Below, one piece after another: positions 1 to 64,000 of a stretch of 64,000 nt of DNA; positions within the stretch are counted from its first letter, which is position 1, and each line of letters opens with the position of its first letter. The DNA lies in the NCBI RefSeq assembly GCF_022201045.2, contig NC_068556.1:3698001-3762000 (forward strand), in the 5' to 3' direction. The position numbers and the translations under genes are program-made. Source of the DNA: Citrus sinensis. Lineage: Eukaryota > Streptophyta > Magnoliopsida > Sapindales > Rutaceae. The notes beneath the pieces were generated by a model, which searched no databases, was not told where the DNA came from, and saw nothing but the letters and a program-made list of their open reading frames with translations.

Positions 1-618
1 ATAAATCAAATAGACAAGGACGGGTTTTATCTCTTCGACACCCAGCACGACCACGTCATGCCTTCATGGCTTCATCTCAAATTTGACAAACACTAGATAA
101 TCCTAATAATACTCTTTAAAAAAAAAGATGAAGTATAGATAACTATGAAATAGCATTAGTTGCTAGATTTTGATCAAATAAAATAAATGTTTATAACAAA
201 ATAGTGGTCTCAAAAAAATTGGCACTTATTTCACAAAAAGTTGTTCCAAGAAGATGTGTAATTGGATTTACGTACATTTATTGTTGTGTTTGGGAGCATG
301 GAATCAGAACCTTGGAATTGGAAATTAAAACTGCAAATGCTATATAAAATAATTTTGCACGAGCAAGCTTCATGTTAAATTGCACTAACTCTAGTTCATA
401 TCATGCATGCTTTCAGTTTATTATAGCTGGAATACACATGCTGATCTTTATGGTATTATGGTATGTTTATTGCATTACAAATTTAGTTAAAGTACCTTTG
501 AGATAAGAGTTTTTGTGTTAATGTTAAATGAGAAAATGCATAGATTTGATTATAACAAATCTATTGTATTATAATCCATTAATCAAATTATCAACGTAAG
601 CATAATTATAGTTTACGT
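1..618. other. Intergenic, no gene seen
   Basis: AT-rich sequence with no convincing coding segment. Around 283-307 there is a stretch reading GTGTTTGGGAGCATGG that resembles a PIF/Harbinger terminal repeat and could be the left end of the element whose transposase tail lies at 619-855. The match to the right end near 1308 is too weak to be sure. Confidence 0.4.
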
Positions 619-855
619 AAGCAACGTCTCATTCCAATTACATGTTGTGCTTTACATAATTTTATTCGACGAGAAAATGCAAGCGATAGGTTATTTGGGG
701 ACTTTGATGTGCAAGATTTGGTTATCAACGAAGAAGGAGACACTAGTAGGCCACTTACTAATATTGATTTATCTCCAGCAAGTGTCACAGAAATGAATGC
801 TACAAGAGATGGAATTGCAGCTTCTATGTTGCATGATTACATACGTAATGCATAA
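619..855 (+). pseudogene. PIF/Harbinger (HARBI1-like) transposase, C-terminal remnant
   Basis: An open frame of 78 codons ends at a TAA at 853-855. It carries the hallmarks of the C-terminus of plant PIF/Harbinger transposases (HARBI1-like DDE nucleases): the CCALHNFIRRE motif near the start, an acidic linker, then EMNATRDGIAASM and a final HDYIRNA. No ATG opens this frame at a sensible place, and neither the upstream catalytic DDE region nor a partner Myb-like ORF is visible, so this is a decayed fragment. Family members place this motif at the very end of a protein of roughly 400 residues. Repeated ACCAAACG-type blocks downstream (1108-1308) fit the right flank of the same element. Confidence 0.8.
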
Positions 856-1079
856 TGTCTATCATATAATTATTTTATTTAAATCATGTATTGTAATATA
901 TATCTTAATTATGGTGTAAAAACAATGACAATGTCAAACTTTTTTTTAATTAATGTTAATTCTAAAACTTTATCATCATGTATTTTTCTAATAATAAATT
1001 TGTTTAAATTATTTTGTTGTATTTGTGTATGTATTAGCTAAATAATTATTTTATGACTATAAATATAATGTAAATGCTT

Positions 1080-1308
1080 AGTAAAAATTATTTTTGAAAA
1101 AAGCATTACCAAACGCATATTTTCTGTTTTATCATTTTCAACTATGTCTACCAAACGTATATTACTGTTTTTAGTTTTAAAATATATGATACAGAAAATG
1201 ATACCAGACGCATATTTAAATTCGAAATACAACAACTGCAAAACAACATTTTCATTTTCATTTTTATTCTCAAAAAATACAAATTCAGAAACAATACCAA
1301 ACGAGCCC
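1080..1308. mobile_element. Probable right end of a PIF/Harbinger element
   Basis: Four variants of ACCAAACG/ACCAGACG occur at about 1108, 1150, 1203 and 1296. The last runs into ACGAGCCC at 1301-1308, whose reverse complement GGGCTCGTTTGGT is a typical PIF/Harbinger or Tourist terminus. It lies about 450 bp downstream of the transposase tail. A matching left terminus and a clean 3-bp target duplication were not established. Confidence 0.45.
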
Positions 1309-2100
1309 TACTCTTTCCTCAAATATCATAACTCCACAGTATTAACTTATTCTTATATAAAAAGTCTTTTGAAACAAAGCTTATTTTTCTACTCTTCTAA
1401 TTGCTATATAAATAAGCAAATAGGCTATAACTCTGAAATTTGAAAATTTGTTTGAAGTAGGGAGCAGCAAAAATCCAAATTAAAATTTTCTAATTCTCCA
1501 CCTCTTCTTGGACTTGAACTTGACTAGATAGTCAAATAAAATTGCTTGAAAACCAATCGGTCAAAAACAATTGGGGCCCTTTAGAATATGAACTTAATAA
1601 AACCAATTATAACCATTATAAATATATACAATTGAGGAATTTTGATTCTCCTCTACAAGAAATTAGAGCTCTTTATTAAAAAATAAATATGCATTTTACT
1701 ACTCGATTAATAACCTAAGCCAGGGGTGGAACAAACCAACTTTTACTATAGGGGCCAAAGAATTTATACAAAAATACTTGATGAATTTCATTACGTTCAT
1801 TCACAGGATAATCTTATATTTGTTGACGGAATCCTAGATCACATTGTAAAGAGTTAGATTATCATCTTTTTTTATTTAATTCTTAGATTTAGGGGGATAA
1901 TACTATTGGTCAACAGTTAAAGGTTCAATATTTGTTGGACTTAGAGTGAAAGAAATTAGATTTTTTGATGCACTTTTTCTCTTAAAAGAATACATTTAGA
2001 GTCTTTTGTGACTTAACTATAACTTAAGAAAAAAAATTATTTTTATATATGAAGGTTCCTGAACCACTAACAATGCAATCACAAAGAATTATTATTTTAT

Positions 2101-2785
2101 AAAAATAAGTGGACTTTTAATTATTTTTTAATTTCTATTAAGTGGAAAGGAGATTTTTTTTTTAATTTCTAATTTGGCTTAGCTATTAACTATTTGCTAA
2201 TGGAGAAAACTAGAAACTAGAAACTCATTGTTCTATAATCAATGTAATCATAAACTAATATTAACAAAATCAATGTTTAAGATCAAGATTTACCTTCAAC
2301 TAAGAAGTTCTGCTAATTTGTCAGCGAATCAAACATCATCCATGGATAAGAAAGTTGATATTCTTTATTTAAGCTTTGGATACAAAAATTTCAATTTAGT
2401 ATTTCTTCATTAACAATAAATTTCTAGTTAGGTCTTCTTCTTTTTTTTTAGTTATTTATAAAAATAAGTGGACTTTTAATTATTTTTTAATTTCTATTAA
2501 GTGGAAAGGCTAGCTATTAACTATTTGCTAATAGAGAAAAACTAGAAACTAGAAACTCATTGTTCTAGAATCAAAGTAATCATAAACTAATATTAACAAA
2601 ATCAATGTTTAAGATCAAGATTTACCTTCAATTGAGAAGTTCTGCTAATTTGTCAGTGAATCAAGCGTCATCAATGAATAAGAAAGTTGATCTTCTTTGT
2701 TTAAGCTTTGGATAAGAAAATTTCAATTTAGTATTTATTCATTAACGATAAATTTCTATTTAGGTCTTCTTCTTCTTATTTTTTT
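2101..2785. repeat. Tandem direct duplication, about 359-bp period
   Basis: Unit 1 (about 2101-2459) and unit 2 (about 2460-2785) align along most of their length. Both open with AAAAATAAGTGGACTTTT, continue through the block starting AAACTCATTGTTCTA, and end with GGTCTTCTTCTT. Unit 1 has about 30 extra bases of T-rich sequence. No coding potential was recognised. A similar T-rich context and a 'stuttered' pair of sentences around 2890-2970 suggest decayed repetitive DNA. Confidence 0.8.
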
Positions 2786-4196
2786 ATATAAATTATTTGA
2801 CAAAATAACAATGTACAAATGTACGAGATGAGTATTTTATTGATATCAATTTGTTTTAATATAACATATTGAATATTTTAAAAAATATTTTTTTTAAGGG
2901 GTTGTACCCCATGCTGAAATTTTTTTAAGGGATTGCAGTCCATGCTAGTCCCTTAAAAGATTCACCCTAACCTAAGTGAATCTAATTACAGGTAGATAAT
3001 TTTAGACTCAATTTTTGTTGAAGATTCGCCTTTAACCAAATCATATTGAATCAAATGAATCCATGAGAATCAATTTAAATTGGTTTAGTACGGTTTGGGC
3101 AATTTACAAACTCATAATTCCAACCCCAATAATAGTTGTACATTGACAAATAATTGGTATGCTTCGTTGCAAAATAATGAGTTAATTTTTTTCTTTTTTA
3201 ACGTCTGTCAACTTATAGCCCAATTTATCTGGGAAATTATCGGCTTCAATAATTGCTTTCCCGCATTGCGATAATGTTCCTGTGATATTGAATTAATCTT
3301 ACGATGGTCCAAAAACACGTCTCCGTGGCCTGTTCATTTCGAGATGTCAGTTATACGGGACGACGCTTAATTGTCTCCGCAATTTCGTAAATTGGGGTGG
3401 TGGATTGAAACTGAATTACTGCGTACCACCACTTGCCTAGGATTCCATATTTTTCACTAGCAACTTGCAGCTCGATTGCCAAAACAAAGTTGAAAACAAA
3501 AAAAAAAATGATACCATATACGTAAACACAACTTTTCACGGTGGTGAGAAATTTTAAAATATTTATAAAATATTATGTCGGTTATATAATAAATAAAAAA
3601 GTTATAATATGTATGTATTCATTTTGAAGAATCAACAAACAATTCATAATTACGTGAATTAACAGTAGGATCCAATTATCAAATGTTTAGACTAATGTAT
3701 ATGATTTTATAGTATAATGTTATAGTGGATGATGTTACTTGCGTTGTGTATGATGAGTAATAATGTAATATTATCTTATAAATTTAGAGTTTCAAGTGCT
3801 ATTTACGGATGGTTAAAATTGTGTCGAAGTGTTAGCCCAGCGCTGAACACTCCTTAACTTCGTCTGGTTTTCATGGAATGTTGGTACAATCAATCCAACT
3901 AACATATCAATAATGGTAATTGTGTACTTGGAAAAGATTAGGGTGTATTTAGAACATTGAATTTCGGTTTTCGGCTACATAAGCAAATCCACTAGGAAAA
4001 TAATTGGGCTTGCGTTGGGTATGCTTATGACCTAGGAAACAGATGATTACTGGGGTAAAATTGGACACATGGTTTTACTATCGGGCTTCAAATTTTCTTC
4101 GAACTTCCTAACAAAAATTATTGTTACTAGTTACTAATTTATAATGAATTAAGCTAAGTTAATTGGCTCGACATGTCAAAATAAAAATTTGTTTTC
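2786..4196. other. Intergenic, no gene seen
   Basis: AT-rich sequence without recognisable genes. A minus-strand ORF of 62 codons at 3351-3539 has no family signature and no splice partners, so it is not called. Confidence 0.4.
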
Positions 4197-4199
4197 TTA

Positions 4200-4349
4200 A
4201 GTCCTGTTTAGTATTGAGATTAGATATTTATAGTTTTAAGCTACTGCATTAAAAATATTTAGTAAATACTAAATGTTGTCGTTTAGAAATTAAATTGAAT
4301 TGATCTATCATTTATATAATGAAAAATATATTTCATACCAAACAGAACC
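4200..4349. mobile_element. Tourist-like (PIF/Harbinger) MITE, 150 bp
   Basis: The left end AGTCCTGTTTAGTATT and the right end ATACCAAACAGAACC are imperfect inverted repeats of the Tourist type. The element is flanked on both sides by TTA (4197-4199 and 4350-4352), the 3-bp target duplication expected of PIF/Harbinger. The short AT-rich interior has no coding capacity. Confidence 0.7.
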
Positions 4350-4352
4350 TTA

Positions 4353-6875
4353 ATATGTTATAACTCATTGACACTAGAATCATGGCTCAACTAGAAGCTC
4401 AATTGCATATTTAGAATTGTGGTGGATTGTCAAATAAATGTTTGACACTTTACCTTCTAACCATTACTATTATTATTTGTTTTGAAATAACCTTCAAAAT
4501 TATGTTTGATAATACTTATTTAATGAATGCTAGTGTATTGGGTTGAAAACAACAACTTAAATCATGAATGCCAATCTAAAAAAAATTCCACCACAAATCC
4601 CAAACATACATTAACTCCGTACAATTATTGCATTGTATGTGGATCGATTGAGCGCCGCCAGTAAAGGCCTAATCCGCTCAGAATACAACGACCGTTGATT
4701 AGTATTTACAAAGAAAGACGAGCACCCACGTGGAACTGGAACTCGTTTCTTCGATGACCAAACTTCAAAGGAATAGCCGTGACGGCCCACCCAATGGGTT
4801 TGGTGGTGGTTCGTAAAAATTGACTTTGAGTGAAATTTTACGAACTTAAATTCTACATATGTCTAAACCTAATGGATGATTATCAGTTTTGAGGAAATAA
4901 CTAAAATAGATCTTATTTCGATTGATTAATAGTAATTACGAAAACAAAGAAGCCCATGCCACAACACTCTGGAGAGAGAAAAATGCATTAAAGATTTGCC
5001 ATTGAAGCTATAATTTTGAAATTATTAGTAGCTTTAGTTTTCTATTTTGAAAGAGCTGAGATATCTGGTGTAATTAACTAACTGCAGTTAATTACAAACA
5101 TGTTTTTTCCGTTCACATAAACTTTTCCCAAATGGCGTCTACAAATTAACATGCATAAATATCACAGAGGAGGGAATGGTGCAAGACTGAAAGTTTGTGT
5201 CCATTTTGATTCCTTGCTGCGCTTACCAAAAAGGCGTCATTTTGCCACTGACAAACAAGCATGCAACATGCATAATGCCCAATTCAGTTTTAGTCTGAGA
5301 GTCAACTGGACCCTGCAATGGCCAATGGGTCCAAGCGACAGCAACATTTAGGGTCAAAAAGCAACCAACGACAGTCCCCCCCTGCGCTTATTAAACAGAT
5401 GACCCAAACGCAAATGGTGTAAAAATCATTTTGAACGAGGGAGAAGTCTATGTTACAGCTTCTGTGAGTAACAGCAGCCAATGGGGAACTTCCACGGGTG
5501 CTAGAGGAGAGAGAAAGAGGTCCCAATGCAAGGTGATGGAAATGGGAAAGTTCGAAGCTGTTACTTGCAGCTTCTGCAAACGAGTCGCAGCTGTTTTCCA
5601 TTTTATTTTTTTTGACCGTTCTACTATTAACTTGGTCCATGCATGATGCAATGCATGCAATCAACTCATTCTAGCCCCAGCTCTTTCACTTTCAACAGAA
5701 AAATATATTTTTAAATCCCAAAGGTGAAAGCTTTCTCCCATGTGGGCTTGACCCACTGTTAATCACAGTCTCATTAATTAATATCTCAGAAATATCAGGA
5801 ATTGTTTCGCAAATTTTAAGAGAATTTGCAAATATATACGTATTCTTTGTAAATTTACTGATTGTGGTTAGTGGTTGAAAAAGTAAGATACAAAATTTGA
5901 AATACAAGACTCAATTTTGTAGCACGCATGATAGTATTCGACAAAGTTTGCATCAAATAGCTAGCGTATGGCAAAGCAAAATTTCTAAGTAATTTTGCCT
6001 GACGTTTGCATTGACGTTGATTTGGCAACTGATAGTGTGAACTCCACTGACATCAATTAATCTTCTGTTCTGTATATAAATAAGCCTGCATTAAGTAAAA
6101 GTCAGATGTTTTCTAATAATGACCTTAATCATTTAATATTAACAACTAATTAGAAGAGAAGCATACGATATTGTTTACTAAAACGGGAACAAATAATTAT
6201 TAATTAATTAGCACCGCCAACGGCTGCTTAATTGCTGATAATTGATACCATTTTCACACCATGGCCTTTTTTTCCTTTTTTTTTTTTGTCTTTAAAGCAA
6301 ATTTATTTATTTATTTATATAATTTATATGAATAAAGAAGTGAACCAGCACTTGGTCTCTGTTCTAGCTTTTTGAACCGTTTGCTCACGGGGGAAGCAAA
6401 CTTCCCTGAGAATCACCGGTTTGATCAGTGAAATTTCAGAATAATTAAAAAAAAATGAAATCAATGTCACGTGGCGCAATTTTTGACCGGGTCATAATAT
6501 CTTAACAGCCAAGGAACAAGCCAAATATAAAAATAAAAAATAAAATTTAAAAAGAGAAATTTATGAAATGGTCCAACATTATGGTTAATTTATAAAAATA
6601 ACTCAACATAAGCTTTTTTGAACAATAAAGTATAACCCTAACTTCTTCGAAAAAAATAATAATCCTACTAGAGATGGTGTTAATAGACACAACGGACTGC
6701 ACTCATCAATTATGATATAAGAGAAATTGTATATATTATTTGGTAATAAATAGAATATTCACTGTTAGTGTCGATTGTGATAAACTGATTATCAATAATA
6801 GTTAACAAATATAATTAGTTTATCATTATATTTAGAGGTATTATTGTCTAAAATGATTTGTTTTAAGAAAAAACA
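4353..6875. other. Intergenic, no gene called
   Basis: The stretch 4,650-5,700 is less AT-rich than its surroundings and holds overlapping ORFs on both strands (for example 120 codons at 5302-5664, minus). None shows a recognisable domain, and they overlap one another in several frames. The remainder is AT-rich. It forms the distal upstream region of the MYB gene. Confidence 0.4.
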
Positions 6876-7000
6876 TGTGGTATAACTATGGTATCGTGCT
6901 ACAGTTGCATCCAACCGTTGGATGCTAGTAGACTCCACCAATCTAAGTACATCCAACAATTAAATATAATTATAACACGGTACCATAGTTGCACCGTATC
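6876..7000. mobile_element. Foldback MITE, same family as 32286-32421
   Basis: The left arm contains AACTATGGTATCGTGCTACA followed by GTTGCATCCAACCGTTGGAT. The right arm, reverse complemented, contains CAACTATGGTACCGTG and AATTGTTGGATG. The arms therefore fold back on each other around a short centre. A better preserved relative lies at 32286-32421. No target duplication was resolved. Confidence 0.65.
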
Positions 7001-7078
7001 CTGATCTTTTTACTTTTAATATGTAAAAGCAAAAATGTAGTTTAAGTCCGGTCATTTTTATAAATTTAAAAAGGCTTT

Positions 7079-7187
7079 GGCTAAGTTACGTTAAACGTAA
7101 CTTACGCCAGATACAACAACAGTGCTAGTGATGGGACTTGTCACTGTTGTTGTGCCTGGCGTAAGTTACGTTTAACGTAACTTAGCC
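7079..7187. repeat. Near-perfect long palindrome in the MYB upstream region
   Basis: Two 46-bp arms (7079-7124 and 7142-7187) are inverted copies with only two mismatches, separated by a 17-bp loop. Each arm also contains a shorter self-palindrome, GTTACGTTAAACGTAAC or its mirror form, so the structure is a palindrome within a palindrome. It lies about 320 bp upstream of the MYB start codon and about 150 bp upstream of the likely TATA box. It is probably a very small foldback MITE; transcribed, it would make a long stem-loop RNA. Confidence 0.9.
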
Positions 7188-7336
7188 GGCTCCATTTAAA
7201 AATGACTAAATAACTCTGACATTTCCACAAAGTTCCGAAAATAAAGAAGTAAAAGGTACTTGAAAAAGGGCGATGTATTCATGTAATAGTTAGAAAGAGA
7301 GTCTTGCAAAATGAAGCCCTCAAAGGCGCCATCGAC

Positions 7337-7356
7337 TTTATATATTTATATAAACC
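7337..7356 (+). promoter_or_regulatory. Probable TATA box of the MYB gene
   Basis: A TATATATTTATATAAAC stretch lies about 150 bp upstream of the MYB start codon at 7506. This spacing fits a short 5' leader. It is inferred from composition and position only. Confidence 0.5.
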
Positions 7357-7505
7357 CTTAACCAGAAACTAGCCCATTGTTTGCTTTTCTTGATTAAAGA
7401 AGCTGGCATCTTGGCTCTTCTTGCGTGTCTCATTTTACCTTCTTAAAGTTGATCTCTTTTGCTGTGTGGGTTCTGGTCAGTGTGCACTGAGCAGCAATAG
7501 CAGCC

Positions 7506-9286
7506 ATGGGGAGAGCTCCATGTTGTGACAAAGCCAACGTGAAGAGAGGACCCTGGTCTCCCGAAGAAGATGCCACTCTTAAGCGTTATGTTGAGACCCA
7601 TGGCACTGGCGGTAACTGGATTGCTTTGCCTCAAAAAGCTGGTATATTCTAATTTTCCTCTCTTTCTCTCACACAGTACCCAATATCACCACCAAAAAAA
7701 AAAAAAAAATTTCTTTTCTTACAAGTTATAATCAAGTTTACTCAATATCCATTTCAAGTTTCTTTATCTTTGTTAGTTTAGTTCAAGCAAAATTATCCAT
7801 CTGATCATGAAATGTAATGTAACCAAAGGAGAGTGTTTTCTTTCTTTTTCTTTTTTTTAAATTTTTTAAAAAATTTCCTCTAAATTTATTATTATTATCC
7901 TATTATTTTTCCTTTAAACAATTTGACAGATTCCTTCACTTCAGCCCATTCATCTATTCTCTGAAGGGTTTGTTTTCGTCTTTGCTTTTCAGTTTTGTAT
8001 TTAGTACACACGTTAGAAACAGTACAAGAAAAAAGTAGACTTGCCAGAGGGATTTGTTTGTCTTCTTGTTAGAGATAACATTTTCTTCTGGCCTTGGGGA
8101 CCATCATAAAAGAACCTATACGGCTATACGATTGAAACCCTCATGTGAAATCATATTATTGATCACTAATCAATAATTAATACTGTATAAATGGGTCGGC
8201 TTTAAGCACATCACATCTATACATCTTATAAGCAACAATTTCTTTGTCTTATGTTACGTTATTTTCAATGCTGTAACTTATGTATTTGGTTCATTTGAAT
8301 CTCTTTGGCTGTTAAATTTTCAGGCCTCAAGAGATGTGGCAAGAGTTGTCGTTTAAGGTGGCTAAATTACCTGAGGCCAGACATCAAACATGGGAATTTC
8401 ACTGAAGATGAAGATCATGTGATATGTACCCTCTATAGTCAAATAGGAAGCAGGTAATTAATTTTGCTACTAATCGTATATAGAGTTAATAAACTGCCCC
8501 TTATCTTTATATTTATATTGTTTGATTTTGGGCTTATAATAATTTAATTTCCCACTTGTCGTTTTTGTTATCAGATGGTCCATAATAGCTTCTCGTTTAC
8601 CTGGAAGAACTGACAACGATGTGAAGAATTATTGGAACACCAAGTTGAAGAAGAAGTTACTTGCTGGGAAAGTAAGCCTGCTCACAAGCAACAATGCTAA
8701 CAATTCCCCAATTATTAGCGGCAGCAATCCAACTGATACTAATCATCTTCATGACTCAAATCCTTCAATATCACTGCCAAAATCTGAAGCCTGTGATCCC
8801 CAATATCCAGCTTCACCTACTCAACTCTCTTCTTCGCCATCGATGCCGTTGCTAACTGATCATCATGATCATATTGCTTATGGATTAAGTACTGTAAATA
8901 ATCATCACTTTATTCCCCCTCACTCTGCTGGAATGAGTTTTACTAGTTCTACTGTTTCTCATCAATTGGGTACAAGCTTGAAGAACAGTCCTGTTCTCAC
9001 ATCTTCTCAAGAGGGCTCAAGTGTTACACTGCCTGCTGGAAACAACGTTAACGGTGGTGTTGAAGATGCCGATCAGATTCTAATGGATTTCGGCTTCGGA
9101 ATCGGAGACCCTTGTGATCAATATTATGTCAACAACAATGGCACTCTTTGGTATAATCATCAAGAGAAAGCTACTAGTCATCATGATGATCTGAGTAATT
9201 GGTATCCAAGTTTATTAGCTGCTGATTCTTCTTACGCTGACATTAAGCCACAAGGACTGAATCAAAGTGTGATTAACCAATATTAA
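7506..9286 (+). CDS. R2R3-MYB transcription factor, subgroup 14 (RAX/MYB36/MYB87-like)
   Basis: Three exons: 7506-7641, 8324-8453 and 8575-9286, giving 325 residues. The protein opens with [20 protein letters not shown], the conserved start of plant R2R3-MYBs. R2 covers about residues 14-64 and ends in the [15 protein letters not shown] block. R3 covers about 67-115, with the usual aromatic replacement of its first tryptophan (NFTEDED), then [20 protein letters not shown] and [12 protein letters not shown]. Both introns sit at the classical R2R3 positions. The [20 protein letters not shown] segment and the KKKLL end point to subgroup 14, whose members control axillary meristems (RAX) or Casparian strip formation (MYB36). 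No bHLH-interaction signature is visible. The C-terminal part is Ser/Asn/His-rich and ends QSVINQY. Which member it corresponds to is uncertain. Confidence 0.93.
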
Positions 9287-11540
9287 CACATCATCAGTTA
9301 TCATCACATTCAAGTTACTGAAACATAAGACTAAATTAGATTGGTTGATTTTTAGACATTGTTACCTGAAATTGGACCTGGTCTTAATTTGTTATATTCT
9401 ACGTTACCTAGTCTCTGTAGCCAGCGAGGAACATATAATGTAAATCAAATCCAAGTCATTATCATTGTAGGGTTAATTTGTGAATGGGAATTTGGTTTAC
9501 TTTTCCAAAGGAGATAGAGATGAATGTGAAACAGAGATGGCATCAGCATGTCTGCTTCTGCTCCGTGTTTTGTCAGAGACCATGAAAGTTACATGAGACT
9601 CATGTAATCCCCTTTTCAAATCATAACGTCCCCTTCAATCCTTTCATATATTAACCATAGACTGGCTCTCTCTCTCTCTCTCAAAAGATTGCTTTTGCCG
9701 ACGCCTACTACTTTTTCACATCTTGAATTGACATCTCATTATGTTTTTTATGACCTAAAGAGATGAATAGGAGGTTACAACTGTCGCCTCTGATGCTGAA
9801 AATTGAAAAGTCCCACAAGTTGCTATTAATAAATCATTTTTTAATCCATACAAGTCTCAAATGAATTGTCCCTACATTGTCTACTAATTGCTTGATATAA
9901 TGTGGAAAACTTAAAGTTGGTGTCTCTTTTAAGCAACACAATAGCGGACCGCAGTCATATGTCGAATGTAAAAACTCTTCCTTTGTCGAGTTATATACAT
10001 TACTTTGACAAATCACTGGGCAATATTAGAAGAGGAGCGGAGCGGTGGATTTCCCAAAATTTTATCTCAATTGATATCTCATTTGTTCACTGATTGGTGA
10101 GTTAATGTAACTAATTCTCTTACAACTTATAAAAAATTATCAACTACCCCTATTTAATAAATAACACATTATATATAATACTATTTAAATAAAATTTGAG
10201 ATAAAATTTTAAAATGTCTTTCATTACTCATATTAGATTGATCATAGATAATGCAGGTTGAGGTAATCAAAGACAACATGCAGATTTTGCCATCAATCAT
10301 GCCTATTTAAATTCAATCACTCCAATTTCAACTTTCATTTAGAATTAAGGTGGCGTGACTCTTAATCCACTCCTACTTTGCAATAAAATTATTAACATAC
10401 AACTATTTCCGTCCCTCGGTCACATCATAATCCACCATAGATAAGGCCATTATTATAAGCACATTAAAAGAAACTCACGAACTAATTACTAGATAATTTT
10501 AGATTAAACATTAACTCTTACGATAAAGGTTCATGTTTATAGTCAAAAGCCTAGCTCCAGGCGGCCTAAAACGGGCATTTATATGTGCTATTGCCCTATG
10601 ACCATGGTCGATGTAATATATAATTATTATATTGGACGACCAGAAATTTCTACAAGAATTTAGAGCTAGTTTGGGTTCCTTCATTTGAAGGATGGCTCTA
10701 TTGAATAAACTAGCTAGAATTAAAGTAGAACCGCCGAAGCTGGCCAGTCATTTGTTTCCTTTAATGTCCGCACATTGGACTTTTTGACAATTAATTGAGT
10801 CACGATGCATCTTTCATCTTGCTCTTGCTGGCATTATTCGAAGGTGAATATTCCCTTAATTTCACTTATCTCTGTTTGACAAGACAACCTCATCGACATT
10901 GTGAGATAAAACCCTATTTTCATTCCATTTTCTTCATAAGCTAGAGGTTGAGGGTTTATATTTTTAGTCATAAAAAAGGAATAACGCCACAAGAGAATAC
11001 TCTTTAATGGTAGGGTATTAACCATTAATCATCTAATTAGAGATAGGAGGCCCCATTTAGTTTCCACAGGCAAGATGCTGATCGAGCTTGTTGTCACATA
11101 CACAAGGTAACGTTAATTTATGTTTGCATACCATGATAGGGGCACCAAATACATCATGTTTGATGTAGGACATCTTTCGGTAGGTGGAACTTCGATTAAG
11201 GAAAATTAAATTGTTGAGTGTGTATGTTCATTAATTGTAACATAGCATTTGCCTTAATATATTATTTTAAAGTTTGTGTGTACAATAAGTAGTAAGACTA
11301 AATTCCATCATTCATGAAAACATCAACTTGTTAGAATTTTGCGCCCATATTCAAGTAATTACCACAATTATCAAAAGGTATTCCAAAGATACTAACGTTT
11401 AAAATTTATATCTCTAAACTACATACTTTTGGGTTAACTCCATTTAACTTTTAATCATATCATATATATCACCCAGCTATAAGCGAAAAAAAAAAAATCT
11501 CTCTTTAAGACTGGAGTGACCAGCGTCGCCATATATAAAT
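9287..11540. other. MYB 3' region and intergenic DNA
   Basis: It contains the likely 3' UTR of the MYB gene and a short CT microsatellite at about 9668-9682. No further gene was recognised; ORFs of about 63 codons here lack domain signatures. Confidence 0.45.
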
Positions 11541-11870
11541 CGAACTCTATGGTAATGAATTTGTTTTACTACAAATGCAAATTAAAAAGTTAAGATATGT
11601 TTAATTCCAACTAAATTCTTAAGTATGTGATTAAAAAAGTTAATAAAAACAGAAAAAAGGAAAATTAAAAAAGAAAAAAGAAAAAAAAACCATTTTATGA
11701 ATTTATTTTACATGTATAATATGTAATTCGAACTGTATGGTAATGAATTTGTTTTATTATAAATGGGAATTAAAAAGTTACAATATCTTTAATTCTAACT
11801 GAGTTCTTAAGTATGTGATTAAAAAGTGAATAAAAACAGAAAAAAAAAAGAAAAAAAAGAAAAACAATCA
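11541..11870. repeat. Tandem duplication, 188-bp period
   Basis: CGAACTCTATGGTAATGAAT begins at 11541 and CGAACTGTATGGTAATGAAT at 11729. The alignment continues through TTCTTAAGTATGTGATTAAA and the A-rich tails beginning AATAAAAACAGAAAAAA. Two diverged direct copies, with no coding potential. Confidence 0.8.
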
Positions 11871-14263
11871 TCTCATTATCCTAGACTCTTGGTGTTGGTC
11901 AACCGATCAACATAAAAGGCTTTGGCTGCTTCAGTGTGGCAGAAGGCAGCTAGACAAAATCACATAACGTATTCTATTCTAATTTTTAAAGAAGAGTAAT
12001 ATAATTATACAAAAAAAAATGGAAATGGAACATGTTTTATACAATCTGTACTATTCATAGGATTTAATTACTCAAATTTATGTGTGTTCAACGGTACTTA
12101 AATATTTTGAAATGGCCAGTCGCTTTCAATTATTTTTTTCTACAAAACAAAGCTCATTCCAAGTCAAACTTTGATAATCTTTTTCAAAATCATCATGCCA
12201 ATTAATTTATTTATCTAACTATTGAAGATAAAATTAAATAAATGTTTAATACTAATGTTTCCATCAAAGCAATAATGATATATAAATTAAATTATAGAAC
12301 TATATTAAATTAATACGCGTGTTGGTCCCTACCTCAGAGTTGCTTCTATTGAGAGAATCTTACCAATTTTTATGAATAAGTTCTTGTGATAAATTATGGT
12401 TGTTGGTTGGACATAATCAAAGTTCAATTGTCATTTTCGACATTGAACTTTCATAATTTGTATATTATAATAACAAATTGTTGGGTGTTTTTGAAAAGTT
12501 TACATACATCATGCAGCGTGTTTCTCAAAGTCAATTAGGAGACTAATTAACGCTATGAACTCTTTATCAATCGTGCACAAGATGTCAAATAAATATGTTA
12601 ATTAATTCAGAATTTTACAGTGACCGATTGTAATACTAATATAATATAACCCCTTTTTCAACTATGAAGGGTATGCTTCTCTTCTTCCAACTTTTCAACA
12701 CATTTAATTATATATTAAATAATAATAATAATAATAACTTATGGAGAAATATCCCCCCCAAAAAAAAAAAATTAGCAAACATTACAATCTGCCAATGTTG
12801 AGCTTGTATAAAATATAAATGCATCCTTAGTGATGTATCGATAAATTAAAAGTATTCTTATCACTAGCTTGAAGTTCAAGCATTCTCATCACGGGTAATT
12901 TCAAATCTAATTTTGTATTAGCTAAGATTAAGAGGTGACGTTAGAGACACTAACTGTTCATTTATATAAACAATTATCTATAAACTGATGTGTCGTTTAT
13001 GTATTGGTTTAATATAATATAAAATCCAAAAGTAATTGTTGGAGAATAAATTATGTGCGCACATATGACGATCATCAATACGACATTGAAATACACGTTA
13101 GATTAGGCAAAGCCACTTATACAATTGAAAAATATTAAAATTGAAAGGCCGAAGTATTTTAGAATTTCGGGCCTTAATACTTTCATTTGTTGAATGGCCC
13201 AAATCTTTTTCTAGTTACAATAAGTGCACCCTCACGATAGTCCATATTCTAATCTGAGATCTATGAGCCCAACGGTGTGAAATTTAAAAAGCCCAACCCA
13301 TGAGTTTGTGTGTGATCCAGTGTTTTAAAAATGAGATGGCAAAATGAGAACCACCGCCCACCGGAGGAGGAAGTGGCTATGGTATCGAGCGGACGACCAT
13401 TATCGTTATTATTATTATTTTTTTTTCAAAAATATAGTGATAAGATTCAAATTAAAATTTTCAATCTCATCATTTTGAGAATTTGAATTTACATAGCGAA
13501 TTAAATAAAAATATTTAAAAATCACTAGGATTAATTCCTGAAGACTTAGAATGATCTATTATTTGTACTGTATATATAGTAAATCAATAACAGTTTTCAC
13601 AGTTTGACCTTTTTTTCCCTCTTTGTCCTTAAATTTTCATTTCCATTCTTCAAGTAAAAGTATTTTTTTTTTCTCTTTAAGGATGTTAATTATTAAAATT
13701 TAAAAATAATACTAATTGATAGTTAACTAAACTCGAACAATGATAATAAGTCAACATAAAATAATAAAATAACTAAAATAATATAGTAAAATTTTTATTT
13801 TTTATCCGCAAATGGAATTTTTTATTTTAATCCCGCAATCAAATTAGGACATTAAAATAAAATCTTGCCATCTCTAAATTTAATTAATAAAAAATAAATT
13901 AGGCCCCACCTATCCTATGTAGAACAGTACAAGTGAAAAAAGGCCAAAAAAGGAAAACGACATTGTTGCTGAACGTCGTCGTTCTTTTACTTGCGTAGTA
14001 TTATGACTGTCGATATTTCTATCGCGCTCCCGTAATGAATCCACAGATCGACACCTGATTCATTATCATCTAATAATCTCTGCAAGAATCTCCGAGATCT
14101 GAACATTTAACGGTTCATTGTATTCACTTCATTAGTTAATTATTTGATTTATCATTTATTCGATCCCACATTTCACTTACCTGCAATTTGCTTAGATCTA
14201 TCTAAACGGTAATTTGACTATTTCGATTTTACATATAACATCATCTTTTGATACAGATCCATC
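11871..14263. other. AT-rich intergenic DNA and epsin 5' flank
   Basis: No gene recognised. The last 300 bp or so, with the less AT-rich CGTCGTCGTTC tract near 13975, are the likely promoter and 5' UTR of the epsin gene. A GAT/AAT-type microsatellite run occurs near 12721-12738. Confidence 0.4.
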
Positions 14264-17200
14264 ATGGATTTCATGAAGGTATTCGATCAGACGGTTCGTG
14301 AAATGTGAGCTTATGTTCTTTTTTTTAAAAAAAAAATTTTACAATTCGGTTAGTAACCGCTCAGAATGAACCATTTATTTATTTATTTTGATTTTTGCAG
14401 AAAGAGGGAGGTGAATTTGAAGGTTTTGAAGGTTCCGGAGATTGAACAGAAGGTAAGACATTCATTTTGTTATATATACTTTGACGATTTGCTGATGTTT
14501 AATGTGGATTTTTTTTTTTTAACTATGAGATTTAATGAATTTTATTGTATTTGATTTGTTGGAAATTCAAGATTTATACTGTAATAAAAAATTAAAGATA
14601 GGTTGCAATTTGGTAGGATATGATTTATGCTGACTGACTTTGCTACTATGATTCACATATTTTCACTTTGATCAATTGATTTCACTGAAACAATGTTAAT
14701 ATTGGAATTTCCTTGCTGATCTTTAGTTTTTGACTCCAGCTTTCATCTTTTAGTTTAGGATTGTAAGTTGGTGCAATTAGAAATGGTTTGTGGTGAAACT
14801 CTTAAAGGCGGTTTACCTAAATGATATTTAGTTTGTGTTTATGTCTGTAATAGCAAGCGATTTCAAGTTTTGCACTTTACATTCATTGTTTCTATTCTAC
14901 ACTCACCTATTAATATCTAAACTCATGTTCCTGTTGCTTCGTATGGTTATGTAATTTTTAATTTTTTTTTTCATAATCAGATGGGCCGATTTGAAATTTT
15001 GGGGTGATGATATGCATGTGTTAATTTGTGCTAATCATATCATCGGTTTCTAGGTTCAGATTGGGCTTCAAGTTGAAAGCTTTAAGCTTTGGAGCATATG
15101 CATCACTCCTACCATTATGAGATTACTTTTTCTTTGCATTTTTTTTTTCAAATATGAATTTTGTCATTACTAATGCAGGTATTGGATGCGACAGACAATG
15201 AACCTTGGGGTCCTCATGGCACTGCATTGGCAGAGATAGCACAGGCTACCAAGAAATTGTCAGTTTCTCTCAATTTCTTTCAAGTAATGTTGTGCTGAAA
15301 GTATGTTATCTTGCTTTGAACTTATTAGGTGCAATGTCTTTTAGCTCTGAATGTCAGATGGTTATGAATGTTCTATGGACAAGATTGGCTGAGACTGGCA
15401 AGGACTGGCGTTATGTTTACAAGGTACCACCTTACTTACTACTCACTCGATCAATGTTGGAAATCATTTGACACATAAAGCTTTTATAGCTACTGCCCTC
15501 ATTTATTGGTTAATAGGGTATTTTAAAGCACTCAACATCTGTACCTTCTTATATATCAGGCATTGGCTGTTATAGAGTATCTGATATCCCATGGATCAGA
15601 ACGTGCAGTTGATGACATAATAGAACATACTTTCCAGATATCAGTAAGGCCTATTCTAATGCGTTTTTGCTGAATGTGTCAGCACTTTTCTAACTGCCTC
15701 AGAAAAGAGTTTTGTGTTGTCTGATTATGGTTCTTTTTATGTGGTCATTTGTAAGTCTCTATCAAGTTTTGAGTATGTTGAGCCAAGTGGGAAGGATATG
15801 GGAATTAATGTGAGGAAGAAGGCAGAAAATATTGTGGCCCTTTTGAACAATAAAGATAAAATACAAGAAGTAAGAAATAAAGCTTCTGCCAACCGCGAAA
15901 AGTAAGTTATAAGCTCAGAAACTGAAAATATATGTTTAACTTCAGCTTCTATGAATTTGACTGTTGGATTATTCCCTCTAACTTAACTGTGTGCTTGCTG
16001 CAATTATTAGGTACTTCGGACTTTCATCTACTGGAATAACATATAAGTCTGGTTCAGCCTCTTTTGGTACTGGTGGCTATCGAAGTAGTGATCGATATGG
16101 AGGTTCAGGTGACAACTTCAGAGAAAGTTATAAAGACAGGGATCCATATGGAGAGGAAAAGACTGGAAATGATACCTTTGGAAAGTCACGCAGAGGGGCT
16201 GCAAGTGAGAATCAAGGGAACACCTTGAAGAAGGGGTTTGCACGGTATGGCAGTTTTTGGCTTTATTGTGTTCTAACTTTTATGTTTCTGTGAGATGGAT
16301 TGAGATTGGCATATGTGCTAAGATTTTAAAGGTTTTCTTGGAGATATCTCCATATATATATTTTTTTATATTGGCTCCATGAGAAGAGATTCGTGTTATT
16401 GCTTGGCATGCAATAGCATTAATATTGAATTTTATATAGTCACTTGTGATAGTTGGTTAAGAGGATGCCGTACCAGTGTTTTTCTCTCTCCGTCTAAGTT
16501 TCCCTCTTACACACACTCACTGATACGTAATCACACATGCTCCCTCTTTGAAGTTTGCATTTTGTTTTATGTATGATATTGTTAATTTGATAATGATAAA
16601 TTGCAGCAAGGATCAAGACAATATGTCATCCAATGCTTCAAAATCAGCAATGAAGTCAAATGACTCTGACAAATACAGTTCAATTCCTTCTCAAAGCTCA
16701 AGCATTCCTTCAAATAAGTATGATGACGATTTTGATGATTTTGATCCTCGAGGAACTTCTAGTAATAGTAAGTATTCTGTGTGACATGTTATGTTGTGCA
16801 GTTGTCTGCTTCAATTGAGTCTAAAGAACCCTTGTGGAGTATGTATCTTCCATAAACTTTTATTTTCAATCAATTACCACAAATAAAAAGATTGTACATG
16901 AATAGATTGGGGGAAAAAAAAGTGTCATCTGACCATTCAACATAATGTTCCTTGATCATGAAGAAGTGATTGAATGCATAACATTGGGTGGTATTTTTTT
17001 TTTTTTCTGGTTGTGGGAGGGGGTCCAGGGAGGAGATTTTTATGGGGATGATTGATGGGTTTTTGACATTATTTGAAGTCCACAGAGCTTGATCACTGTT
17101 AGCAAGGCATCGATTCATTGATAACATACATGATTGTATACATCCTGTGCCGGAAATTTGGTGCTGCTGTGGAAACCTTGTAGTGCCCAATGCCATTTCT

Positions 17201-18781
17201 GCAAAACAGTGTTTATGTGGTAGTTGTAGAAAGAATTTCTACCAGATGCACTTCATATTATTATAGTGAATATGTACGATTAGATACTTGGTGGAAACCA
17301 AATTTCTGCTTCATTGAATGCAGAAAGTATTACCAGAGTTGATACTAATGATTACTGCCGGTTCCTTTTCTAATAATTCATATAGCAAGGTGTGTCTCAC
17401 TATATGTTGTGGATTGGCCTATTCGACAGAGTCTGCTGCTGGGAACTCTAAGCAAGTGGATCCATTTGGAGATAGTTTGATTGGTGATCTCATGGATGCA
17501 CCAACTCCAGCCCCTGCTCAAACATCTGCCACAAATGGTAATGCCTCAGAGGTTGATCTTTTTGCTGATGCAACTTTTGTGTCAGCACAACCAGAGCAAG
17601 GAATGGGAGTAAATTCTCAGACTAAGGTCAGATTGTTTTTCCTCTATGTTTCTAGAAATGCCATATGTTATGTGTTTGCATGTTTGTGTTTGTGTGTTGT
17701 TGAGAAGGCATTTGATGACTTGGGAATTACCTGCAGAAGTCTGAAATAATTTTTTTTCCTCTACATTACCTGGATGAGTTATAACGGACCTGGCAATAAT
17801 AAGAGCATAAAGAATGTATAAAATTGTTTGATTAATTAAATTGAAAGATACTTTGGTTTACTTTTGGAATTTTAGAGGCATTGGTTTATAGTAAGCAGGA
17901 ATCAGGGTGTAATAATTCTCCCTTGGCTAAAATGAATTTGTTTATGTGCTAATCTTATATTTTTTACTGTCCATTTATGCAGACGGAAGTTGATCTATTT
18001 TCTTCTCAACCCGTGGATTTTTCTGCAGCTCCTGCACCAGTTGACCTTTTTGCTGCCCCTGAACCAGCTGTGCATCCAGAACCTAAGGCTCCAAAATCTG
18101 AGCCGACAACTACTAATATTGTTGATCCATTTGCGACGGTTCCACTGAACAATTATGATGGATCTGATTTCTTTGGAGCATTCACTTCCGACTCAAATTC
18201 AGTATCTACGGGAACCACACAAAATGCTGCCAGTGATTCTAGCCTCAATAACTTGGTTGGAACGTGTTCAGCTGTCTCAAATCCTCCAACCAAAAAGGAT
18301 GCTTTCCAGGTGAAGTCTGGAATTTGGGCAGATTCATTAAGTCGTGGGATCATTGATCTTAATATATCTGCTCGTAAGTATTATCTTCCTAAGTACTGTA
18401 ATTTCCTAGCATAGTACAGTCACATGTTTACTGTTTCAGATCTATTACTGACGTCTGTATTTGCATCATATAACAGTTTTTTGACATGTCTTCCCCGCTT
18501 CTGTTATTGTGAATTAATTACCTTAGGTTTCTCTCATACGGTACTTTGTGCACTTTGCAGCCAAGAAGGTATCACTGGCAGATGTAGGGGTTGTGGGTGG
18601 ATTAAGTGATGGTTCAGATGAAAGGGAAAAGGGTCCACCAACATCATTTTACATGGGGAGAGCGATGGGCACTGGAACTGGTCTCAGTAAATCTGGGTTC
18701 ACATCTCCACAGTCGGTAGGAGATGACCCATTCTCAAATTTTGGCAGCCAACAATATCAATTTGGTAGTTTTAAAAAGTAA
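14264..18781 (+). CDS. EPSIN1: Clathrin interactor EPSIN1-like (ENTH-domain adaptor)
   Basis: Eleven exons: 14264-14304, 14401-14452, 15179-15258, 15345-15423, 15560-15643, 15756-15901, 16011-16244, 16607-16767, 17430-17626, 17983-18373, 18561-18781. They give 561 residues, close to my memory of Arabidopsis EPSIN1 (about 560). The first six exons encode the ENTH domain that binds membrane phosphoinositides: [13 protein letters not shown] start, then [40 protein letters not shown] and [17 protein letters not shown]. The rest is a disordered tail rich in DPF and DLF motifs ([31 protein letters not shown]) that bind clathrin and AP adaptors. The conserved end is [23 protein letters not shown]1 acts in Golgi-to-vacuole and plasma membrane trafficking. 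Every junction keeps phase and uses GT-AG. Confidence 0.93.
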
Positions 18782-19210
18782 TTTTTTCCCATGTTCATGT
18801 TCATTTCACTATTGTATTCTCTATTCTTTGCCTATTCGGTTAAGATATTCGAAGTGTTGAGCATATTGCAAGCCTGAGTCTTTCTTGTCCATAAATACAT
18901 ATTAAACAATACAGTGACTTGATTATTGTGTAATCATGAACAGAGAGTTTACAGGACTTTTTGTTGTAAGTTATACCGAATCGGATGCGAAGTTGCAAAT
19001 ATTTTAAGTCGTGCAGAGTTGTGGTGGCTCCTTGCTTGGTTATTTATTGGGAGGAATTTTCATCTGCTTCATGTTTTTGAATGAAGTAAATTGGCAATTT
19101 GAAACTCTGCTGCTCTAGAACATTTCCGATAGGGGACGTTGCAACGTTCATAGGTGTTGTCAGGCTATAAGTATACTCGTTTTCAGTTGCATTGGCATCG
19201 GACAATAGAG
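18782..19210. other. Epsin 3' UTR and intergenic DNA
   Basis: Downstream flank of the epsin gene, probably with its 3' UTR. No other gene seen. Confidence 0.45.
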
Positions 19211-19213
19211 TTA

Positions 19214-19449
19214 AGACCTGTTTGGGGTTGATATTGGCACTAAAGTGTTTAGTTTGTTGTATTTTAAAAATTATGTTAATATAATTTTTTATTTATAGGA
19301 TGAAAAATTTATTATATTTTAAATAATTTTATCAAAATTATTATTTAAAAATTACATTGACCACATACTATTAATTTTTATTTTATAATTACAGTATCAA
19401 TTTTTGTGTTTTTGACGTCAAAAGTTACACCTCAATTTTAAATATGATC
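19214..19449. mobile_element. Tourist-like (PIF/Harbinger) MITE, about 236 bp
   Basis: The left end AGACCTGTTTGGGGTTGATA and the right end, reverse complemented, GATCATATTTAAAATTGAGG are diverged inverted repeats. Flanking TTA copies at 19211-19213 and 19450-19452 fit the PIF/Harbinger target duplication. AT-rich interior, no coding capacity. It lies between the convergent 3' ends of the epsin and exonuclease-KH genes. Confidence 0.6.
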
Positions 19450-19950
19450 TTAATTTGCAAAGATTATGATTTTTTTTAAAGCTTCTTCGTTTGTCACATG
19501 TCCCAAAACAGAAAATTTATACAACAAAAATTAAAATTTCCTCCGACCGTGAAAGATTTTTTGTCACAATGGTAGTCTACCGTCGTAGGTCCAGACCACC
19601 GGAGGATAGGAATTCAAATTAATCTGCTCAATAAACAGGTTTAATTTGATGATTCTACAACCATTTTTATTGGTCCTGTAGTTATTTAACTTTGATTTCA
19701 TTTATCGTTTACCTTGACATATTGTTTCACTCAATAAACAGGTTTTGGTGCTTCGCTACGGAACTTTCACGTTCAACCACAGCACCACAGGAATTAAATA
19801 TATGGTCTTAAAGACTATACTACAGGGTGAATGATCATTACTCTGTACCATATAATGAGGAAGGGCCACAACATTAAGAAGAAAACTTAATCCACTGGAA
19901 CTTGTGATTATTATTGTAGAGTTGCAAACAAGCATAATGACATATGTTCC

Positions 19951-22900
19951 TTAATACATCTCCAGCATTCTTCCCCTCAACATGGCTTCTGCTTTCCTCA
20001 CCTGCTTCACTGGTCCTATGATGAATACCTGCATGAACCCACTACTTATCAGGCTCTTGAAAGACAGATTTCTACACCTTATTTTGAAGAGTCCTTTTTC
20101 CTATACATGCATGAACCTAAATCCATCACCTTAAAAGTTTTTGTTATACTTTGATAAAGGATGGCTGAGAATAACAAAATAAACTGTAAAGCAAAATTAA
20201 CGACAAATAATTGAAGAGGTTCCGCTGAACAACCTGATACAGCATTTCAAAAGTTCCTGTAATATTTTGCTGTTGAGATTCACGGAAAAATTTGAGGCAC
20301 TATATAAAGTCTGAGCATGAATTAACAAAATAATGGGGGAGCAAATTGACAACAAAGAAGTGAACTCAGAGAAGGTAATAAAGTAATATAAGTAATATAA
20401 CTTATAAAAGATTAAAAGAGTTGAGCAGTGTTGAAATTATAGAGCCCTTTAATCAATGCTAAGCAGGCTTAGGACATGTCCACAATGCTTCCGAAATTTC
20501 TCAAACCATATAAATCAACTTCACAACCATATGCGTTTTGATTGCATGCTGCGGCCAGAGGAGTGAGAATACTAATGCTTAGTCATTTATTTATTCTCAT
20601 TTTTAGAAAGATAAAAATGGAGGATCCTGTCACAAACGCACTAGTGTGGTCCTTCATTTAGCATTGCGATTGAAAAATTCAGTCATACTCCCACATCACA
20701 GTGTACATGTAGGCTTTCATCCTAAATCAACAGAAACTCTTTGAGTTTGCGCGAGGAGATTAATGTTTTTGTGTGGGTGAAAATATAATTATTCAATAGA
20801 TTTTGAGTTTTTGTAGACTAACCTTGTCAGGTGGACCCTTGGCACCTCCAATGAGAATTTCGGCACTGCAAAATTGCGACCAAGATAATCAATTTAGCAT
20901 TTTCAAACATGAAATTGTGATATGCATTACACAGAGAGAAGAAAGAGGTATATATACTTGCAAGATTCCTTTATAGCCAAAATAGAAGACCCTCTTCTTC
21001 CTATTATACGTCCCATCTTTCCGGGGGGTACATCAAGAATTGATAGAATTTCTTCTTCAGGAACATCTCCCTCCACTATCAAGTAATCTACATAGATGAA
21101 CCGCACACCTAGATCAACACATTGAAATCCTAACAGCAGGTTTACCAAGCTTATGGAAAAAAGAAAACAAAAAGTTGCCGAAACTTTACATATAATGTTA
21201 TTAAAACAACACATCACAAGTTTTGAATGACTATCAATCTAGATACCATCCAAAATAACATTCTGTAGTGAATGAATATTAAAAATCATAAGCTGCTTAT
21301 ATACAGATTCTTCTAACCAAGGGGTTGCACAACTAATGCACTATGTTTCTCGCTAAATATATGCAACATTTCAACCATCAAGAATCACTCATCTTATTCA
21401 GAATTTAGATAATGACTTTAACATGCTCTTATATTAAACTGAAAGCCCAAAGTCCTATTGATCATGAAAGACAGCAGAACAGTAGATATAAATCATAAGA
21501 AACACATTGGCTAGACCAAACTATAAGCAGATACTTTACAACACCATAGCAACACTTTATCTTCTTTGGTAAGTTTGTTAATAGGATGCTGGATGATTGA
21601 TTGATTAAGTGCATTATTAATAAGAAGCTTATGAGCAGAGAATTCTATATTGAAACTCAACTCATGCATAAGTGGGCGTGATATGTAATTGGAATTTGCC
21701 TCGTGTATTTATAATTCAAATGGAATCAAGGTAGACAAGTTTCAGAAACCCAAACACCAGGCTTCCTCCCCTATTTTGACTGTTCTTCCCATGTCGCATG
21801 TTCAACATGAGTAATTGCAAGGAAACATTCCCTCGTGCAAAATGGTGATTGGACAAAGTCTATTGACAAATTCGTTACACTCCGGGGAATATGCAAACGC
21901 GCCGGGGGGTGGGGTGTTGTTGTTACACTAATCTATAACAGTATGGAAATTGACAAGATATAAAAACCTGGAACAGGCGGGAGAGGTGGCCAATCCACAT
22001 AATCATTTTCATTGATGCAGAAACAACGACAATATAGTGCACCACGCACTGCAAGGTACCATAAGGATTGTTGGTTTAGTTTCTTCATCATATTGTGATA
22101 GATGTACGGTAGAAAGCGGACATCATCTGCAGCTGCTCGGACCATCAGTTCAGTTAGTGGTCTGTATGTCCAAAACTGGGGGTCCTGCACATGACAACCA
22201 GCGGAACAATTACTGTGGTAGCACATGTTGCAGACTAGTTGGATCTTCAATCTATCAGTAATTGTGTACAAAATTGTCTTAGCATCAGAAAAGGGAAGTT
22301 GTTTGGGCAAACATAAAATATAATGTCAAGTGTTGGCACTGCTTTTCATGAAAATTATCAGTCTGCATTTGTAAGTTTTTAGGCAAAGAGTCAGCACTGA
22401 TTTTCATGAACACTAAGAGTCCAAGTTGTTTCAAAGTTTTAGGTCCATGTCTCATAGAACAACATGGTCCTATATACAGTAACTTTAAACATAATTGTCT
22501 AAGTATCTAGGATGGTGAGTACGTGGGCCAAGTGTCAGCACTGATCATAATCAACATTTACAGTGTACTTGTTTTAAATTTTGAGGTTTAAGTCTAATAG
22601 CTTGCAAACTGTTGTAAAAGAGCATATACTGATATCCTTTCTAGCTGGAAGCCATTTATTACATTGTGAAATCTATCACACAATCTTCCAAACAACAGAA
22701 TTTGGCTTCCCAAGAAGCCACATCCCAAAGAATTTGATAGAATCAAACCAAGGCAACAAGAATACTTTTAATTCTAGGATGAACAGTCCAAAAATTTGAA
22801 CTACCATAGCCCAGAATTTCAGAATGAATTAGATTCAAAACTAACCTGCCTAAGGAGTACACGAACCTCTTCCTTCTCTTGATAAGATATACCTGCGTTT

Positions 22901-25526
22901 AAATAAAAGCAACACATTTCAGCAACCTAATAATTAATGCAAAAATTTCAGGAGCGACTTTGAGACAGCCATAGACATTAAAGAATGGTCAACAAATCAT
23001 GTCTGATCATGAATTTGAAGAGTCTAGCAACACTAGCAGGCAGTATCAAACAGTAGTAAAATATGAATAATAAATCAAGTCTATAACAAAAAGATGCTCT
23101 TAAATCTATCAAGTCACAAAACCAAAACTTAATCCTGAGCAGAAAGGCAAGACAAAACCTTATTTATCAAATCTCTGCAGAGATAGGGCAAAAAAATCAA
23201 GTAAAGAACTAAAAAGTGTAGAGTGCCACTTTACAGCAGAGCAGGGTAACCAGATGAATAGAAGATGATTGTAAAAGCAGTAATACAGCAATTGATGAAA
23301 CTAATGCATCTTCTTTGCTTCTTATCTATTTTCTAGTCTTGGTTGGCTTAATTGCACACAGGGAAAAGAAAATTGTCTACAAATCCTAACTTCAAAATCA
23401 GGAATACCTAACTGGCTTAACAAAAGAAAGGTATCAGGGGTAACTACTAAGGATAAAATATCGAAAGCAATTTAAACTCTGCTCACTAAAAAGTTGACCA
23501 AACAAACAAACATTGAGGAAACAAAAAGTTTCGACGACACGAAACAAATATTTACTTAAATGGATACCACGACATATAAATACCACAATAGCGTGGATCT
23601 GCGAGAAGACCAACAAATGATATGTAGTCATCCGGTGATCTTTTCCGACCTTCCTGCTCCTCTATTAAAGAATAAGCAATCTGCAGTCCATCAGGAGAAA
23701 AAGGCATTCTTAGAAATATGTTCACTGATTATGTCAATAATAAATTGATGGCTCCAAAGTGAACAAGAATTTTGCTTTTATAATTGATTTCAAATCTAAT
23801 TGCTGTTCCCGTAACATAAGTGTAAAAGTGGATATTGATACTTAAATTGACGAGTGATAGCAAAAAGTACAAGTCCATGTCAAGTAAAAGCAAGTTTAAA
23901 CATCAAACCAGTGCTAATGAACGAGAATTTTGTTTCTATTATTGATTACTAAAAAGGAATATCATAATTCATCAACCACATCTAAGGACCAATCTTCTCT
24001 ACCTTCATTACATTTTGATCTCGAAGCACCACATCAGTCTAATGGTGGTTTAACAGGTTTCCAAAATAACTCCATAAACCATTTCCAAAAGTAAATTACA
24101 GACTGACAATGCAAAATTTCTTTATACAACTGGGATTGGTTTTTCCTTCTACATATACAAGATCTCTCCAGCCGATAACGATAAAGTCAATGATAGTTTA
24201 ACAGGCATAGCCAATAATATGTGCAAGAGGTTCAATCCAGACCCGTCCATAAATGAAGGTAAGTTAAGCATCTAGGTAAAAAGACAAAACAGAAACTTTG
24301 ACATGCTCAAAACTTCACTTGTTTTCCATTCCTAATGTCTCCATACAAACTCAAAATTGGACACCTTTTCTTTATCTTGAAAAGGTACTAAAAGGGCACA
24401 CAATCCTGCAATAGTTTTCAGTAGGTTATAAAGGATATTTACCTGGGTATCCACAACATTGTGCAACTTAATGCCAAATTGAAAATATAATGCCTACAAA
24501 AACAAACAAACAAATTTAAAAACAGAAATAACATACTGTCAAGCATATCATGCATGCCATGATGCAGAAGTAAACAAATTCAATAAGAGACCTCACTATC
24601 TCGTTTGCAATCGTGAATAACTTTTGTGATGTAACTAGACTCAAGTGCAGGCTTACAGGCTTTCACAACCGTCTCCCCACCCTGAATAGCGTCAACCAGA
24701 TATATAGCATCTGGAAATGCTAGCTGCCAAAAAGCACAAAGCTTAAGTTTATAAATTTTCTCATAAATCAAATTGACATACGTACAGTAGATGGGATTTG
24801 GTTCATTCCTATTGAAACAGAAACAAGTAAATAGATGTATTTCGTTTCGAACAAATATAAGATGGATCAAACGGGAAGGCAAAACACATTATACCTGCAT
24901 AATACAAAGACTTCCATGGCGACAAAGGTCAACTCCCTCACAGTCAAAACCAATGACCAATTGCCTCTCAGACGATGGTTCCAGGAACTCAGCAGGAAGT
25001 TGAGAAGCATTGGTCACAATATGGATTGGAACCACTGAATCTATGGGCTTTCCATCTGAAATATAAGAAAAAAGACAGCAAAAAAAAAAAATTGTTGCAA
25101 CTCAATAAAGTTTCAACCAATAACTCGAAAAAGAATATATCAGTTGCTTATAACAAATTAAGAAAACAAATTGTAAATGTGATTCTAACAAATTAGTGCG
25201 TGAATTTGAAATTGTTTCCAAAAAAATCTCCATTTCCAATTAGATTCAAGATTCTTAAAGAACATAATTTTTCATCTTCGTATAATTTCTAAGTAACCAA
25301 ACAGAAGGTAAGTTCAAAATACAAAAGGTTAAATGAAAAACGAATCTAATCAAATGAGCAGAGCAATCCCCAATTAACGATTTGCAAATGCTCAATTACA
25401 ACCTAAATTTCAAAAATTAAAATTCTGGATCGAAATTTAAAAAAATTTAAATGTAAATTAAATTAATTAATTACCAGGGTCTGAAGAGAGGGGAATATGA
25501 GTTTGATGAGAAGGAGACGAAGCCAT
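19951..25526 (-). CDS. 3'-5' exonuclease domain plus KH domain protein (EXD1/Egalitarian-like)
   Basis: Ten exons in transcription order: 25526-25475, 25055-24895, 24723-24592, 24493-24443, 23680-23584, 22892-22846, 22184-21968, 21108-20958, 20865-20823, 20028-19951; 342 residues. Residues 45-205 form a DEDD-type exonuclease fold: FDCEGVDL (D55, E57), IHDCKRDSE (D109, D113) and RAAADDVRFL (D200/D201). Residues 253-310 form a KH RNA-binding domain with the GxxG loop as IIGRRGSS (289-292). I recall an Arabidopsis protein of the same length and layout annotated as exonuclease/KH. The tyrosine four residues before the last aspartate in DEDDy enzymes is not there (AAAD), as can happen in the Egalitarian/EXD1 branch, so nuclease activity is not assured. 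The RNA substrate is unknown. The start ATG is the first in frame. Confidence 0.9.
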
Positions 25527-27270
25527 GTCATCGGGACCATCCAACCAGATCAATTTTTTTTAAAATTTTTTTCTTTTCCCCTCTGTATTGTACCCTATTA
25601 GGGTTTTTATTCTGGCTTGTCTTTTTTCTTTTCCGGAAATGAATTTAAATTGAGAAAAAGTTTTAAAAAGGCAAAAAGAGTTTGGTTCTGATGTTTACCG
25701 TAACAATAAGTCCGCAAGGAGTACACCACTCACTTCGCGCCACGTCATTGAAAGAGATATGATTCTATTGACATGTGACAGACCGTGTATTTGTGGCACA
25801 GAAACGCTGATCACGAGAAACGCTAATTAGGGAAGAATCGATATCAAATTAGAAAGTGAATATACAGATTACAGGCCCCAATATTTCAAGAATAGGTAGG
25901 CGAGCGCCGCTGTTGCGGCTCCTTTCACAAAATCATTGTTATCACGAACAAGATTTTGAAATGTAATCTCCTGACTCCATAATAAGAGAGTGTGAAAAAT
26001 GATTAATAAGCCACGTCGTATAAATTAAAAGATCTTTAATTAGAAGCTATTTAAATGAACGAGATTAGAGAAAAATCTTGACTCCGGTCTAACCACAAAA
26101 TAAGTAAAAAAGAAAAAAAATTCTACAAATAACATTAATAAAGTAGAGAAAATTTTTTAAAATAGACAAAACTATTAAAAAAAAGAAAAGAAAAGAGAAA
26201 ACTATCACAAAAATGAGAAAGAGAAAACTAATTTTATGAAAAACAATCATTTTATTATTAAACGCGAGCTACGAGTAAAAGAGAACTTCTTTTAAGAGTA
26301 TTAATACCGTCACATGAATTATAAATACATGAATGTAATGTATTAAAACATCAATAATTCCTAATGAAATAAGTAACAAAATAATTTTATGAGGATAAGG
26401 TTGAAGTCTTTTTTGTTAGTAAATATTAAAAATGCTAATAAAATTACTGATACCACATAATTAACAAATATTGATGTTAACGCCGAGTGCTCATTGAGTA
26501 ATTAACTATATTTTTAATGAAATGGATAGAATCATTTGGGATTTAAAGAAATTTGCAGCGAAAGAGCCAATTCACTGGGTAATAATAACTAACGTAAACA
26601 TCTAAATTAAATAAAATTAAAATAGCAAGCTGGCAACAAATCCAGATCATGGTTTTTAATATAAAAATCAATGTGCTAGGCCTTCTAGGCCTATCCGAAG
26701 TGGGCCCGGATCCAGCACTTTTCACTTTCCCTTTTCCTAAAAGTCGCTGTACTTCTCAGGAATCCCTATATGAGCATAAGCCCAATCCCTTCTTTCTTCT
26801 TATCGAATTTGTTCGATTCCCTCTCTTTTTTAACAATCTTGTATATGCTTTCACAATTTTGCAAATATCCTAAAAGAATTCACCTTTTTTTTTCATTTTC
26901 CACATCGATTCAGCTACTAAGCTCCAACTTTTGACTGAATTGTGTGTATGTTGAGCTTTGTAAGTTGGTAGAGATTTTTAGTGAAAGAGCCGATTTGGTT
27001 ATCTGGGTTTGTGAAATTTTGATTTTTTTTTATGGTAAGTTTTTGTTTTGGAGGCTTGAGTAGATTCTGTGTTGTTTAAAGATTTGAGTCTTGATATTTA
27101 CAAAGAACTGATTTTGATTTCTGGGTATGTTGAATTGTGAGTTTCTACTGGTGGGTTTTAGATTCCTAGGTGACTTTCATGGGATTTGTTAGTGAATTTG
27201 ATGTGAAGCAAGTTGTTTCATTTTGGGTTAGTTTTTGAGTTCTGTTTAGAATAGATAGGTTGAAAAAAAA
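25527..27270. other. Divergent intergenic region and ELF3 5' leader
   Basis: It separates the minus-strand exonuclease-KH gene from plus-strand ELF3, so it holds both promoters. ELF3 family genes have a long 5' leader; the T-rich sequence from about 26,880 probably belongs to it, with a possible leader intron donor at 27032 (TGGTAAGTTTT). No protein-coding gene recognised. Confidence 0.45.
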
Positions 27271-30200
27271 ATGAAGAGAGGAAAAGATGATGAAAAGATC
27301 ATGGGACCAATGTTCCCTAGATTACATGTTAATGATACTGAGAAAGGAGGACCAAGAGCACCGCCTAGGAACAAGATGGCCCTTTATGAACAGCTCAGTA
27401 TCCCTACTCAGAGGTTTAGTACCGGTGTTTTGCCTCTGAATCCATCAAACAGTAGCAGTTTGGTTCCTCCAGTTTCTTCAAGCCAGGTACCTTCAACAAC
27501 TTCTGTAACTGATTTGTTAGAGATAGGTGAAAAGTTCACGAGTGATCTTCTAGGTCTTTTGTTGATAAAGTATTGCCAATGTTGATAATCTAAAGGGTAC
27601 TATTATGTATTGTTGTATTGGCTCAGTTGAATTATGATGAAAAAAACTAATTATTTTGTTTTTTCCTATTGTGATGGAAGCTTCTTGTTTAAGTAGATCT
27701 TAATACGGTCATCAAGTGTTTGACTTTGATGTTGGCTTTTCAAGTGTTAGTGATCTTATGTACTCCCAGGGGAATTGAAAGATTCATTCGTTGCAGCTAG
27801 TCATTTCTGATTTTTGTCTTATTGGTGGGTGGCCAGTGGCCTTCTGACTGTTTGTGCACTTGTTTTTGTTTACATGTGAGGAAAACTTCATTTTTACCTA
27901 TGTTAATTGGTGATACACATATGATACTTCTGATTAATGTGAGTAAATTATGTCTGTGTGTATGAGTGTGTGCTTTCTATGTATGAGTATCTATGAGGGA
28001 CCAGCTTCATTGCAGTTATATAAATGATTGTTGTATTTGCAGGGGAATGGCCTTGAAAGAAATTTGCTTTTCGCACATTCTGTACATCCTTCAACACCCA
28101 CTCATTTGGATGAGAAGTGTCATTCTGACCAGCCTGCTGGAGCCACTTTGAACACTCATTTGCAACATCATGAGCAGAGTAAGAAAGTAAGTGAGGAGGA
28201 TGATTTTGCAGTTCCTATATTCGATCAGGCAGGGATGGGACAATGTCATGGTAAATCTCAAAGTGATGTTGATAAGGGAAACCTCTCTCCCTTTAACCCG
28301 TCTAATACCCGTAAGTCTACAAAATTCCAAAATGCTTGCGATAAGAATCCAAAACGAAGTAGCTCCTCTAGTATCAGTTTGAGACAACAGGGAGGACACG
28401 TTTGTCAAGAGAACCCAAAGATTTGCATCTCAATTGGAAACTTTCCTGCAAAATCTTCTGTGAATTTATCAATTAGAGAAAAGATTGATGGGATTGTGAA
28501 GGAAGTAAGTGCATCTCCTAATCAAGAATATAGAGAAATCTCAGGATCTGATTTTAGCAGAATAAATGATAGTGATGCTTCTTTACGACTGGAGTCTGGA
28601 GCTGGCTTGCCACCAAATGGCTGTTGTCGTTATGATGATGTTGACTCCACTGGGGATTTTCAGAAGGAAGTTGTTCTCCAGCCTAGAGGTGACACTCATT
28701 CAACAGAAGACTGTGGCCATCGAAGTGGGCTTCATAATGACAGCAGATACCATGTAGACAAGACTTGTGGGTCACTGCAGTTGGGAAGTGGAGATAAAAG
28801 TGACGATGTCTCTGAAACCTCCATGGTGGATTCTATGTCAGGCGTGGATATGTCTCCTGATGATGTTGTTGGAATAATAGGTCATAAACATTTCTGGAAA
28901 GCAAGAAGAGCAATTGTCAAGTAAGTATCTGGTGCTTATTAATAGCTTCTTATCCTGTTTTCTTCTTCATGGCTCTGAATTTGGGACTTGAAATCGTCCT
29001 AATGCACCATTGTATGTTGTATAAGCAGTGGATATACCATATCTGTTAGATGATATTATATCTGTATTTTATGCAAATGTAAGGATGCTGGTATGCCATA
29101 GGAAACTAAGGGGTGGAGTAGTGAGGTTTTATGGGACGTGTATAATCTTATTTGGCTGTGACAAGTCGAAATGGGATGGACCCACAATTCATTTCCTTAA
29201 TTTTTTCAGTACTTTTAGAGTTTTTGTTTTCATGCTAGACTCATTGTTCTTTTTATGGACGCAAGTAATTTGCAGTGGCAGCCTCTTCTCAATTTTCTTT
29301 TTGAGATCCACTGGCATGAGTTTGCTTGTGGTCTGGGGCTGGGCCTACTATTGACTTCAGGATGATTGTAATAGATTTTTCTTTTAGAAACTTTGACAGT
29401 TTCTTAGTTTGTCTAATATGGTGTAAATTTCAGAATATGAGAATTTCTTTATTGGAGAAGAGATGCTCATTGTAGTATTTTCACAGTATAAAGCTACACT
29501 TGTGAATTAAGAGTTGTACTTGTGACTTTGAGGGAGGGAAGGTTTATGGTGTGGAGTTCCGGGATTCCTCGTAAGTGACCCCTTTTTTGTTCAAAGGCCC
29601 TCAATAATGTTTTAACAATGGATCATCTTACAGCAGGGAAATGGACAATCCTAATCGAGGTATGCAAGGAGGCCCTGAGACAGTGGATCATTTCACTTTT
29701 GTTTGTTGTCTTGCATCTGCTTTTCGCATATCTTCCTGTCTCGGTGTGGCGTTGCTTTCTTTTCCCTGTGATCCTGGGAGTTTATCTATCCACAGCACTT
29801 GGGGGCTTGGAGCAGGAAAGGAAATATCGCTGGAGGATGATCCCTGAAGCTTATGTTGGGTGGATCTCTGAGAAACGGGATAATTTTTTACAGTACTTGG
29901 AGGCGAATGGGATGTTTCATTTGATGTCTTAGTATTTTTATGTTGGAAGATATTGTGGGGTTGTGATTCGCAGTCTTTTGTGCAATGTGTTTATGATATA
30001 TGTTAGGCGTGTACAGTTTGTATGTGTTATACACGTTTTCATTATTTCGAACAGAAAATTTATGCTTCATCTCTTCAAGTAGATGCAAAATGTACGTATC
30101 TCCATTCTGAATCATTATCTTGCATGTATTTTCTTATTCCTTCTTATTCCTTTCTATTGTAAAATCAAGGTGATGTCTAGTACTGCTTCTAGTTATTTGT

Positions 30201-32005
30201 ACATCTTTGTAGTTATTAATAGAGTTCTCCACTTCACTCGCTTTTCCCAAGGGAGAAAATGTACAAGTTTTGAAATGAAAAATTCCGGTCTTCTGCTGGT
30301 GGTATTTATTACTGAAATTTTGCCAAGTGATTCTTGTTTAGGAACTTGTTACAATTGTGTGTATCGTAGTCTTTGACCATATTCTCCTTTTTTTTTTTTG
30401 TCTCTGACTTTATTGGAGTGCACTAGGATTGCTAGAGTATGATTGTAATTAGAGAGCTAGGGAGAGATTTTAGGCTTCTTTGACACTTGTAGGTGCGTGA
30501 GGCTAGCTGTATCTACAATGGGCGTTGGATAAAAAGTGTGGTTATGGTCTAAAAAGTTTGTACTTGGTGAAATTTTTTGTTGGATATTGTAATTTTAAAG
30601 CCAACCCAAATAACATCTTGCATTTGCATGTATGCAAGTTGTTTTGTTCTGCATGCTACAGCCTTCATAATTATGGTATATGATATCTGATCGCATGTGG
30701 ATGTCCATTGGATTCTTGTTAGTCCTATCTCTGTGCTGTGTTTGTTAAACTCCTTTAATGATTTCTATGGAATTTGGTTCTTGATGCAACTCCTGTTACT
30801 GTATACAGTCAGCAAAGAGTGTTTGCAGTTCAAGTATTTGAGTTGCATAGACTAATCAAGGTAAGGATGTCTTAACTCTGTGAAGTAGCTTATACTTCTC
30901 CTGGCAAGGGCTGCAGACTCTCTTGCCTTTATTTTTTTCCTGTTGAAAGGAAATTAAATTAATCTGTGTATTCAAACAGGTCCAACAACTGATTGCTGAA
31001 TCACCAGACGTTTTGCTTGAAGAGAGCGCCTGTCTTGGCAAACCATCTTTGAAGGCCTCTCCTGCTAAAAAACTTCCATTGGAGTATGTTGTAAAACCAC
31101 TGCCACACAGTGTTAAGCGCAAAGTTGATTCTGAGAAGCCTAACCATAAGATAGAATCCTCTGCGGAAAATGCTGTAGGGAAGACGTCTCTTTCTTCTGT
31201 GAAAAATGGTAGTCAGCCTTCAAATTATGGGCCTTACTGTGCAAACCAACCTCCACCAATGGAAGCCACCAATTCCAGAATGGCTCATTGGTGTTTTCAT
31301 CAATCGCCTGGGCAGCAGTGGTTGATTCCTGTTATGTCCCCTTCGGAGGGGCTTATATACAAGCCATATCCTGGACCTGGATTTATGGGAACAGTTTGCG
31401 GGGGAGGATGTTCACCTTTTGGCCCAGCACCTCTGACAGGTAATTTTATGCATCCAGACTATGGGATTACATCACCTATTCCTCTTCAAGGAAATGGGGT
31501 TATGCCTGGTGCTCATCTAGTTGGTCATGGTTACTTCCCACCTTATGGCATGCCAGTTATGAACCCATCGGTCTCAGGTTCAGCTGCTGAACAAAAGAAT
31601 CAGTTTGCTGTGCCAGGTTCGCGTGATCAATTCTCTCAAGGAGATGCTAATTTTTACATGCCACAAGAGAGCTCCTGTAATGTACCAGCCCAGAAGAATG
31701 GAGCTGTTCCACCAGTAAGGCAGTTTCAGGCATCTAAAGACACAGAGTTACAAGGAAGTACGGCAAGTAGTCCAGGTGAGAGAGTGCGAGGTGATGGGAT
31801 GGGTCATGCTGCTGAAGGTACAGATGCACTTCAACTTTCTACCGTGTCTCCAGTTGTTCAGGAGGCGGCCCCTCAGCCTCATGATGCAGACCAGCCAACA
31901 AAAGTGATCAAAGTTGTGCCTCACAATCCTAGATCAGCTACTGAATCTGTGGCTCGAATTTTCCAGTCTATACAAGAAGAGAGGAAACAGTATGACTCAA
32001 TTTAG
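27271..32005 (+). CDS. ELF3: EARLY FLOWERING 3, evening complex scaffold
   Basis: Four exons, 27271-27486, 28043-28920, 30809-30860 and 30980-32005, encode 723 residues (Arabidopsis ELF3 is about 695), with the same four-exon layout. Conserved blocks: the N-terminus [20 protein letters not shown] with [20 protein letters not shown]; the central block around residues 340-400, [20 protein letters not shown] and [20 protein letters not shown]; and the C-terminus [20 protein letters not shown] ending [12 protein letters not shown]3 is a nuclear scaffold that joins ELF4 to the LUX transcription factor and represses growth and flowering genes at night; it also interacts with phytochrome B. Residues of the last exon form a Pro/Gly/Ser/Gln-rich, prion-like segment without a long polyglutamine run. 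The second intron is large (28921-30808). The complete frame argues for a functional gene. Confidence 0.95.
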
Positions 32006-32285
32006 CTTTTTTACATCAAATAAATTCTGGCTGGTTAAATTCTGCGATTCTCTTTCGGAGTGTTGCTTGGTCCTTCCCTGCTCTCCTTTTTTGGCGTGAT
32101 ATGTTGTATTTTCTCTTATGGATTGTGATTATAATTCTTATTCATATGTAGGTATCTCTAGAAGGATACAGGAAGTCTGTATAGTATGAAAATATTTTTG
32201 TGTTTAAGATTATTCCTAGGCAGAGGGATAGATCTCTCCATAAGGGAAGGGGACGACAGTTTTTCCACTAACAAAACTGGGGTCC

Positions 32286-32421
32286 GGCTATGTTGCAACT
32301 GTAGTACCGTGCCACAGTTGCAATCAGCCATTGGATCCACTTGGATGAGGGTTGCAACAGTGGATCCAAGTGGATCTAATGGGTTGCAATTGTGGCACGG
32401 CACCACAGTTGCAGCATAGCC
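32286..32421. mobile_element. Foldback MITE, 136 bp, downstream of ELF3
   Basis: The left arm starts GGCTATGTTGCAACTGTAGT and the right arm ends as its inverted copy (reverse complement GGCTATGCTGCAACTGTGGT). The arms stay paired for about 60 bp, through CCGTGCCACA and GGATCCACTTGGAT. It sits about 280 bp after the ELF3 stop codon, in or just beyond its 3' UTR. Relative of 6876-7000. Confidence 0.8.
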
Positions 32422-32926
32422 AAGTCCACAAAACTGACTTCCCTCGTATGTTGTAGGCTTGTCACATCTGTAGCAATACAAACACTTATCATGAACTGAG
32501 CCTTTACTATGCTGTGCTATTGGAATTTCTTGACAAATTTATTTAACTGCAGGCGTAAGCATGTCACATTAATTACCAAATATTTTTATATATGTTATTG
32601 GCATTCATACCAAGCTGCAAAACTACCATAATAAAAGAAACTGCCCCGGTCTTTTTTTTCTCCTCCTTGTAGACTCAAACAAAAAAAAGCATGGCATCCA
32701 GACCGCCTTGTTTTTAATGTGTGCCCATTTTTGCTGGAATGTGTAGACTCTACACCCCCAGACCACCCTGTTGGCTGTGTCTGCCAGTTTTGTGAAAATT
32801 GTAGTTGGGCGGTATCCGATGCTTACACCTTATATCTTAACCACGAACTTCTCGAGCCTATATCCTGAAACATTTGCTAATTTTTTTGAGCATGCAATTG
32901 AATGGCGTAAAGCATGAGTAAATTAC
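32422..32926. other. Intergenic between ELF3 and the neprosin array
   Basis: No gene seen. The last neprosin exon (expected here for the broken copy next door) was looked for and not found. Convergent 3' ends meet in this stretch. Confidence 0.45.
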
Positions 32927-34435
32927 CTTGTAAATCGCAATAAAAACTTCATATTGGTGGTTGTAATCACCATCTTCAGAAACAGGCTCTAGTACACAGC
33001 CAAGATACTGTGTACTGGACACTTGAACGAAACCAAAGCATTTGAGATCATGGTAACCTGTTTTGCTGAATTTATCTTTCTGAATTTGACATACAATATG
33101 GAAAATTAACATGCATGTTAAGCAAAAACATTGACAATTTATATGATTAAGAGAATCTATGATAATTAAAGCTCACTGTCAAAAATGCAACTAGCCGTGA
33201 AAGGTTGTTTCCATATAGTGTTGGATTCACCTAAAAACGCGAAAAAAATATACCCATAAACAGTCAATTAGACTATGATCAAAATAATAAGAGCGACGAA
33301 ATATGCTCCAAGTTCTGGTTCAATATTTCTATGATGACAATGCTATATTTGCTGCAGGATTTGAGCAAAAATAAAAACAGCAAAGATATGATTATGCTGT
33401 CAATAATATCCTGCAAGATTGTAGGAACAATTTGTTTTTGAATTTATGATATCAGATATATGTTAAAGATATGTAGGCAGATTTTTTGGCTTTGTTTGTT
33501 TCTTTTCTTTGAATAAATTCAGATACTGCAACAATGAATGACATGCAATTAACAGCCCCAATTTCTCTGTGTTCTGTTCTCTTTGTTTAAAATCAACATT
33601 CTACATATTTAATCATATCCAGTTTGGAAGAGCATGTATCAAAGGTTCCATATGCGTAAAATGTATACGTTGAAGCCATGAATGCATATCCATCCAGCAT
33701 CAGCAATATTTAAGTCTGCATCAACGAAAATGATTAGCAGAATGTGAAAAGTATTATAGGCGGCATTATTCATTGTTACATGTTATATTTAACCTCATAT
33801 TCATTGCTGTTAAAGCCGAATCCATAGGTGGCACTTCTGCTTGATCGAGTGTCCATAAGATTACCATCTGGCGAGTTCTTAAAATGGTGACTGTTCCTTC
33901 TGGACAGTCGACTGCCTTGAGTTGAATAAGCTGTGTGTGGGAATTTTTGGAGGCCATAGATTTCTTTTGTTCTGGGTGTGAAGTAGGCTTCATCTGTTAA
34001 TTACTCTAAGGGAAATCAGAAACAAGAGCATTTACCGAGTACTAGTCACTTGAAATAATAGCAATTTCGAAGGGGTTTACCATATGTGCTTATAAATTTG
34101 CACCAAGTACTTATAAAACCAAGAAACCTGTATCTTGTGATTCTTGAGAAGAGGATGATTAAAAGCCGGTTGTTTGTAGATGTCAATGCAGTCGACACTA
34201 ACCCCATTTTCGAGAAGCAAATACATCCCTATGAAATCATCCTACCAAATGAATTGAGAAAAAAGTTATGGTAATCACAACCTGAAATGGTTTTAAAAGC
34301 ATGTTTATGCTTGATAAGCTTCTCTTTGTTTTTTATCATTGCAGTTTTCTCTTTAGCAAATCCATGAATCAACATGAGACCGGTGATAACTAGAGTCAAA
34401 TGCAAGCAACAGTGGATTGAAATAGTGGCAGCCAT
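32927..34435 (-). pseudogene. Neprosin-domain gene, broken copy (copy E)
   Basis: Recognisable exons in transcription order: exon 1 34435-34282 (MAATISIHCC signal-peptide-like start), exon 2 34228-34128 (CIDIYKQPAFNHPLLKNHKI), exon 3 from 33993 (MKPTSHPEQK, then DCPEGTVTILRT, stop at 33766-33768), exon 5 33230-33177 (VNPTLYGNN) and exon 6 33079-32927 (KTGYHDLKCFGFVQVSS). The exon that should carry the first catalytic glutamate (exon 4) and the last exon with the WGG-E motif were not found. Exon 3 also changes reading frame after the CPEGT motif. The copy belongs to a more diverged subgroup than its neighbours and is probably non-functional, although an unrecognised splice form cannot be excluded. 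Confidence 0.75.
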
Positions 34436-34751
34436 TGCAAATTCAAATCACTCACCTATTGCTAACGAAACCTTATTGATTTACTTTGACTATTCAGATT
34501 CCTCTAAGTGGGGATTATTTTTATATATGGAAATACAGCAGGGGTCATTGAGAAAGCACCATTTTTATTCTTCTCTTCATATGGCAGAACTTCCTTTTCT
34601 TCCCACAAAATCAATCCATTCAACATGACTTTAGATGTTCTCATTGATACAAGGAAGAAAACAGATCACAACTTTCTTGCAAATAATTAACTTCCGCGAT
34701 TAGCAAGATTGCACTGCAATATTTCGTTTCATTTTCATTCTTATCCTCACA

Positions 34752-36809
34752 TTACATACAGTGAGGATTTTGACCAGGCCCTCCAAAGAAGAATACAGGT
34801 TCAACAGTATATCCTTGAATTAAATTATATGCATCATAGCAATCTTCTTCATCAGCCCAAGTGCCTACCCATTGCGGGTACTTGAGCTGGAGAGAATAAT
34901 CAATGATTCTAATATGGTCAATGTAACACGCTGATCCGTAGAGCGAACTTGCAAATGATCCGCTGCCCATAGCAGTCTTGGTGTGTGGAGTTTTCTTCAC
35001 ATTTGGACTGTAGACTTGCCCTCCCCATTCAACAAAGATTGCACTTTGCTTCAGGTAATCAAAGAGAGCTCCAGGCCAGTACCCAATAACAGCATCGCCA
35101 TACGTTAACCACCAATTTCCTGTTTGAGGGTCCTGGAATCAATAAAAATGGACTTCATTAAATATTTACTGCTGATTTATAACTTCAAACAATCAACTTA
35201 ACCAAGAAAAAGCAGATATAAATTGTTACCCTGGACATGGCAATGGGAATGTAATACTGGGGTCCGGCAGTACTAGACCAAGGACTAATGGATGCACCAA
35301 GGGCAATCTGAGTGCCTGTTTGCACAAAACCAGTGCAGGTCAGGTCGAAGCAACCGGTTGATTTGTAAGCATCCCTCTAAAAAAATTGAGATAGACATGG
35401 AACAAATTAGCTACTGTACTTGCAATCCAAAGTAGTTTAGAGAAGCTTTAGTAGAAAATATACTTACAGTCCAGTATGCAAAAAATCGTGGGAGTTTATC
35501 ACCATATAACTTGGGATTTATCTGAATATAGAGATTATAGTAAAGTTAGAGAAAAATATAAAGATGCTAAATTGTTAGCATTGACTGTTTTGTGAAGCAT
35601 GCTTTGGGTAGTTGTACAGACCATCCATCCTGACTCCACACTTTCAAAATTGTCACCAGGCCCACCCTTAAGCCAGATTTGAGCAGTGGTATAATCTTCT
35701 GTTGATTCAACGTTTGGACACCAGACATTTATATTTGCTTGAGCTCCTATGTAATTGTATCCTACTGTAAGCAGGACTGCAGCCTGGTACATGAAGTGCC
35801 GTCAAGAAAATTAAGAGAAGTTAAACAATGGAAATTAATTACGGGCGTGAAAAAGCTCTAGCTGCTCACTGAACGGTTAACCAGACGATCAAGATTGACT
35901 GTCTTGCTGTTTAGAGACACAAATTTGCTGTGTTTAGCATCTGTTTTGTTGGCTGCATAGGAAATTTCTGGGAATTTTCTCCCAAACTGCTCAAGAGAAG
36001 CTGCTGTCAATAAGTCTTGTCTTCGAATTCTTCGAATTGGAACAGTTCCATTCGGACAACTTCCACTCTTTTGCCAAGTTTGGACTGCTACTGGTCTAAA
36101 AGACTCATTTCTTCTATCCAATTTCCCAGATGGTATATTAAAACTGGGCCTCAGCTGTATATAACATGAAGCAAAGACAAGTGAGAAAATAACCAAAGTT
36201 CTTGCAAGTGCAAAATTCTTTGTATTTTTGATAGAAAGGGAACTTTCTACCTTTGGTTCTTTTCACCAGTGGCTCGGAAATTGAAAAATGAATTGATCGA
36301 TGTACCTGAATCGTGTGGTTCTTCAATGCTGGATAATCAAACGCAGGCTGTTTGTAGATATCAACACAGTCGATAATATCTCCATCTTCACTCTACAGGA
36401 GGAACCATCACATTATGTTATTAAAGAACTCATCACTTTATGGAAGAAAATGGCTACCGTATATGCTATTCTTTCACTATCTTAATAACAAAAACTGCCC
36501 AGCAACGCTCTATTAAACATTTGACAAGCCAGTGGGATTTTTAAATACTATAAGTTTAAGAAGAAAAACCACCCTTAATCACTTTTGGACTCATTGATAC
36601 AACTTTGGCCTCCCAAGTTTAGAACTTGATAAGATCTAAATATTTATTGTATGCCATACCTTGATACTTTTTACTGCTGGCTTGTTGATAAGCTTCAACT
36701 TCTTGTCAATTTCAGAAAGGGTTTCTCTAGCTTTAGCATTCACTTTTACTCCGTTACTCAAACTAGATGCAGCCACTATAAACAAAAGCACACAGACTGT
36801 TTTCTCCAT
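34752..36809 (-). CDS. Neprosin-domain secreted protein (copy A), Glu-to-Gln at catalytic site
   Basis: Seven exons: 36809-36660, 36392-36306, 36154-35870, 35783-35622, 35521-35468, 35376-35230, 35132-34752; 421 residues. An N-terminal signal peptide (MEKTVCVLLFIVAASS) is followed by the neprosin activation region ([32 protein letters not shown]) and the neprosin (DUF239) domain: YIGAQANINVW, NFESVESGW, STGCFDLTCTGFVQ, GNWWL, IGYWPGALF and the C-terminal [10 protein letters not shown]. Neprosin from pitcher plants is a secreted proline-specific endopeptidase using two glutamates. Here the first is kept (about E224), but the WGG-E-V motif reads WGGQV (Q334; codon at 35016-35018). Peptidase activity is therefore doubtful. 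Substrate and role are unknown; the domain family is large in plants. Confidence 0.88.
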
Positions 36810-37604
36810 ATGTGCTTTCTCACAAAAGCCAACAGGACTTGTAGGAAAATCCCAGATGACGAAGATATTGTAAAGCTAAATTATCATCTTCAAGGTGCAA
36901 TTAAATAATCATTGGTGTTCAAACACCCTGCTTCAAGTTATTGGAAAGTCGATTAATCTTTTAATTCTGTTTCCATTTCAAGTTGGTTCTAGCAAAGTTC
37001 CAGGCAAGTTATTTAATAAGGTAGCCTAATCCAAACAAAAGCAGTGGATTTTCTTTTTCTTTTTCTAAAAATGGAAGACAAATTTGTCTATTCAGGAAGA
37101 ATTCCCAGACAGATCTTAAAACTTACTCCTTAATATATGTTGTGATAAGAGAATTGTTAGTGCGAATACACCTATAGCGGATAGGATCCTCTCCTCATGT
37201 TAGTTTTCACCTTAGCAATCTTATGCCCCGTGTACATTATCAGTCAGGTACCTGTAAATCTCCATAGCTAACATATTATCTGTAAAGAATAGCTATCTTT
37301 CAGTTCATTCCCATCTGTTGTATCTGTAAATCTCTAAAGCTAACATACTTAAGCAATTCCATTCATACTTTGCACCTTCGGATTGCCAACTGATTACTAG
37401 TTAAAAATACTTTGGATTTCACAGCTTATGATGGATCCGTTTTGGGCATATCAGCTCCATTAATCTTCACAGCAACATCATGAAGGGAGCGGATACGTTG
37501 ATGTTTTTCACCAATTGGATGTACAGTAACAGATAAGGAGCTGTGAAAATCACTATGTTATATTACACTGATTTCATTATGCTTGTTGCTTTAATTCATA
37601 ATTC

Positions 37605-39732
37605 TCACTTACAAATAGGATTTTGACCAGGCCCTCCGAAGAAGAACACTGGTTCAGTAGTATAGCCTTTAACATAATTGTAAGCATCATAGCAGTAATA
37701 TTCGTCAGCCCAAGTGCCTACCCATTGAGGGTACTTGAGCTGAAGAGAAAAGTCTATAATTCGAACGTGCTCGATTGAACAAGCAGAACCCTGAAGACCA
37801 TGTGAAAATGATCCGCTCCCCATGGCAGTTTTTGTATGAGGAGTTTTCTTCACATTTGGGCTATAAACTTGTCCTCCCCATTCCACTAATATTGCACTGT
37901 ACGATAGGTAACTGAAGAGACTTCCAGGCCAATAGCCGACAACAATGTTACCATTAACTTTTAGCCACCAATTTTTTGTGTTAGGATCCTGAAATTGAAA
38001 AAGAAAAAAAAAAATGGAGTTTTACATTTTTAGGTGCATTAAAGGAAAAGAAAGAAAAAAAAATTATTACCATCATACCAAGTATATGCCGACCGGCAAA
38101 TAATACTGGGGTCCTTCAGAAATCGACCAAGGACCAATGGCTGCTCCAAGGGCTACTTGTCCTGTTTGCACAAACCCAGAGCAAATGGCATCGAAGCATC
38201 CTGTCGATTTGTAGCTATCCTTCTGAGATGAACATGTTTGGAACCAGTAAGTAAGAACCACAATTCACTTCTGGGGTGAGAGTTTTTAATGAAAATTGAT
38301 ACACTTACAGTCCAATATACAAATAATCGCGTCAGTTTATCACCATATAACTTTGGATTTACCTGAAAAAAAAAATTATAATTAGATTAGGAAGAAAGCA
38401 TAAATATGTAGAACTGTTAGCATTTTTATTTACATTATTGGTAAATGTACTAACCACCCATCCTCCCTCTACGCTTTCAAAATTGTCACCAGGCCCACCT
38501 TTGAGCCAAATTTGAGCAGTAGTATAATCATCTGGCGATTCAACTCTCGGATTCCAAACGTTTATATCTCCTTGAGCTCCTATGTAATTGAATCCGACTG
38601 TAACAAGTACTGCAGCCTGGTTCAGGAATTGTAACCGAGAATATTAGAAGTAGCTTTTATGCAATTGTATTGTGTTGTAAGAAGGGGTGCAGCCTGGTAC
38701 TTAGTACCATCAAGAAAATTAGGAGAATTTGAAACAACAAGAATTTATTAAGGGCATGAAAAAGCTACAGCTGCTCACTGAACGGTCAACTAGAGGACCA
38801 AGGTGGATCGTTTTGTTGTTTATAGACTCAAATTTGCCGTGTGTAGCATCTGTTCTATTAGCTGCATAGGATACTTCAGGGACTTTTCTCCCAAATTGCT
38901 GAAGAGAAGATGCTCTCAATAAATCTTGCCTTCGAATTCTTCGAATTGGAACAGTTCCGTTTGGACAACTTCCACTCTTTTGCCAAGTTTGAATTGTTAC
39001 CGGCAGCCTAGAAGACTCATTTCTTCTATCCACTTTCTCGGCTGGTATATCAAAACTGGGGCTCAGCTGCATATTGTATGAAGCAAGACTAGTAAAAATC
39101 TAACAGAATTGTAGTCAGTGCAAGTTTCTAACCATGATCTTTCATAAGTAGCTCAGGAAAAGAAGAGAGAAATGATAAAATGCACCTGAATTGTGTGGTT
39201 CTTCAATGCAGGATGATCAAGTGCAGGTTGTTTGTATATATCAACACAATCAATAATATCTCCATCTTCACTCTACAGAAGGAAACATCCCATTATGTGC
39301 ACTCTATGAAAGATAAACTCTACCATAAATGCTAGTTTTTCAGCGTCTTAAAAGGAAAAACAACTGCTGATGCTCTATTAATTTTTTGACAAGCCAGTAT
39401 TATTTTTTTAAGTATTAAAATATTTACAGCAGAAACCACTCCTGGGTTAATGGTTAGTAACAAGAGTGGTTGGTAGCAAAACTCAAAAGTTAAGGGAGTG
39501 AGTACCAACCACCCAAAACAAGAGTGAATTTTTTTTTTTTTAATAAATATTAAGGATGTAAAATACCATTACTCACTTATACCTTAATGCTTTTTACTGC
39601 AGGCCTGTTGAGAAGCTTCAACTTCCTGTCAATTTCAGGAAGAGTTTTTCTAGCTTTAGCGTTCACTTCTACTCCATTACACAGGGTAGATATAGCCCCA
39701 AACAACAAAAACAAATAAACTGTTTTCTCCAT
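37605..39732 (-). CDS. Neprosin-domain secreted protein (copy B), Glu-to-Gln at catalytic site
   Basis: Seven exons: 39732-39583, 39272-39186, 39066-38779, 38616-38455, 38362-38309, 38222-38079, 37988-37605; 422 residues. Exon layout and phases match copies A and C. It has a signal peptide ([17 protein letters not shown]), the activation region ([25 protein letters not shown]) and a complete DUF239 domain ([67 protein letters not shown]). The first catalytic glutamate is kept (about E225); the second position is glutamine (Q335, WGGQV, codon 37869-37871). It is closest to copy C, and the two share sequence beyond their stop codons (37420-37600 with 42216-42370), which shows recent duplication. 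Confidence 0.88.
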
Positions 39733-40439
39733 TTTTGCTCTGTTACAAAAGCAGCTTTGGCGGCAGAAACAAAAGCATCAAGAGTGATTGGAAAATCGAA
39801 ATTTCCTGATGACACAAACACTGTAAAGCAAAAGTGTCATTTTCCAAAGTGCAATTATGTAATATTTATTGCTCATTAACCCTGCTTCAAGTTCATTTGA
39901 AAAGTCAAATTTTTGTTTCCATTGCAGGTGGGTTCTTGCAAAGTTCCAATCAAGTTATTTTATCCAAACAAACCCAAATCCAACTGATTTATTCTTTTTC
40001 TAAAAATGGAATACAAAATTGCCTTATTCAGGGATAATTCCCTCGGAGGTCTTAAAAGTTATTTCCTTAATATATATTGTGTTATTAATGTTTAAGAATG
40101 CTAGTTATCCTAAAAGTTTATCCTAAACTCACGTGGGTTTCATTTCTTCAAGTGGAGGGTAAAATGGCGGATTAAAAATAGTGCAAAATCATAATCACTC
40201 AATTAATGCCACATCTCATGACAACTAATTTGTGATAAACTTGTTGAGATATCTGTTATTAGTTCATTGTTAACGTTTGAGTTGTGAGTACGAACACACC
40301 TACAAAAATAGGCAAAAGAACAAAGTTTTTGACTTACAATTAAAGAATTGCTTTCTCAATTGATTCCCCTCTGTTGCATCTGCAAATCTCCGAAAGCAAA
40401 CATAAAAAAAAGAAGTATTTTCCATTCATTTTTTTCACC

Positions 40440-40494
40440 CTTCAAATTGACAATTGATAGTTACTTTAAAATATATTAGATTACACTGCTTATA
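40440..40494. repeat. Left half of the copy C downstream flank, paralogous to 37377-37434
   Basis: The sequence around AATTGACAATTGATAGTTAC up to CACTGCTTATA resembles ATTGCCAACTGATTACTAGT up to CACAGCTTATG in the flank of copy B. The matching right half resumes at 42216, so the transposon 40495-42215 interrupts an otherwise collinear flank. Confidence 0.7.
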
Positions 40495-42215
40495 TGTAGT
40501 GTTTATTTTCTGGAGTGAGAGTGAGAAGTTTGGATTCCTCCCACTCTAGTATTTACTTACAATTTTTAAGGAGAGAGTGGATTGAATCCACTCCCCCCTC
40601 TTCCCTTTTTATCCTTATATTTAAAATAAAATAAATAATATTTAATAAAAGGAAAATTATCAATCATATACATTTAAATGACACTCGTATCAAACGTGTG
40701 TGAATACTTTTCAAGTGTATCACTCGTATACCCTAAGTTGACAAAACATTTCTGCCGTCCACCAATCCGTTAACTTCCGTTTGCAAGCGCTGACATCATA
40801 AGGGTAATTTAGTCTTTTAAGATTGACGAAACTTTGATTAAAAAAAACGACATGTCATCCTATTTACCTAGTAAAAAATGACATGTCATATCATATATAT
40901 TGATAAAAATGACATGTCATCCCATTTATCGGATAATTGTTAATAATTACTAAAAAAAACTACTTTACAACCGAATCTACTTCTCTGAAATTTAACCTAA
41001 ATTTTTGAAGATCTACTCCTCCAAGCTCCAACTAAAAATTTTTATGGTATAATATGTATAATTGTAAATAATATATTGTTAATAATTTTTTATGGTATAA
41101 TATGGATATTTTTTTATGGATAATTGTTAATATTATGTGCCATTAATAATTCTTTTTTTTAATCAAAAAAATGTATTGTTAATAAAAAAAATAAAAAAAA
41201 TTTTGTATTGAAAATTTACGTTAATTTTTTGGGTAAATTTATATTTTTACCTCATTTTGAGTTTCAAGGGCAAAATAGTCAATTTGTCACAATTCTGTTA
41301 ACTTTCTAACGGAAGTTAACAGATTGGTGGACGACATAAGTGTTTTGTCAACTTATGGTATACGAGTGATACACTTGAAAAGTATTCACACACGTTTGAT
41401 ACGGATGTCATTTAAATGTATATGACTAATAATTTCTCTTAATAAAATAAAATAAATAACATCATATTTATTTAAATAATATTATTATATTATATTATAA
41501 ATTACATTTATTAAAAATAATAATAAACATACTTATTTTATTAGATTTAATAAAATAAAATAAATAATATTAAATTTATTTAAATAATATTAGTATGTTA
41601 TTTTATAAATTAAATTTATTAAATAATAATATTACACATAATTAAATATAATATTATTATATTAGTTAAAAATAATAATTTACATTGATTCTAAGTTAAA
41701 ATTACTTAAAAATAATATTATTATACTCATAGAGAATTAATAATATTACTATATTATATCTTTATTTGGAAATATAATATTATTATATTTATTTAATTAA
41801 TAATAATAAATATTTTATTTTAAAAAAATATTAATTTTCTACTATATTATCAATGATAATGTTTCATTTGTGTTGCTATTATTAATAATTTTTTATATAC
41901 ATAATTCAAATTCAAATTAATAAAAAATTACGATTTACATAATTAAGAATATTAATAATTATTATTAATTTATAAATATAATAAAATAAATATTTTATTT
42001 TTCAAATATATTTTTATTAATTTTGTAATTAAAAATTATAATTCTTTAAATAAAGGTAAAACTGTAATTTAAATTATTTACTACCAATCCAAGACAATTT
42101 CATACTCCCACTCAAGTGTAAGTAAATAACATACTCTCACTCTCATTCCACACTTTTAATTTCAAGATTCTCACTCTTCAGAATTCCCACTCCAATCTAA
42201 AATGTAAACTCTACC
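40495..42215. mobile_element. Non-autonomous TIR transposon, 1.7 kb, PIF/Harbinger-like
   Basis: The left end TGTAGTGTTTATTTTCTGGA and the reverse complement of the right end GGTAGAGTTTACATTTTAGA are inverted repeats, and both continue into GAGTGAGAGTGAGA-type sequence. ATA flanks both ends (40492-40494 and 42216-42218), giving a 3-bp target duplication. The unoccupied form of the site is seen in the paralogous flank near 37425. The interior is extremely AT-rich (41440-42060) with no ORF, and a Mutator-like MITE is nested at 40651-41438. Confidence 0.7.
40651..41438. mobile_element. Mutator-like MITE, 788 bp, copy 1 (nested)
   Basis: Terminal inverted repeats of about 150 bp: the left arm starts GGAAAATTATCAATCATATA and the right arm, reversed, starts GAGAAATTATTAGTCATATA. 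Both contain CGTGTGTGAATACTTTTCAA. The target duplication TTAATAAAA (9 bp) lies at 40642-40650 and 41439-41447; long TIRs plus 9-11 bp duplications are typical of Mutator-like elements. No transposase. It has three copies of the self-complementary GACATGTCAT at 40849, 40880 and 40911, where copy 2 (55196-55919) has one. Confidence 0.88.
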
Positions 42216-42373
42216 ATAATGGATCCGATTTTGGCACATCAGCTCCATTAAACTTCACAGCAACAATATGAAATGAGTGGATACTTTGATGTATAGCTAC
42301 AGTTGGGGAGCTGTGAAAATTACTTTGTTACATTGAAATGAGTACGTAACGCTTTTGCTTTAAATCATGATTC

Positions 42374-44228
42374 TCACTTACAATTAGGATTTTGGCCAGG
42401 CCCTCCAAAGAAGAACACTGGTTCAGTTGTGTATCCTTCAACAAAATTATATGCATCGTAGCAATAATATTCATCAGCCCAAGTGCCCACCCATTGAGGG
42501 TACTTGAGCTGAAGAGAATAGTCTATAATTCGAACGTGCTCTATTGAACAAGCAGAACCTTGAAGACTATGTGAAAATTCTCCACTGCCCATGGCAGTTT
42601 TTGTATGAGGAGTTTTCTTCACATTTGGGCTATAAACTTGTCCTCCCCACTCCACTATTGTAGCACTGTGACTTAGGTAACCAAAGAGACTTCCAGGCCA
42701 GTAGCCAACAACAACGTTACCATTAAGTTTTAACCACCAATTTCCTGAGTTAGGATCCTGAAAATCAACAGACATGGAGTTTACATACATAGTAGCATCC
42801 AAAAAGGAAGAAAAATGTAATTTAAAATATTACCAGGGATATGCCAACAGTCACATAATATTGGGATCCTCCAGAACTGGAGATGGGGCTAATGGTTGCG
42901 CCAAGGGCTATTTGTCCTGTTTGCACAAACCCAGAGCAAATGGCGTCAAAGCAACCTGTCGATTTGTAGCCATCCCTCTGGAAACAAATATAAGATGAAC
43001 ATGCATGGAACAAGTAGTTAAGTACCGTCATTCACTTATGGGATGAGTTTTTTTTTTTTTTTTTTTTTTTTTGCGCAGATAATTGGTGTACTTACTGTCC
43101 AATACACAAATAGACGCGTGAGTTTATCACCATATAACTTGGGATTTACCTGGAAAACAGTTTATAATAAGATTAGGAGCAAAGCATAAAGATATAGAAC
43201 TGTTGGCATTTTTTGTTTGTTTTTGGTAAATGCACTAACCACCCATCCTCCCTCTATGCTTTCAAAATTGTCACCAGGGCCACCCTTAAGCCAGATTTGA
43301 GCCGTAGTATAATCATCTGGTAAGTCAACTTTTGGGTTCCAAACGTTTATATCTCCCTGAGCTCCTATATAATTGTATCCGACTGTAACAAGTAATGCAG
43401 CCTGGTTCAGGAAGTGTATCAAGAAATTAGGAGTTAAGCAACAAAAAAATATGTTCAGGAAATGAAAAAAGGGCAAAAAAACATGGCAGCTGCTTAAAGA
43501 GGGCTTACAGAACGGTTAACTATGGGAGGAAATCCTAATGGTTTGCTATCGTTGAAAGACATAAACTGAGTTTCTTTAACATTTGTTTTGTTTGCTGAAG
43601 AGGGAATTTCCGGGGCTTTTCTTCCAAAATTTTCAAGAGAAGCTGCTCTCAATAAGTCTTCCCTCTGGATTCTGCGAATGGGAACAGTTCCATTCGGGCA
43701 ACTTCCACTCTTTTGCCAAGTTTGCATCATTACAGGCCGCGGAGACTCGTTCCTTCTATCCAATTCCTCCGACAGTAGATCAACACTAGGTTTCAGCTGC
43801 TTATTACATGAATGAAGACAGTCCACTTAAGGCTTCATTTTTCAGAAAACAAATGTTCTCCAAATCATAGAAGGGGTAAGAATAATAATAAATGCACCTG
43901 AATTTTATGGTTCTTCAATGCTGGATGATCAAATGCAGATTGTTTGTAGATGTCAACACAATCTATAATATCTCCATCTTCACTCTACGGGAACAATCTC
44001 TTACATTAGAGTGCCAACATAATAAGTGACGAAAATTGTCCAGGGGTACTAGACTAGTAGCATGTGACATACCTTAATACTTTTTACTGCAGGCTTATTG
44101 AGAAGCTTCAGTCTCCTATCAATTTCAGAAATAGTTTGTCCAGCTTTAAGTTTACTATCGACTCCATTTCCCAAAACAGATACAAACGTTACCAGCAAAA
44201 GCACAGAAATGGTTTTGGCATTCTCCAT
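42374..44228 (-). CDS. Neprosin-domain secreted protein (copy C), Glu-to-Gln at catalytic site
   Basis: Seven exons: 44228-44073, 43984-43898, 43796-43509, 43401-43240, 43149-43096, 42977-42834, 42757-42374; 424 residues. The start chosen is [20 protein letters not shown], which lines up with copies A and B; an in-frame ATG 93 bp upstream (44321) would add a non-hydrophobic extension and is less likely. The domain is complete: [82 protein letters not shown]. The first catalytic glutamate is about E227; the second is replaced by Q337 (WGGQV, codon 42638-42640). A poly-T run of about 25 lies in intron 5 (43048-43072). Confidence 0.88.
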
Positions 44229-44938
44229 TTTTGTTTCAGAAGCAAGTATGAAGCCAATGACAGTTTCATCTTCAACATAACAATTATATAATATCATAAT
44301 GCATTGGGGTGTATTAACCATGCTTCAGGTTGATTTGGAAAGCTATGATATTGTTTCCATTTCAATTTAGACTCCTTGCTTATCAGCCAAATGATTTATA
44401 AGCAATATTCTAAACCAAAGACACCAGCAGAAGTTTTTCTCAAAATGGAAATAAGTTGTCTTACTAGGAGAGTCCACATATGGTGTCTAATTTGCGGTGT
44501 TATTATTTCAGTTGTAAGTTCCCTAATTCTGACCAATATACAGATTCAGAAAGTTATATTTGGTAGAAGGAAAAAAAAAAAAAAGGGAAAAAGGAAAGCT
44601 CTGGATAAAACTGCAAGAAATAGGCAAAAACAACAAAGAGTCAAAACTCCACATTAAGCTAACATTTGTATTTCCATTTATACTTTGCTCCACTTATTCT
44701 GATGTTTACTGGCTAATTGTGCTTTATGGTGCAGCATCCAAAAGAGATTATTCGCAGAATTTATTCTTGCGGACCACTGAGTAGCTGAATTATCAAATCT
44801 TCAAATATGACCGGTCGTGTTTTGCAAGAAGTAGCAAATAATCAAAATTAAGAAGCATCTAAAATATTAGCTTGCCACCCAAGAAAGTGGTGGCAAATCA
44901 GCAAGCATCCGTTTGTAGCTAGAATCTGTTACAAGAGT

Positions 44939-46797
44939 TTAAGGGCACAAGTGATTTCTTCCAGGTCCTCCAAAGTAGAACTCAGGATCTACAATGTAGT
45001 CTCCAACATAATCGACACCATAACAGTTGTACTGGTCTGTGTAACTATACACCCATTCGGGAAACTTCAATGTACGAGAATTGTCAAGAATTCTAATTCT
45101 CTTGACACTGCCTGAATTACCGGAAATATAATCAGGAAAATGCCCATTTCCCATTGCTGTTGCTGTGTGAGGAGGATTCTCCAACTTCGAGCTATAGACC
45201 TCGCCTCCCCATTCGGCACTTTCTGCACCACTGGGTAACAAACTAAACAACTTAGGGGGCCAGTAACCTACATTGATTTTTTCTCCATATTGCATCCACC
45301 AGTTGCCTGTGTCCGGATCCTGAAATCAGAAAAGATAAGAGATGAACCAATAGGAAGTTGCAAGTAAAAGAACCTTCCATCAGAAAAATGTGAAAATCCA
45401 TTATTGCTTCCCCTGCAAACTATTAATTAAATCAAAATAAAGCTGCATTTTCTCCGACCTTAAAGAGGTATATAGTGATCTGATATGGAAGCCCATTAGG
45501 ATTTGAAATGGGATAAATTGCTGCACCAAGCGCAATCTCGTTGCTGACTTGAACAAAACCGGGGCAAGTGACATCAAAGCACCCTGTTGTCTTTGATGCG
45601 TCGGCCTAATACATGAACAAAACATTGTTTATTGATACAGCAATATGCATTACAACATTTTTAAGTCATGGTTGGCATAAACCTACAGTCCAATATACAA
45701 ATAATCGAGTTTTTCTGTCCCCATACACTCTTGGATTTACCTGAAAATTTAGGCAAAAATTAATAAATTAATAAAATAAAATAAAATAAAAGAAAGAAAG
45801 AATTGTGGGGATTAAGAGATTCTTTAATGAATGATAATGAACTTGAAGACAATTGAGTGGCTTCATAATTAAATTAGTACTAACCGCCCATCCAGACTCG
45901 ATGCTCTCAAAGTCATAGTAAGGGCCACTTTGCAGACTAACACGAGAAGTACTATACTCATCATCTGATTCAACAAAAGGGTTCCAGACTTTGATGTCTC
46001 CTTTTGCTCCAGAAAACATGTACCCTACTGTAAGCAGTATTGCTTTCTAATATTTTTACACAAAGCCAAGTCAGATAAAAACATATTTTCAAAAATTAAG
46101 TATAGTTTTATCACTCCATCATGTATGATTGAATCTTACTGAATGATTTGGTTGCTGAAGGTTTGGTTGCTTAATATCATTAAGCTGCTTAACACGATGA
46201 TAGAAGCTTGGCTGCTTCCTGCCATAACCTTCAAAGGAATTCGAGTTGTGAATTCTTCTCACTGGTATTGTTCCTTCAGGACAGCTTCCATTTTTTCTCC
46301 ATATTTGTGATGCCATAACAGTCGTGGATGTTTCTGTATCAGCTGATCCTGTTGTCACTGTCTTCCCATTTGGATCATAAGTGGGTGTCATCTGAATCAA
46401 ATACATAGTGGTAACATTATTGAATTTTTTTATTTAAAAGAAAATACTAGAAGTGTTGTACTTGTACCTGGATAATATGATCCTTTAAAGCAGGATGATC
46501 AAATGCTGGCTGCTTGTAAATGTAGACGCAATCGATAATATCTCCATCTTCACTCTACAAGGACCAAGAAGTTTCAATGATACATAACTTAAAAATATAG
46601 TCAAAGAAGTTATATTTATATATACATACCTGAATGCTTTTCACTACATTGCCGTTGCTGTTGAGATGATTTACTTTCCTTCCAATATAGGAACTCTTTT
46701 GTCCGGAGATTATCTCACCCTTTGCAAACTCATAACTTATTACAAAAGTTACTCCTAGTAGAATTATGAACCCTTTGCATCCCAGTATATACTCCAT
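44939..46797 (-). CDS. Neprosin-domain secreted peptidase (copy D), catalytic Glu kept
   Basis: Seven exons: 46797-46630, 46554-46468, 46391-46140, 46046-45885, 45740-45687, 45605-45459, 45319-44939; 416 residues from [20 protein letters not shown] (an in-frame ATG 24 bp upstream at 46821 is possible). Motifs: [52 protein letters not shown] (about E219), [30 protein letters not shown], then EWGGEVYSS with glutamate at about 330 (codon 45200-45202). Unlike copies A-C, it keeps both presumed catalytic glutamates and is the most diverged of the intact copies. It is the array member nearest the retrotransposon. Proline-specific endopeptidase activity is inferred from the family, not shown. Confidence 0.85.
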
Positions 46798-47548
46798 GGG
46801 ATCACAGAACCTTTTCACCAATTATTTTAAATTCACAACATATAAATGCAATTAAGTAGAAGTTAGAATAATTTTCTTTTTACACAACAATGATTATTGA
46901 ATATACAAGAACTCCTTAAAAGGCAGCACATATATACTTTTGGTGATCAAACAGAAGTGACATGGAAAATTCTTTGCTGTTAATATTAGTTGGAGCGCAA
47001 TTTTGAAGACACCAAATTTGCATGATTCACCTTTCTACTCTCATTCGCTTTAAGTTTACATGCATGACGCATCTTCAATATTTGAGATGCAGCATGTGCC
47101 ATTTCAAGTGGCTTCTGCAGATGGCGCCTTCTTAATTTGCATACTGTGCGCATGCAAGTTTAATTTGTTTTGTGAGTTCATTGTCATCGGCTAGCTAGGA
47201 GAAAGAGAATAAACAGACATTTCATATACGTGTGTGTGTGTGGCTCAACATCCATGTTTAAATTATTGAAAGTGTTAAACGGCACCGTTTCATCAAGCAA
47301 TCTGCTAGGCATGGTTTTGGGTTTTCGAAGAACAGCCCATAACACTGAAAACTGCATGCGAAATAATTAGCTAGACTTGCGAAGAAGACGTACTTGCACG
47401 GTCTTCAAATTCGCCTCCGGGGTAGATGTCGTTCACCTATCAAATATAAAACATGTCTCTATAGACTATAGAGCGAATAACAACCAATATGCCTTAAAAG
47501 AAACATTCTGAAACTATAAAAATAGTGTTAAGTCATTAGCACCGCAAA
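46798..47548. other. Upstream region of neprosin copy D
   Basis: No gene recognised. It holds the promoter of copy D and ends at the target duplication of the copia element. A short GT run occurs at 47230-47241. Confidence 0.45.
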
Positions 47549-47553
47549 ACAAC

Positions 47554-48032
47554 TGTTAATGCTTAATCGACAAATGCAACCACATTGAACCAGTTAACGT
47601 AATAGGATCAACTCAGAACAACCAAGAACTAGAATTAGAACCAAATAACAACAGCAAGATTCAACAAGAACCAAGAAGCAAGCAAAGAGAAGAAGAGCAC
47701 AGAGAAAGAGTTTACGTGGTTTAGTACCAAGGTACCTACAACCACGGCTGAAAAACCAGCAGAAGGCTTAAGCTTTATTAATGGATACGATTACACAAAG
47801 AATCTATGGAGTGCAGAGATTAAATCTCTAGTTTACAGAATTTACTATCTCTCACTCTATCACCCTTAAAATCACACGCTAACTTTGCCACAAACCAGCC
47901 CTTATATATGCATGCCTCTGTTTTTGGAATCAGCCGTTAATAATAACGACTTCTAACTAACAGCAGGCCCACACTCCAGCTCAGCTCGCCACGTCAGCAT
48001 ACTAGTAACAGAATTAAACTAACAGCTTCACA
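47554..48032 (-). repeat. 3' LTR of the copia element
   Basis: On the minus strand it starts TGTGAAGCTGTTAG and ends ATTAACA, giving the TG...CA ends of an LTR. It matches 56993-57478 along its whole length; the other LTR has an extra 7-bp AAGAACC repeat. A TATATAAGG box lies inside, near 47905. Confidence 0.95.
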
Positions 48033-48050
48033 AATCTCCACCTTAGTTTA
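48033..48050 (-). other. Polypurine tract of the copia element
   Basis: Immediately inside the 3' LTR, the minus strand reads AAACTAAGGTGGAGATT, a purine-rich tract of the kind used to prime plus-strand DNA synthesis. Confidence 0.75.
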
Positions 48051-48100
48051 TTCTGACTTCAAGCTTTCCTCCACCTCTGTTTCAGCATTTGAGACTTAGT

Positions 48101-48718
48101 TCACATGTTACCAAGTCCAATCGAGTTCAAAGAACTCGTGAACTTAATTGTTGGTAGTGGCTTAGTAAGCATGTCAGCTGGATTAACCTCAGAAGGTATT
48201 TTGACAACACTCACCACACCACTACTGATTTCCTCCCTTATAAAGTGTAACATCACGTCTATATGCTTAGTTCTCTCATGATACTTGGGATTCTTACTTA
48301 ACTGTATAGCACTAGAGCTATCACAGCTAATTGTGACTGTCTCTTGCTTGAAACCCAACTCAAAAACTAAACCCTTCAGCCAGATTGCCTTCTTTACTGC
48401 CTCAGTTAGAGCAATGTATTCTGCTTCAGTTGTTGAGAGAGCAACAACTGACTGCAGTGAAGCTTTCCAGCTAATAGCACCTCCACACATGGTAAAAACA
48501 AAACCAGTTATGGATATTCTTTTATCTAGATCACCCGCAAAGTCTAAGTCTACAAAACCAGCAACCTCACAGGTGGCTCCATTGACTTTCCCAAACAAAA
48601 TTCCATGATCAGAAGTCCCCTTAAGATATCTCAATATCCACTTGACTCCATTCCAGTGCTCTTTGCCTGGATTTTCCATGAACCTGCTGACAACTCCAAC
48701 ACCATATGCTATATCAGG
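48101..48718 (-). pseudogene. Copia polyprotein: end of reverse transcriptase and RNase H
   Basis: On the minus strand below the hAT insertion, the frame reads RPDIAYGVGVVSRFMENPGK, then WILRYLKGTSDHGILF, the RNase H core AGFVDLDFAGDLDKRISITG, then ALSTTEAEYIALTEAVKKA and NPKYHERTKHIDVMLHFIRE, which are standard copia RNase H motifs. The typical 'D-S-D-(W/F)-A-G-D' core appears as DLDFAGD. An upstream start at 48904 would lie in the hAT element, so the longer ORF is an artefact of the insertion. Confidence 0.88.
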
Positions 48719-49551
48719 CCTGGAACTAGGCTTGGCAAAACCCCAGGTCCGGTCCGGGTTTGGTGCAACCCGGGACCGGACCGGATGCCAAAAATTGAAA
48801 CCCGGACTCGGACAAAACCTGGCTTTTGCATGTCCGGTCCGGGCTTGAGCCCGACGTGTCCCGGGTCCGGGTTTTGTCTTCCGGGCTTCTAAGCCCGCAA
48901 ACAATTATTTCAAAAAAAAATTCTTTCATTTTTATGTCTTTGTATGACACCTAAATATCACCAAACAAGTGAAACAACAATATAACATGCATGCACATTT
49001 CTTGTGTATCATAATACAAGATAAATCTCAAACTTACGTCAAAGAGAAATTAGAGAAATAGTTAAATACAAACTTATAACATACTAACAATACAATTTTT
49101 GCACAAATAATAAATAAAAATTCATCTAACTTCTAACCTAAACTCATTCAATCTATATATATAAAAAAAATTAAATTCAATAACACAATAAATCTAAATA
49201 ACATCCAACATATCATAAGTTCATAATTATGACACCAATTATCAATACAACACATGAAAATCCTAAAATGTTCAACAACTCAAACAATAGTTCATAAAAG
49301 AGTCAAAACACCCCCATGTAAAATAAATAAATAACAAGTTCATGTCTAATTCCAAATAAATAAATAAAAGTTCATGTCATGCTACTCATCGACGCTTGTG
49401 GCTCATCATCATCATCCGAAATTACCTCCTCCCTAGTAAAAATCTCATCCTCCAAAACTCCACCTTACAACAAAAATAACACATTAAAATTCAAAGCATT
49501 TTAAGCAAATAAATACTACTAAAATATAATTCAAATAACTTTATACCTCCA

Positions 49552-51674
49552 AAAGTAGAAGCCCAAATCCAATTTTGAGCACACATTAAGGCTTCCAAAA
49601 TGTCAGGAAAAAGTTTACTACGATGCAGACTAAAAAATCTGCCCCTGGCACTAAAAGCTTACTCAGAGGCAACGATGGATACAGGAATGGCTAAGATATC
49701 CTTAGCTAACTCAGCCAAAATAGGATATTGGCTTGTGTGCATCTTCCAAAAAGCTAAAATATCAAAGTCCGGAATAGAATCCAACAATTCCTCATCTAAA
49801 TACCTATCCAACTCCGACTTAGTTACCTTAGCACGTTTATTTTGACTTCGAAATGTTTCAAACTCATCTACATCCCAATACTTATTCGAATTCGAACAAG
49901 ATTCAGAATGAGAAATTTCCAATCCAACATTCTGCCCACCACTCACATGCGCTGCCTTCGATTCATATTCTTTCACTAAATCATAACAAAGCTTATGTGC
50001 ACACTCAATAAGCTCATCTGATGTATCACCATATATCTTTGGAAAATAAAAATGAATTAACATCATCTTATATCTTGGGTCAAGCACAACAGCCACAACT
50101 AACATCGGATGAATTTCATTCCAATATTTGTCAAATTTATCAGCCATTTTATCAGTCATAATCCTAATAGCAAGGTTATCAGCAGTGCGCCACCTATTAA
50201 TTGACAATTTCATTTTACATATCAAAGGAAAAAAACAAATTAGCAGTTGGCTATTTTTTACCCGAAAACATCTCCATTAACATGTAAAATGATTTCAAAT
50301 GCTCCACCATTATGACTGTCAAATCTCACTCCTCATCACTTGGCAAGCTCTTATACTGAGGCTCACGTTGTTGCAACCGAGAAAAAATACTTTTATACAT
50401 CAATGCTACTTCAAGCGTGGCATAAGTAGAGTTCCAACGAGTAGGACAATCCAATTTCAATTTTTTTTTACAATTAATTTGTAATTGTCTAGCAGCTAAC
50501 TCAAAAGTTTCATATCTTTTTAGTGTTTGTGTCCAATAACTCACACTCTCTCTAATCTTTCCACTCTCACTTTCTATAACTTTCAACCCATCCCGCACAA
50601 CCAAGTTCAATATATGAGCAGTACATCTCATATGAAAAAATTTACCACTAGAAATTAAGGTATCGGTATCAAACCTTAACAACAATTTCTCCACCATTGC
50701 GTCATTAGTGGTACAATTATCCAATGTCATTGAGGATAACTTTCTATCCACGTTCCAATCCAATAGGCATTGTACTAACTCATTACAAAGGGCATCAGCA
50801 GTATGGGGGCTTGGAACATAGACGAACCTATCAAATATTCAAAAGTCGGTATTAAATACACAAACTTAAAATATATTACAATTTAAACTTGAAAAAAAAA
50901 ATCTAATATAAGTAATAATAAACTAAAAAGAAAAATTAAGCAAATAAAAAATTATAGACAAATTACCTTAAGATTCGACTATGCAATTTCCAGGAATTGT
51001 CAATGAAATGGGCTGTCACGACCATATATCCCTTTTTCTGATTACTAGTTGTCCATAAATTTGTAGTAATGGCCACTCTACCATGATTTTTCCCCAATAA
51101 ATGCAAAGTCTTAACCTTCTCGATTTGATATAACTTCAAGATTTCGCTCTTCAAAGTGTTTCTGCTCATTGGCTTAACCACATGGTTAGCATGTGTCATC
51201 ATTTCTCGGAAGCTTATATATTCTACGAATATAAGTGGAAGCTCATGCATTATAACCATTCTTGCTATCAAACTCCGTAAAACATTTTGATCAAAACTGT
51301 CATAACTAATGCCACAAGTTTCATCCTCTCTTTTAATCACTTTAAGGCTTCCCTGAAGTGCTTCTTCAATGTTTGGTTAATTCTGCAAAACACATTGCCA
51401 CGTGTCTATTCAAAGTTGAAGTCCTATATTGGTATTTTGCTTTTAAAATTGCACTACAATGCATGCACTTTGCCTTTTGTTCTCCATTTACCATTATTTT
51501 TGTAAAGTGCTCCCAAACTTCAGAGACTTTCTTCTTTTTTCTAGTTTCTTCCTTACTTTTCTTATCATTCACGGTTGACACTGAAATTTCCTCAACCTCA
51601 TTATCAGTTTTATCTTCGACATTACAAGATAAATCTGGAGCACTCGAAGAATTGATTTTCACGTTGTCCGACAT
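49552..51674 (-). pseudogene. hAT transposase (BED zinc finger, dimerisation domain), degenerate
   Basis: Segments in transcription order: 51674-51366 (MSDNVKINSS start; BED finger with VWEHFTKI, AKCMHCSAILKA, STLNRHVAMC), 51340-50963 (FREMMTHAN, GRVAITTNLWTTSNQKKGYM), 50820-50326 after a probable intron (TLDNCTTNDAM, HMRCTAHILNLVVRDGLK, LDCPTRWNSTYATLE), and 50225-49552 (MADKFDKYWNE, VVAVVLDPRYKM, DILAFWKMH, IPVSIVASE). These are the standard blocks of Ac/Tam3-like transposases. Within the dimerisation domain, a stop codon (about 49656-49658) interrupts the usual SxxAFS block, which continues AFSARGRF after it. A one-base shift joins the first two segments. So the protein is not expected to be functional. 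Confidence 0.88.
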
Positions 51675-51770
51675 TGCACTACTTTGCTGTTACAATAGCA
51701 AAGATATACTAAATTTCAGATTTTAGTGTGGAAACGAAAAAGTGAACAGAAAAGAGAGACAGAGACATAA

Positions 51771-52086
51771 AACTAACAGGCTCACAGCAAGTCAGCAACA
51801 TAAAATTAAAAAAGACAAAAGGATTTGGCCGAAAAAAAAGAGCAACAGTTACAGTAATCACAAGCTCACAGCAAGTCGGCAACCATGCACAAAATTGGTC
51901 GAAGATAAACATGAATAAACTTATCATTACATAACTAACAGGCTCACAGATTACATAACTAACAGGCTCACAGTAAATCAGCAACATAAAATTAAAATAG
52001 GCAAAAGGATTTGGCCGAAAAAAAAGAGCAACAGTTACAGTAATCACAGGCTCACACTATAAGTCAGCAACCATGCACAAAATTGG
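51771..52086. repeat. Tandem duplication inside the hAT element, about 186-bp period
   Basis: AACTAACAGGCTCACAG begins at 51771 and again at 51957. Both copies continue through ATTTGGCCGAAAAAAAAGAG and CAACCATGCACAAAATTGG. It lies upstream of the transposase start (minus strand), in a region where subterminal binding repeats are common in hAT elements. Confidence 0.8.
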
Positions 52087-52865
52087 TTTTCCCGTGATTA
52101 TTATTTTCTCTGCTTATCAACATTGTCATTATACGAGCAGGCAATAAGGATCCCTCACAAAATTGGCCATATTTTCCTCATATTCTACGGTCAAAATGCA
52201 CAAAATTGGCCGAAGATAAACACGAATAGCAACAGCCAACACCAATAGAGAAGCAATCGGCAAAAATGCAACTGGGAAGACAAAATATGGAAGGAAAAAA
52301 ATCAATACCTGCAGCTGGTAGTGGTGGCTGTGATGGCAGAGTGATGGACTGATGGTGGATGACAAAGTGGCAATGGAGAGTTGGAGACGGTGGCGCTGAC
52401 GGCGTCGGAGGGGGCTGTACTGCGCTGCTGCCGCTACACGAACAACTCCCGTCACAGCCATAACCGAGCAAAACCGAGTCAGCAAATGCCAAACGAGAAG
52501 AGATGATGCCGACTACCGACTGCCGACTGCCGAGGGGCGACGGTGACGGACTGACGGTGGGTGCTAGCCAACGGTGACGGTGGTAGCATCGCTGCTTATG
52601 CCTTTGGGTTTGGGTGTTTTGCGATTTGGGGAATTAGGGATTTCGGATTTGGGTGTTTTGCGATTTGGGTTTGGGTAACTAGTTTTAGTTTTTTTTTTTA
52701 AAGTTTATTCGGAAAACAAGTCCGGGTTCGGGTTCTGGGTTTTAAATTCTGAAACTCGGATCCACTTTTTCAGTATATGCGGTCCAGATTTTTCCCAGAT
52801 CGGATTGGCCGGGTCCGGGTCAGATCCGGTCCGGGCGGGGTTTTTGACACCCCTGCCTGGAACAG

Positions 52866-54106
52866 ACCATAGCATACATAACACTCCCCACTGCATTTGA
52901 ATAGAGAATATTCTTCATATATTCTATGTCTACGTCAGTTGTTGGCTCATAGAGCTTAGAGAGCTTAGAGAGCTTAAAATGAGCTGACAAATGTGTCAAC
53001 ACAGGTTTAGCACTGTCCATGATGAACCTATTGAGCATTCTCCTTACATAACCAGCCTGAGTAAGGAACAAAGTTCTTGCTGGTCTGTCTCTTACAATCT
53101 ACATACCCAGAATTTTCGTTGCAGCACCTAAATCTTTCATTTCAAACTCAGTGCTGAGCTGCATTTTGAGTTCCTCTATGGCTTCCCTCTGGTTGCATCC
53201 AATGAGCATGTCATCCACATAGAGAAGTAAGTAGATGTAGCTGTCATGAGTCAAGCTTCTGTAGTACACACAAGTGTCATACTGACTTCTGCTGTAACCA
53301 CGGCTGCTCATAAACTAGTCAAATCTCAAATACCACTGCCTTGGAGACTGCTTTAAGCCATATAAACTTTTCTTAAGTAAACACATCATATCTTCAGTCC
53401 CTTCTTCTATGAAACCCTCAAGTTGTGTCACAAAGATTTCTTCATCAAGGTTACCTTGTAAAAAGGCAGTTCTTACATCCATTTGGTCTAACTCTAGGTC
53501 AAGAAAAGTAGTAACAGCAAGCAACAACCTTATGGAGCTGTTTTTTACCACTGGTGAGAACACTTCATTAAAATCCACTCATTCTTTCTGTGTGAAGCCT
53601 TTAACTACCAGTCTTGCCTTGTACCTGGGTTGTTTATCAGCAGACTCTCCATCCTTGAGCTTATAAATCCATTTATAGCCTACTAGTCTTTTATTGAAGG
53701 GTTTTTCTACCAAGATCCAGGTGTTGTTTTTCTTAAGAGAGGCTAATTCTTCTTTCATTGCAGCAAGCCATTTAGCTTTATCTCTTCTACACATGGCTTC
53801 CTTATAGCTCATAGGTTCTTCACCACTTAGTTCTTCAGCAACACTCAGTGCATATGAGATAAGGTCAGCAATGCCATATTTCTTAGGCATTCTTATTGTT
53901 CTCCTCTCTCTATCCCTTACAAGCTGATAATTGTTAAGCTCATAGGATTTGAGCTCCTTGTCAGATTTCTCTAGAGTCATTTCTGCAGGTTGGTAGCAAT
54001 CAACATGCTCCACCCTCAACTCAGCATCTTGTTTTCTATATGAACCAGTAGACATTACCTCAGTTTCTACTTTAGACAGCAGCATTGAGTCTTCATCAAA
54101 CACCAC
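52866..54106 (-). pseudogene. Copia polyprotein: reverse transcriptase part
   Basis: Minus-strand segments hold the linker and reverse transcriptase: EEPMSYKEAMCRRDKAKWLA and MKEELASLKKNNTWILVEKP, YKWIYKLKDG, RYKARLVVKGFTQKE (53579-54106), then DFNEVFSPVVKNSSIRLLLA, LDQMDVRTAFLQGNLDEEIF (53315-53578), and the catalytic LLLYVDDMLI (53099-53311), ending RRMLNRFIMDSAKPV (52820-53071). Stop codons separate the segments (for example at 53579 and 53312), so no continuous polyprotein exists even apart from the hAT insertion at 52855. Confidence 0.9.
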
Positions 54107-54958
54107 ATCCCTATTAATTAGAGTTCTTGAGGGCTTGTCATGTATGCACCAGATCTTATGCCCTTTGGTGCCTTTTGGATATCCTATAAAGTATCATTTC
54201 ACTGCTCTTGGCTCTAATTTGCCCTAACTAACATGAGCATATGCATTGCAGCCAAAGATTCTGAGGTTAGTAAGATCTGATGGTTTTCCTGACCAAGCTT
54301 TTTGTGGAGTTCTGAAGTTTAAGGCTGATGAAGGGCTTTTATTCACTAGATAAACTGCTGTTGTAACTGCCTTAGCCTAGAAATGCTTAGATAGGTTTGT
54401 ATTGAACAACATACACCTTACTTTCTCAAGTAAGGTTTTATTCATCCTTTCGACAAGGTCATTCTGCTGTGGGGTGTGCCTTACTGTTCTGTGCCTTGCT
54501 ATGCCCTTGCTCTTACAAAATTCATCAAATTCATTACTGCAATACTCCAGTCCATTGTCTGTTCTTAGCCTTTTTATCTTCTTACCAGTCTGATTTTCTA
54601 CAAGTGTTAACCATTCTTTAAACTTCTTCAGAGCCTCACTCTTCTGTTTTGACATATAGATCCAGACATTCCTTGAGTAGTCATTAATGAAGGTTATGAA
54701 GTACCTAGCTCCACCATGAGAGGGAACATGTGATGGTCCCCATAGGTATGAATGAATGTAGTCCAAGGTCTGTTTTATTTCTTTTCTTCCTGTATTGAAT
54801 TTTTGCATTGTAGCTTTACCAAAAACACATTTTTCACAGAATTCTAATGAGGATATGTGGTCTTCACCAAACAAACCTTGTTTCTCTAATTCTTTTAACC
54901 CTCTCTCACTTATGTGTGCTAGCCTTATGTGCCACAACTTGGTTTTATCATTACTCAT
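54107..54958 (-). pseudogene. Copia polyprotein: integrase part
   Basis: An open segment at 54377-54958 holds the zinc-binding HHCC region (LWHIRLAHISERG, CEKCVFGKA) and the integrase core: ITFINDYSRNVWIYM, KRLRTDNGLEYCSNEF, HTPQQNDLVERMNKTLLEK. The first acidic residue of the DDE triad, normally in an HSDLWGP-type motif, is replaced (HSYLWGP). Stops follow at 54377 and further downstream to 54106. A non-functional remnant. Confidence 0.88.
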
Positions 54959-55021
54959 AGTGGTTGTAATTCCAGGTAAGAGACAAGACCCTACTAGAGC
55001 ATAAAAGCCATTCCTTCTAAC

Positions 55022-55195
55022 TCATTTCATGATGGTAGTACCATTTTTCATCACATGAATCTCACCATTTTCAGCTCTAATACTACAGCCAATTTGATCA
55101 AACATGCCTAGTGATATAAGGTTTCTTTTAAGTTCTGGTACATATCTTACTTGATCTAAGTTTCTAATTTCACCATCAAATATTTTTATATCAAT
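55022..55195 (-). pseudogene. Copia protease-region remnant, left of the MITE
   Basis: Minus-strand residues DGEIRNLDQVRYVPELKRNL and ISLGMFDQIG are the typical block downstream of the copia protease active site. The segment ends at a stop codon (55022-55024) before the integrase segment. The start codon at 55267 of the open frame is supplied by the inserted MITE and has no biological meaning. Confidence 0.85.
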
Positions 55196-55919
55196 GGAAA
55201 TTATCAACCATATACCTTTAAATGACACTCGTATCAAACGTGTGTGAACACTTTTCAAGTGTATCACTCGTATACCCTAAGTTGGTAAAACACTTATGCC
55301 GTCCACCAATCCGTTAACTTCCGTTTGCAAGTGCTGACATCATAAGGGTAATTTAGTCTTTTAAAATTGATGAAACTTTGATTAAAAAAAAACGACATGT
55401 CATCCCATTTATCGGATAATTGTTAATAATTACTAAAAAAATTACTTTACAACCGAATCTACTCCTCCAAAATTTAACCTAAATTTTTGAAGATCTACTC
55501 TTCCAAGCTCCAACTAAAAAATTTTATGGTATAATATATATAATTGTAAATAATATATTGTTAATAATTTTTTATGGTATAATATGGATATTTTTATGGA
55601 TAATTGTTAATATTATGTACCATTAATAATTCATTTTTTTAATCAAAAAAATGTATTATTAATAAAATAAAATAAAATAAATTGTGTATTGAAAATTTAC
55701 GTTAATTTTTAGGGTAAATTTATATTTTTACCTTATTTTGAGTTTCAAGGGCAAAATAGTCAATTTGTCACAATTCTGTTAACTTTTTAACGGAAGTTAA
55801 CGGATTGGTGGACGGCAGAAGTGTTTTGTCAACTTAAGGTATACGAGTGATACACTTGAAAAGTGTTCACACACGTTTGATATGAATGTCATTTAAGGGT
55901 ATATGATTGATAATTTCCC
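55196..55919. mobile_element. Mutator-like MITE, 724 bp, copy 2 (nested in copia)
   Basis: Same family as 40651-41438. The ends read GGAAATTATCAACCATATAC and, reversed, GGGAAATTATCAATCATATA. The target duplication TTATATCAAT is at 55186-55195 and 55920-55929 (10 bp, or 11 with the next G). It splits the copia protease region, since the copia frame continues from 55930 to 55195. It has one GACATGTCAT where copy 1 has three. Confidence 0.9.
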
Positions 55920-56948
55920 TTATATCAATGGTTCCAATTCCAGCAACTTTACAAGCTAAGTCATTTCCAACAACACTTTACCACCCTCAATACTTCTAAA
56001 TGTCTTAAAGAAATGCTTATTTGGGCACATATGGAAAGAGCACCCAAAGTCAAGTATCCACTCACTAATTTGATGCTTTTCTACTGTTACTAGAACATCA
56101 GCACCCTCTGAGTCTCCTTCATCCTCTGACACAATGGCAACCTTCCCATTTGATTCCTTTTGAAGCTTCTCAAGCTTTTTCTTCTCAAAACAATCCTTCA
56201 TATAGTGCCCTTCTTTTTGACAAAAATAACATTTCCTCTTATTTTTCTTTTTCTCTATTTTATCTTTCTGGTTGGTATTTTTCTTTTCTTTGCTGTTTTT
56301 TTTATTTGCCTTTGACTTGACTGTTAATCCTTCCCTATAGCTCTGATCTTTCCTATTAGATTTCTTCTTCAAATCTTTTGATTCCAAGGCACTTTTAACA
56401 TCCTTTAACATGAGAGTCTGCCTTCCATATAAAAGAGTATCAACAAAATGCTCAAATGAATCAGGCAGGGAGCTTAGCAAAATTAGTGCCCTATCTTCAT
56501 CTTCCAAATCGATGTTTACATTTTCAAGATCCAAGATTAGCTTATTGAATTCATCCAAATGATCATTTATAGCTACTCCCTCTTTCATGGAGAAGGTGTA
56601 CAGTCTCCTCTTCATATATAATCTCTTGGCCACTGACTTCTTCAAATATAAGTCTTCCAACTTTGACCATAATCCTGATGTAGTCTTCTCTTTTGCAACC
56701 TCTCTCAGCACTTCATCAGAGAGATGTAGGATAATGGTGCTGTGAGCCTTGTTATTAATGGTTTTCTGATCTCCTCATAATATTGATGAACCCTATGCAT
56801 GTTCTTTCTTGCCCTTTGGATCTTCATCTTCATCATCAAGAGCACTATCAGGCCCTTACTGGATGAGAATTGCTCTCATCTTAAGACTCCAGACGTAGAA
56901 GTCGTTATCACCATTAAACCTTTCGAGATCAAATCGGGTGGTCGTCAT
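55920..56948 (-). pseudogene. Copia gag and protease start
   Basis: The expected start is an ATG at 56948-56946 (MTTTRFDLERFNGDNDFYVW), followed by an in-frame stop after about 30 codons and another about 20 codons later. The long open part, 56711-55956, has gag features (KLEDLYLKKSVAKRLYMKRR, LDEFNKLILDLENVNI) and a CCHC zinc knuckle CYFCQKEGHYMKDC. The protease begins WILDFGCSFHMCP, where the catalytic D-S/T-G triad is altered to D-F-G. A one-base deletion near 55970 shifts the frame. Non-functional. Confidence 0.88.
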
Positions 56949-56977
56949 TTTGATCAAGAACAGCCTCAATGAACCAA

Positions 56978-56989
56978 GCTCTGATACCA
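56978..56989 (-). other. Primer binding site (initiator Met tRNA)
   Basis: The minus strand reads TGGTATCAGAGC just inside the 5' LTR, the standard primer binding site of plant copia elements, complementary to the 3' end of initiator methionine tRNA. Confidence 0.9.
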
Positions 56990-56992
56990 GTT

Positions 56993-57478
56993 TGTTAATG
57001 CTTAATCGACAAATGCAACCACCTTGAACTAGTTAACATAATAGGATCAACTCAGAACAACCAAGAACTAGAATTAGAAACAAATAACAACAGTAAGATT
57101 CAACAAGAACCAAGAACCAAGAAGCAAGCAAAGAGAAGAAGAGCACAGAGAAAGAGTTTACGTGGTTCAGTATCAAGGTACCTACATCAACGGCTGAAAA
57201 ACCAGCAGAAGGCTTAAGCTTTATTAATGGAGACAATTACACAAAGAATCTATGGAGTGCAGAGATTAAATCTTTAGTTTACAGAATTTATTATCTCTCA
57301 CTCTATCACCCTTAAAATCACACGCTAACTATGCCACAAACCAGCCCTTATATATGCATGCCTCTGTTTTTGGAATCAACCGTTAATAATAACGACTTCT
57401 AACTAACAGCAGGCCCACACTCCAGCTCAGCTCGCCACGTCAGCATACTAGTAACATAATTAAACTAACAGCTTCACA
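56993..57478 (-). repeat. 5' LTR of the copia element
   Basis: 486 bp with TG...CA ends on the minus strand, matching 47554-48032. A minus-strand TATATAAGGGCTGG (plus strand near 57345-57358) is the likely promoter TATA box. Confidence 0.95.
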
Positions 57479-57483
57479 ACAAC

Positions 57484-58022
57484 ATTGTTTATAGAGTAAC
57501 TGTTAATACAAATAATAAGAATTATGTTATAACTATTTTTGTACATTCAATGTACTCTACGAATAGAGAAATATATAGAGTTAAATACAATGAAATAAAA
57601 AATTGAAAGATTTCGTTAAAATTTTTCGTTTGAAAATTTTTTAAAAATCATAATACTATCTCCAGCTTAGATACAAAGCACGTAACAAATTATTTGTACA
57701 TGTATACCAAACTCTACTGACTTTATGCGACCCTAGTTGGTCATACAAATCCCGATTACAAAATTGTAGCATTTTCACCAAGTATAAACGTCTTGTCTGT
57801 TTACCATCCAAGAAAAATACGACATGTCGTTCAAAACAATTATCGTATCGATGTAATCTCCGTGGGCGGGCAACATTCGCCAAGCCACACGCGTATAATA
57901 GAATTCCCTCGATCGAAGCGGCGAGCACTTACCTTGTCTCTCTCAAGTCTCAACCCATCCGTCCATCCAGCACGCTGAAAAAATAGAGAGAGAATATTTT
58001 GGCACTGGAAAGCTAAGCGAAA
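57484..58022. other. Upstream region of the CZIB-like gene
   Basis: Between the copia target duplication and the CZIB start codon. The final 150 bp are less AT-rich and probably contain the promoter and 5' UTR. A minus-strand ORF (57656-57928) has no family signature and is not called. Confidence 0.4.
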
Positions 58023-59178
58023 ATGGTGAATTGCATGCTGATGATCAGCGCCGATCTCGAGAACCTCACCAATCTCCAACCTCAAGGCGGCTGCGACGAT
58101 CCTAACTTCTCTTACTTCTTCAAGGTCCCCTCTCTTTCTCTCCCTCAGTATTACCTCCGTTTCGCCGCTCTTGATTCTTCTTTACTTCGTATTTACTTCT
58201 TGCACTGCTCGCTTTGCTTCACATAATGGATGAATTTCGGTATGGATTTTTCTTTTCTGTTTTCATTGCTCTCTCTCGTACATCAAATGAATGCGAGTAC
58301 TTATTTTTAGGTTTCTGGTTTTAGGTTACTCATTTTACTTGATTTTCAAATACAGATGATTATTGTGACTATGATCTCTAGTAATGCTCTTCACCTTGTT
58401 TTGCTTTGGATTTTTTGTTTTGATTCTTTTTCTAAGTGTTCAAATTTGTTGTCTCCTGTTATGTATGTTTGTGTTTTTATGTATAATGATTATATTCAGT
58501 TCAATCTCTGTCACTCATCATATTATTTTCAGATCTGATTTATATATGCTTATGGATGTTCATATAAGTTGATTTTCAGTAACATTGTATATCACTCTTA
58601 TCAAATTATATTATATGTTTGTTTTGTTGATTCTAGTTAGTTAATGTTGGAATTGAATTTTAATCTTGCAATGCTCTCTGAATTAGATGTTTATCTGTTT
58701 ATTTTTTGTGAGGTGTAGTTGAAGTGTGGATGCGGAGAACTAAGCCAGAAAGAAACTTGTGTGAGCTTGGCTGAAACTCTTCCTACTCAAGGAGGCAAGG
58801 GAACCACAAATCTCATTCAAAAAGTAATACCTCTCTCTCTTCCTCTCTTTGTGTATGTATTAAAATGTGAGTGATCATGTTTGTCTTATTGCGAGGACTT
58901 TAAATAGATATATGCTCTAACCAAATGATCAAACTGTGAAGGAAAAGCTGTTATACTAGTACCTCAGGCTTAGTTTAGTGAAGTTACATATTTCATTTAA
59001 TCATTTATCTTTAGATAACAAATGATGCAATTAGATGGTCTGTAGTCATGATACTTGTACCAGATATTGCTAATGTAAATTGTTTCAAGTAATATACACT
59101 TGCAGTGGAAATTAAAATAGGTTGCAGTACATCACTATTGCGCGCACACACACACACATATATCTATATATATATATC

Positions 59179-59229
<51 letters not shown>

Positions 59230-61222
59230 TTTTCTATCAGGGATCCCTGATCATGTTAAAGTTAGGGATAAGTTAAAAGACAGAAAACACAAATTTCAAC
59301 ACAATACGGAACAAAATACACTGCACTGGAGTCTGTTTTTTTTTTGTCTGTTAGCTTATTCCCAACTTTAATACAACCAGAGATCCCTAATTGAATATAT
59401 ATATTGATCAAGCTAGTTAAAATTGGTGCCATTTGAGCTTAGATGTATATTATTGTTTGTAGTCAAACTGGAGATGTTTAGCAGTAGCATAGTGTAACAA
59501 ATCAATTTCTTGGACTTAAAACCAAGGCTTTTCTGTTACTGTTGTTGTGAACGAGTTCATGGAATCATGATAGAACATAACTCTATAATGTATCCTCATG
59601 ATTCTTTGTGAACTTCAGAGCTTTTCTTTTTATGATTTGAATGTAATTCTTCAGCTCTTTTGATATCTTGTAAAAATTGCTTGCAAGCGACAAGCTTTCA
59701 AGATATAGTTTTTCTTGGGACTTCTAGTATAAATTGTATTTTTTTTCTGTTCAATGACCTATATATGCTTTTTGATGCCTTGGATTTAGAATGGAAAAAG
59801 AATTATTAAGTTTCTTTGGTTGAGCTTGAGTAATTACTTTGAAGGTGTGGGAATGAGGATCTGGTACTATGGATTTCTTGCATATTTTCAAGTTTCTTGG
59901 GTAGATTAATCTGTTAGAGACTTGTAGTATAAATGACCGTGACATATTGTCTGTATTTTCAAGTGTTGCTGTGACATATTACAGATGAAACTTTTTCACT
60001 CTAGTTATAAAATGACTGTGTTCTGGTTGTTGGTGATTTTCTGGCTCCATATCTTTCTTCACAGTGCAAATTTTGTGGGAGAGAAGGAACTGTTACTATG
60101 ATCCCAGGCCGGGGTAAACCATTGACCCAGGAAGCTGCTCAATCTGGCGGTTTTAGCCCCTTGATGTTATTCGACTGCAGGGGTTATGAGCCTGTGGATT
60201 TCGTCTTTGGTGTTGGATGGAAAGTTGAATCTGTAAGTTTCTATTCTTGCCCTTTCCCCATAGTTTTTTAACACTAAACATTAGACATATTTCAAGTGGT
60301 GGATGGAAATGACTTGTGAGCACTGCATTGTGTTATCAGAGCGCAAGTTGAGTGTTCGTATTTATGATTATGCATGACCATCTTCATTTAAGATACATCT
60401 TATCCTTTTTGATGCATTTCACGGTTGTGAATATTTTCAACATTGAGCTCTTTAGTTTACAAATTCTTTCCAGCTTTTTCTTTAATGTGTTAGCATATTG
60501 TTTGATTATTTGCTCTAGTTTAGCCTTTATGGTTTCTGCCTCTCTATTTAGGTGGAGAGCATGACAATAGATTTTTGCTCTCTCAGTCTCCTATCGGCTT
60601 ACTCTTGACTTGAATGGCAAAGGGTGGGCAGACTTTGGAATGGAAACCTTGTTTGAAGATTCTATTTGCTTACTAACTGTATTAAAGATGAGCTGGATGA
60701 AGTGTAACTTGCATTCATTCGATAAGAACAGGCGAATGCATTACACATGTTTCTCCTCTTTTTCTACTGTGCTCCTAACTATCTCATTCCCATGCAGACA
60801 GCTGTAAATGCACTTGGTACTTTTTGGGTTAATGTTTTGCCGCAGCTAAGAAGATTCATCATCAATATATCTTCTTCTAATTACTGTTGATGCTTTTTCT
60901 TGTTGCACATTTTGCTTCTATCCTCATATACATTTGTTGTTACTAAAGCCATCTTTTATTTGTGCGATGATGATGAGTCAAATTAATCTCGTTAATCTGA
61001 GATTAATATGAGGAAAAATTCTCTATGACCCAAAAAAAAAAAAATCTATTTGTTCTGGTTTTGCTTTGTCGAACTAACTGTAAGTTGTTTGTGTAGCTTG
61101 CTGGGACTCAGTATGAAGACATTGACTTGTCAGGAGGGGACTATGCCGAGTACGATGAGAAAGGAGAGTGCCCGGTTATGATTTCCAACCTCCGCTTCAA
61201 GTTTGAAGTGGTGAAGCACTGA
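58023..61222 (+). CDS. CZIB: CXXC zinc-binding protein (CZIB/C1orf123 homologue, DUF866)
   Basis: Four exons: 58023-58124, 58719-58823, 60065-60232 and 61097-61222, giving 166 residues (family about 160). Conserved features: ADLENLTNLQPQGG near the N-terminus; KLKCGCGELSQKETC; CKFCGREGTVTMIPGRGKPL; FDCRGYEPVDFVFG; LAGTQYEDIDLSGGDYAEYD; and a YDEKGE ... FEVVKH end. The human homologue binds zinc through two CXXC pairs. The second pair is present (CKFC), but the first reads CGC, one residue shorter than the usual CGNC-type motif. All phases agree and splice sites are GT-AG. The family has no settled biochemical role; it is a single-domain cytosolic protein conserved in eukaryotes. Confidence 0.92.
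59142..59230. repeat. Compound microsatellite (CA)n(TA)n(GA)n in the CZIB intron
   Basis: A run of CA repeats (about 59144-59158) passes into TA repeats interrupted by TC (to about 59204) and then GA repeats (59205-59229). It directly adjoins the MITE at 59239. A useful length-polymorphic marker. Confidence 0.95.
59239..59388. mobile_element. Foldback MITE in the CZIB intron, about 150 bp
   Basis: The left arm AGGGATCCCTGATCATGTTA and the reverse of the right arm AGGGATCTCTGGTTGTATTA are inverted, and both continue AAAGTT-GGGA-TAAG for about 35 bp. The centre is A- and T-rich. The family was not assigned; the target duplication is unclear. Confidence 0.65.
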
Positions 61223-63166
61223 AGTAAAGCTCTTCTCTTGGTACATACGCCCTAACTGTTCCTTGTGAATGAGGTAGAAACATTTGACTGGATTACATGT
61301 AGTATGCAATGTATGGGAGTTGCTTGACGAAATATGTCTACTTCTGATTACGTGCATAAAGTGCTGTCATAACAGCAGTCAACTGATTAATGGCTCGCTA
61401 AATGATGTTGTGTTTTTTAGGAAAGTTTGTCTTCTGGATACAAATATCATGGTGTGTTGACAGTTCTGCTGATGGAGTGCATCCATGGGATGCAACTCAC
61501 CATTGGTCAGAAAATATATGAATTCAATTTCTTGTGCAGCGTGTCAATATTCTGAATGATTGAAATCGAGATTTGTTCTTGTCAAAGCATGTCTTTGCAG
61601 TTCCCCTAATCTGTGCAGGGGCTGCGGAAATGATACTTCATTTTTCTTAAAACTTTCGTTTGCTTGTATAATCTATTACGACTGTATTTTAGTGGCACTT
61701 TAGGAGTCTGTGCCCGTTCATTTTCCATGTAGCTGCCACGTGGAAAAATAATTACCTGAGTTGCGTGAGCTTTTTCTATGGCATTCTGCGCACCAACCTT
61801 CCAAAATCAATGTGCAACAACCCGAGAATTCTCGTAGCATTGAAGGCTGAATGTTCTCCAGTAATAATGCTACGCGTACTTAGCTCCGAAACTTCCAAAA
61901 TCAATTTACATGATTTTGGCACGCAATCTCGGGATGCAGTGGTTGGTGGGCCCTATATGTTAATTACTCACAACGAAAAGAAAAGAAAAAAAATCAGCAA
62001 TGTCGTAATATCGCACGATGGTGGCCAGGAATCACTGGTTTGTGCGACTCGTGATTAATTGTGCATATAAATACCTGTTTGTTCATAAATTCTTTTAGAA
62101 ATTATATTAGGAAAAAAAAAAAAGAAGAAGAGAAAAAGACCCATCTCTTCATGACATGGGAGGGGAATAAACGGAGTGCAGAATCTGAAAGAACTAGAAA
62201 AAAGTGCAGAGCTGGTTTTCGTGCTTTGTACTTATTTTCTCTTAGTTGTTATATGCCCTCTCTTCTTGCTCACAATTTATGATAGAGATAAAAAAATTCT
62301 TCCAAACATCTTCTTATTCAATTTAAAGGCCGATTAAAAGGATTCTGGATAAGCATTGTTATTAATTGTGCACAAATGACAGAGACGTATCCTGTTTAAT
62401 TACGAATTGAATTAAAAACTAAGGGGTGTATCTTTTTCTAATTAAATGACAACTTAATTAATTAAGTCAATTAAAGATGGTTATTTTTATGATTTAATGA
62501 GGTTTTTAGATAATTTTGATGGAATAAAATAAGCCTCTTTTTTTACGTTTTACTAAATTAAAAATTCTGCATAAACCGACTAAAATTCTAATGTCAAAAA
62601 TATCTCTATTTAATTATTTATTTTCTATATTTATCAAAAAAGTCACCCATGTACAACTAATAAACTCATCCTTATAAAATCTTTTTTTTAATTAGATTTT
62701 AATTCATTCTTAAAGGTGTGAATTTGAGTTTAGGCCTTTAGGGTTAAAAAGTGCTCCATCATTTTTCAATTTATATTACTTTCGATAGATTTTATTAGAA
62801 AGCTAGTATGATTTCGTTAATTATTTATTGACCTTAGGGTGCTTATCTTGCCTCAATATTTTGGCTTGAACAAGTGACAATATTTTTGGGCCTTCAGATT
62901 TCACCGTTGTGAAAGGATATTAATGCATTAGGCATAATTAGTCATAATTTGGCATGTAATATTGTGTACTGTAAGTTTAAGAGTGAATCGGTTCCTTTGA
63001 TAGTCGACAATTTTTATTTTTTTTAAAACATTTCCTTGCTGGACAAATACAAAGTTTACATGTGTACCACAATGTCTGCGAGAGGGTCTTCCAACCAAAC
63101 AAAGATCGTTAATAACAGAGAGTGTCAATTTCGCTAATTAATGGGCGACTGTATTACAATTTCTAC
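61223..63166. other. CZIB 3' flank and intergenic DNA
   Basis: The first 400 bp probably include the 3' UTR of the CZIB-like gene. Then there is no recognised gene: short ORFs at 61765-62058 and 62061-62282 lack domains. A short direct repeat CTTCCAAAATCAAT occurs at about 61798 and 61889. From 62,280 the sequence is AT-rich. Confidence 0.4.
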
Positions 63167-63268
63167 AAACTTGTTTGAGATGCAAGCTTGGGTGATTTTG
63201 GGCTGACATTCGCATACAAACATGTTTGACATGCAAGTTTGGGTGATTTTGGACTGATATTCGCGTAC
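63167..63268. repeat. Two tandem 51-bp units
   Basis: Unit 1 at 63167-63217 and unit 2 at 63218-63268 match except for a few substitutions; both contain GGGTGATTTTGG and end CATTCGCATAC or TATTCGCGTAC. Function unknown. Confidence 0.9.
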
Positions 63269-63468
63269 GCAGGACGCATGGGCGCACACAAATTTAACCA
63301 AATAAGTCTAGAATTTGCAACACCCCCTCCCCCGGCGCACGCACATGTGGAGAAAACCTCTATCCTTATAATTCTTACTCATGCATGGGTAAGTGTATAT
63401 ATAAACACAAATCCCTTGACTTGTTTTCCCTTGTGGGATAAACTTTATTTCCTTTCAAATTTTCAACT

Positions 63469-64000
63469 TCAAGAGTGCACTTTGAGAGACAATTTGTCAT
63501 TCACCCAAGCATCATTTTGAGTAAATAAATATACACTTTTGAAGTATTCATGGAGTAGAATCCGAACCTCACAAGATTTTCCACATTCGCTGTGTGAGAC
63601 CCACTCAAAATGTGCCATCGAAGTAGCATATCGATATACTATTTTTTCAACAAGAACAACATTTGCCGAGTCAGATTCGACAATCAAGGGAGAGAAGCCT
63701 GAATCTGTCGCCAGCTTGATGCATTGTAGGACAACCTCAGCATCTGCAATCTCGACGTCACCAAGAAAAGATTTCTTGCGAGCTGAGGAAGCCATGAAAT
63801 CTCCCTTGGAATTTCTTTTTATTGCACCCAAACTTGTAATTCCATTAGAGATGTCAGTGTTTGCATCAACGTTCATTTTGTACCAATGAGTCTCTGGTGG
63901 AATCCAACCAACATCCGTCTCGGTTGGACAGACCGATAACTCTTGAATTGGGGAGCCTCGAGTAGCAGTGTCGAATTCAAAACAGCTTCAGCCACAAAGA
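63469..64000 (-). CDS. Partial RNase H-like (RVT_3) protein, runs off the window
   Basis: On the minus strand the frame is open from the window edge to a stop at 63469. From about 63918 it reads DVGWIPPETHWYKMNVDANT, the start of the RNase H-like domain found in plant LINE-derived and 'putative ribonuclease H' proteins (pattern W-PP-x-KxNxD). Later motifs are IADAEVVLQCIKLATDSGFS and LIVESDSANVVLVEK, matching the family's AEA-x-GL and ESDS blocks. The acidic residues of the site (D in NVDA, E in DAEV, D in ESDS) are present. The end after HFEWVSH no longer resembles the family, so the C-terminus may be truncated. Probably a retrotransposon relic; a host gene is possible. The 5' part lies outside. 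Confidence 0.65.

Follow-up and report, generated by a model that had tools for sequence, protein, structure and literature searches.

Neprosin of Nepenthes (PDB 7zu8, 7zva, 7zvb, 7zvc, 9qr8) is a glutamic prolyl endopeptidase in which the water is activated by E297, itself held by H134 and Y136. E188, held by Y214, T186, and Q173, binds the scissile carbonyl, and the oxyanion hole is formed by Q173 with W175. According to the accessible sections of the structural study (PMC9343461), the E297Q mutant is folded and inactive, E188Q is also inactive, Q173A and W175A are totally inactive, and H134A, Y136A, and Y214A lower the activity by about 80%. The eqolisins (family G1, e.g., SCP-B) share with neprosin a related beta-sandwich and, in the same sections, rely on a Glu/Gln pair. 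In Arabidopsis, the HOLO family comprises 43 proteins with the Neprosin_AP and Neprosin domains, and one of them, LOTR1, was found only as the full-length protein (accessible text of PMC8794472).

Neprosin-domain proteins form large plant families and are usually annotated as peptidases. The passages of the DUF239 literature that were available contained nothing on catalytic residues. Literature searches for the letters WGGEV and WGGQV returned nothing, and WGGEI appeared only in work unrelated by title.

The neprosin-like gene cluster

The window, a 64,000-nucleotide stretch of the Citrus sinensis genome, contains four neprosin-like genes and the remains of a fifth:

Copy E relic, 32713..34211, minus strand: matches to exons 2, 3, 5, 6, and part of 7
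Copy A, 34752..36809, minus strand: seven-exon neprosin-like gene, 421 aa, with the prodomain Neprosin_AP and the Neprosin domain
Copy B, 37605..39732, minus strand: seven-exon neprosin-like gene, 422 aa
Copy C, 42374..44228, minus strand: seven-exon neprosin-like gene, 424 aa
Copy D, 44939..46797, minus strand: seven-exon neprosin-like gene, 416 aa, with both catalytic Glu residues and Q173R, W175S, Y214S, and Y136K

In the models of A to D all introns are GT-AG and in phase 0, and there are no internal stops, which agrees with the original prediction that A, B, and C are otherwise intact. That these proteins bear signal peptides, as it also held, was checked only by their N-terminal stretch, which is hydrophobic in A to D and is the basis for their predicted secretion. 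The whole-protein Pfam scan covered A and D, B and C being placed by their 73-78% identity to A. Both domains scored above the curated cut-offs, which puts the proteins in the Neprosin domain family: 233 bits in A and 240 in D for Neprosin (PF03080, cut-off 22), and 122.1 and 106.9 bits, respectively, for Neprosin_AP (PF14365, cut-off 39.2). As in neprosin, to which A to C are 42-44% and D is 37% identical, the prodomain and catalytic domain occupy nearly the whole length. A to D also resemble LOTR1 and the other HOLO proteins, as far as these are described in the accessible text, in being plant proteins with a two-domain layout and predicted secretion. NCBIfam gave no family for any of the four queries (A, D, P0001, and the neprosin domain), and a per-domain comparison of charge gave no clear pattern.

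The relic E, which adjoins A and whose exons were also matched in the genome search, is a decayed copy: its exon 4 is unrecognised, its C terminus is absent, and WGCR replaces the WGG-E297 motif.

All six disulfide cysteines of neprosin are present in A to D, which bears on the idea that members of this family need no Glu pair and use a different chemistry, such as that proposed for LOTR1 from a Cys/His resemblance to MepS. The C255A and C260A variants of LOTR1 localised normally and failed to complement (PMC8794472, accessible text), and matching cysteines are found in A to D. However, these match C219 and C224, which are among the listed cysteines of neprosin, in a region common to A to D and neprosin; loss of a disulfide would explain the LOTR1 result equally well, and neprosin itself depends on its Glu pair (PMC9343461, sections cited above). 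We regard a separate chemistry as very improbable.

Catalytic residues of copies A to D

The two catalytic positions were located by phmmer searches of A and D against the solved neprosin chains and by a MAFFT alignment of all four copies (the residue number and the E188 coordinates are, respectively, from MAFFT and by hand from the exon table):

A, E297 site, 35016..35018, minus strand: CAA, Gln, in WGGQVYS
B, E297 site, 37869..37871, minus strand: CAA, Gln, in WGGQVYS
C, E297 site, 42638..42640, minus strand: CAA, Gln, in WGGQVYS
D, E297 site, 45200..45202, minus strand: GAG, Glu, in WGGEVYS
A, E188 site (residue 224), 35634..35636, minus strand: Glu
E188 site in the others, B 38467-38469, C 43252-43254, D 45897-45899, minus strand: Glu

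The codons bear out the original reading of WGGQV in A, B, and C against WGGEV in D. The two methods agree that the residue after WGG corresponds to E297 and the Glu of ES[VI]E to E188, so the alignment to neprosin speaks against the catalytic Glu being some other residue, which the original prediction had named as grounds for its refutation. The predicted spacing of 110-111 residues in every copy was likewise recovered (110 in A, B, and C, 111 in D; 109 in neprosin). A misread or misaligned Gln was ruled out by the codons, phmmer, and MAFFT. Thus, D has both glutamates of an active peptidase, and A to C have E188 with Q297.

Further residues that support catalysis in neprosin are changed in A to C (coordinates of the H134 sites by hand):

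A, H134 site, 35873..35875, minus strand: Arg, penultimate codon of exon 3
H134 site in B and C, B 38782-38784, C 43512-43514, minus strand: Arg
A, Y136 site, 35781..35783, minus strand: Ala, the codon that opens exon 4; B and C likewise have Ala

The placement of R134 rests on three of the alignments and on a phase-0 exon junction common to A to D; two MAFFT alignments instead put S, N, or D of A to C against H134. Beside Q297, A to C therefore carry H134R and Y136A and retain E188, Y214, and the oxyanion pair Q173 and W175; of the ancillary residues H134, Y136, and Y214, only the last is kept.

Copy D is altered elsewhere (all coordinates by hand):

D, H134 site, 46143-46145, minus strand: His kept
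D, Q173 site, 45942..45944, minus strand: Arg
D, W175 site, 45936-45938, minus strand: Ser
D, Y214 site, 45594..45596, minus strand: Ser

D also has Lys at the Y136 site, so that H134 is its only unchanged ancillary residue, and its oxyanion pair reads R173 and S175. The original prediction had set D against A to C as the catalytically complete copy. This contrast does not stand: Q173R and W175S hit sites where alanine abolishes neprosin activity, and with Y214S and Y136K in addition D is ruled out as an active reference. Judged by these residues, the D lineage and the A-C lineage have lost opposite sides of the predicted active site. All four copies also differ from neprosin by L171T, T186S, an altered Q192, Y194N, and Y220F.

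The E188/Q297 pair of A to C might be taken for a working dyad with other substrates, E188 acting as the base and Q297 polarising the carbonyl, since a Glu/Gln dyad works in eqolisins, which have the beta-sandwich in common with neprosin (PMC9343461, in part), and since A to C retain E188, Q173, W175, and Y214 under purifying selection. The eqolisin dyad, however, pairs a Gln in the place of E188 with a Glu in that of E297, the mirror image of A to C, and D has Glu in both places. Moreover, neprosin E297Q and E188Q and the SCP-B cross-mutant Q107E are all inactive (same source, as far as accessible), and A to C also lack H134 and Y136, which place E297. An altered activity of this kind thus appears improbable.

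Paralogues, bacterial homologues, and the Pfam profile

The plant comparison covered the Citrus sinensis genome and neprosin. Nine other readable paralogues (L019 to L027) all keep H134, Q173, W175, E188, Y214, and E297, with Tyr at the Y136 position in 5 and His in 4. Among these, the models of L019, L020, L021, and L022 were edited by hand where exon 4 joins exons 3 and 5 (L022 had one stop at a misplaced junction, L020 and L021 splice from a GC donor, and for L021 the part around E188 was taken from a tblastn row), and the first exons of L023 to L027 are uncertain or missing. The remaining readable gene, L029 (C4:13.65 Mb), has L188, I297, N173, and A214 in place of E188, E297, Q173, and Y214. 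Like A to D, it has a stop-free seven-exon model with a broken site; unlike them, it has lost both glutamates, and its grouping with the A-D clade lacks confident support. By these residues, loss of the predicted active site recurs in the family, 5 of the 14 readable genes of the genome being candidate pseudopeptidases. Gln at position 297 is confined to A to C among these 14.

The 10 bacterial homologues have E188 in 10/10, E297 in 9/9 readable, H134, Y136, Q173, and Y214 in 9/10 each, and W175 in 8/10. L003, which ends before residue 297, was left out of the conserved-column count and the trees; L002, L007, and L010 are also outside the tree, the decayed copies L028 and L030 outside alignment and tree, and L005 has one stop within its match. 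No confirmed relatives were found in the genome and viral contigs searched with alignment A1, none in the viral contigs searched with alignment A2, and no match in phages by tblastn.

Measured against neprosin and 9 bacterial sequences, A to C have each lost 7 of the 11 residues conserved in the cleft and 2-3 of 29 conserved elsewhere (p 0.0005-0.0015), and D has lost 7/11 and 4/29, respectively (p 0.0037); part of this signal comes from bacterial homologues whose search patterns already contained Q173, W175, E188, and Q192. Measured against the same-genome paralogues, the excess is not significant in A (3/9 vs 6/59, p 0.091), B (3/9 vs 8/59, p 0.15), C (3/9 vs 7/59, p 0.12), or D (4/9 vs 10/59, p 0.079).

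In the plant-inclusive Pfam profile PF03080, E297Q costs 1.1-1.4 bits and E188Q -0.1 to 0.3 bits, and structural columns nearby cost 2.4-8.5 bits, so that Glu is weakly favoured over Gln at 297 and hardly at 188 (in the residue frequencies derived with HMMER background values, 4 of the 20 letters were unmeasured, and HMMER weighting flattens such columns). Both glutamates may therefore be less important to the family at large than they are to neprosin. The original prediction would have been refuted if Gln were common at 297 in active members: it is absent there from the 9 full-set paralogues and the 9 readable bacterial homologues, but the profile is loose at this column.

This looseness, together with L029 and the nonsignificant same-genome test, could mean that the Glu columns of a large plant family simply drift, with some members in a structural or cell wall role and nothing particular selected. 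Since, L029 aside, 9/9 other readable paralogues keep the catalytic set apart from Y136, the columns are not freely drifting in this genome, and we consider such loose evolution unlikely. It overlaps with the reading that we prefer, pseudopeptidases of the neprosin fold, and differs from it only in holding that selection did not drive the loss.

Selection and order of events

Pairwise dN/dS (bootstrap ranges in parentheses) is 0.239 (0.166-0.322) for A-B, 0.239 (0.174-0.331) for A-C, and 0.276 (0.195-0.384) for B-C, at dS of 0.46-0.72. These copies are no looser than L023-L024, a same-genome pair with the catalytic set (0.459). As dS is saturated between A to C and D, and between D and its nearest relatives, constraint within the cluster was measured for the A-C pairs only; the D gene is intact. 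A to C thus combine a missing catalytic residue with intact, constrained genes, as expected of pseudopeptidases.

The family does lose members, as the neighbouring E and, elsewhere in the genome, L028 and L030 have decayed, which might suggest that A to C are becoming pseudogenes. Given their intact seven-exon frames, canonical splice sites, full set of disulfide cysteines, and dN/dS of 0.24-0.28, far from the value near 1 that would have told against the original prediction, decay is scarcely credible. The original suggestion of selection for a pseudoprotease, binding protein, or altered activity rather than random decay thus held in part: decay is opposed (upper limits of dN/dS 0.32-0.38), but selection specifically for a pseudoprotease is unsupported, the excess of cleft loss against same-genome paralogues having p 0.079-0.15.

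In the tree, A to C form one clade (support 98/98), and their exons show mosaic relationships, which suggests exchange between the copies. Q297 is therefore most simply one event, not three, and the copies do not count as repeated evidence.

Discussion

The reading that we favour, and consider likely from the sequences, is that A to D are tandem, intact, conserved neprosin-fold proteins and predicted pseudopeptidases that most likely serve to bind something within the secretory pathway or the cell wall. With the catalytic apparatus impaired in one way in A to C and in another in D, these proteins probably bind rather than digest. In A to C, the water-activating side would be lost (Q297, R134, A136) with E188, Q173, W175, and Y214 in place, so that a substrate-like peptide could still occupy the cleft next to unactivated water. 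In D, with R173, S175, and S214, and K136 beside E297, the oxyanion hole and the support of E188 would be lost while both glutamates remain, possibly held in salt bridges by the new basic residues. The proteins may retain the prodomain, as reported for LOTR1. This reading presumes that the effects of E297Q, Q173A, and W175A in neprosin apply also to A to D, which are about 40% identical to it, that all four would be secreted, and that they would bind a ligand.

More speculatively, and at rather long odds, the mirror-image sites might derive from one ancestor already remodelled at 171, 186, 192, 194, and 220, with A to C then losing the side that activates water and D the side of the oxyanion hole and E188. 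The two kinds would have been kept as complementary cell wall peptide-binding proteins, which might shield or sense peptides rich in proline, or compete with active paralogues, for example those of the chromosome C7 cluster.

Because the natural change in A to C is that of the published laboratory mutant E297Q, the prediction is directly testable. Duplicated proteases commonly lose catalysis, and the advance is modest in this respect. If, however, a good share of the family are pseudopeptidases, as 5 of 14 readable genes would suggest, annotation from the domain only would mislead, and binding may underlie roles such as that of LOTR1 in the Casparian strip.

Gene models and active-site residues

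The four adjacent neprosin-like genes, A to D, are complete, with GT-AG introns, all in phase 0, and no internal stops; whole-protein scans of A and D matched the Neprosin_AP and Neprosin domains. A decayed fifth copy, E, has WGCR in place of the WGG-E motif.

36809-34752, minus strand, copy A, seven-exon model
39732-37605, minus strand, copy B, seven-exon model
44228-42374, minus strand, copy C, seven-exon model
46797-44939, minus strand, copy D, seven-exon model
32713-34211, minus strand, copy E, adjoining A (exons 2, 3, 5, 6, and part of 7)

The window also contains the following features, among which the inverted arms look like a MITE-type insertion; the open frame matched no family in the Pfam scan, and we take it to resemble ELF3.

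8543-9283, plus strand, exon of a MYB-type gene
30947-32002, plus strand, open frame
40649-41440, inverted arms between B and C (2 x 139 bases, 91% complementary, 514 bases apart)
49662-50276, minus strand, hAT transposase pieces, downstream of the cluster
53582-55021, minus strand, Ty1/copia-type integrase and reverse transcriptase pieces, downstream of the cluster

The original prediction placed a Glu-to-Gln change in A, B, and C at the second catalytic glutamate. Alignment to the solved neprosin of Nepenthes bears this out: the two residues that it singled out are E188 and E297, spaced by 110, 110, 110, and 111 residues in A, B, C, and D (109 in neprosin), and codon 297 is CAA in A (35016-35018), B (37869-37871), and C (42638-42640) and GAG in D (45200-45202). 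In the alignments, A to C have Q297, R134, and A136 but retain E188, Q173, W175, and Y214, whereas D retains E188, E297, and H134 but has R173, S175, S214, and K136. R134 and A136 are backed by a common phase-0 exon junction (NRS/AAV in A and NHS/KAI in D, with the slash marking the junction); two further alignments put other letters at position 134 of A to C. T171, S186, an altered residue 192, N194, and F220 are common to all four.

According to PMC9343461, neprosin E188Q and E297Q fold but are inactive, Q173A and W175A totally abolish activity, and H134A, Y136A, and Y214A lower it by about 80%. The mechanism proposed there has E297, held by H134 and Y136, activate the water and E188, held by Y214, T186, and Q173, polarize the carbonyl, with Q173 and W175 as the oxyanion hole. 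Given these mutant effects, D should be as inactive as A to C. Opposite sides of the site were thus damaged in the two lineages. Judging from the contacts described for neprosin, R173 may pair with E188, or K136 with E297, in D.

Conservation in bacterial homologues and the Pfam profile

Ten bacterial homologues were compared, namely, plasmid matches H1 and H3 and 8 of 54 pattern matches in genome contigs. E188 is found in 10/10, Q173 in 9/10, and W175 in 8/10, conservation that is partly built in, as the patterns behind those eight held either Q173 and W175 or E188 and Q192. Unaffected by pattern choice are E297 (9/9 readable) and H134, Y136, and Y214 (9/10 each).

When neprosin variants were scored against the Pfam Neprosin domain (PF03080), E297Q cost 1.4 bits as a domain and 1.1 bits as a fragment, and E188Q cost 0.3 bits as a domain and gained 0.1 bits as a fragment. 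Other site changes cost 1.2 (Q173R), 3.1 (W175S), and 2.2 bits (Y214S), and the controls cost 2.4 (G295S), 4.1 (G190S), 5.1 (W294S), 5.7 (W191S and C219S), 6.2 (G296S), and 8.5 bits (W277S). The profile implies, as a rough estimate, shares of about 0.23 to 0.26 for Glu and 0.06 to 0.07 for Gln at column 297. The family as modeled by Pfam is loose at the catalytic glutamates, which makes Q297 less surprising.

The neprosin family in the same genome

Searches of the genome (299.7 Mb in 11 contigs; the window is C1:3698001-3762000) gave at least 31 profile and at least 62 protein matches, grouped into at least 17 loci: A to D and E in the window, two each on C2, C3, and C4, five on C7, and one on C5. 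Spliced alignment of the 12 outside loci produced nine stop-free models, the others having one stop (L022, at a misplaced junction), two (L028), and three (L030); the models of L019 to L022 were hand-edited for the site table. The tally, A to D included, is 14 loci with readable genes and three (E, L028, and L030) that are apparently decayed.

H134, Q173, W175, E188, Y214, and E297 are all retained in nine of the 14 readable loci (L019 to L027), with Tyr at site 136 in five of these and His in four. The set is incomplete in A, B, C, D, and L029, and Q297 is restricted to A to C. Lacking both catalytic glutamates, Q173, and Y214, L029 is a further candidate pseudopeptidase.

G000 C7:6354200-6382600, second tandem cluster (L023 to L027), each of its five paralogues having the full catalytic set
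G000 C4:13649500-13654500, L029, readable paralogue with L188, I297, N173, and A214

L024 and L027 are identical across the catalytic part used in the tree. The intron that follows the GWQ codons has a GT splice donor in A to D but apparently GC (GCATGT) in L020 and L021.

Distribution of the losses

Among 40 columns retained in neprosin and at least 8 of 9 bacteria (11 cleft and 29 other), A and C each lost 7/11 cleft and 2/29 other columns (p 0.0005), B lost 7/11 and 3/29 (p 0.0015), and D lost 7/11 and 4/29 (p 0.0037), with a similar outcome when bacterial homologue L002 was omitted. The excess in the cleft kept its direction but was not significant in the stricter same-genome test, which used 68 columns invariant in neprosin and L019 to L024 (9 cleft and 59 other): 3/9 and 6/59 for A (p 0.091), 3/9 and 8/59 for B (p 0.15), 3/9 and 7/59 for C (p 0.12), 4/9 and 10/59 for D (p 0.079), and 5/9 and 18/59 for L029 (p 0.25).

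Selection and history

The dN/dS ratios are 0.239 for A-B, 0.239 for A-C, and 0.276 for B-C (bootstrap upper limits, 0.322, 0.331, and 0.384), at dS values of 0.46 to 0.72; dS with respect to D is saturated. Comparison pairs gave 0.459 (0.331 to 0.606) for L023-L024, which have the full catalytic set, and 0.085, with saturated dS, for L020-L021. In the tree, A to D form a clade (100/100) on a long stem (0.74), within which D is sister to an A-to-C clade (98/98). Sites at which two copies agree favor A-B in exons 1 (22/41) and 3 (48/77) and B-C in exons 4 (19/35), 6 (22/40), and 7 (62/96), an exon-wise mosaic that suggests exchange among A to C. Given this clade and the mosaic, Q297 would most simply stem from a single change, inherited or spread.

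Proposed role

Pseudoenzymes are a well-known class. A literature search that covered a minority of subscription papers found no paper pairing "neprosin" with "pseudoprotease," none containing the letters WGGQV, and no earlier description of neprosin relatives that naturally carry E297Q and have a mirrored neighbor. A possible precedent for function without maturation is LOTR1, an Arabidopsis neprosin-domain protein that acts in Casparian strip formation and of which only the full-length form was seen, according to PMC8794472. The safest mechanism is that A to C would have lost water activation and D transition-state support, with all four proteins retained for something other than neprosin-type catalysis.
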